Shown here: in pieces, positions 1 to 37,064 of the stretch
How positions within the stretch are numbered: the first letter of the stretch is position 1
Layout: every line of letters begins with the position of its first letter
NCBI GenBank assembly: GCA_903892565.1
Contig: CAITIX010000360.1
Location: 1 to 37,064, forward strand
Direction of reading: 5' to 3'
DNA from: an uncultured Acidobacteriia bacterium
Lineage (GTDB): Bacteria > Acidobacteriota > Terriglobia > Bryobacterales > Bryobacteraceae
DNA: 37,064 nucleotides
The notes under the pieces: model-generated
The model's database searches: none
What the model saw: the letters and a program-made list of their open reading frames with translations, nothing else
What the model was told of the DNA's origin: nothing
Position numbers and translations under genes: made by a program

Positions 1-114
1 CTGTGCAGCGAGAGAGAATCCGCCATTAAGGCCAAGGATTTGGACGGCGTTCCCGACGGCTATCAGCCCACGGACGAAGACCGGAAGACCGAACGTCCCG
101 AGAACAATAACTAA
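1..114 (+). CDS. C-terminal end of an unidentified protein (partial)
   Basis: An open frame enters from the left edge and gives 37 residues before a TAA stop at 112-114. The tail is highly polar, rich in Asp, Glu, Lys and Asn, and ends in three Asn. No domain can be recognised in so short a piece. The frame is judged real because the stop is followed at once by an AGGAG ribosome-binding site that serves the next gene at 128, a typical spacing within an operon. The function is unknown. Confidence 0.5.
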   Translation: MCSERESAIKAKDLDGVPDGYQPTDEDRKTERPENNN

Positions 115-127
115 CAGGAGCGAGTAC

Positions 128-1117
128 ATGACAAACAATAGTGGTTTGGCGCGATTCTCTAAGCGCGCCGCAAAGGCGCTTGCGCTCACGGCCGTTCCCG
201 CGCTCCTACTGGTGCCGAGCGCCTTCTCACAGGAAGGCAGACCGATGGCCGCCAAGGTGATCGGGGACGACGTCAATAAGAAGTACGAGCTTTCGGATCA
301 CGATACGCGCCCCTACGACAAGCACGACTTCAACGGGATCTGGGCGCGCAACCCCGCGGCCCAGTTCAAACAGCCGCCCTGCCCGGAATGCCGCGATAAT
401 TCGCGGCCGTCCTACGGCTACTTTGGCGATGTTCCAACCATGACCCCGGAGGGGCAAAAGCGGTTCGAGGCGAACCATCCCACCAAGGGGTATGTTCCCG
501 GGAGCAAGAACGATTTAGAGCATAAGGATATCCACGTCGCTTACCGCCGGGCCGTGCAGTCGGCATTGTCCAACGATCCTGAGGAACGCTGCGAGCCGCT
601 GGGCTTGACGCGTCTGGTGACCTTCTCTGGCGGCAATCCGCCCATGCAGATTGTCCAGACGGGCGAGATCATCATCGAGCGCTTCGAATGGTTCTGGGAT
701 AACCGTGAAATCTGGACCGACGGAAGAAAGCTTCCCGTCGTGGAAGATTACTTGCCGCGCTTTAACGGCTACTCGGTGGGCAAGTGGGAAGGCGACACGC
801 TCGTCGTAACCACCGTCGGCTTTGACGACCGCGCATGGGTGGACGCCTACGGTTTCCCGATTAGTGAAAAGGCGGTGTTAGAGGAACGCTACTCGCGTCC
901 GACGCGCAATCGTCTCCGGTTGGATATGACGCTCACGGATCCGGTCAACTACACGCGCCCGTGGCATTCCAGCACCAAGGTGTGGGGCCTGATCCCGAAA
1001 GAAGCCGCGCAAGTCGCCGGCTGGTCTGGCATTGTGGAAGATCGCTGCGTCCCGGCGGACAACACCCACTTCCGCTCGTTCGAACCCGAGCCTGCTGCGA
1101 GCCTAAAAAAGAAGTAA
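128..1117 (+). CDS. Secreted hypothetical protein, acidobacterial family
   Basis: 329 residues. The first 35 or so form a signal peptide: basic n-region, hydrophobic ALALTAVPALLLVPSAFS, then a cleavage site near AFSQ. The mature part opens with a DFNGIWARNP motif and has the run GYSVGKWEGDTLVV at about residues 213-226, then GFDDRAWVDAYGFP and a DPVNYTRPW segment. From memory, this pattern marks a large family of uncharacterised exported proteins that is expanded in Acidobacteriota; no biochemical role is known to me. Four Cys lie in the mature part (PPCPEC, EERCEP, EDRCVP), which would fit oxidised envelope folding. ATG at 128 is preceded by AGGAG at about 8 nt. The gene is probably the last of an operon, since a terminator follows at 1164. 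Confidence 0.75.
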   Translation: MTNNSGLARFSKRAAKALALTAVPALLLVPSAFSQEGRPMAAKVIGDDVNKKYELSDHDTRPYDKHDFNGIWARNPAAQFKQPPCPECRDNSRPSYGYFGDVPTMTPEGQKRFEANHPTKGYVPGSKNDLEHKDIHVAYRRAVQSALSNDPEERCEPLGLTRLVTFSGGNPPMQIVQTGEIIIERFEWFWDNREIWTDGRKLPVVEDYLPRFNGYSVGKWEGDTLVVTTVGFDDRAWVDAYGFPISEKAVLEERYSRPTRNRLRLDMTLTDPVNYTRPWHSSTKVWGLIPKEAAQVAGWSGIVEDRCVPADNTHFRSFEPEPAASLKKK

Positions 1118-1163
1118 GGCGTCGCAACGACGCATCGGAGTCACAAGCATCGGATCGAATTGC

Positions 1164-1197
1164 ACCGGTCGGGCTAGCGCCCGGCCGGTTTTCTTTT
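1164..1197 (+). terminator. Rho-independent terminator
   Basis: A GC-rich hairpin has arms at 1165-1174 and 1179-1188, ten pairs with one T-G wobble, plus an A-T pair at its base. The loop is TAGC. The run TTTTCTTTT follows directly. It sits 47 bp after the stop of the secreted protein and should end that transcript. Confidence 0.8.
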
Positions 1198-1346
1198 GCG
1201 CGCCGGAGAATTCTTGACGCCTACGGCAGAATCTTGGCGTCCGCGATTGCGCCAGCGATTGCCCTGTCAGCCGCACTCGCGAATGATTTCGTCGCCAAGC
1301 GTCATTGATCGGAGCTTGTCCGGCAACTGTCGTTCCGCATCCACTA

Positions 1347-1406
1347 TTCTCGTATCTGTTGTTCTCGCATCTGTTGTTCTCCTATCCGTCGTTCTCCTAT
1401 CGATTG
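1347..1406 (+). repeat. 15-bp minisatellite, four tandem copies
   Basis: Four head-to-tail 15-bp units start at 1347, 1362, 1377 and 1392. They share the pattern TTCTC.TATC.(G/A)T.G: copies 1 and 2 differ at one base, copies 3 and 4 at a few. The last unit runs into a perfect 6-bp hairpin (CGATTG at 1401-1406, CAATCG at 1410-1415). Both strands are open here and would encode pentapeptide repeats, but neither frame has a ribosome-binding site, so it is treated as non-coding. Confidence 0.75.
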
Positions 1407-1527
1407 TTGCAATCGACGGATGCCTGACCACCCTCAACAAGGGCTTATTCATCGATACGAAATGCCGGGGACCAGATATCGAAAAATGAAATGAGTTCAA
1501 TCGTTGAATCGGGAAAGATTAAAATGA

Positions 1528-1556
1528 TTGACAGTCGCTGGGATCGGCCCTACACT
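1528..1556 (+). promoter_or_regulatory. Sigma70-type promoter of the amidase gene run
   Basis: A perfect -35 box TTGACA (1528-1533), a 17-bp spacer and a -10 box TACACT (1551-1556, four of six consensus bases) point to transcription starting near 1563. It is the best promoter match in the long gap before the amidase genes and points toward them. The role is inferred from sequence only. Confidence 0.6.
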
Positions 1557-1872
1557 CGTTACATCTTACACAGCGCACTCCACGCAGCTCCCGTCGCGCC
1601 GCGGTTGTCAATGAAGACCACCGCCCCGTAAGAGTTCTCAGCACTGCCAACCGATCACGGCCTCGTCGGCTGCGGCGGCAAACAAACACACAACCTGTTT
1701 CCCTAAAACTGCCGCCTCGTGCCGCGACAACGACAGTAAATCGTTCGGCAATCGTATCTCAATTTTAACAATTGTGCCGATGGATCCGGCGCGGAGTCGT
1801 TTTGTGAGGCCGTATCAGCATTGAAGTTTCACGCGTCTCGTAACGGACGAAGAGCTCAGAGGACTAACGAAA
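1557..1872 (+). other. Long untranslated leader of the amidase genes
   Basis: If the promoter at 1528 is used, about 310 nt precede the first amidase start. No open frame with a ribosome-binding site was seen. The stretch holds an inverted repeat CAATT-ttaac-AATTG (1760-1774), with CGGCA/TGCCG flanking it asymmetrically, that could be an operator. I do not recognise a known riboswitch. Confidence 0.35.
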
Positions 1873-4233
1873 ATGCGAATGCATCAGACTACAGACAATT
1901 CTTTCGCTCCATCCATCCAGAAACCGGCAACGGGACGAACGCCCAAGTGCCTTCTTCCGGACTTGCGAGTGTTCCTAGGGCTCTGTCTCATGGCGACGGC
2001 AAGTTCTTCGCTATTTGCTCAATCCGGCGCGTTCGCCGTGGAAGAAGCCTCTATTTCAGATATTCAGAATGCGATCCGCACGGGGCGGGCGTCGTGCAAG
2101 CAGGTCGTGCAGATGTACATTGATCGCGCAAAAGCGTACAACGGAGCATGCACTGAGCTCGTCACGAAAGACGGAGCGTCGATTGCTCCCTCCACCGGGA
2201 TGGTGCGTGCGGGTGCGGCGATTCAATACCCTACGAAAACAGTCCCCGCGTCGCAAGTGTTTCCGAACCTCGACCAATACGTAGGGCCTCCCCTCGAGCT
2301 AGGCAAGATGATTACCTCGGCGTCCGATCCAAAAGTGAAGCTGCAATACGGCTGGCGCGTCGGAATTCCGGAAGCCGGACAACTCAATGCCCTCGAAACA
2401 TTGAACGTCCGCGGCGAGCGTTCGACTACGTGTAAAGGCGACTTTGATCGTGCTCCATCGGCGGGCCCCCTTCCTCCGGGAGCTCCTGCAGCGTGCGAAG
2501 AATTTCGAAAGCTGCCCGATGCACTGGAACGCGCCGCAGAGCTGGACAAGCAGTATGGGCAGAATCCCGACCTGGCGAAGCTGCCGATGTACTGCGCCGT
2601 GTTTAATCTCAAAGACTGGTATGACGCGAAAGACATGCGCGGCACCGGCGGCAACGATGTGAATTTCGCGATGGACGTACCGAAGGTGGATTCGCCGGAT
2701 ATCGCCGTCCTCCGCGAGAAGGGCGCGATCATTTTCGCAGTTTCCTCCGCCAGCAACGTAACCGGAGCCCAAGCTGCCGGGCCCAACAAAGCCGCTAGCG
2801 TGTTTCCGGAAACCAATTTGCAGTATGCTCCCTGGAGCGGCCAAGCCTGTAATCCGTACGATACGGCTCGCGTGCCGCGCGGAACCAGCAACGGCTCTGG
2901 CGTCGCGGTATCCGCCAATCTGTCTACCTGCGGGATCTGCGAGCAGACGTCTGCATCCTGCAAGGGTCCGGCGTCCCGCAACAACGTCGTCAATCTTCTG
3001 ACGACGAAGGGCATCCTGATGGACGGCGGCATCACCGGAAAGAATTCGGGCGATCGGGCAGGCATCCACTGCAAGTCGGTCACGGACGCAGCATTGGTGC
3101 TCGACGCCATCAAGGGGTACAAGTCGGACGACATTTATACCGCAATTCCGAAAGGAATCATTCCGGATGAGCCGTACACCAGCTTCCTGGTTCCGGACTC
3201 CAAGGTTTCGGAGAAGCCGCTGAAAGGCGTTCGCGTCGGCATCGTGCGTGAATTTATGGTCAAGCACACCAAGAACGACATTGCCATCAGCGATCAAATC
3301 GATGGCGAAATCAAAATGGTGCTGCGCGACAAACTGGGCGCGACCCTTGTGGAATCCGTGGATCCCATGTATCCGGACGATCCGACGGTGGAGAACATGA
3401 AATACACGTTCCAAGACGCGATCGCAGAGATCCTGCCGCATGCCGTGCCGGAATACTTCTTTAAGAAAACCGCGACGGGTGAGCTCGAATTTGCGGTCCC
3501 GGGCTGGGATGTGAAGAGCGTGGAATACGATGTGGCGCTCTCGCTGCACAAAGCCCCTTTGTCTCCCAAGGTCAATCTGCGCAGCATCGCTAAGGGTTAT
3601 ACCAATCCTTCTAGCTTGCTCCTCACCAATCAGTATTTGGCGGGAAGAGGAGACGAGCGAGTAAAAGATTGGGCCAGTTGGATCGCGAATGCCACGTTCA
3701 AAACCGAAGGGGAAAAGGCGCGCGCGATGAACGCCGCACTGAATCACGATCCGCGTCCACGTCCCGATTCCATCAGCTACCTGGAGATGCAGTCCGTGTT
3801 GCGGATGATCATCCTCAAGGTGATGTACGAGAACAAAATCGACGTCTTCGTCAATCCCGAGCAAACCACCACGCCGTATCTATTAGGCGGAGCGCTCGAG
3901 CCGGAAGTGAACGATCGCGGCACGCAGAGCTGTTGCCAGGGTTTCACCGCAATTCTCGGATCACCGGAGGCCGACGTTCCGGCCGGGTACGTTACAACCA
4001 CCTACGATCCGAAGTATGTGTTGAGCAAGGATAAGACGAAGTACACCGCAGTCACCGGCGACGTGGAAACGAAGCTGCCCCATCCCATGCCGATCAGCAT
4101 GATGTTCTGGGCAGGGCCGGGCTTCGACTCGGACGTGATCAAGGTGGCCTCGGCGTATGAGTCCGCAACGCATCACAGAGTTCCACCTCCCGCATTCGGA
4201 CCGTTATCGACCTATCAAGGCGGAGGCCGCTGA
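1873..4233 (+). CDS. Secreted large amidase-signature hydrolase, paralog 1
   Basis: 786 residues, much longer than the usual 450-550 of amidase-signature enzymes. A hydrophobic signal segment (about residues 31-50) ends in SLFAQ. The fold is recognised by alignment to the canonical amidase at 12265: the helix EEASISDIQNAIRTG, the Lys motif LKDWYDAKDM (K247), the Ser-loop RGTSNGSG and the nucleophile region SASCKGPAS (S362). By spacing (24 residues, as in FAAH S217/S241), the cis-Ser position is Thr338. About 120 extra residues lie between the first helix and the Lys motif. The mature protein has 12 Cys. It should hydrolyse a C-N bond outside the cytoplasm; the substrate is unknown. AGAGGA lies about 10 nt before ATG 1873. 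ATG 1879 is an alternative start. Confidence 0.85.
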   Translation: MRMHQTTDNSFAPSIQKPATGRTPKCLLPDLRVFLGLCLMATASSSLFAQSGAFAVEEASISDIQNAIRTGRASCKQVVQMYIDRAKAYNGACTELVTKDGASIAPSTGMVRAGAAIQYPTKTVPASQVFPNLDQYVGPPLELGKMITSASDPKVKLQYGWRVGIPEAGQLNALETLNVRGERSTTCKGDFDRAPSAGPLPPGAPAACEEFRKLPDALERAAELDKQYGQNPDLAKLPMYCAVFNLKDWYDAKDMRGTGGNDVNFAMDVPKVDSPDIAVLREKGAIIFAVSSASNVTGAQAAGPNKAASVFPETNLQYAPWSGQACNPYDTARVPRGTSNGSGVAVSANLSTCGICEQTSASCKGPASRNNVVNLLTTKGILMDGGITGKNSGDRAGIHCKSVTDAALVLDAIKGYKSDDIYTAIPKGIIPDEPYTSFLVPDSKVSEKPLKGVRVGIVREFMVKHTKNDIAISDQIDGEIKMVLRDKLGATLVESVDPMYPDDPTVENMKYTFQDAIAEILPHAVPEYFFKKTATGELEFAVPGWDVKSVEYDVALSLHKAPLSPKVNLRSIAKGYTNPSSLLLTNQYLAGRGDERVKDWASWIANATFKTEGEKARAMNAALNHDPRPRPDSISYLEMQSVLRMIILKVMYENKIDVFVNPEQTTTPYLLGGALEPEVNDRGTQSCCQGFTAILGSPEADVPAGYVTTTYDPKYVLSKDKTKYTAVTGDVETKLPHPMPISMMFWAGPGFDSDVIKVASAYESATHHRVPPPAFGPLSTYQGGGR

Positions 4234-4234
4234 A

Positions 4235-6505
4235 ATGATTAAGATGAAACCTCTAGCCATTTGCTCCCTCACTCTTGCAGCGGCTTCGTCGCTCTTCGGA
4301 CAAGCTGGCGGCGGATTCGCCGTCGAAGAAGCCTCCATTTCGGACATTCAGAATGCGATCCGCGCGGGGCAGACGTCTTGCAAGCAGGTCGTGCAGATGT
4401 ACATCGACCGCGCCAAAGCCTATAACGGCGTCTGCACGGAGCTCGTCACCAAGGATGGAATGTCGATTCCGGAATCCACCGGGATGGTTCGCGCGGGTGC
4501 GCCGATTCAATACCCAACGAAGACAGTCCCCGCCTCGACGGTGTTCCCGAATCTCGATCAGTACGTCGGACCGCCGATCGAACTCGGAAAGATGATCACG
4601 TCGGTATCCGATCCGAAAGTGAAACTGCAATACGGCTGGCGCGTCGGAATTCCGGAAGCCGGACAGCTCAACGCGCTGGAGACGCTGAACATCCGTGGCG
4701 AGCGCTCCATCACGTGCAAGGGCGATTTTGATCGCGCACCATCCGCTGGACCACTGCCGGCGGGAGCGCCCGCGGCGTGCGAAGAATTTCGAAAGCTCCC
4801 CGACGCTCTGGAACGCGCTGCGGAACTGGACAAGCAGTACGGGCAAAATCCCGACCTGGCGAAGCTGCCGATGTACTGCGCCGTGTTCAATCTCAAAGAC
4901 TGGTACGACGCGAAAGACATGCGCGGCACCGGAGGCAACGATGTAACTTTCGCGATGGACGTGCCGAAGGTCGATTCGCCAGATATTGCAGTGCTTCGCG
5001 AAAAAGGCGCCATCATCTACGCAATCTCGGCGGCCAGCAACGTAACAGGAGCGCAATCCGCAGGCCTCAACAAAGCGGCGTCGACGTTTCCAGAAACCGA
5101 TTTACAGTACGCTCCGTGGAGCGGCCAGACTTGCAATCCTTACGACACGACACGCATTCCGCGCGGGACCAGCAACGGCTCCGGCGTGGCTGTGTCGGCC
5201 AATCTCACCACTTGCGGCATCTGTGAGCAGACGTGGGCGTCTTGCAAAGGGCCGGCCTCCAGAAACAACGTCGTCAATCTGCTGACCACCAAAGGTGTGC
5301 TGATGGATGGCGGCATCACCGGCAAGAACGCGGGAGATCGCGCGGGCATTCATTGCAAGTCGGTTGCCGATGCAGCGCTGGTACTCGATGCAATGAAGGG
5401 CTTCAAGTCGGACGATATTTACACAGCCATTCCGAAAGGAATTATTCCGAAGGAGCCGTACACCAGCTTCCTGGTGCCCGATGCGAAAGTTCCAGATAAG
5501 CCGCTCAAAGGAATGCGCATCGCCATCGCGCGCGAGTTTATGGTGAAGCACACCAAGAACGACGTCGCCATCAGCGATCAGATCAATGAGGAAATCAAGA
5601 CCGTTCTGCGCGACAAACTCGGTGCAACCGTCGTGGAATCGGTGGATCCCATGTATCAGGACGATCCGGCGATTCCGAATTTGACCTACACCTTCGAGGA
5701 CGCCATGGCGGAGATTCTTCCGCATGCGATGCCCGAATACTTCTGGAAGAAAACCGCAACGGGCGAGCTCGAGTTCGCGGTTCCCGGATGGGATGTCAAG
5801 ACCACCGAGTATGCCGTCGCTCTCTCGCTGCACAAAGCTCCGTTGTCACCCAAGATCAATCTGCGCAGCATCGCGCACGGATTCACGAATCTCTCCAGCG
5901 TGTTGTTATCGGATCAATATTTGGCGGCGCGCGGAGATGCGCGAGTGAAAGATTGGGCGAGCTGGGTGGCCAACGCGACTTTCAAAACGGAAGAAGAGAA
6001 GGCGCAGGCACTCAATGCGGCTGCGAACCACGACCCCAGGCCCAAGGCGGGCACCATCAGCTATTTGGAAATGCAGTCCGTGATGCGGATGATCATCCTC
6101 AAGGTGATGTACGAGAACAAGATCGATGTGTTCGTCAATCCCGAGCAGACCACCACGCCGTATCTGTTAGGCGGCGCGCCGGAGCCGGAAGTGAATAGCC
6201 GAGGCACGCAGAGCTGCTGTCAGGAATTCACCGCGCTGATCGGCGGACCGGAGGCGGACGTCCCGGCAGGCTACGTTACAACGAGCGTCGACCCGAAATA
6301 CACGTTGACGAAAGATAAGAAGAAATACATCCCAGTCACCGGAGATGTCGAAACGAAGCTGCCGCATCCCATGCCGATCAGCATGATGTTTTGGGCAGGA
6401 CCTGGCTACGACACCGATGTGATCAAAGCTGCATCGGCCTATGAAGCCGCCACGCACCACAGAGTTCCGCCACCGTCCTTCGGGCCGCTGGCCACGCATC
6501 AATAA
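4235..6505 (+). CDS. Secreted large amidase-signature hydrolase, paralog 2
   Basis: 756 residues from ATG 4235, chosen because GGAGG lies about 9 nt upstream and a normal signal peptide (MIKMKPLAICSLTLAAASSLFGQ) follows; the open frame further upstream overlaps paralog 1. The start is one base after the stop of paralog 1, so translation is probably coupled. The protein is nearly collinear with paralog 1 and the closest to it: between the GWRVGIPEAGQ motif and the Lys motif only a few residues differ. K221, T312 and S336 are the active-site positions, again with Thr for the cis-Ser. The residue two before the nucleophile is Trp (TWAS), where paralogs 1 and 3 have Ser. All 12 mature Cys are kept. 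A duplicated copy that may have a shifted specificity. Confidence 0.85.
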   Translation: MIKMKPLAICSLTLAAASSLFGQAGGGFAVEEASISDIQNAIRAGQTSCKQVVQMYIDRAKAYNGVCTELVTKDGMSIPESTGMVRAGAPIQYPTKTVPASTVFPNLDQYVGPPIELGKMITSVSDPKVKLQYGWRVGIPEAGQLNALETLNIRGERSITCKGDFDRAPSAGPLPAGAPAACEEFRKLPDALERAAELDKQYGQNPDLAKLPMYCAVFNLKDWYDAKDMRGTGGNDVTFAMDVPKVDSPDIAVLREKGAIIYAISAASNVTGAQSAGLNKAASTFPETDLQYAPWSGQTCNPYDTTRIPRGTSNGSGVAVSANLTTCGICEQTWASCKGPASRNNVVNLLTTKGVLMDGGITGKNAGDRAGIHCKSVADAALVLDAMKGFKSDDIYTAIPKGIIPKEPYTSFLVPDAKVPDKPLKGMRIAIAREFMVKHTKNDVAISDQINEEIKTVLRDKLGATVVESVDPMYQDDPAIPNLTYTFEDAMAEILPHAMPEYFWKKTATGELEFAVPGWDVKTTEYAVALSLHKAPLSPKINLRSIAHGFTNLSSVLLSDQYLAARGDARVKDWASWVANATFKTEEEKAQALNAAANHDPRPKAGTISYLEMQSVMRMIILKVMYENKIDVFVNPEQTTTPYLLGGAPEPEVNSRGTQSCCQEFTALIGGPEADVPAGYVTTSVDPKYTLTKDKKKYIPVTGDVETKLPHPMPISMMFWAGPGYDTDVIKAASAYEAATHHRVPPPSFGPLATHQ

Positions 6506-6517
6506 GGGAGCCAGTTC

Positions 6518-8812
6518 ATGAAGATTCTCAGCGCTTCAGGAATTTCCGCCGGATGGATCGCCACATTACTGTTGGCGCAGCCGGTGTTTGCCCAGACCGG
6601 CGGATTCCACATTGAAGAAGCGTCGATCGGCGGAATTCAGGCCGCTATTCGTTCCGGGCAGACATCGTGCAAGCAGGTAGTGCAGATGTATCTGGACCGC
6701 GCCAGAGCGTACAACGGCGTGTGCACGGAGCTGATGACGAAAGATGGCGCGCCGATCCCCGCATCCACCGGCATGGTGCGCGCAGGAGCGCTTCTCCAAT
6801 ATCCGACCAAAACGGTTGCGGCCTCGACCGTATTTCCCGACTTCGATCAATATCAAGGCCCGCCCTTCGAGCTCGGCAAGATGGTGACATCCGTTTCCGA
6901 TCCGAGCGTGAAGCTGCAGTACGGACTGCGCGTGGGGATCCCCGAAGCGGGTCAGCTCGACGCTCTCGAAACACTCAACGTTCGCGGCGAACGTTCGATC
7001 ACCTGTAAAGGCGATTTCGATCGCGCGCCGTCCGCTGGACCGCTGCCTGCGGGCGCTCCCGCTGCGTGCGAAGAGTTTCGCAAAATGCCCGATGCGCTCG
7101 AACGCGCCGCGGAACTCGACGCGCAATACGGCCGCAATCCCGACGTGGCAAAGCTCCCGATGTACTGCGCGGTCTTTTCACTGAAAGATTGGTACGACGC
7201 GAAAGACATGCGAGCCACGGGCGGCAACGATGTGAATTTTGCGATGGATGCGCCGAAGTTCGATTCTCCGGATATTGCGACGATTCGCAGTAAGGGTGGC
7301 ATTATTTTTGCGGTCGCGAACGCGGAAAACGTGGGCGGCCCTGCGGCTGCGGGTCCAAATAAGGCGGACGTCGTCCTCCCGATGGGGAATCTGCAGTACA
7401 GCCCCTGGGCCGGGCAAGCTTGCAATCCGTACGACACGGCGCGCGTGCCGCGCGGCACCAGCAACGGCTCAGCTGTGTCAGTCGCCGCGAATTTATCTAC
7501 GTGTTCGATTTGCGAACAGACGTCGGCATCCTGCAAAGGTCCTGCATCCAGAAACAATGTCGTGAATCTGCTCCCGACGAAGGGCATCGCGATGGATGGC
7601 GGATTCAGCAAGTACTCGGGAGATCGCGCCGGCATTCACTGTAAGACAGTCGAGGACGCAGCATTGGTGCTCGACGCGGTGAAGGGGTACGAGTCCAGCG
7701 ACATTTACACGGCCATTCCGAAGGGCCTCATCCCGAAGGAGCCTTACGCCAAGGCTTTAGTAACGGACAGCAAGGTGAACGACAAGCCACTGGCGGGCGT
7801 GCGCATCGGCGTTGTGCGGGAGTTCATGGTGAAGCACAGCAAGAACGACGTGGTGATCAGCGACCAAATCGACCAGGAAATCAAATCCGTACTGCGCGAC
7901 AAGCTCGGCGCGACGATTGTGGAATCGAAAGATCCTTTGTATCCCGACGATCCGAGCGTCCCGAACATGACGTACACGTTCCAGGACGCGATGGCCGAGA
8001 TTTTGCCGCACACCGTGCCCGAATACTTTTACAAGAAGACGAACAAGGGCGAGCTGGAGTTTGCCGTTCCGGGATGGGACGTGAAGAGCGTTGAGTATGC
8101 CGTCGCGCTGTCTTTGCACAAAGCGCCGCTCTCCGAGAAGATGAACCTCCGCACGGTGGCCGACGAAGGAAGATTTCCGAACCCGTCCGGCTTGCCGTTG
8201 ATGAATCGCTATCTACTGGAGCGCGGCGACGCGCGCGTGAAAGATTGGAAAAGCTGGGTGGATAACGCAACCTTCAAGACCGCCGAAGGCGCGGCGCGAG
8301 CCAAGAATGCCGCGGCGATCACGGACGCTCGTCCGCGCACCGACTACATCAACTACCAGGAGATGCAAGCGGTCATGCGCATGATCGTACTGAAGGTGAT
8401 GTACGAAAACAAAATCGACGTCTTCGTCAATCCAGAGCAAACTACACCGCCCTACATTCTGGGAGGAGCACTGGAGCCAGACGTGAACAATCGACCGTCG
8501 AGGAGTTGCTGCCAAGGTTTCACGGCGCTGCTCGGCGGACCGGAAGCCGAAGTGCCTGCTGGATACACCACGGTTACCTACGACCCGAAATATGTACTAA
8601 GCGCCGACAAGAAGAAATACATTCCCGTAACGGGAGATGTCGAAACGAAGCTGCCGCATCCCATGCCGATCAGCATGATGTTCTGGGCCGGACCCGGCTT
8701 CGACGCCGACGTGATCAAAGTTGCTTCGGCCTATGAATCAGCGACGCACCACCGAATCCCCCCCCCTGCGTTTGGACCCCTGCCGGCCCAAGCGCATGGA
8801 TCCAGCCACTGA
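6518..8812 (+). CDS. Secreted large amidase-signature hydrolase, paralog 3
   Basis: 764 residues. A signal peptide ends at PVFAQ, and AAGGGAG lies just before ATG 6518, 12 bp after paralog 2. It is the most diverged of the three but keeps the whole layout: the roughly 120-residue insertion, Lys motif K223, Thr314 at the cis-Ser position, nucleophile Ser338 and all 12 Cys. Local differences are a shortened GGFSKYSGD loop where the others have GGITGKN(S/A)GD, and a longer VADEGRFPNPSG loop near residue 550. These loops are where specificity could differ. The C-terminal ATHHRIPPP motif matches the end of the small amidase at 12265. Confidence 0.85.
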   Translation: MKILSASGISAGWIATLLLAQPVFAQTGGFHIEEASIGGIQAAIRSGQTSCKQVVQMYLDRARAYNGVCTELMTKDGAPIPASTGMVRAGALLQYPTKTVAASTVFPDFDQYQGPPFELGKMVTSVSDPSVKLQYGLRVGIPEAGQLDALETLNVRGERSITCKGDFDRAPSAGPLPAGAPAACEEFRKMPDALERAAELDAQYGRNPDVAKLPMYCAVFSLKDWYDAKDMRATGGNDVNFAMDAPKFDSPDIATIRSKGGIIFAVANAENVGGPAAAGPNKADVVLPMGNLQYSPWAGQACNPYDTARVPRGTSNGSAVSVAANLSTCSICEQTSASCKGPASRNNVVNLLPTKGIAMDGGFSKYSGDRAGIHCKTVEDAALVLDAVKGYESSDIYTAIPKGLIPKEPYAKALVTDSKVNDKPLAGVRIGVVREFMVKHSKNDVVISDQIDQEIKSVLRDKLGATIVESKDPLYPDDPSVPNMTYTFQDAMAEILPHTVPEYFYKKTNKGELEFAVPGWDVKSVEYAVALSLHKAPLSEKMNLRTVADEGRFPNPSGLPLMNRYLLERGDARVKDWKSWVDNATFKTAEGAARAKNAAAITDARPRTDYINYQEMQAVMRMIVLKVMYENKIDVFVNPEQTTPPYILGGALEPDVNNRPSRSCCQGFTALLGGPEAEVPAGYTTVTYDPKYVLSADKKKYIPVTGDVETKLPHPMPISMMFWAGPGFDADVIKVASAYESATHHRIPPPAFGPLPAQAHGSSH

Positions 8813-8963
8813 CGCTTACATGAGGAGCGGCGAAGCTCCTGAACTATCCGCGCTGTGTTAGCGCTGCCAAGGGCGATCCTTCACAAGGTCGTCTTTGGAC
8901 GCATTTCCAAAACCTAGACGCGGGCTCCTGGGATACCAGACCCAAAAATGGAGGATTTAGTTC
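8813..8963 (+). other. Spacer with two small hairpins before the receptor gene
   Basis: The 151-bp gap contains AGGAGC/GCTCCT (8823-8840) and GCGCT/AGCGC (8850-8864) hairpins. Neither is followed by a T-run, so they look like processing or RNA-stability structures, not a terminator. Read-through from the amidases into the receptor gene is likely. Confidence 0.4.
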
Positions 8964-11900
8964 ATGTCCACTTTGAAAACTATCGTGACAAATACAGGCG
9001 CTTCGATAAACCGTTGGCGCGCCTTCGGACGTGACGGAACGTTTCTCGCACTGAAACTTGCCGTCATAGGCACACTGCTAGCGGGATCCGTGTTGGCACA
9101 AACCGTCGGCGGCACCATCACCGGAACCGTCAAAGATCCACAAGGCAGCCTGATCCCGACAACAGCTGTAAAGCTGGTGAACGTCGAGACGGGCGTCACC
9201 ACCGAGCAATTGACAAATAGTGCCGGCATCTATCGTGCCGCGAATCTGCAGCCCGGCCACTACGACGCAACTGTGACGAATCCGGGCTTCTCGACCGGCG
9301 TGCAGCATAACGTCAATCTAAACGTCGGCGCCGAGGTCACCGTAGATTTTGCGCTTACCGTCGCCGGCGTCGCTTCAAGCGTCGAAGTGACCGGCCAAGT
9401 CTCCGCGGTCGATACGGCGTCATCGACACTGACCTACGACGTCTCTGGGACCACAATCCGAGAGCTTCCCTTGAACGGACGCGACTTTACGTCGCTTGCG
9501 GCTCTGCAGCCCGGCGTCGCATCGATGGGCACCACCGGTGGAATCCGCGCGGGCTTGGGCAACAAGTTGAGCATCTCGGGAACGCGCCCGTCGACGAATA
9601 ACTTCTTGTTCGACGGCATCAGCATCAACGATTCCGGCAACAATACCCCAGGCAGTGTCCTTGGTGTAACGCTCGGTGTGGACGCGGTCGAACAGTTCAC
9701 CGTTCTCACCGACACGTTCTCCGCCGAATACGGGCGCGCAGCCGGCGGTGTGGTCAACGCCGTCACGCGATCCGGAACGAACCAATGGCATGGCTCCGCG
9801 TTTTACTTCGGACGCAATAGCGCGCTCGACGCCCATAACTTCTTCGATAAACCAGGTAGCGCCAAACCCGCATTTCGCCGAAGTCAGTTTGGAGGCACCG
9901 CGGGCGGCCCCGTCATTAAGGACAAGACGTTCTGGTTCTTCGACTACGAAGGCATCACGCAGGGCTTGGGAACGACTACGCTTTCGACGGTTCCTTCCGC
10001 AGCACTGCGCTCCGGTCTGTTCGTAAATGGGAACGGCACCGTCACGCAATACACCGTGGATCCGAACGTGGCAAAAGCGCTGGCACTATATCCTTTGCCG
10101 AATGCCGGACTCATCGGAAATGGAAATACGGGAACATTTTCGGGAGTTCTGGATAGCCGGGCGAATGAGAAATATTTTCTCGTGAAGCTCGACCATACGA
10201 TTTCGCCGAAAGACAGCCTGCACGGCAGCTACTTCTGGGATAGCGGCAATACCAGTACGCCCGACGCCTTCCTGAATGAGAGAACAGCGCAAGTATCGAA
10301 ACGTCAGGCGGGTAGTACCGAATACACGCGCACCATCAGCCCCACGGTTCTGAACGTCGCGCGAGTCGGTGTCGCCCGCACGATCTTCACATCCGGCTCC
10401 GTGACGGACATTCTCAATCCGGCGATCAATGACACGAGTCTTGGATTTCTTCCGGGCTTGGACGTCGGAGGCATTGTGGTCTCGGGGCTGACCTCGCTCA
10501 GCGCGGGTCCCAATGCGCTGGACTATAGCTTCGCCAACTACACCTCTTTCCAGGGTTACGATAGCGTGTACATCACCAAGGGGACTCACTCGCTAAAGTT
10601 CGGTGTCAACGCCGAGAGAATGCGCTATAACAGCTCGCAACCAAATCTTTCGGGCGGATCCTGGTCCTATGGTTCGCTGAACGGCTTCATCACAAATGGT
10701 CTGCAGGGAACGAATCCATCGATCACGTTCTCGGCTACGTTCTTGGGTACGAACGACGAACGCGGCATGCGCCAAAGCATCTACGGCGGCTACGCACAGG
10801 ATGACTGGAAAGCGACCAACCGGCTGACGATCAACATGGGATTGCGCTATGAAATCGCGACCATCCCAACCGAGTCCACCAACCGTATCGCGCTTCTCCG
10901 CAATCTCTCGGATAGCGCACCTACCTTGGGACAGGCGATCGACACGAAGAATCCAACGTTGCACAATTTCTCGCCGCGCGTCGGCCTTGCGTGGAATCCT
11001 TTCGGTGACGGGAAGACCGCTATTCGCGCCGGTTTCGGATTCTTCGATAATCTCCCGCTGTTGTATCTCTACGACACGCCGCTGTTCCGATCGTTCCCCT
11101 ACTTCACACAAGGCGTGCTGACGAACGTGACGGCTCCCGGCCTGTATGGCGCGTTTCCCGGAAACGGCTACAAGCTGTTCAGCTCCGGTCAGTTGCGAAC
11201 GGCCTATGTGGATCCAGCGCCTCCCCGCTCCTACACAATGCAGTGGAATTTCAATATTCAACGCCAACTCGGATGGGGATGGACGGTGTCTGCCGGCTAC
11301 GTCGGATCGCGTGGCGTGCATTTGGTGCAGGTGGAACGAAACATGAACACGGTGCAGCCGACGCCTACGCCCTTTGGATATTTCTATGGGCCGACGGCGA
11401 CCTCGCAGAAGCTGAATCCAAATTTCGCGACCATCAACACGACGGACACATGGAACGCGGATGCCCACTATGAAGCTTTACACGTGAGCATGTCTCGTCC
11501 CTTGTTAAAGGGCTTGCAGGTGCAAGGATCGTACGCCTTTGCCAAGAGCATCGACAACTCCTCGTCAACATCGTCGGTGACCGCGGGCACGGGCTACCCG
11601 AGCGCGATCGGAAATCCGGCGCCGCTGTTCCCTGAAATCAACAAGGGACTCTCGGACTACAATCTGCGCAACAACGGAACTCTCAGTCTGGTGTACGACG
11701 TTCCTGGTTGGAATACAAAAATGAAGCCGCTTCACTTTGTGACGAGCGGCTGGGAATCGGGCACCATCTTCCATACGCAAAGCGGATTGCCGTTCACTCC
11801 GGTATTGAGCGCCGATCAAGCCGGTGAAACCAAAGCCGACACGACCGGGACCGCATTGGGCGAACGGCCCAATCTGGTGCTCAGCTCGGATTGCACCAAT

Positions 11901-12254
11901 CCCGTCACCGGCAATATCAACGGCTACGTCAATGCGAGTTGCTACACGTATCCTGCGCCGGTCACCTACAACGGCGTGAAAGGAACGGTGCTTGGCAACG
12001 TCGCACGCAATTCACTGATCGCTCCTGGTCTAACGAACCTGGACTTCTCGCTGATCAAGAACGACAAGATCACCGAGCGTTTCACCACGCAGTTCCGCTT
12101 CGAGTTCTTCAACATCTTGAACCATCCTAATTTTGCCGCACCGGCGACCAGCATCTTCGACGGCAACGGCAACCTGGTCAGCAACTTTGGCCGCATCACG
12201 TCCACCACAAACCAGGGCCGCCAGATTCAGTTCGGCCTGAAGATCCGGTTCTAA
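8964..12254 (+). CDS. TonB-dependent outer-membrane receptor, Oar-like
   Basis: 1096 residues. An extended signal peptide ends near SVLAQ. Residues about 48-130 form a carboxypeptidase-regulatory-like Ig domain (GGTITGTVKDPQGSLIPTTAV). A plug follows with ELPLNGRDFTSLAALQPGV and LFDGISIND, then a beta-barrel with many aromatic-rich strands, ending in Phe (LKIRF) as barrel proteins do. GGAGGA sits about 9 nt before the ATG. Families of this type bind substrates too large for porins and import them using TonB-ExbBD energy; none of those energy genes is in the window. Its position between secreted amidases suggests it takes up their substrate or product, which is inference. No SusD-like partner is present. 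Confidence 0.92.
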   Translation: MSTLKTIVTNTGASINRWRAFGRDGTFLALKLAVIGTLLAGSVLAQTVGGTITGTVKDPQGSLIPTTAVKLVNVETGVTTEQLTNSAGIYRAANLQPGHYDATVTNPGFSTGVQHNVNLNVGAEVTVDFALTVAGVASSVEVTGQVSAVDTASSTLTYDVSGTTIRELPLNGRDFTSLAALQPGVASMGTTGGIRAGLGNKLSISGTRPSTNNFLFDGISINDSGNNTPGSVLGVTLGVDAVEQFTVLTDTFSAEYGRAAGGVVNAVTRSGTNQWHGSAFYFGRNSALDAHNFFDKPGSAKPAFRRSQFGGTAGGPVIKDKTFWFFDYEGITQGLGTTTLSTVPSAALRSGLFVNGNGTVTQYTVDPNVAKALALYPLPNAGLIGNGNTGTFSGVLDSRANEKYFLVKLDHTISPKDSLHGSYFWDSGNTSTPDAFLNERTAQVSKRQAGSTEYTRTISPTVLNVARVGVARTIFTSGSVTDILNPAINDTSLGFLPGLDVGGIVVSGLTSLSAGPNALDYSFANYTSFQGYDSVYITKGTHSLKFGVNAERMRYNSSQPNLSGGSWSYGSLNGFITNGLQGTNPSITFSATFLGTNDERGMRQSIYGGYAQDDWKATNRLTINMGLRYEIATIPTESTNRIALLRNLSDSAPTLGQAIDTKNPTLHNFSPRVGLAWNPFGDGKTAIRAGFGFFDNLPLLYLYDTPLFRSFPYFTQGVLTNVTAPGLYGAFPGNGYKLFSSGQLRTAYVDPAPPRSYTMQWNFNIQRQLGWGWTVSAGYVGSRGVHLVQVERNMNTVQPTPTPFGYFYGPTATSQKLNPNFATINTTDTWNADAHYEALHVSMSRPLLKGLQVQGSYAFAKSIDNSSSTSSVTAGTGYPSAIGNPAPLFPEINKGLSDYNLRNNGTLSLVYDVPGWNTKMKPLHFVTSGWESGTIFHTQSGLPFTPVLSADQAGETKADTTGTALGERPNLVLSSDCTNPVTGNINGYVNASCYTYPAPVTYNGVKGTVLGNVARNSLIAPGLTNLDFSLIKNDKITERFTTQFRFEFFNILNHPNFAAPATSIFDGNGNLVSNFGRITSTTNQGRQIQFGLKIRF

Positions 12255-12264
12255 GGAGACGAAC

Positions 12265-13872
12265 ATGAGAAGATTACGAATTTCCAAGAAGCTCTGTATC
12301 ACGGGTGCGTTAGCCGTTGCGTCTTTACCGGCGTTCGGAGCCAGCGCCGGGGGTGAACCGTTCCAGCTGATGGAAACAACTATCAGCCAGGTACACGCGG
12401 CTTATAAGTCTGGCAAGATGTCGGCGCATCAATTGACGCAGGAGTATCTGGATCGAATCGCCGCTTACGATCAGAAAGGTCCCACGATCAACTGTGTGAT
12501 TTCTCTGAACCCAACGGCGATGGAGGAAGCGGACAAACTCGACGCGGCGTACAAGAAGTCCGGCCCTGTCGGCCCACTGCACGGCATTCCCATCCTGGTG
12601 AAAGACCAGGTGGATGCCGCTGGCATGCCGACAACATTGGGATCGGTTGTGTTCAAAGACTATCGTCCGCCACAGGATTCCTTCGTTGTCGCGAAGCTTC
12701 GCAAAGCGGGCGCGATCATTCTCGGCAAAACCACACTCGGCGAATTAGGCGGTGGCGATTCTTTCGGATCCTTGTATGGCGCAACTCATAACCCCTACGA
12801 TTTGGCGCGTACGGTCGGAGGATCGTCGGGCGGTTCGGGCGCGTGTTTGTCGTCGAATTTTTCCACGGTCGCGGTGGGCGAAGAAGGGTTCGCTTCGATT
12901 CGCAGACCATCCACGTGGAATGACGTCGTGGGTATGCGCCCGACAGCGGGCTTAGCAAGCCGCAGCGGAATGTACGACGGATATCCGTCGCCCGTAGGTT
13001 CGCTCGGTCCAATGGCACGCACTGTGGAAGACTTGGCGAAGTTGCTCGACGTGATGGTCGGCTACGATCCCGAAGATCCGGTCACCGCATTGGGCGTCGG
13101 CCACGTCCCCGAGAGCTACACGAAATCTCTCGATAAGAATGGACTGAAGGGCGCTCGCATCGGCGTCATCCGCGAATCGTTCGGCAACGGATCCGAACCT
13201 TCCTCTGAGGACTTCAAGAAAGTCGATGTCGAGTTCCAGAAGGCCATCGCGGAACTGAAGGCGGCCGGAGCGATTGTTATCGACAACATCGTGATTCCGG
13301 ATCTCAACGCGCTCATTGCGAAGCGAGCCGGGAGCAACGAAGAGTCGGCGGAGAGCCTGAAGACATGGATGGCTCGCAACCCGAACTCTCCTTACAAGAC
13401 GCGCACCGATGTGCAGAACTCGCCGGAAGTTTCGAAGATCCTTCCGCCGTCAAAGGCCGCGCAATGGATGAAGACGCCGGCGGATAATTCCGTGAAATAT
13501 GCGGAATATCTCAAAGCCCGCGATCAGCTTGCGATCAACGTCATGAAGGTTATGGCAGACAACAAGCTGGATGCCATTGTGCACAAGTCCGTGGAACACC
13601 AGCCGACGTTGATCGAAGACGGCATGAATCCGCCGTATGTGAACAGCAAGGGCGTGCCGCATCTCAACACGTTCCTTGTCTATGCGGCGTCGATGACCGT
13701 GCCTGCGGGATTTACGTCCGACAATCTGCCGGTTGGTATTACGTTCTTCGGACGGCCGTATAGCGAGCCAGTGCTCTTGAAGCTGGCATACGCGTATGAG
13801 CAAGCGACGCATCATCGCATTCCTCCGAAGTCCGTACCGGCACTTCCTGCAGTGAGTGCGGCGCTCCACTAG
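12265..13872 (+). CDS. Secreted amidase, canonical amidase-signature enzyme
   Basis: 535 residues with a signal peptide ending near AFGAS. The amidase-signature triad is complete: Lys113 in LVKDQVDAAGMPTTLGS, cis-Ser187 in GGSSGGSG, and nucleophile Ser211 in EEGFASIRRPS. The usual DTGGS before the nucleophile is replaced by EEGFAS. The mature part has only two Cys, unlike the three large paralogs upstream. AAGGAG overlaps the receptor stop codon, so the two genes are co-translated. Nearest described types are secreted amidases and amide-oligomer hydrolases; the substrate cannot be told from sequence. It may finish the breakdown begun by the large enzymes, or act on imported material in the periplasm. 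Confidence 0.9.
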   Translation: MRRLRISKKLCITGALAVASLPAFGASAGGEPFQLMETTISQVHAAYKSGKMSAHQLTQEYLDRIAAYDQKGPTINCVISLNPTAMEEADKLDAAYKKSGPVGPLHGIPILVKDQVDAAGMPTTLGSVVFKDYRPPQDSFVVAKLRKAGAIILGKTTLGELGGGDSFGSLYGATHNPYDLARTVGGSSGGSGACLSSNFSTVAVGEEGFASIRRPSTWNDVVGMRPTAGLASRSGMYDGYPSPVGSLGPMARTVEDLAKLLDVMVGYDPEDPVTALGVGHVPESYTKSLDKNGLKGARIGVIRESFGNGSEPSSEDFKKVDVEFQKAIAELKAAGAIVIDNIVIPDLNALIAKRAGSNEESAESLKTWMARNPNSPYKTRTDVQNSPEVSKILPPSKAAQWMKTPADNSVKYAEYLKARDQLAINVMKVMADNKLDAIVHKSVEHQPTLIEDGMNPPYVNSKGVPHLNTFLVYAASMTVPAGFTSDNLPVGITFFGRPYSEPVLLKLAYAYEQATHHRIPPKSVPALPAVSAALH

Positions 13873-13880
13873 AAGGCAAG

Positions 13881-14909
13881 ATGAAAACGGCGCGCGCAAA
13901 GATTGATTCACGGGATTGGACGACTGCGACGGTACTCATCGCGGTCGTCCTGGCCCTATTCGCGCGCCCATCGCTGGGCGCCCAGGCGCACGGCGGCGCC
14001 ATAGTCGCTATCGTCAATGGCGCGCCCATCCTGCAAGAAGATCTCGACGGCCAATTCGATCTGCAGCAGCAGATTTACGAAAGCAAAACTAACGTCCTCC
14101 AGAAACTGATCTCGAACAAGCTACTGGAACTGGCGGCCAGCAAAAGCGGACAGAGTGTTGATGAATATCTAAAGACCCAGATCGACGCAAAGATCGGACT
14201 ACCGTCCGAGGGCGAACTGCATGGTTTCTATTTCGCGCAAAGGGATCGTTACCAGAAATCATTCGCGGCGGCTCGTGCCGAAGTTGCACGAGATTTGCGC
14301 GATGCCGAAATTCAAGAAGCTCGCAAGGAGTTCGCCGAGAAGTTGCGCGCCGAGGCTAAGGTCGCCATTTTATTGGAAGCGCCGCGCGTGCCCATCAGCA
14401 CCGGAGATTCACCGCGGCGCGGTGCCGAACAGGCGGCGGTGACAGTGACCGAATTCGGCGATTATCAGTGTCCCTTTTGCAGAGGTGTGCAGGAGACACT
14501 GCGCGAAGTGAAAGACAAATACGGAGACAAGGTCGCATTTGTTTTTAAAGACTATCCTCTGCGGGAGATTCATCCGCAGGCGCAGGACGCGGCGGAGGCG
14601 GCGTCCTGCGCGCGCGAGCAGGGACACTTTTGGGAACTTCACGACGCGATGTTCGCTTCGCCAAGCCTGACCCCGGACGTATTGAAGGGACTCGCCACGA
14701 AGAACGACCTCAACGTGGACCAATTTGAGCAGTGCCTGGACACGCACAAGTTCGCCGCGCACATCGATGCCGATCGGGAGCAGGGCTCAAAAATGGGAAT
14801 GTCGGGAACGCCCGCGTTTAACATCAACGGCGTGGTTTTGACCGGAGCCCAGCCGCGTGCCGAATTCGAACGAATCATCGATCAGGAATTGCTGCACGCA
14901 AAACGTTAG
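13881..14909 (+). CDS. Exported DsbA-fold oxidoreductase with SurA-like N-terminal region
   Basis: 342 residues. A single N-terminal hydrophobic segment (ATVLIAVVLALFARPSLG) is a signal peptide or anchor. Residues about 40-160 resemble the SurA/PpiC N-terminal chaperone helices (AIVNGAPILQEDLD, followed by NKLLELAASKSG). Residues about 180-340 are a thioredoxin/DsbA-like domain with catalytic CPFC (C197, C200), a cis-Pro loop SGTPAF and two further Cys (AASCAREQ, FEQCLDT). It should form or shuffle disulfides in the envelope. It starts 8 bp after the small amidase, and three neighbours are exported proteins with 12 Cys each, so they are likely clients. A general DsbA that merely sits here is the alternative. 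Confidence 0.85.
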   Translation: MKTARAKIDSRDWTTATVLIAVVLALFARPSLGAQAHGGAIVAIVNGAPILQEDLDGQFDLQQQIYESKTNVLQKLISNKLLELAASKSGQSVDEYLKTQIDAKIGLPSEGELHGFYFAQRDRYQKSFAAARAEVARDLRDAEIQEARKEFAEKLRAEAKVAILLEAPRVPISTGDSPRRGAEQAAVTVTEFGDYQCPFCRGVQETLREVKDKYGDKVAFVFKDYPLREIHPQAQDAAEAASCAREQGHFWELHDAMFASPSLTPDVLKGLATKNDLNVDQFEQCLDTHKFAAHIDADREQGSKMGMSGTPAFNINGVVLTGAQPRAEFERIIDQELLHAKR

Positions 14910-14986
14910 CGGAGGCGAGCAAGAATCAACGAGCTCCACGATATCTGAAACAAGTCAGAAGGACGCACCGCGAGGAAATCAAATCG

Positions 14987-16441
14987 ATGATGAACCGCAG
15001 CAGAACCAAACCCGCTATCGCCATAGCCACCGGATTTCTTCTTGTGGTCGCGATCCAGCCGTTGCGCAGCGCAGGCAATCCGCCGGATTGGACCAACAAG
15101 GCGGTGGAGGAAAAGATTTGGAAGCTACTGGACGACGGAAAATCCACGTTCGTCTCACTGCCTACGCCGGAGTTCATGTCTCTTGGTGAAGGCTTCGATC
15201 TTCCCGATGGCGGCAAATCCGTTACCGATCTCGCTCTCAAGGCGCCAGGTGGTGCGTTTGATCCGCGCGATGTCGCGAAAATTTCCGCTGAAAAGCTCGG
15301 ATACAAGGCCGAGTGGGTGGTGGAGCGCTACAAGCATTACAACCTCGATTGGGACATCACGGGCTTGAAGCTCACCAGTCTCAATCCTGACGCGAAGAAT
15401 TATCCGTGGTTCATCATCATGAACGGCGGGGCTGCGAACTTCTACGAATTCTTTGTGGATCTGAAGAACCGTCCAGGCTGGGCGCAATTCTTGGCGCAGA
15501 AACTAAACGTCATGATCGTGACGATCCCCGGCAACTTCAAATATGGAGGATGGGAGCAACCGATTGAGAGCCTCAATCGACAACCCCAATACGTGCTCGA
15601 CAAAGATCTCCCCATGCAGGAGGCGGAAGTTCGCAACGTTCTCGTGAATAACCAAGTCGTCATGCATGGACTCAAGAGCCTCATTCTGAAGAACACGCAA
15701 GGCGACATCCTGCTAATTGGCCACTCGACGTCGGGCGAACTCTCGATGCTGTCCTATCAGGATCCGGAACTTGCGGCGCGCCTGAAAGGCCGCTACTTCG
15801 GCTGGGGTAGCGGCGGTCCGGCGAGACTTGCATTGACAAAGGCGATCAAGATTCCGAGTCGCGGCGGTGATGGAGAAGGTGGCGGCGGAGGCAAACGTCC
15901 ACTCGAACTCCTAAGTCGTCGTGATGTGCCGACGTATAGCCACGGATACAGTTGGTTCCTGAATCCTCTGTACGAGCCCGGCATGTCCGTGGCGGATATC
16001 GCTGGCGCGTGGCTTGCCGAGGAGGCTCGCCGACGTCCGCAATTTAAGCAACAGATTCAGGACCTGGAGCACGGCGGCGCCATCGACCAGAAAGGCCGCG
16101 TCGAGGTGGAACTGGCGAACCTACTGAAGAAAAGCGGCAACCCTTGGGGCGTGAATCTCGAGGACGTCGACAAGGATCTATTCGCCACGCACTTCACGCG
16201 CATGGATGGCTACAAGAAGATGGTGTGGACGGTGGCGCACTTCGACCGCAATCATTGGCTGCCGGAGGATCCGATGAAGGCTCCCGAAGTCTACGTTGCG
16301 AATGAGTACCGCCGCGTCAATCCGACCGCGCAGGTCCGGCTGATGGTGTGGGATCCCCACATGACGCATTACGGACATCTGGAGTTGCCCAAGCAACTGG
16401 CAGCCGCAGATTACAGCGTTGTGCGGTGGCTGATGAAGTGA
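14987..16441 (+). CDS. Exported alpha/beta-hydrolase-like protein
   Basis: 484 residues with a signal peptide (AIAIATGFLLVVAIQPLRSAG). The centre carries a nucleophile elbow, LLIGHSTSGE, with Ser247 as likely nucleophile. A preceding strand (NVMIVTIPGNFKYGG) and a C-terminal segment with His candidates (WDPHMTHYGHLELP) fit an alpha/beta hydrolase. The N-terminal 100 residues and a Gly-rich loop (GGDGEGGGGG, near residue 300) match nothing I know. There are no Cys. It lies 77 bp after the DsbA-like gene on the same strand and probably belongs to the same unit. An esterase, lipase or peptidase activity is possible; I cannot name the substrate. GAGGAAA lies about 8-14 nt before the ATG. Confidence 0.7.
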   Translation: MMNRSRTKPAIAIATGFLLVVAIQPLRSAGNPPDWTNKAVEEKIWKLLDDGKSTFVSLPTPEFMSLGEGFDLPDGGKSVTDLALKAPGGAFDPRDVAKISAEKLGYKAEWVVERYKHYNLDWDITGLKLTSLNPDAKNYPWFIIMNGGAANFYEFFVDLKNRPGWAQFLAQKLNVMIVTIPGNFKYGGWEQPIESLNRQPQYVLDKDLPMQEAEVRNVLVNNQVVMHGLKSLILKNTQGDILLIGHSTSGELSMLSYQDPELAARLKGRYFGWGSGGPARLALTKAIKIPSRGGDGEGGGGGKRPLELLSRRDVPTYSHGYSWFLNPLYEPGMSVADIAGAWLAEEARRRPQFKQQIQDLEHGGAIDQKGRVEVELANLLKKSGNPWGVNLEDVDKDLFATHFTRMDGYKKMVWTVAHFDRNHWLPEDPMKAPEVYVANEYRRVNPTAQVRLMVWDPHMTHYGHLELPKQLAAADYSVVRWLMK

Positions 16442-16460
16442 CGCCGCCGGGAGGGCGCGT

Positions 16461-17111
16461 TTACTGAATGTAGGCCGGGCCCCTTCGGGCGATGACCACT
16501 TCAGACGTGCGGTCGTGCGGATATTTCAGCAGCGCTGCATCCGTGGGAGCAAAATCCAAGCGGCTGGAAACCAAGTCATTCACAGAGAGCGAGGATTGAG
16601 CGATTCCGGTTCGCGAGTGCACCATCGTCCCGGCCAGCACATGATACAACTCGTGTGCCAGCACGCGAGCAAGCGCCCGGCCCAGATTGAGATTAGAATT
16701 CTGCCCCGGGCGAGCGGCCAAACTGGAATGCAAAAAGGATTGTACCTGGCCACAATCGATTTCAATGAACGGCAGGACTTCTCCATTGATGGTGCGAGCT
16801 CGACCAAGCGGTAGATCCGCGTTTGGCGCAGAGACAACCCTTTCCTTCTGGCATTGTCCACGAAAATCGACAACCACCAGGTTGCTCATGCTGTCGGAAC
16901 CAGACACGTCGTTTCGGTCTCGCCATTGCAACAAGAGGGAAGAGGGCTCGAGAACGCGCTCGATCTCGTCTTTTATTCCTTGCAGCAGGAAAGCCGGGGC
17001 GGGATCGTTGAATTGATAAACGATGGTGACGGGAGAAGACGTCGCGCTCGTCCCCGAGAATACCGGGGCCGCAGACAAAACGAGAACTGCCGCGCAGAAC
17101 AAGGCGCGCAT
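16461..17111 (-). CDS. Secreted HExxH metalloprotease-like protein
   Basis: 216 residues with a clear signal peptide (MRALFCAAVLVLSAAPVFSG). The motif AHELYHVLAG gives H153, E154 and H157, a zinc-binding HExxH with a catalytic Glu. A third His, H165, lies 8 residues after H157. This resembles the metzincin arrangement HExxHxxGxxH but is two residues longer, so assignment to that clan is not secure. Similar short exported proteins are common in acidobacteria, and I know of no tested function. An AGGAG box lies about 10 nt before the ATG. It is convergent with the hydrolase gene, only 19 bp apart, with no clear terminator between them. Confidence 0.7.
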   Translation of the reverse strand: MRALFCAAVLVLSAAPVFSGTSATSSPVTIVYQFNDPAPAFLLQGIKDEIERVLEPSSLLLQWRDRNDVSGSDSMSNLVVVDFRGQCQKERVVSAPNADLPLGRARTINGEVLPFIEIDCGQVQSFLHSSLAARPGQNSNLNLGRALARVLAHELYHVLAGTMVHSRTGIAQSSLSVNDLVSSRLDFAPTDAALLKYPHDRTSEVVIARRGPAYIQ

Positions 17112-17512
<401 letters not shown>

Positions 17513-17517
17513 GATAC

Positions 17518-17546
17518 ATGGTAGCGAAACGCGACGAAGGCGTCAA
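17518..17546 (-). promoter_or_regulatory. Promoter of the initiator tRNA gene
   Basis: On the minus strand: TTGACG (complement of 17541-17546), a 17-bp spacer and TACCAT (complement of 17518-17523). The start would fall right at the mature tRNA 5' end. The -10 box covers an in-frame ATG of uppS at 17518, which argues against that codon as the uppS start. Confidence 0.65.
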
Positions 17547-17571
17547 ATTTTTCGTACCATGGTCCTTACGC

Positions 17572-18381
17572 ATGCAAGCTCTGCTCGAAGCGATGCGGCC
17601 AGGAAATGAGGAGGATGCGCTCGCTCGGGCGATCGATCCACTACGCCTGCCCGCCCATATCGCCGTCATTATGGACGGCAACGGACGGTGGGCCAAACGC
17701 CGCAATTTGCCGCGCGTGGCGGGCCACAAAGCCGGAATGCGGACGGTGCGCACGGTCATCGAGACCGGCACGCAAATGGGCCTAAAAGCTCTCACTTTGT
17801 ATGCTTTTTCCGTGGAAAACTGGAAGCGGCCGCGCACGGAAGTGGACGTCTTGTGGCGCTTGCTGCGCGCTTATCTGCACACGGAGCTGGCCGAGATCGA
17901 GCGGCAGAACATCCGCCTTACGGCGATCGGCCGCTTGGATGCGCTCCCCGACCAAGTGCGCGCCGAGCTGGATGCGGCCATCAAGAAAACGGCGAACAAT
18001 GCCGGAATGCAGTTAAACTTGGCGATTAACTACGGCGGCCGCGCGGAAATCGTCGACGCCGTGAAACAGTTAGTGGAGGATGCCAAGCACGGCGATATCG
18101 AAATCGACGAGCAGGCGATCTCCGCACGCATGTATTCGGCAGGCACGCCAGATCCGGATCTCTTGATTCGCACCTCGGGCGAAATGCGCGTCAGTAATTT
18201 CCTGCTGTGGCAGATCGCGTACGCAGAATTGTACGTCACCTCGACCTTGTGGCCGGATTTCACACGGGCCGACCTGCTGCGCGCCATTCTGGACTACCAG
18301 AAGCGCGATCGCCGCTTCGGCGGCCTCGCCGGTTCTAGAGAATCGTCCGGCAGCACAGGCGAGGCCCATCGGTCGCTATGA
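17572..18381 (+). CDS. uppS: Undecaprenyl diphosphate synthase
   Basis: 269 residues from ATG 17572. This cis-prenyltransferase condenses farnesyl diphosphate with eight isopentenyl units to make the carrier lipid for peptidoglycan and O-antigen. Signatures: HIAVIMDGNGRWAKRR with the catalytic Asp at residue 35, GHKAGMRTVR, LYAFSVENWKRP, RTSGEMRVSNFLLWQ and YAELYVTSTLWPDF. The frame is open back to an ATG at 17476, but that codon is the tRNA anticodon complement, and ATG 17518 lies in the tRNA promoter. ATG 17572 and ATG 17593 remain; neither has a good ribosome-binding site. A TACCAT box at 17555 would give a nearly leaderless message from 17572. The last four bases overlap cdsA. Confidence 0.9.
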   Translation: MQALLEAMRPGNEEDALARAIDPLRLPAHIAVIMDGNGRWAKRRNLPRVAGHKAGMRTVRTVIETGTQMGLKALTLYAFSVENWKRPRTEVDVLWRLLRAYLHTELAEIERQNIRLTAIGRLDALPDQVRAELDAAIKKTANNAGMQLNLAINYGGRAEIVDAVKQLVEDAKHGDIEIDEQAISARMYSAGTPDPDLLIRTSGEMRVSNFLLWQIAYAELYVTSTLWPDFTRADLLRAILDYQKRDRRFGGLAGSRESSGSTGEAHRSL

Positions 18382-19148
18382 AACGCATCGCCACTGCGGC
18401 GGTGATGATCCCGGTCTTCGTCTGGGTCATCCTATTCGCACCCTTTGAAGCGTTCCGCGCTGCGCTGGTGATCGTCGGCGCGCTCGCCTATTTGGAATTT
18501 CACCAACTGGCGAGGGCTTGCGGAGGTGGCGGTGCAGTGTTGGAACCCGCGCTTGGCATCGTGGCGGGAGTCGCGCTGCTGTATTCTCCGGAACCTGCGC
18601 TCGCGATCCTGCTGACGGCCGTCGCCGCGATGGCGCTGGCACTGCGGTCACAGAACTTGAAAGACGCGCTGCCCGCGTCTGCCGCCTTAGTGCTCGGCGT
18701 CCTTTATATATTCGGCGCATGGCGCGCCGCCGTGGAACTGCGGGCAATGTCGGCGCACTGGCTCATGCTGGCGATGTTGCTGAGCTGGGCAGGAGACACG
18801 TTCGCGTTCTACACGGGCAAGGCGATCGGACGGCATAAGCTGGCGCCACGCATCAGTCCCGCGAAAACCGTGGAAGGATCGCTGGGATCCGTGATCGGCG
18901 CGATGCTCGCGGGTTTCCTTTACGCGCACTACTTGATTCCGAGCGCGACATTGACGCAGGTGTTGGTGGCATCCGCCGTGGGAAATGTCGCTGGGCAGCT
19001 GGGCGACCTGTGCGAATCGGCATTCAAGCGCGGCGCGGGAGTCAAAGACAGCGGAACGCTGCTTCCGGGACACGGAGGCTGGCTGGATCGCATCGACTCG
19101 AGTCTGTTCGCGCTACCCGTGGTATACGCTTGCCTGCGATGGCTGTAG
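18378..19148 (+). CDS. cdsA: Phosphatidate cytidylyltransferase
   Basis: 256 residues. It makes CDP-diacylglycerol from phosphatidate and CTP, the branch point for membrane phospholipids. It is an integral membrane protein with about seven hydrophobic segments, starting VMIPVFVWVILFAPF. The family signature is near the C-terminus: SPAKTVEGSLGSVIG, then GQLGDLCESAFKRGAGVKDS and PGHGGWLDRIDS. ATG 18378 overlaps the uppS stop as ATGA, so the two are translationally coupled, an order common in bacteria. No dxr or rseP follows; the operon ends before a REP-like element. Confidence 0.92.
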   Translation: MKRIATAAVMIPVFVWVILFAPFEAFRAALVIVGALAYLEFHQLARACGGGGAVLEPALGIVAGVALLYSPEPALAILLTAVAAMALALRSQNLKDALPASAALVLGVLYIFGAWRAAVELRAMSAHWLMLAMLLSWAGDTFAFYTGKAIGRHKLAPRISPAKTVEGSLGSVIGAMLAGFLYAHYLIPSATLTQVLVASAVGNVAGQLGDLCESAFKRGAGVKDSGTLLPGHGGWLDRIDSSLFALPVVYACLRWL

Positions 19149-19174
19149 AGCATTCGCGAACTTTTCCAGATCGC

Positions 19175-19285
19175 AACAGCGGATCGGGGTAAAACCCCTG
19201 GCGTGAGCCGGGGGATACATCCGAGCTCTATCGTTCTAGCGAATGTATCCCCGCACTGACGTGCGGGGTTTTACCTGCTGCTGTT
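19175..19285. repeat. Paired, inverted REP-like palindromic element
   Basis: Two units face each other. Unit A runs 19188-19220 on the plus strand, unit B runs 19243-19275 on the minus strand. Both begin GGTAAAACCCC and end GGGG(G)ATACAT, and each folds into its own 8-bp hairpin: CCCCTGGC/GCCGGGGG (19195-19214, one T-G wobble) and CCCCGCAC/GTGCGGGG (19249-19268). The arms also pair with each other (11 bp outer, 10 bp inner), and AACAGC/GCTGTT (19175-19180, 19280-19285) closes the whole. TTTTT follows, so it may also terminate the uppS-cdsA transcript. No transposase gene is in the window. Confidence 0.75.
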
Positions 19286-19518
19286 TTTGATTTTCGAATT
19301 TCCATTCCTAGGGGCCTAGCGGGCGCGTAGGCGCATCGCAAAGCACGCCTATCCTTACCCCTTGCTGGGCCTCCGAAAGCCGCTTAAATCGCCCAGAAAT
19401 GCGATGTTTTGCGGACGTTTTTCGAATGTCGCTCGCCGTTTTCGATGTGCTTGATTTGCGGGAAGTTGCAGCGCATCGACGCGCCCATTTCGCACGCGCG
19501 AATTTTGCCTACTTTTTG
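19286..19518. other. Intergenic stretch between convergent cdsA and copA
   Basis: About 230 bp after the REP-like pair. It contains a small TTCGC/GCGAA hairpin (19489-19502) followed by TTTT on the plus strand, a weak terminator candidate. No supported gene was seen; a plus-strand frame running from here into copA has no ribosome-binding site. Confidence 0.35.
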
Positions 19519-21684
19519 TTAAATCGTCTTATTAAATCTTCTGAGGCGCAGACTGTTCAACACCACACTCACCGAACTCATGGCCATGGCCGCACTGGCA
19601 ATCACCGGACTGAGAAATCCGAACGCCGCGGAGGGAATCGCAATCACGTTATAGGCGAGCGCCCAGCCGAGGTTCTGATGCATGATCCTCACTGTCGCCC
19701 GCGAAAGCGCGATCGCTCGCGCGACGCCTCCTAAGCCTGCTTTGAGCAGTGTCACGTCGCCCGCTTCCATCGCGATTTCCGTTCCAGAGCCCATGGCGAA
19801 TCCCACGTCCGCTTGTGCCAATGCCGGCGCGTCGTTGACGCCATCACCTGCCATGGCCACGACATGGCCTTCCTGCTGCAAGCGCCGGATCTCGTCGACT
19901 TTTCCCGCCGGAAGAACTCCTGCGACTACGCGCGCGATGCCCGCCTGCTTGGCGATGGCTTGCGCCGTAGCCTCGCGATCACCCGTCAGCAGCACTACCG
20001 TGAGCCCGAGCCGTTGAAACTCCTGGATCGCCGCCGTGGACTCCGCGCGAATGGGATCGGCAACGGTGATGGATCCGGCAAACGCGCCGTCGATCGCGAC
20101 AAGGATGATGCCACGAGGGTCCCCACTGGCTGCTGCTCCCACGATTCCGCTCTCGCGGAGAAATTCTTCGTTGCCGCACAACACATCGTGGCCGCTCACA
20201 CGCACGCGGACGCCGCGTCCAGGCAGCGAGTGGAAGTCGGTGGCTCCGAGCATTGCGACGCTGCGCTTTTCGGCATACGCAACGATGGCGCGTGACAGAG
20301 GATGCTCGGACGCGCGTTCGGCCGCTGCGGCCAGCGCCAGCGCGTCATCCGGCAAAGTTGTTTCGACAACGCGCGGCTTTCCTTCGGTGATAGTGCCGGT
20401 CTTATCGAGAACCACCGTATCGATCTTGTGCAGCTTTTCGAGCGCCTCGCCGCCTTTGATGAGGACTCCCAACTCCGCGCCGCGCCCGGTGGCGACCATT
20501 ACGGCGGTGGGCACGGCGAGTCCCATGGCGCAGGGGCACGCGATAATCAGCACGGCCACCGCACTACCGGCAGCTTGCAGCGCACCGTGACCCATGAGCA
20601 TCCAGCCCGCGAAGGTGAGGATGGCCAGCGCGAGGACCGTGGGAACAAAGACGCCACTGATGCGATCCGCCAAGCGTTCGATGGGCGCGCGCGAACTCTG
20701 CGCCTGGCGCATAAGCGCAACGATGCGCGCAAGAACACTGGCCTCGCCGAGCGACGTGGCGCGATAACGGAAGCTGCCCGTGGTGTTCAGAGTGCCGCCG
20801 ACGATGGCATCGCCCACGGATTTCGCGGCAGCCTCGGGCTCGCCCGTCAGCATGGATTCGTCCAGGAAACTGGAGCCTTCGACGATTTCACCATCGACGG
20901 GTATGCGCTCGCCGGGCCGCACGAGCAGCACGTCGCCACGCATGACGTTCGCGATGGGGATGGCGCTTTCGACGCCATTGCGAATCACGTTGGCCGTGGA
21001 GGGTTGCAGGCCAATCAATTTCCGCAGGGCGCCCGCCGTTTGACGCTTCGCTCGTTCTTCCATCGCCCGGCCCGCCATCACGAAGGCCAGAATAAAAATC
21101 GCGGCTTCATAATAAACGTCTGGCATGCCGCCTTGCGAAGTAGTCGCAAAGATTGCAGGACTCACGGTAACGGCCAGTGAATAGAGAAACGCGACTCCGG
21201 TGCCGAGCGCGACCAGCGCGTTCATATCCGCCGTGCCGTGCGTGGCGGTTTTCCAGGCTCCTGCGTAGATGCGGCGTCCGGCCCACGCCATGATGAAGAA
21301 GGTGACGGCGGCAAGCGTATAACGGAACCAGTTCTGATGCATCCAGTGTTCGGGCGCGGCCATGGCTGCGGCGCCCAGCACAAAGCTCACGGCCGCTTTG
21401 ACGAAGAGGTCGCGCGCTTCGGTGGCTTGCTCGTAATCCCTCTGCGTTTGTTCTTCGATCGCGGTCTGATTGACCGCAGGGAGTTCGGCCTCATAGCCGG
21501 TGTCACGGATGGCCTCGAGCAAGTGCGCGGCATCGACCACGGCGGGATCGAACGACACCTGCGCCTGCCCGGTCATGAGATTGACGGCGGCTTGCGAGAC
21601 GCCCTCGGTTTGGTCAAGCGCCTTCTGCACGTGCGCCTGGCAAGTGGCGCAAACCATACCGCCGACGTTAATGGTGAGAGTCAT
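19519..21684 (-). CDS. copA: Copper-exporting P1B-type ATPase
   Basis: 721 residues. It pumps Cu(I) out of the cytoplasm using ATP. One heavy-metal-associated domain lies at residues 1-70 (GGMVCATC, C12 and C15), followed by membrane helices. The channel motif CPC is at 383-385, the phosphorylated Asp427 is in [20 protein letters not shown] is the nucleotide-binding HP motif, and [12 protein letters not shown] is the hinge. The last helices carry YN and MSSVS, the pattern of Cu(I)-specific P1B-1 pumps. It is downstream of a copper chaperone gene, 63 bp away on the same strand. Length and order are normal; only one metal-binding domain is present. Confidence 0.95.
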
Positions 21685-21747
21685 ATTGATTTCGCGTGCT
21701 TTGCTTTACGCCAGCACGCAGGACTCCACGGACCTCGCCAGCCAAAT

Positions 21748-21942
21748 CTACGCCGCGATGTGCGGTTGATAGCCGGCCTTTTCGATGGCTTGCAGAGCTT
21801 CCGCCTGACGCGCGGGATCAATCTCCACGTTGGCGGAGCCGACTTCCACTTCCCGCACTTGCGCGCCATCCAATTTTTCCAACGCCTTGCGAACCCGAGC
21901 CACGCAGGCCTGACAATGCATACCGGCGATTTCGATTCTCAT
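21748..21942 (-). CDS. copZ: CopZ-like copper chaperone
   Basis: 64 residues making up a single heavy-metal-associated domain: the MRIEIAGMHCQACVARV start with a CxxC metal site (C10, C13), a helix (RKALEKLDG), then strands and a second helix (ALQAIEKAGYQ). It should bind Cu(I) in the cytoplasm and hand it to CopA, encoded next on the same strand. There is no ribosome-binding site; instead TAATAT lies 8 nt upstream of the ATG on the minus strand, which would fit a leaderless message, though no matching -35 box is visible. No CueR-type regulator gene is in the window. Confidence 0.85.
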   Translation of the reverse strand: MRIEIAGMHCQACVARVRKALEKLDGAQVREVEVGSANVEIDPARQAEALQAIEKAGYQPHIAA

Positions 21943-21972
21943 GCTTCTATATTAGATGTAGCAGCCGGCTTC

Positions 21973-22141
21973 CTCGTCGCGACATTCGTGACGCCGAAGC
22001 TAGTGTCCTGTCGCAGAGAAAACGTTGTCATTCTGTCCGCTCCCTGACGGTCGCGGTTCGGTGCTGAACACTGTCCTTTCGCACAACTAGCACCAACCCC
22101 GGCTGTAAAGGAGGGGGCGTAGTAACGATCTCGTCGCGACA
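21973..22141. repeat. 145-bp segment flanked by 12-bp direct repeats
   Basis: CTCGTCGCGACA occurs identically at 21973-21984 and 22130-22141. Inside lie GCTAGT (21999-22004) facing ACTAGC (22086-22091), and two near-identical 12-mers TGTCCT(G/T)TCGCA (22004-22015, 22072-22083). This layout could be a small non-autonomous element with a target duplication, or a rearrangement scar. It occupies most of the gap between hpcH and copZ. No open frame was seen. Confidence 0.45.
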
Positions 22142-22146
22142 GGCTC

Positions 22147-22914
22147 CTAGCCGCGCAGCTGAGCGACCGTGTCCTGGGCCTTTTCCAGCAGGAAACCGAT
22201 CTCGCTATTGCAGCTGAGGAACGTCAGACCGCGCTCGCGCCAATATTGCGCGAGCTTCAGATAGCGGACGTGAATCCCCGGCGCGACGCCGTGGCGCAGG
22301 CAAGCGTCACGAATTTTTTCAATGGCCGCGATCATGGAGGGGTGCTCGAACTGTCCCGGCACGCCGAGCGATATAGAAAGATCGGCGGGTCCGATCATGA
22401 CGGCGTCCACACCTGGAACAGAGAGCAGCTCGTCGAGGCGGTTCATCGCCGTGATGGTTTCAATTTGCAGCACGACCATCGTGTTTTCGTTCAGGTGCGC
22501 GATGACGTCGGGCATGGATTGGTTTTCGTAGTTGATGTGCGTCGCCTGGAGTCCGAAACCGCGCACACCGAGCGGGGGGAACTTGGTCCAGGAGATGGCT
22601 TGCGCCAACAGTTCCGGCGATTCCACGCGGGGGAATAGAACTCCCTGCGCGCCGGAATCGAGGGCACGAGCGATCAAAGCGTAATGCAATTCGGCAACGC
22701 GGACGATGGGGCAGAGTCCGTTGTCATTGGCCGCGCGGGCCAGATCCTGTAGCGTTTCGAGATCGAAGCCGCCGTGCTCGGAATCGAGGTACGTCCAATC
22801 GAAGCCCGCTGCCGCAAGAATGCGGGTGATCTCCGGCGAACGAATCATAGAAACGCTGCAGCCCAGCTGCACCTTACCCTCTTTGAGGGCTTGCTTTACT
22901 TTATTGACGCGCAT
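22147..22914 (-). CDS. HpcH/HpaI family aldolase
   Basis: 255 residues of a class II, metal-dependent aldolase fold that cleaves or forms 2-oxo-4-hydroxy acids, giving pyruvate plus an aldehyde. Signatures: TYLDSEHGGFDLETL, VRV, a glycine-rich LDSGAQGVLFPRVES, VLQIETI (metal-ligand Glu) and VMIGPADLSISLGVPG. The range of substrates in this family is wide (2-keto-3-deoxy-sugar acids, 4-hydroxy-2-oxovalerate, citramalyl-type), and I cannot choose among them. It lies 45 bp downstream of bshC on the same strand, with a small hairpin between and no good ribosome-binding site, so expression may be low or separately controlled. Confidence 0.85.
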   Translation of the reverse strand: MRVNKVKQALKEGKVQLGCSVSMIRSPEITRILAAAGFDWTYLDSEHGGFDLETLQDLARAANDNGLCPIVRVAELHYALIARALDSGAQGVLFPRVESPELLAQAISWTKFPPLGVRGFGLQATHINYENQSMPDVIAHLNENTMVVLQIETITAMNRLDELLSVPGVDAVMIGPADLSISLGVPGQFEHPSMIAAIEKIRDACLRHGVAPGIHVRYLKLAQYWRERGLTFLSCNSEIGFLLEKAQDTVAQLRG

Positions 22915-22919
22915 GAATT

Positions 22920-22936
22920 CGATTGTCGCGCAATCG
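22920..22936 (-). other. Hairpin just upstream of the aldolase start
   Basis: A perfect 6-bp stem (CGATTG/CAATCG) with a 5-nt loop lies 5 nt from the aldolase start codon, in the 45-bp gap after bshC, in place of a ribosome-binding site. It could limit translation or act as a processing site. Confidence 0.35.
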
Positions 22937-22959
22937 GCAACGGTGGCGAGGGAGAAAAT

Positions 22960-24528
22960 CTAGACAGGGAACACGCGATGATCGGGACAATCGAGCTCGA
23001 CGTGCTGGTAGAGACGATCGACGAGGTTCAGGCCGTGCTGGGCCAGGAACGGCAGGATGGAATAGAAACGCTCCTGCAGATGGCGATGCGGATACAGCAT
23101 GGCGCTCAAGTGCTGTGCTTCGGCCGAAGCGCGTTCATCGCGGCGCAGGGCTTCGCGCTCGGTTTTGCGCAGCATGCGGTCTAATTGATAGGTGATGCGC
23201 GAGCGGCTGTTCGTGAGGGCTTTCGCGAGCGTGGGATCGAACGCTTCCAGCTCTGCTTTCATGCGATCCACTTCGGCGTTGATCTTCGCGGTCGCCGATT
23301 CGAGCGAGCCTTTGAGCTCCTGCGGCACCAGCGTTTTCGCCACCAGATCCGCCAGAACATTTTGCGGGATCAGCGCGCGGTCGACGGTGAGCTTGTAGCG
23401 ATCCAGCAATTTTGCGGAGCGCGCGTCCAGCAGCGTAAAGGCCGAACGCGACATTACGACGGGCATGCGCCCGAGCAATGCGTCGTACAAAACTTCCGAT
23501 TGGGCGAAATACGCGAGCTCGCCCGGCCCGCCGATGTAGGCAACGGTAGGCAGCAAATAATCCTGCATCACAGGACGCAACAGAGCGTTAGGAGAAACAT
23601 CGGCGGCGCGATCCGCGAGATCCGCGTAGTTGCCGTCTTTACGGCGCACCGGCATGCGATGGCCTTTGTCGAGCACGAAAAAGAGCGACGTGCCAGCGTC
23701 CACGTGCACCTGCGCGTGATATCCGGCGTCCGTCAATTCCTGATTGCGCGCGACCAAACGAGGCTGAATGTCTTTGGCCGCTTTTACGGCCTTGGCCATG
23801 AAAGGCGCGGCGATGGCGCGCAGCGCGGGATCGAGAGGATCTAAGAAAATCAGCCCCAGATTGCGCGTAAGCACTTCGAGCAACCGCTGGAAGCTCGCGC
23901 CCATATTCGCGCCTGGAACGTAAGACTGCTCGACCGCTGCAATCACCTCGTCCGCGAACGGCATGAAGCGGAGCACTTCTTTGAGCGCGGCAATAGGCGG
24001 CTGATCGATGGCGATCCAACCGACAGGGCGCTGTCCCTTGGATGCAGTGGACGCCTCGGCCTGTAGCATGTGCGACTGGCTCTGGCCGTCGAACATCCAG
24101 GCATGATTCACTTCGGGGAAATCGTGATCTTCGGTTGCCAGCCAAAAAATCGGCACAGCCGGAATGCCTTGATCGCTCAAACACTGTGCCATGCGCGCGG
24201 CGGTGAGAGCTTTGTAGATGGTGTACGCGGGTCCGCCGAAGAGTCCCACTTGCTGGCCGGTGACCACGGCGACGGTGCCGGGCTGCGCCAACTTTCGCAG
24301 GGATTCGTCGCGCAGTGGGGAAGGCTGATTTTGCGCCGTGAGGGCGGCGACCAGTGCCGCGCGGCGGTCCGCCGGATAATCGATTTCTCCGGCGACCTTT
24401 TTGAACGACTCGGGATTTCGTGGATCGTGCCGGTAAAACGGTGCAACCCGATCAAAATGATAGGTGAAATCGGCAAAGAGCCGGGATGTTCCGGGGAGGT
24501 CGGTGTGACGGATACAAGCCGGTTGCAT
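22960..24528 (-). CDS. bshC: Putative cysteine ligase of bacillithiol biosynthesis
   Basis: 522 residues from ATG at 24526-24528. BshC is credited with adding Cys to glucosaminyl-malate, the last step of bacillithiol synthesis. Signatures: FADFTYHFDRVAPFYRHD near the N-terminus, VVTGQQVGLFGGPAYTIYK, FWLATEDHDFPEVNHAW, and YIGGPGELAYFAQ. The frame is open upstream to 24696, but that part is not BshC-like and would overlap cyaY on the other strand, so the shorter start is used. bshA and bshB are not in the window. A -10-like TATACT lies about 30 nt upstream. Bacillithiol in acidobacteria is consistent with the known spread of bsh genes. Confidence 0.92.
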   Translation of the reverse strand: MQPACIRHTDLPGTSRLFADFTYHFDRVAPFYRHDPRNPESFKKVAGEIDYPADRRAALVAALTAQNQPSPLRDESLRKLAQPGTVAVVTGQQVGLFGGPAYTIYKALTAARMAQCLSDQGIPAVPIFWLATEDHDFPEVNHAWMFDGQSQSHMLQAEASTASKGQRPVGWIAIDQPPIAALKEVLRFMPFADEVIAAVEQSYVPGANMGASFQRLLEVLTRNLGLIFLDPLDPALRAIAAPFMAKAVKAAKDIQPRLVARNQELTDAGYHAQVHVDAGTSLFFVLDKGHRMPVRRKDGNYADLADRAADVSPNALLRPVMQDYLLPTVAYIGGPGELAYFAQSEVLYDALLGRMPVVMSRSAFTLLDARSAKLLDRYKLTVDRALIPQNVLADLVAKTLVPQELKGSLESATAKINAEVDRMKAELEAFDPTLAKALTNSRSRITYQLDRMLRKTEREALRRDERASAEAQHLSAMLYPHRHLQERFYSILPFLAQHGLNLVDRLYQHVELDCPDHRVFPV

Positions 24529-24559
24529 ACTAGGCGAACGGTCCAAGGGTAACAGATGA

Positions 24560-24587
24560 AGTATATCTGAAGAAAGTCGCCAGAAAA
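24560..24587 (-). promoter_or_regulatory. Candidate bshC promoter
   Basis: On the minus strand, TTTTCT (complement of 24582-24587), a 16-bp spacer and TATACT (complement of 24560-24565, five of six consensus). The message would start about 25 nt before the bshC ATG. The -10 box lies inside an imperfect palindrome (CAGAT/ATCTG). The -35 match is poor. Confidence 0.4.
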
Positions 24588-24665
24588 TTACTTGCGAAAA
24601 AGACAGACGAGACCCCGGAGGGCGGTTTGCGCGAGAATTGAAGCTGGTATCGCGAAGAAGATCCG

Positions 24666-24986
24666 ATGGACGACAACGAATTTCAGACACACTCATCCGA
24701 GGCGCTCGAAGACCTCTATAACCGCCTGGGCCGGGCCACCGAAGAACACGACTTCGAAGCCGACTTCAACGCCGGAGCGCTGGCGATTGAGTTCGAGGAT
24801 CCTCCGGCGAAGTTCGTGGTGAGTCCAAATGCGCCCGTAAAGCAGGTGTGGGTTTCGGCACACATGAAAAGCCACAAGCTGGATTGGGACGCCGGGCGTG
24901 GAGCGTTTGCCGCCCATGGCCAGACTTTGGTGGAACTGATCGCCGAAGCGGTAAGTAAGCAACTCGGCACCACCGTGCGCTTGTAG
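24666..24986 (+). CDS. cyaY: Frataxin-like iron-binding protein
   Basis: 106 residues, the normal size for bacterial frataxin. The N-terminal helix is acidic (EALEDLYNRLGRATEEHDFEAD), as needed for iron binding, followed by beta strands with KFVVSPNAPVKQVWVSA and KLDWD. The family modulates iron-sulfur cluster assembly and iron delivery. It is followed 8 bp later by hemW, so the two are co-transcribed, and it is divergent from bshC with a 137-bp shared gap. The ribosome-binding site before ATG 24666 is weak (GAAGA). Confidence 0.85.
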   Translation: MDDNEFQTHSSEALEDLYNRLGRATEEHDFEADFNAGALAIEFEDPPAKFVVSPNAPVKQVWVSAHMKSHKLDWDAGRGAFAAHGQTLVELIAEAVSKQLGTTVRL

Positions 24987-24994
24987 TTGGTGCC

Positions 24995-26098
24995 ATGCCG
25001 GGCGTCTACATCTCTTATCCGTTTTGCGCGCAGAAGTGCACGTACTGCAATTTCGCGTCGGGCGTGTTGCCGCGCGAATTGGAAGTGCAATACCTCGGAG
25101 CGCTGCGTGCGGAGATCGAGAACACGCAGTGGGCCTGGACTCCCGAGACAGTTTACTTAGGCGGCGGTACGCCGAGCCAAATCGACGGTGATGCCTTGTC
25201 GCATTTGCTGGCGGCGATTCCGGGACAAGGGAAATGGCAAGAAGCTGCTCCTTGGTTAGAAGCTACGATGGAAGCCGCGCCGGGGACCATCACGCTGGAA
25301 AAAGCTCGCGCGTGGCGCAAGGCCGGGATCAATCGTGTCAGCCTGGGTGTGCAATCGTTCGTGCCGCAGGAGCTCGCACGAACTGGTCGTAAACACAGCG
25401 CCGAAATTGTGGAGCGCGAAGTCGCGCTGTTGCGTGACGCAGGCATCGAAAGCGTCAACATCGATCTGATCGCCGGATTGCCGACGCAGACAGAGGCCAC
25501 TTGGAATGCGTCGCTCGATTGGGTGGCGCGCTTGAATCCTCCGCATGTTTCCGTTTATATGCTGGAGATCGACGAAGATTCGCGCTTGGGGCGGGAGCTG
25601 ATCAAGGGCGGCCCTCGGTATGGCGCGGCGGATGTGCCGAGCGATGATGCGATCGCGACGTTCTACGAAATTGCGACTGAGCGGCTGAAGCAGATCGGCA
25701 TCGAACGCTACGAGATTTCGAACTTTGCGAAGGCGGGGCATGCATCGCGCCACAACTTGAAGTATTGGCGTCGCGAGCCGTATCTGGGCTTCGGTGCGGA
25801 CGCGCATTCGTTCGATGGCGAAGCTCGCTGGCAGAATCCCGAGGGCGCGGCAGAGTACGTCGCGGGATTTCCGCGGCCTGAGCGCACACCCGCCGATCCG
25901 CGCGGCGAGAAATGGTTTTTGGGATTGCGGCTGCGCGAAGGCGTCGAGATGATTCCTGCGAGCGAGCACGTGGACGGTTTCGCGGATGTGGTAACTCAGA
26001 TGTTGCGCGATGGCCTGGCAGAGCAGACGGGATCGCGCGTGAGGCTTACGGATCGCGGCATCCTGGTATCCAACGAAATTTTCCAGCAGTTCGTATAG
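24995..26098 (+). CDS. hemW: HemW-type radical SAM heme chaperone
   Basis: 367 residues. The radical-SAM cluster motif is YISYPFCAQKCTYCNF (C11, C15, C18). It lacks the fourth Cys found in coproporphyrinogen dehydrogenase HemN, and it has the HNLKYW segment followed by YLGFGADAHS that marks HemW. HemW binds heme and hands it to respiratory proteins. GGGTPS and GVQSF are the usual SAM-binding and core motifs. The start at 24995 follows the cyaY stop by 8 bp. Many databases label such proteins HemN; the motif pattern favours HemW. Confidence 0.9.
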   Translation: MPGVYISYPFCAQKCTYCNFASGVLPRELEVQYLGALRAEIENTQWAWTPETVYLGGGTPSQIDGDALSHLLAAIPGQGKWQEAAPWLEATMEAAPGTITLEKARAWRKAGINRVSLGVQSFVPQELARTGRKHSAEIVEREVALLRDAGIESVNIDLIAGLPTQTEATWNASLDWVARLNPPHVSVYMLEIDEDSRLGRELIKGGPRYGAADVPSDDAIATFYEIATERLKQIGIERYEISNFAKAGHASRHNLKYWRREPYLGFGADAHSFDGEARWQNPEGAAEYVAGFPRPERTPADPRGEKWFLGLRLREGVEMIPASEHVDGFADVVTQMLRDGLAEQTGSRVRLTDRGILVSNEIFQQFV

Positions 26099-26160
26099 CG
26101 CACGCAGTTGCTGTAAACTCAGACCGTTTCGCCTATCTCGCTTCAACAAGAGGAACGCGC

Positions 26161-27474
26161 ATGAAATCGTCCACCTTTAGACTTTTACTGCTGTTGTGTT
26201 GCACTTCGCTGTCTTACGCGAAATGGATCACGGCGTGGAGTGGCTCCGTGCAGGGGCCTTATCCAACAGGCAACGCCTCGGGGCAGCCGGTGCTGACGGC
26301 GATCTTCCCCGCCCCGGAAAGCGGCGCTCGCGATCAATCGTTCCGCATGATTGTGCGTCCCGATATATGGGGCGCGCGCACGCGCGTGCGATTGTCGAAT
26401 GCGCTGGGAACAAAGCCGGTGACGTTCGACGGCGTGTTCGTGGGAGTGCAGCTGAGCGGAGCGGCAGTGGTCACGGGGACCAATCGAGCGGTGTTATTCG
26501 ACGGAAAGACGTCCGTGACCGTGGCGCCCGGCGAATCCAGGTGGAGTGATGCGGTGGCGCTGAAGTTCACCGGGCTTGCGGCGGCGTCACTGAACGGCCG
26601 AAAGATGGCGGTGAGTTTCCACGTGGCGGGAGAAAGCGGGCCGATGACGTGGCATGCGAAGTCGCTGACCACTTCGTATTTGACGGGTCCTGGGACTGGA
26701 GCCAAAGGAAACGATGAATCGGAGACCGCGTTTCCGTTCAGCACGACGTCCTGGTATTTCGTGAATGCCTTGGATATGGACGCGCCGAACGACACGCGAT
26801 TGATCGTCGCGTTCGGCGATTCCATTACCGATGGCACGGCGTCCACGTTGAACGGCGACGATCGCTGGCCGGATGTTCTCTCGCGACGATTGCATGCGAC
26901 GGCGGGCGATCGCGTGGCGATCGTAAACGCGGGCATTGGCGGAAATCGCGTGGTGGGGCCCGCGGAGTATACGCCTGCGAAGCCATTCGCAGGAGGGCCA
27001 TCGGCGGGGCAGAGGCTGGAGCGCGACGTCCTGAGTTTGTCGGGCGTCTCCGAAGTGATTTGGCTCGAAGGCATTAACGACTTCAACCGCGCGAACAATG
27101 AAAGCGTCGAGGCCGTTGAAAACGGCATGCGTGAGATTGTCGGTCGCATCCGCGCGAAAATTCCGGGCGTGAAGATTATGGGCGCAACGGTGACGTCCGC
27201 CGTGGGTGGCCCAACATCGGGACCCGAAACGGACGGCAAACGAAAAGCGCTGAACGAGTTTATCCGCAGCGGGCAATTGTTCGATGCGTTCGTGGATTTC
27301 GATAAGGCGACGGGAGATCCGCAGACGGGCGAACTGCGCGCGGAGTTCGTGCCGGAGAGCACGCTGGGCGGCCCGGGCGACAAGCTGCATCCGAATCGCG
27401 CGGGGTATCAGGCGATGGGGATGGCGGTGGATTTGAATTGGGTGCTGGGCAAAGCGGCTGCAAAAGGCAAGTAA
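26161..27474 (+). CDS. Secreted SGNH/GDSL hydrolase
   Basis: 437 residues from ATG 26161, chosen because AGAGGAA lies about 8 nt upstream and a signal peptide follows (FRLLLLLCCTSLSYA). The upstream part of the open frame overlaps hemW and is not coding. Residues about 20-200 form a beta-rich domain; the SGNH domain follows: block I FGDSITDG (S221), block II GIGGNR, block III WLEGINDF, and DKLH (D407, H410) of block V. Such enzymes remove acyl or acetyl groups from lipids or polysaccharides. The N-terminal half resembles the beta-rich domain of exported GDSL lipases. The substrate is unknown. Confidence 0.9.
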   Translation: MKSSTFRLLLLLCCTSLSYAKWITAWSGSVQGPYPTGNASGQPVLTAIFPAPESGARDQSFRMIVRPDIWGARTRVRLSNALGTKPVTFDGVFVGVQLSGAAVVTGTNRAVLFDGKTSVTVAPGESRWSDAVALKFTGLAAASLNGRKMAVSFHVAGESGPMTWHAKSLTTSYLTGPGTGAKGNDESETAFPFSTTSWYFVNALDMDAPNDTRLIVAFGDSITDGTASTLNGDDRWPDVLSRRLHATAGDRVAIVNAGIGGNRVVGPAEYTPAKPFAGGPSAGQRLERDVLSLSGVSEVIWLEGINDFNRANNESVEAVENGMREIVGRIRAKIPGVKIMGATVTSAVGGPTSGPETDGKRKALNEFIRSGQLFDAFVDFDKATGDPQTGELRAEFVPESTLGGPGDKLHPNRAGYQAMGMAVDLNWVLGKAAAKGK

Positions 27475-27485
27475 ATTCGCGGGTC

Positions 27486-27520
27486 GGGGGCCCGAGGTGA
27501 TATCCTCGAAACAAGCCCCC
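27486..27520 (+). promoter_or_regulatory. Hairpin in the trpE(G) leader
   Basis: A 6-bp outer stem GGGGGC/GCCCCC (27486-27491, 27515-27520) encloses a 5-bp CGAGG/CCTCG stem (27493-27497, 27504-27508). It lies 13 nt before the trpE(G) ATG, which has no purine-rich ribosome-binding site. It could be the terminator of the SGNH gene (CTT follows, no long T-run) or a control element. No Trp-rich leader peptide is visible. Confidence 0.4.
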
Positions 27521-27533
27521 TTCCACAGTATTT

Positions 27534-29690
27534 ATGAGCCCTGAAACATATACGACGCCCAGCGGAATTGTTGTCACACGCACCATTTCGAACGTGGCGT
27601 TCAAGCGCGGGCTGCATGGACTGCTGAAGAAGCTCGACACGCAGCGCGGCATCTATCTTTCGTCGGGATACGAATTTCCGGGGCGCTACTCGCGTTGGGA
27701 CGTTGCGGCCGTCACGCCGCCGCTCGAAATCATCGCCAAGAATCGCGACGTTGTGATTCGCGCGCTGAATCCGCGTGGGCATGCGCTGATCACGATGCTG
27801 GAGCCCGTGTTGCAGGCGCATCCTCACTGGCAGCGTTTCGCAAAAGAAGACGGTGCGTTGGTTGGGCAGTTGAAGCCGCTTCCCGCATTGTTCCCGGAAG
27901 AAGAGCGCAGCAAGCAGCCCTCGGCGTTTTCGGTGGTGCGCGCGCTGCAACACGAATTCAAGAATCCGCTGGCGGCGAGGCTCGCGCTGGTGGGCGCGTT
28001 TGGCTACGATCTACTGCTGCACTTCGATCCGATTGAGCAAAAGCTGCCGCGCCACGACGTAAAGGATCTGCACCTGTTCCTGTGCGACGACATCTTCTTC
28101 ATGGATCGCAAGAAGGAGCACATCGAACGCTATCAGTTCGATTTCGCGGGATCGGGAGTGTCCACCGCAGGCATGTCGCATGCGAGCGCGCGCGTACGCG
28201 CGTCCCGCAAGAAGAAGCCCGCTACCCAAACCGCGCCCGTCAGCGATCACACGCCGGAAGAGTACATGGCGAAGGTCGAGACCGTGCGCGAAGGCATGCG
28301 ACGGGGCGATTACTACGAAGTGGTGTTGCGGCAGACGTTCCGAGCTCCGTATACGGGCAGTCCTTCGGAGTTGTTTGAGAGGATTCAGCACGCGAGCCCG
28401 AGTCCTTACGAATTCTTTTTGCAGTTGGGGGACGAGCAGTTGATTGGCGCTTCGCCCGAGATGTTCGTGCGCATTGAAGGACGTCGCGTGGAGACGTGCC
28501 CCATTGCGGGAACGGCGCGGCGCACGGGCGATCCTTTGAAGGATGCCGAAAATATCCGCGAGCTGCTGAATTCGAAAAAAGAAGAATCCGAGCTAACAAT
28601 GTGCACGGATGTTGATCGCAACGATAAGTCGCGCATCGCGGTGCCCGGCTCGGTGAAGGTGATCGGACGGCGGCTGATTGAATCTTACGCGGGGCTGTTC
28701 CACACGGTAGATCACGTAGAGGGGACGCTGGCCGAAGGCTTCGATTCGCTGGATGCGTTTCTGACGCACATGTGGGCGGTGACGATCATCGGTGCGCCGA
28801 AGAAATGGGCGGCGCAGGCGATCGAGAATCTGGAAAAAGAACCGCGCGGCTGGTACGGCGGCGCGGTCGGCATGATTTCGCTCAATGGCGATATCAACAC
28901 GGGCATTGCGATTCGCACGGTGCATTTGAAAGACGGCGAGGCGCGCTACGGCGCGGGCGCAACGCTGTTGTACGATTCCGATCCGGCGAGTGAAGATCGC
29001 GAATGCTGGCTGAAAGCGACAGGGTTCTTCCGGGCGTTCAACGCCGAAAAGCCCGCCGCTCCAGCTTTTGTGCCGCGCAAGGAACAAGGCGTGGGCGTAC
29101 GCTTGCTTTTGGTCGACAACGAAGACTGCTTCATCCACACACTAGCGAATTACACGCGGCAAACTGGCGCCGAAGTGATGACCTATCGCTCGGGGTTCCC
29201 GCTGGAATTGATCGAGCAGGTGAAGCCTTCGCTGATTCTGGTTTCTCCGGGCCCTGGACGTCCGGAGGATTTCGGCGTGCCCGCACTCATTCGGCATGCA
29301 GCGCATCTGGGCGTTCCGGTGTTCGGCGTATGTCTGGGATTGCAGGGCATGGTGGAAGCGTTCGGCGGAGAGCTCGGCGTGCTGAACTACCCGATGCACG
29401 GGAAGCCGTCGATGATTCGCAATCACGGGCTCGGCGTATTTGCGGGCTTGCCGGAGGAGTTCCGCGTGGGCCGCTATCATTCGCTGTACGCGATTCGCGA
29501 AAAGCTGCCAAGCGTTTTGGAAATCACGGCGGAGAGCGAAGACGGCATCATCATGGGCGTTCGGCATCGCGAGTTGCCGATGGAAGCGGTACAGTTCCAT
29601 CCCGAATCCATTCTTTCGCTCGACGACAATTGCGGCTTGCGCCTGATGGAAAACGTGGTGCAACGCCTGGGACACGCGCGTCGGCAGTAA
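27534..29690 (+). CDS. trpE(G): Fused anthranilate synthase (TrpE-TrpG)
   Basis: 718 residues. Residues 1 to about 510 are the chorismate-using TrpE part: ASPEMFVRIEGRRVETCPIAG, ELTMCTDVDRND, WAVTIIGAPKKW and GAVGMISLNGDINTGIAIRT. After a short linker, residues about 525-718 are the glutamine amidotransferase TrpG: LLLVDNEDCFIHTLANY, nucleophile C600 in GVCLGLQG, and QFHPES supplying the His and Glu. It converts chorismate and glutamine to anthranilate, the first committed step to tryptophan. The fused arrangement and the motifs resemble the rhizobial TrpE(G) type. No other trp gene is near. A phenazine-type homolog (PhzE) is the alternative, less likely without phz neighbours. Confidence 0.92.
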   Translation: MSPETYTTPSGIVVTRTISNVAFKRGLHGLLKKLDTQRGIYLSSGYEFPGRYSRWDVAAVTPPLEIIAKNRDVVIRALNPRGHALITMLEPVLQAHPHWQRFAKEDGALVGQLKPLPALFPEEERSKQPSAFSVVRALQHEFKNPLAARLALVGAFGYDLLLHFDPIEQKLPRHDVKDLHLFLCDDIFFMDRKKEHIERYQFDFAGSGVSTAGMSHASARVRASRKKKPATQTAPVSDHTPEEYMAKVETVREGMRRGDYYEVVLRQTFRAPYTGSPSELFERIQHASPSPYEFFLQLGDEQLIGASPEMFVRIEGRRVETCPIAGTARRTGDPLKDAENIRELLNSKKEESELTMCTDVDRNDKSRIAVPGSVKVIGRRLIESYAGLFHTVDHVEGTLAEGFDSLDAFLTHMWAVTIIGAPKKWAAQAIENLEKEPRGWYGGAVGMISLNGDINTGIAIRTVHLKDGEARYGAGATLLYDSDPASEDRECWLKATGFFRAFNAEKPAAPAFVPRKEQGVGVRLLLVDNEDCFIHTLANYTRQTGAEVMTYRSGFPLELIEQVKPSLILVSPGPGRPEDFGVPALIRHAAHLGVPVFGVCLGLQGMVEAFGGELGVLNYPMHGKPSMIRNHGLGVFAGLPEEFRVGRYHSLYAIREKLPSVLEITAESEDGIIMGVRHRELPMEAVQFHPESILSLDDNCGLRLMENVVQRLGHARRQ

Positions 29691-29717
29691 AGCCGGGTTG
29701 GTTCCCGCATATGCAAG

Positions 29718-29736
29718 GTACTAAACCCCTTAGTAC
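29718..29736 (+). terminator. Possible terminator of trpE(G)
   Basis: A perfect 7-bp stem GTACTAA/TTAGTAC with the loop ACCCC lies 27 bp after the trpE(G) stop. There is no long T-run after it (TTGCCTAGTTTT), so termination may be partial. The sequence could also serve as an operator for the small gene at 29776. Confidence 0.4.
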
Positions 29737-29775
29737 TTGCCTAGTTTTGGTTCCTGTTGCATACTGAGGGCGGTC

Positions 29776-29889
29776 ATGGATTTTCAACCGTCCGATTTCC
29801 TCTTCATCGCGCTCGTTTTATTGATCGCTTTCGATCTCACCAATGGGGGCGGCGGCGGACGACGTTCACGCCTGCCTGTTCAGCGGTAA
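29776..29889 (+). CDS. Putative 37-aa single-pass membrane miniprotein
   Basis: An ATG at 29776 opens 37 codons ending in TAA. Residues 8-19 (FLFIALVLLIAF) are a short hydrophobic helix with few charges. It is followed by DLTN, five Gly, and a basic tail RRSRLPVQR, so the positive end should stay in the cytoplasm. GAGGG lies 5 nt upstream of the ATG. A TTGCCT-17 bp-CATACT pair (29737-29765) could be a promoter, but if so the message would be nearly leaderless. The composition is that of a real small membrane protein. I know of no described homolog, and the function is unknown. Confidence 0.5.
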   Translation: MDFQPSDFLFIALVLLIAFDLTNGGGGGRRSRLPVQR

Positions 29890-30011
29890 TTCAGCACGCG
29901 GCTTCATTATTTCTTCTCCATCTCTCCTTCGAATCCGGCCTTGCCGGATGCCATACTTACGTATGAGCCTTGATTCTTGTATGGTCCTCGGCTCGCGACC
30001 TTTTCTTTTTC

Positions 30012-31343
30012 ATGTCTGAAGTCATCGTTATCGGCGGAGGCCTCGCCGGACTTGCTGCGGCTGCGGCTTTGGGAAGCGCCGGGCATTCCGTCACTCTTTT
30101 TGAAGGACGTCCTTTTCCGGGCGGTCGCGCGACGTCCTACGAGATCGGCACGGCGACTGAAGCGGAACTCATCGACAATTGCCAGCACATCCTGTTGCGA
30201 TGTTGCGGCAATTTGCTCGATTTCTACAGGCGCTTGGGCGTTGAAAAAGATATCGAGTTCCATCGCGAATTTACGTTCATCGAACCCGGCGGACAGAGCA
30301 GCGTTCTGAAATCCGGCGTGCTTCCCGCGCCAGCGCATTTCACCGAGGCGTTCGTGAAGCTGACGTTCCTGACGTTGGGCGAAAAGATCGCCGTGGGACG
30401 CGCGCTGCTGGCGATGGAGGGCGAGAAAGATCGCGCGGACCTGGACCGCATCACGATGCTCGATTGGCTGCGCGAGAAAAAGCAGCCCGCACAGGCGATC
30501 GAACGCTTCTGGCGGCAGATTCTGGTGAGCGCGATCAACGAGGAACTCGACGGGATGGCGGCGTCCCATGGGTTGCAAGTGTTTCGACTGGGATTCCTGG
30601 CGCGCAAGGACGCCTATCATATGGGCATTCCCAACGTCCCGCTCGGAGAGCTCTACAGCAGCGAGATCTGGAAGCGTTTCGGCAACGTGCAGCTACACCT
30701 GCGGACGCCGATTACTCGCGTGAACATCGAGAATGATCGTGTGCGCTCGGTGGTTGCCGGCGGCCCCGAGGGCGAACGGGAGCACTCTGCCGATTTCTAC
30801 ATCAGTGCGGTGTCCTTCGAACGGATTCCTGCGGTGATTCCAGGGCTCGCGATCGATGTCTCGCCGTTTGCGCATTCGCCGATTACGGGCATTCACCTGT
30901 GGTTCGACCGGGCGATCACGAATTTGCCGCACGCGACGCTGCTCGATCGGACGATCCAATGGATGTTCAATAAACGCGATGGGCGCTATCTGCAACTGGT
31001 GGTCAGCGCTTCGCGCAGCTTGGTGGAGATGCCTCGGGCGGAGGTGATCGCGCTGGCGCTGCGCGAACTGCGTGAATTCTTCCCCGCTGTGGCGGATGCC
31101 AAACTGGAGAAAGCTCACGTGGTGAAGGAGATCCGCGCGACGTTCTCGGCCAAGCCCGGCCTGGAGCCGCTTCGACCCGTGGCCAAGACCGCCGTCTCCA
31201 ACTTATTTCTGGCGGGGGATTGGACCCGTTCCGGTTGGCCTTCGACCATGGAAGGCGCGGTTCGCAGCGGCCACATCGCGGCGGAAGCGGTCGCGGAAGC
31301 CGCGGGCCAGAGGGCAAAGTTTCTAATTCCCGACATTGCCTAG
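30012..31343 (+). CDS. hpnE: Squalene-associated FAD-dependent desaturase (HpnE-type)
   Basis: 443 residues. The N-terminal MSEVIVIGGGLAGLAAAAAL is an FAD-binding Rossmann motif, followed by FPGGRATSYE. The C-terminal LAGDWTRSGWPSTMEGAVRSG is the amine-oxidase/desaturase end motif. The layout fits HpnE, hydroxysqualene dehydroxylase, which acts in squalene synthesis for hopanoids together with HpnC and HpnD. Those partners, and a squalene-hopene cyclase, are not in this window, so the choice of HpnE over a carotenoid desaturase rests on the C-terminal motif and length. ATG 30012 is used; a TTG at 29970 would add 14 residues with no sign of coding. No ribosome-binding site precedes it. Confidence 0.8.
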   Translation: MSEVIVIGGGLAGLAAAAALGSAGHSVTLFEGRPFPGGRATSYEIGTATEAELIDNCQHILLRCCGNLLDFYRRLGVEKDIEFHREFTFIEPGGQSSVLKSGVLPAPAHFTEAFVKLTFLTLGEKIAVGRALLAMEGEKDRADLDRITMLDWLREKKQPAQAIERFWRQILVSAINEELDGMAASHGLQVFRLGFLARKDAYHMGIPNVPLGELYSSEIWKRFGNVQLHLRTPITRVNIENDRVRSVVAGGPEGEREHSADFYISAVSFERIPAVIPGLAIDVSPFAHSPITGIHLWFDRAITNLPHATLLDRTIQWMFNKRDGRYLQLVVSASRSLVEMPRAEVIALALRELREFFPAVADAKLEKAHVVKEIRATFSAKPGLEPLRPVAKTAVSNLFLAGDWTRSGWPSTMEGAVRSGHIAAEAVAEAAGQRAKFLIPDIA

Positions 31344-31640
31344 TCCAATCCATTACTTAGCCTCATCAGCAAGATAGCCATCACGTGATGTTTCCGCGAG
31401 TCAGGGACCGTGATCGGCGCAGGCTTTCGGGGGAGGGCTCCAGGAGCTTCGGCGTGTGCGGATCGACCCATCCGGCAAGATTCGAAGGGCGTCCCGCAGG
31501 CGGGGCGCTTTTGGTGTCCAAACCGCCCCGCACCAATCTAAAGCGGGCATTCGGGTAACCTCCGGCTGCCGCTGAACGTTTTTTTAAGGAAGGACTCCTT
31601 CAGCATCGCCGGAATCAGATAAACTGAAGAATTCATCGCA
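31344..31640. other. Intergenic stretch before the RND gene
   Basis: About 300 bp. It contains a perfect 12-bp palindrome CATCACGTGATG (31379-31390), the terminator at 31489-31512, and a run of seven T (31580-31586) before the inverted pair AAGGA/TCCTT. A few palindromes of 12 bp are expected by chance in a window this size. No clear -35/-10 pair and no gene were seen. Confidence 0.35.
31489..31512 (+). terminator. Rho-independent terminator downstream of hpnE
   Basis: An 8-bp stem GCGTCCCG/CGGGGCGC with one T-G wobble and the loop CAGG, followed by TTTT. It lies about 145 bp after the hpnE stop and before the RND gene, so it separates the two units. Confidence 0.6.
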
Positions 31641-34600
31641 ATGAATCTCACCGCAATATTTATTCGTCGTCCCGTCATGACTGCCCTGCTCATGATCGGT
31701 ATCTTTATCTTCGGGGTCGTGGGCTACCGGTCGCTGCCGGTGAGTGATCTGCCGAACATCGATTACCCCACGATTCAGGTGCAGGCAAACCTTCCTGGAG
31801 CGAGTCCCGACACGATGGCTGCGTCGGTTGCGGCACCCCTGGAACGGCAGTTTTCGACCATTGCCGGGCTGGATTCGATGACGTCGTCCAGTTCGCGCGG
31901 ATTTGTTTTCATCACCATCACGTTTGGGCTGGACCGGGATATCGATTCCGCCGCGCAGGATGTGCAGAACGGAATCGCCGCCGTGTCCCGCAAGCTGCCG
32001 CCCAACATGCCCGCTCCGCCTTCCATGCAGAAGGTGAATCCAGCGGACCAGGCCATTTACCAGATCTCGTTAAACTCGCAGACGCTACCGGCAACATTGG
32101 TGGACGAATACGCGGAGACGGTGATCGCGCCGCGCATCTCCACCACGAGCGGCGTATCGCAGGTGGTTGTCGGCGGATCGGCGAAGTACGCGGTGCGGAT
32201 TCAGCTCGATCCGAATAAGCTGGTAAATCGCGGCATTGCGCTCGAGGATGTGCAGGCGTCAGTCAATCGCCAAAATGCGAACAATCCGACAGGAACGCTT
32301 TACGGGGCGCAGCAATCATTCACGGTGGAGGCCAAAGGCCAGTTGGAATCTGCCGCGCAGTATCGGCCCATCATCGTGGCGTACCGCAATGGTTCGCCGG
32401 TGCGTCTCCAGGACCTAGGCGAGGTCAAGGACGGCATCCAGAGCGACAAGCAGGTCACCTATTTCGTAAACAACGGCACGTTCAATCGCTGTATCAATCT
32501 GGCGATATACAAACAGCCTGGCACAAACACGGTCGAGATCGTGGACCGGCTGACATCCTTGCTTCCTGAATTCCGGGCGCAGTTGCCGCCGGGAATTCAC
32601 CTGGACACTTACATTGATCGCTCGCAGAACATTCGCGAGTCCGTACAGGATGTGAAGTTCACGCTGGGGCTGGCGATGGTGCTGGTTGTGCTCGTGATCT
32701 TCATCTTCCTGCGAAATCTATCGGCCACACTCATCCCGAGCCTGGCCCTGCCGCTGTCCGTAGTCGGAACGTTCGCGGCGATGTCGCTCTTTGGCTACTC
32801 CATCGATAATCTTTCGATGATGGCGCTGACGTTGGCCGTCGGATTCGTCGTGGACGACGCGATTGTTGTGCTGGAGAACATCGTGCGCCACATGGAAATG
32901 GGCAAGACGCGCTTCGAAGCGGCACTCGAAGGCGGGCGCGAAATCGGCTTCACGGTACTGTCGATGACCATGTCTTTGGTGGCCGTGTTCATTCCGATTC
33001 TGTTCATGAGCGGAATCATCGGCCGCCTGTTCCACGAATTCGCGGTCGTCATTATGGTGGCCATCGGATTGTCCGGCCTCATTTCGTTGAGCCTGACCCC
33101 GATGTTGTGCAGCCGCTTTCTACAACCGCCCTCAGAGCATCATAATTTCCTGTTCCGCATTACGGAAAAGGCTTTCGACATGTGGCGCGACGCCTATGGT
33201 TGGACGCTCAATGTCGTCGTCCGGATGAAGTACGTCACGTTGCTGGTGGCGATGGGGACGTTAGTGGCCACGGTTTATCTCTACGGGATCGTCAAAACCG
33301 GATTCATTCCCAACCAGGACAGCGGGCTGATCACGGGTGTTACTGAAATGCCTCAGGACGGCGCATTTGACAACGCGGTCAAAACGCAGCGGGCCGTGGC
33401 AAATATTATCACCAAGGATCCCAATATCGATGTTTTCACCATGGGCGCCTCGACCGGCAATCAGAACAACTTCAATATTCGATTAAAACCGCGGGAAGAA
33501 CGCAAGCTCACCGCGGACCAAATTATTGCAGAGTTGCGTCCGAAGCTGGCGAAGATCCCTGGTGGCCGCACGTTCTTGCAGAACCCTCCCGTGGTTCGTA
33601 TTGGCGGCTTCAGTTCGCGCAGCGCTTATGTGGTGACCTTGCAGGCACAAGATATGCCGGAACTCTACCGCAGCGCCACCGCATTCGAGAAGCGCATGCG
33701 TGAAATTCCGGGACTGGTGGATGTGAACAGCAACCTGCAGATTCAAAGTCCGCAAGTCACGCTCGATATTGATCGCGATCGCGCGTCCACCATGGGCGTG
33801 ACCGCCGATCAAATCCAGAACGCACTCTACAGCGCCTTTGGATCACGCCAGGTTTCCAGTATTTTCACGCCGACCAACGACTATCAGGTGATCATGGAGT
33901 TGCTGCCGGAATATCAGCAAGGGCCCAACAATTTGAGCTTGCTCTACATCCGCTCCAGCAGCGGCAAGCTCGTCCCTCTGGATTCGGTCACGACGCCCCG
34001 CCAGACGGTGGGCCCTCTGAGCGTGAACCACATGGGACAAACCCCGGCCGTTTCCATCTCCTTCGATATCGCGCCGGGCGTGGCGCTGGGAGATGCCGTG
34101 GAACGCATTCAGGACGCCGCTCGCGAATCCCTACCGGCAACGGTACGCACGACCTTCCTGGGAGCCGCCGCTGCGTTCCAATCCTCCATGCAAGGCATGG
34201 GATTGCTGCTGGCGATGGCGATCCTGGTCATCTACATGGTGCTGGGAATTTTGTACGAAAGCTTCATTCATCCGTTGACCATTCTGTCGGGATTGCCGTC
34301 CGCGGGGCTGGGTGCGCTGCTCACGCTGATTGTGTTCAAGAACGAACTCAATATCTATTCCTTTGTCGGCATCATCATGCTGGTCGGCATCGTCAAGAAG
34401 AACGCCATCATGATGATCGATTTCGCGGTGGAAGTGCAGCGTACGCACGGGACTCCGCCGGCCGAAGCCATTATTGAGGCCTGCCTGGTGCGTTTCCGTC
34501 CCATCATGATGACGACGATGGCCGCTCTTGTCGGTACGCTGCCGATCGCGATGGGACAAGGCGCGGGTGGCGAAGCTCGCCGTCCTCTCGGTCTCGCGGT

Positions 34601-34751
34601 GGTCGGCGGACTAGTCGTTTCGCAATTGCTGACGCTCTATATCACGCCGGTAATCTACATCTTCATGGAGCGTTTCCGCGGACTGGGCTCGCGCTTCGGC
34701 CGCAAGAAGCCCGCCGTGGTTCAGCCCGAGCCGCAACCGGTTCACGGCTAA
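31641..34751 (+). CDS. RND multidrug efflux transporter (HAE-1 family)
   Basis: 1036 residues, standard for the AcrB/MdtB-MdtC group of proton-driven inner-membrane pumps. It starts MNLTAIFIRRPVMTALLM and has the classic TIAGLDSMTSSSSRG segment. The proton relay is complete: D405 and D406 in GFVVDDAIVVLENI, and K920 in GIVKKNAIMM, matching AcrB D407, D408 and K940. Two large periplasmic loops are present. The sequence resembles MdtB/MdtC more than AcrB. No periplasmic adaptor or TolC-like outer channel gene adjoins it, so it must borrow these from elsewhere. It is followed 61 bp later by the CoA-transferase gene on the same strand. Confidence 0.93.
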   Translation: MNLTAIFIRRPVMTALLMIGIFIFGVVGYRSLPVSDLPNIDYPTIQVQANLPGASPDTMAASVAAPLERQFSTIAGLDSMTSSSSRGFVFITITFGLDRDIDSAAQDVQNGIAAVSRKLPPNMPAPPSMQKVNPADQAIYQISLNSQTLPATLVDEYAETVIAPRISTTSGVSQVVVGGSAKYAVRIQLDPNKLVNRGIALEDVQASVNRQNANNPTGTLYGAQQSFTVEAKGQLESAAQYRPIIVAYRNGSPVRLQDLGEVKDGIQSDKQVTYFVNNGTFNRCINLAIYKQPGTNTVEIVDRLTSLLPEFRAQLPPGIHLDTYIDRSQNIRESVQDVKFTLGLAMVLVVLVIFIFLRNLSATLIPSLALPLSVVGTFAAMSLFGYSIDNLSMMALTLAVGFVVDDAIVVLENIVRHMEMGKTRFEAALEGGREIGFTVLSMTMSLVAVFIPILFMSGIIGRLFHEFAVVIMVAIGLSGLISLSLTPMLCSRFLQPPSEHHNFLFRITEKAFDMWRDAYGWTLNVVVRMKYVTLLVAMGTLVATVYLYGIVKTGFIPNQDSGLITGVTEMPQDGAFDNAVKTQRAVANIITKDPNIDVFTMGASTGNQNNFNIRLKPREERKLTADQIIAELRPKLAKIPGGRTFLQNPPVVRIGGFSSRSAYVVTLQAQDMPELYRSATAFEKRMREIPGLVDVNSNLQIQSPQVTLDIDRDRASTMGVTADQIQNALYSAFGSRQVSSIFTPTNDYQVIMELLPEYQQGPNNLSLLYIRSSSGKLVPLDSVTTPRQTVGPLSVNHMGQTPAVSISFDIAPGVALGDAVERIQDAARESLPATVRTTFLGAAAAFQSSMQGMGLLLAMAILVIYMVLGILYESFIHPLTILSGLPSAGLGALLTLIVFKNELNIYSFVGIIMLVGIVKKNAIMMIDFAVEVQRTHGTPPAEAIIEACLVRFRPIMMTTMAALVGTLPIAMGQGAGGEARRPLGLAVVGGLVVSQLLTLYITPVIYIFMERFRGLGSRFGRKKPAVVQPEPQPVHG

Positions 34752-34812
34752 ACCTGCAAGGCACATCGCTAAACGCGTTGCGCGAACACAGCTTTCCAGG
34801 GAAAATGGAACG

Positions 34813-35970
34813 TTGGCGCTCGAACTTAACCTTCCTCTCTCCGGTATCCGCGTGGTGGCCTTGGAACAGGCAGTCTCCGCGCCGTTTTGCTCCCGCCAGT
34901 GCGCCGACCTCGGAGCGGACGTCGTTAAAGTAGAACGTCCCGATGGCGGGGATTTTGCGCGCGCCTACGATAGCGACATGCACGGTGCGCTCTCCGGCCA
35001 TTTCGCTTGGCTGAATCGCGGAAAGCGCAGCATCGTGCTCGATCTCAAGCAGGAGGCCGATCACATGACCTTTGGCGCTTTGATCAATCGCGCCGATGTC
35101 TTCGTGCACAACCTGGCTCCCGGAGCCGTGGAGCGTCTCGGCTTCGGCTATGAAGAGTGCAGCCAGCGCAACCCTCGCCTGGTGTGGTGTGGCATTTCCG
35201 GCTACGGACCCGACGGGCCGTATCGCGACAAGAAAGCGTACGACATGCTGGTGCAGGCCGAAGCGGGCGTCATCAGTCTCACGGGAACTCCGCAAGCTGC
35301 GGCGAAGGTCGGGGTTTCGGTTGCCGACATAAACTCGGGCATGTACGCCTATTCGTCGATCCTTGCCGCCATCTTGCAGCGCCAGCGCACGGGAGCGGGC
35401 CAGCGCATCGATATATCCATGCTGGAATGCTTGGTGGAATGGGCCACGCCGCAGATGTACATGTATCAGGGAGCGGGACGTGTACCGGCGCGGGTAGGGA
35501 TCCGGCACAGCGGCATCGTTCCATACGGAGCGTATTCCTGCTCCGACGGCATCGTCACCTTTGCGATTCAAAATCAACGGGAGTGGCGTCGCTTGTGCGA
35601 GACCGTGTTTCAAGACGCGGCCATGGCCGACGATCCTCGTTACGCCACCAATGCCGATCGCCTGAAGAATCGCGGAGAACTGGAATCCTGGATCGAGCGG
35701 TATTTCTCCACACTGATGCGCGCTGAGATCGTGGAGCGCCTGGAGCGTGCCGAAATCGCCAATGCGGTGGTGAACGATATTCCCGCAGTGGTGGCGCATC
35801 CGCAATTGGCGGCGCGCCATCGCTGGACCGAGGCAGATTCGCCGGTGGGCGCGATCCCCGCGCTGCTCCCGCCGCACAATTTGCAACAAGCTCCCCCACG
35901 CATGGGAAGAATTCCCGCGCTGGGAGAACACACGAACGAAATTCTGGCCGAGCTTGGCCTGCGACCTTAA
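34813..35970 (+). CDS. CaiB/BaiF-type class III CoA-transferase
   Basis: 385 residues starting at TTG 34813, chosen because AGGGA lies about 10 nt upstream and no in-frame ATG fits the family start. The N-terminal GIRVVALEQAVSAPFCSRQCADLGADVVKVE is typical. Also present are LDLKQEADHM, WCGISGYGPDGPY and AYDMLVQAEAG, where Asp144 is the residue that forms the acyl anhydride with the substrate. The paired MaoC-fold gene 12 bp downstream suggests it activates a dicarboxylate that is then hydrated as its CoA ester, as with mesaconate or itaconate. This pairing is inference; formyl- or carnitine-type substrates are also possible. Confidence 0.88.
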   Translation: MALELNLPLSGIRVVALEQAVSAPFCSRQCADLGADVVKVERPDGGDFARAYDSDMHGALSGHFAWLNRGKRSIVLDLKQEADHMTFGALINRADVFVHNLAPGAVERLGFGYEECSQRNPRLVWCGISGYGPDGPYRDKKAYDMLVQAEAGVISLTGTPQAAAKVGVSVADINSGMYAYSSILAAILQRQRTGAGQRIDISMLECLVEWATPQMYMYQGAGRVPARVGIRHSGIVPYGAYSCSDGIVTFAIQNQREWRRLCETVFQDAAMADDPRYATNADRLKNRGELESWIERYFSTLMRAEIVERLERAEIANAVVNDIPAVVAHPQLAARHRWTEADSPVGAIPALLPPHNLQQAPPRMGRIPALGEHTNEILAELGLRP

Positions 35971-35982
35971 GGAGCGTTTCCC

Positions 35983-36468
35983 ATGGGACGTTGTTTTGAA
36001 GATTTTGAGCCCGGCGCCATCCTGCGGCACGAGTTGGGCCGCACCATCAGCACCACGGATAACGCCTGGTTCAGCTTGTTGACGGTGAACTCCAACCCCA
36101 TCCACTTCGATGCGTACTACTCGTCGCAGACCGAATTCGGCAAGCCGCTCGTGAACTCCACGCTCACGCTCGCGGTGGTGACCGGGATTTCCGTCGCCGA
36201 TATTTCACGGCACGCCGTCAATCTGGGCTGGGACGAAGTGCGCCTGCCCAACCCTCTGTTCGAGGGCGATACGATTTATGCGGAGACGGAAATCCTCAGC
36301 GCGCGGCCCTCGAAGTCGCGCCCCAACATGGGAGTGGTCGAAGTAAAGTCGAGGGGCTTCAATCAACACGGTGTCGTGGTGATCGAATACCGGCGCTCGA
36401 TTCTGGTTTACAAGCGTGGGCACGAACCGCAGCCGGCAACGCGCATGTCGCCCGCGAAGCTCGGGTAG
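35983..36468 (+). CDS. MaoC-like enoyl-CoA hydratase family protein
   Basis: 161 residues forming one hot-dog domain. The hydratase motif appears as LTVNSNPIHFD, where His41 is kept but the usual catalytic Asp five residues before it is Asn36. A conserved EFGKPLVNSTLTLAVVTG and a GDTIYAETEI strand follow. The gene starts 12 bp after the CoA-transferase, whose stop codon overlaps the AAGGAG ribosome-binding site, so the two are coupled. In related pathways such pairs handle C5 dicarboxyl-CoA compounds (mesaconyl-, itaconyl- or methylmalyl-CoA). With Asn in place of Asp it may work by a variant mechanism or belong to a subfamily that normally has this change. Confidence 0.85.
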   Translation: MGRCFEDFEPGAILRHELGRTISTTDNAWFSLLTVNSNPIHFDAYYSSQTEFGKPLVNSTLTLAVVTGISVADISRHAVNLGWDEVRLPNPLFEGDTIYAETEILSARPSKSRPNMGVVEVKSRGFNQHGVVVIEYRRSILVYKRGHEPQPATRMSPAKLG

Positions 36469-36472
36469 TCTT

Positions 36473-37064
36473 CTAGACGCTCAGCACGGGGCATGGAGCC
36501 AAGCGGATCAAGCCATAGGCATGAGTGCGCAGGCGTCCCCAGGTGCCGTGAATGGTGCCGCGTCCGATGACCAGCAGATCGGCGCCATGGCGCGCGGCCT
36601 CCTCCGCGATGGAATCGGCAACGGAGCCTACGGCGACGCAGGACGGCAGATCCAAATTCGCAGTGGCCTGCAATTCCTTGAGTCGCTCTTTCGCGTTCTG
36701 GCGGATCTGTTCCTCAAACTCCGCGTCCATCTGCCGGTCTGGCCAAGCCTCGACGCCCGGTACGACGTGCGCCAGCCTGAGATCCGCCCCGAGGTCTTTC
36801 GCGAGCGCGGCGGCGGCCCGCATCACGTTCACACTATCGGGAGTGCCGTCCACGGCACACAAGATCTTCTTCAACGCCAAGTGCGCCAGGTCCGGGACCT
36901 CGCCCGTATGAGCGGTGGTCCACACAGGACAGGAAGCGTCGTGCAGTACTTTGGCGGTGACCGACCCCAGCAGCAACTGCCGGAACGGCCCGTATCCGTG
37001 GCTCGGCATCATGACCAGGTCCACTCCGTGGGTGCTCACCCAATTCACGATCTCCTGTGCAGGC
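36473..37064 (-). CDS. Universal stress protein (UspA), tandem domain, partial
   Basis: The minus-strand frame runs off the right edge, so the N-terminus is missing; at least 197 residues are visible. The first part ends one Usp domain with the ATP-loop region MPSHGYGPFRQLLLGSVTAKVL. A second full domain begins at KKILCAVDGTPDSVNVMRAA and ends VIGRGTIHGTWGRLRTHAYGLI, a degenerate ATP loop without the GS pair. Tandem Usp proteins bind ATP or sense stress; the role here is unknown. It converges with the MaoC gene, with 4 bp between the stops. Confidence 0.88.
   Translation of the reverse strand, partial: PAQEIVNWVSTHGVDLVMMPSHGYGPFRQLLLGSVTAKVLHDASCPVWTTAHTGEVPDLAHLALKKILCAVDGTPDSVNVMRAAAALAKDLGADLRLAHVVPGVEAWPDRQMDAEFEEQIRQNAKERLKELQATANLDLPSCVAVGSVADSIAEEAARHGADLLVIGRGTIHGTWGRLRTHAYGLIRLAPCPVLSV

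Follow-up and report, generated by a model that had tools for sequence, protein, structure and literature searches.

A candidate amide-scavenging locus combining an Oar-type TonB-dependent receptor with exported AS-family proteins in an uncultured acidobacterium

Background

The closest described enzyme is Pam of Stenotrophomonas maltophilia (PDB 1m21/1m22/5ac3), the nearest solved relative both of the small amidase of the locus presented here (E 2e-71) and of the profile of its large amidase-like proteins (E 6e-23). At the level of gene organisation, the SusC/SusD polysaccharide utilisation locus likewise sets a TonB receptor with a CarboxypepD_reg domain beside exported degradative enzymes. 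A further counterpart is the Oar-PopC system of Myxococcus xanthus (PMC6434023), which by domain content shares with our locus the Oar architecture, and which likewise involves exported hydrolases. Ten acidobacterial genomes encode from 7 to more than 40 Oar-type barrels each. To our knowledge, the cargo of nearly all of these acidobacterial barrels is not known.

We analysed a window of 37,064 nucleotides, positions 1 to 37,064 of contig CAITIX010000360.1 (assembly GCA_903892565.1) from an uncultured Acidobacteriia bacterium. In our best reading, it carries a TonB-linked locus that would take up and cut amide-bearing compounds, in the manner of a polysaccharide locus without SusD.

Extent and organisation of the run

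All seven plus-strand ORFs that a sequence-only reading had placed at 1873-16441 were found there (Table 1). They encode, in order, three large exported amidase-signature (AS) proteins (amiA, amiB and amiC, hereafter L), an Oar-type TonB receptor (R), a Pam-like amidase (amiS or S), a DsbA-type protein (dsb) and an alpha/beta-hydrolase-fold protein (abh), and Pfam supports the identities first proposed for the three large amidases, the Oar-like receptor, the small amidase and the DsbA fold. The listed start of amiB (4157) overlaps amiA; from the ATG at 4244, the protein begins with a signal peptide of normal appearance, and with this correction the intergenic gaps are 10, 12, 151, 10, 8 and 77 bp, small as had been claimed. 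Within the run, a counterpoint to a single unit is the 151-bp gap between amiC and the receptor. The claim that only exported or outer-membrane proteins are encoded agrees with an N-terminal hydrophobic stretch in 7/7 proteins (1.93-3.34, compared with 1.78, below which 95% of internal segments fall), by a crude hydrophobicity measure and not SignalP; in amiA and the receptor this stretch begins about 32 residues in.

Table 1. Coordinates of the genes and signal-like sites of the run
Feature	Coordinates	Strand	Description
Terminator-like hairpin	1164..1189	+	Strong; closes upstream gene 128-1117; stem of 11 pairs (9 of them G-C) followed by a T-rich tail; by consensus match only
Promoter-like site	1528..1556	+	TTGACA-17-TACACT; 10/12 matches, ~316 nt before amiA; consensus match only
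amiA (L)	1873..4233	+	Large exported AS-type protein, 786 aa; PF01425
amiB (L)	4244..6505	+	Large exported AS-type protein; start corrected from 4157
amiC (L)	6518..8812	+	Large exported AS-type protein, 764 aa
Receptor (R)	8964..12254	+	Oar-type TonB-dependent, 1096 aa; CarboxypepD_reg, Plug, OMP_b-brl_4
amiS (S)	12265..13872	+	Small exported amidase, Pam/PRK08137-like, 535 aa
dsb	13881..14909	+	Exported DsbA-type thioredoxin domain, SurA-like N-terminal region
abh	14987..16441	+	Exported alpha/beta-hydrolase-fold protein, family without name

We regard the run as not due to chance, because four of the nine AS matches in the genome lie within it, amiA, amiB and amiC are paralogous and R, S and L recur together elsewhere. 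Its GC3 (66-71%, against 68-76% in seven other genes measured) is not decisive for a foreign origin.

The promoter-like site of Table 1 is the best in 1000-17500 by consensus scan. In keeping with the sequence-only reading, the same type of scan placed no plus-strand terminator-like site in the six intergenic gaps, the other plus-strand matches being at 1772-1794 (in the leader, weak), 2706 (inside amiA), 6370 (inside amiB) and 16948. Such scans are weak evidence, because promoter-like sites are no commoner than in shuffles (5 observed, 6.8 in shuffles). In 1-20000, Rfam elements other than tRNA were absent, and a leader riboswitch was ruled out since there was no Rfam match. We infer that the run may form a single transcript.

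Protein families

PF01425 is present in amiA, amiB and amiC with 91.5, 87.2 and 93.6 bits (cut-off 27). The predicted structure of amiC, modelled with a mean pLDDT of 60 and 306 residues below 50, resembles Pam most (Z 24.0, rmsd 3.8, 439 aligned, over residues 30-751), other AS structures trailing at Z 20-23. The PF01425 score and the predicted AS fold together indicate membership of the AS family. Briefly, the L proteins have 750-825 aa, a ~120-residue N-terminal insertion and 8 invariant cysteines; their triad Lys and nucleophile Ser are invariant in 13/13 proteins, and the cis-Ser position is occupied by Thr (7/13) or Ser (6/13) and nothing else. The triad positions of amiC are K223, T314 and S338. 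With Thr in place of cis-Ser, amiA-C depart from the strict Ser-cisSer-Lys triad of the family, and on this alignment we file them as a divergent AS-fold branch and not as canonical amidases. Three cysteine pairs are jointly present or absent in 13/13 rows, a pattern that suits a DsbA-type gene as neighbour, and the L enzymes may contain disulfides.

The three large proteins share 76-86% identity, as paralogues, and are monophyletic against the L of genus g8 (see below). Their dN/dS of ~0.08-0.10 with dS > 1 (rough NG86 counts), together with this monophyly, indicates genes that are kept and not decaying; pseudogenes and recent duplicates were ruled out on the same values. The comparison points to a tandem triplication that is old and whose copies are under purifying selection.

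The receptor matches OMP_b-brl_4 (591 bits), CarboxypepD_reg and Plug in Pfam, that is, the predicted architecture of an Oar-type TonB-dependent receptor with a carboxypeptidase-regulatory domain, a plug and a beta barrel. For amiS, a PF01425 score of 290 bits and the full Ser-cisSer-Lys triad (K113-S187-S211, in 10/10 rows comprising amiS and 9 relatives) indicate AS family membership; its score against NCBIfam PRK08137 is 343, below the cut-off of 534, and its closeness to Pam is one of sequence only. The dsb product scores above the cut-offs for DSBA and Thioredoxin_4 (69.6 and 95.1 bits) and has CPFC at residue 197, as expected of a DsbA family member with a CxxC domain, while its SurA_N_3 score of 24.5 bits stays under the Pfam cut-off of 27.2. 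No Pfam match was obtained for abh at E<=0.001 (a single one at E<=5, far under its cut-off) and no NCBIfam family match. Its model (mean pLDDT 69) aligns with 1k8q (Z 17.2, rmsd 4.2, 292 aligned) and a GHS motif lies at residue 245, GHSxxGE being found in 4/4 members of the alignment; predicted fold and nucleophile elbow place abh in the alpha/beta hydrolase superfamily.

Conservation of the R, S and L core

The R-S-L run recurs in two species of g8, another genus of the same family (G589 and G115), and is intact in one of them. Relative to the window, the G589 locus (L054) shows 51% identity for R, 65% for S and 71% for L, with gaps of ~30 and ~15 bp; G115 carries the run at L033, and the two are 93.7% identical in DNA. 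Oar-type receptors abound, three genomes yielding 74, 193 and 260 candidates at first look, and adjacency to an Oar gene is therefore weak evidence when taken alone; it was dropped as proof and receptor orthology was tested instead. Within G115, the window receptor is matched best by the receptor of the g8 locus, in two pieces (620 and 505 bits; 56% and 50%), the runner-up having 614 bits and 39%. The G589 receptor groups with that of the window at 100/100 support in a tree of 12 rows that did not include the G115 copy, which is split, or the G051 receptor, which has a stop inside and, at 47%, is otherwise the top match of the order sample. Orthology of R, S and L between the window and g8 is probable on these comparisons. 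The unit of amidases and receptor first proposed, exported and operon-like, is thereby upheld for three components conserved beyond one strain. In both g8 species, a PF00375 Na+:dicarboxylate symporter gene lies ~250 bp upstream of R-S-L on the same strand. This family imports Asp, Glu and C4-diacids.

The core was seen in no more than two genera, both of a single family: L reaches E<=1e-100 in 3/237 family genomes, and in the order sample another five genomes carry nothing closer than an L branch at 36-37%. S (>=59% identity) adjoins an Oar gene in 3/8 non-window loci, g8 being counted once, against roughly 3-7% expected. The other five have no Oar gene beside S, several of them stopping near a contig end, and none was seen beside S in the three more remote S loci (41-46%); in G130, the receptor beside S is a distant Oar (26%) and not an orthologue. 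Among distant genomes, an L-type protein occurs in 4/6 other S-positive genomes and in 7/395 others, shared ancestry being uncorrected in these counts; S and L lie on different contigs in the four genomes having both, the L of G289 belonging to a 38% branch and being interrupted by a stop, and the S of G177 having 45% identity. A pattern scan for relatives returned 2 loci only.

Proposed working and alternative readings

We tentatively propose, with a likelihood somewhat short of even, that amide scavenging is the task of the locus, with the three-part core as its basis. Outside the cytoplasm, the exported S and L would cleave C-N bonds in a compound that bears amides; the Oar-type receptor, energised by TonB, would pass either this compound or the first products of its breakdown through the outer membrane. 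In the window lineage, L was triplicated, plausibly for a higher dose or a wider range of substrates. Two more genes would have joined the run: one for a DsbA-type factor, which may assist disulfide formation in the cysteine-rich L enzymes, and one for the alpha/beta hydrolase, whose target may be a side group or a second bond. We infer the direction of transport, the substrate and the roles of dsb and abh from the sequences. A bolder reading, which we consider unlikely, is that of a dedicated, TonB-linked Acidobacteriota amide-handling system in which an Oar-type transporter is paired with a disulfide-rich extracytoplasmic AS branch bearing a Ser-cisThr-Lys triad, its task being either the import of amides for these enzymes or the secretion of the enzymes.

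The sequence-only reading had proposed a system of seven genes. Conservation of gene order bears this out for R-S-L, kept in a second genus, but not for the whole, since none of the other genomes sampled showed the seven-gene order: abh relatives are missing at E<=1e-20 from all 149 further genomes in the order sample and present at E<=1e-8 in 3/326 others of the phylum sample, and the dsb relatives sit in other contexts. Six dsb loci were viewed from the eleven best relatives (<=46% identity; two on contigs of only 4-6 kb), and 0/6 have a nearby match to the amidases, the receptor or abh. Seven-gene synteny was ruled out on these counts. The g8 loci also contain no dsb or abh match (19.9 kb of G115, 9.8 kb of G589), and both genes look like local additions outside the conserved core. 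The chance that they are mere neighbours with unrelated jobs is a little short of even, following a real R+S+L core; this is compatible with amide scavenging by the core itself. Against such a division, the gaps before dsb and abh are 8 and 77 bp with no terminator-like site in either, and of three distant genomes with an abh relative, one has it next to an AS amidase (G433, ~2 bp after the amidase, with a start chosen by the analyst) and another has both an Amidohydro_3 and an Oar gene in its vicinity (G374), the third (G280) having neither amidase nor Oar gene nearby.

It is rather improbable that the Oar-type protein is an exit gate, through which TonB-energised secretion would move the co-encoded, disulfide-bonded amidases from the periplasm to the outside. 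According to PMC6434023, PopC depends on Oar and the Ton system to be secreted out of the periplasm, in E. coli as well, and the N-terminal extension of Oar is a PF13620 domain; this receptor has such a domain too, and its conserved partners are exported enzymes. However, that source attributes the Oar domain architecture to 28% of all TBDTs counted, and PopC has no signal peptide, a feature that the amidases do appear to possess. TBDTs are mostly known as importers, and the g8 locus has a symporter gene next to it, which suits uptake.

The same symporter suits nutrition, and it is quite improbable that the amidases serve to detoxify or silence, by cutting competitors' amide antibiotics or acyl-amide signals that the receptor would sense or admit; the patchy distribution would suit such a niche trait, and an AS fatty-acid amide hydrolase has been solved with an acyl-homoserine lactone (PDB 8ey1, by title), but no regulator or efflux gene is among the seven. 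That amiA-C are inactive binding or surface proteins, their triad cis-Ser being lost to Thr, is very doubtful given the restriction of this position to Thr or Ser, the invariant Lys and nucleophile Ser and the purifying selection.

Comparison with known systems

Among the titles listed in a full-text search, which covers few subscription papers, no account was found of such a locus or of Thr at the AS cis-Ser position. Within Acidobacteriota, exported-type C-N hydrolases of the Amidohydro_3 family lie near L proteins in two loci (L020 and L021, the latter with an Oar gene) and near an abh relative in a third (L041, also with an Oar gene); these differ from the run in hydrolase family and gene order. 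Compared with the SusC/SusD locus, the run has amide hydrolases in place of glycosidases, and the SusC/SusD pair is absent, Pfam detecting no SusD family or SusD-type partner in the seven proteins. Compared with Oar-PopC, the amidases are unrelated to the subtilisin-type PopC, and the run offers adjacency where Myxococcus offers functional dependence. The conserved pairing of receptor and amide hydrolases would give one Oar receptor a concrete, testable substrate class, and make the R+S+L locus a place to ask whether Oar proteins import or export. Finally, the L proteins differ from Pam in their ~120-residue insertion, 8 invariant cysteines and, in the window clade, Thr for cis-Ser; they would give a hydrolase fold that is already well studied a further branch, one that is secreted, rich in cysteines and changed at a catalytic residue.

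Organisation of the gene run

The content of the run was verified: in order, it encodes three large proteins of the amidase-signature (AS) type (amiA, amiB and amiC), an Oar-type TonB receptor, a small amidase (amiS), a DsbA-type protein (dsb) and a 484-aa protein (abh). With the start of amiB placed at 4244, which is better than the listed 4157, the intergenic gaps are 10, 12, 151, 10, 8 and 77 bp. All seven proteins have an N-terminal hydrophobic stretch exceeding the 95% level of internal segments. The genome, from the phylum Acidobacteriota, is a 4.6 Mb draft in 454 contigs, the window being its contig C360.

The run is flanked by two exported-looking proteins (see table) for which no Pfam family was found; the 329-aa one is of a kind common in Acidobacteriota. 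Further on, the listed uppS start (17476) overlaps a tRNA-Met gene; the ATG near 17518 is more likely the true start.

Features located in the window and in related loci
Feature	Sequence	Position (strand)	Remark
329-aa exported-looking protein	window	128-1117 (+)	
Terminator-like hairpin	window	1164-1189	closes the gene ahead of the run; consensus match only
Promoter-like site	window	1528-1556	best match of the region; consensus match only
216-aa exported-looking protein	window	16461-17111 (-)	zincin-like motif HELYH; transcribed towards the run
tRNA-Met gene	window	17436-17512	strand opposite to uppS
Receptor frameshift	locus L033, genome G115	about 12073-12085	
Fourth large AS-type protein	locus L005, window genome	9183-11660	Ser at the cis-Ser place
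AS amidase and abh relative	locus L042, distant genome G433	6794-9663	~2 bp apart
Apparent tandem fusion of dsb-type units	locus L049, genome G001	3963-5990	two dsb-type matches within one 675-aa frame

A conserved core of receptor, small amidase and large amidase

Among the 237 genomes of the family sample, large amidases at E<=1e-100 occur in three: the window genome, G115 and G589, the last two belonging to a second genus (g8). In the order sample, seven of 150 genomes (window genome counted) hold one above E 1e-50; only that of G115 is close (72%), the other five forming a 36-37% branch. Both g8 genomes contain a same-strand run of receptor, small amidase and large amidase, the latter last, with an SDF symporter gene ~250 bp upstream. 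The window has three large amidases, then receptor and small amidase, which means that content is conserved and order is not. The G589 receptor is intact and shares 51% identity with the window receptor over its length. In the G115 copy a frameshift, due either to misassembly or to recent disruption, breaks the gene in two, and the pieces consequently missed the E<=1e-200 cut. Nothing else in that genome matches the window receptor as well: the pieces score 620 + 505 bits (56% and 50%), the next best match 614 bits at 39%. In a tree of 12 receptors, those of the window and G589 group together (support 100/100). The run noticed in the sequence-only reading is real and beyond chance; the envelope system of seven genes proposed there contracts to a core of three components, to which the remaining genes were apparently added locally.

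In the phylum samples, and counting the window genome, large amidases at E<=1e-60 were found in 8/396 genomes and small amidases at E<=1e-120 in 7/267. Four of the six other small-amidase genomes (G177, G289, G297 and G366) fall within the seven other large-amidase genomes; the binomial at 7/395 gives ~1e-6 (5e-5 for three of five), ignoring kinship and with differing samples, while G289 and G366 are of the same family, two matches are remote and the two genes lie on different contigs. Small amidases of at least 59% identity adjoin an Oar-type receptor gene in 3/8 non-window loci (g8, counted once, G130 and G244), against a rough expectation of 3-7% per locus, calculated by assuming a gene length and using first-look counts of candidates. 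No Oar gene adjoined the remote small amidases (41-46%) in the three loci viewed (G076, G079 and G146). The large amidases of more distant genomes have different neighbours: in G354 an AS amidase immediately upstream, in G366 and G297 Amidohydro_3 enzymes, and in G297 also a divergent Oar gene.

Large amidases

The PF01425 score is confined to the middle third of these proteins. The predicted amiC structure (mean pLDDT 60) nevertheless aligns over residues 30-751 with Pam, the peptide amidase of Stenotrophomonas maltophilia (Z 24.0, rmsd 3.8, 439 aligned), and alignment to amiS reveals a ~120-residue insertion near the N terminus. In an alignment of 13 large amidases, window copies included, with the cis-Ser register taken from alignment to Pam, Lys223 and Ser338 are invariant (13/13); the cis-Ser place holds Thr in seven (window copies, G115, G366 and both of G297) and Ser in six. 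Eight cysteines are invariant, and the pairs 69/302, 167/180 and 664/665 (amiC numbering) are each jointly present or absent in all 13 rows, the pattern that disulfides would give, part of which shared descent could explain.

The three window copies (pairwise identity 76-86%) form a clade separate from the single g8 proteins (support 100/99), which places the triplication in the window lineage; with dS >1 and dN/dS ~0.08-0.10, all three have long been retained. A fourth relative (45% identity) lies on contig C6 among genes that look catabolic by eye: Pfam names two, Kelch and SMP-30/gluconolactonase, and two MFS transporters were recognised by eye.

Apparent local additions: abh and dsb

No Pfam or NCBIfam family was found for abh. 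Its fold is that of an alpha/beta hydrolase: Foldseek matches lysosomal acid lipase at E 2.6e-8, and VIA aligns 292 residues with a gastric lipase structure (Z 17.2, rmsd 4.2). GHSxxGE is present in 4/4 rows of its alignment. Relatives occur in 3/326 other genomes: that of G433 begins ~2 bp past an AS amidase, that of G374 is close to an Amidohydro_3 gene and an Oar gene, and that of G280 has neither an amidase nor an Oar gene nearby. The G433 locus also has a cupin and an Oar gene further along on the opposite strand.

A DsbA-type neighbour would suit cysteine-rich large amidases; since dsb relatives showed no linkage to them in the loci viewed elsewhere, the role of dsb in the run is a guess.

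Functional interpretation

A TonB receptor recurs together with exported enzymes that hydrolyse amides, joined in g8 by an inner-membrane symporter for dicarboxylates or acidic amino acids. From this set we infer that the core probably serves to take up and degrade a nutrient carrying an amide, for example N-acyl amino acids or peptide amides. In the strongest alternative, transport would run the other way, the Oar-type receptor being a route for secretion rather than uptake; its precedent is Myxococcus xanthus, whose Oar is required for secretion of the protease PopC (PMC6434023). We rate the locus as a variant of a known arrangement, that of a receptor plus degradative enzymes.
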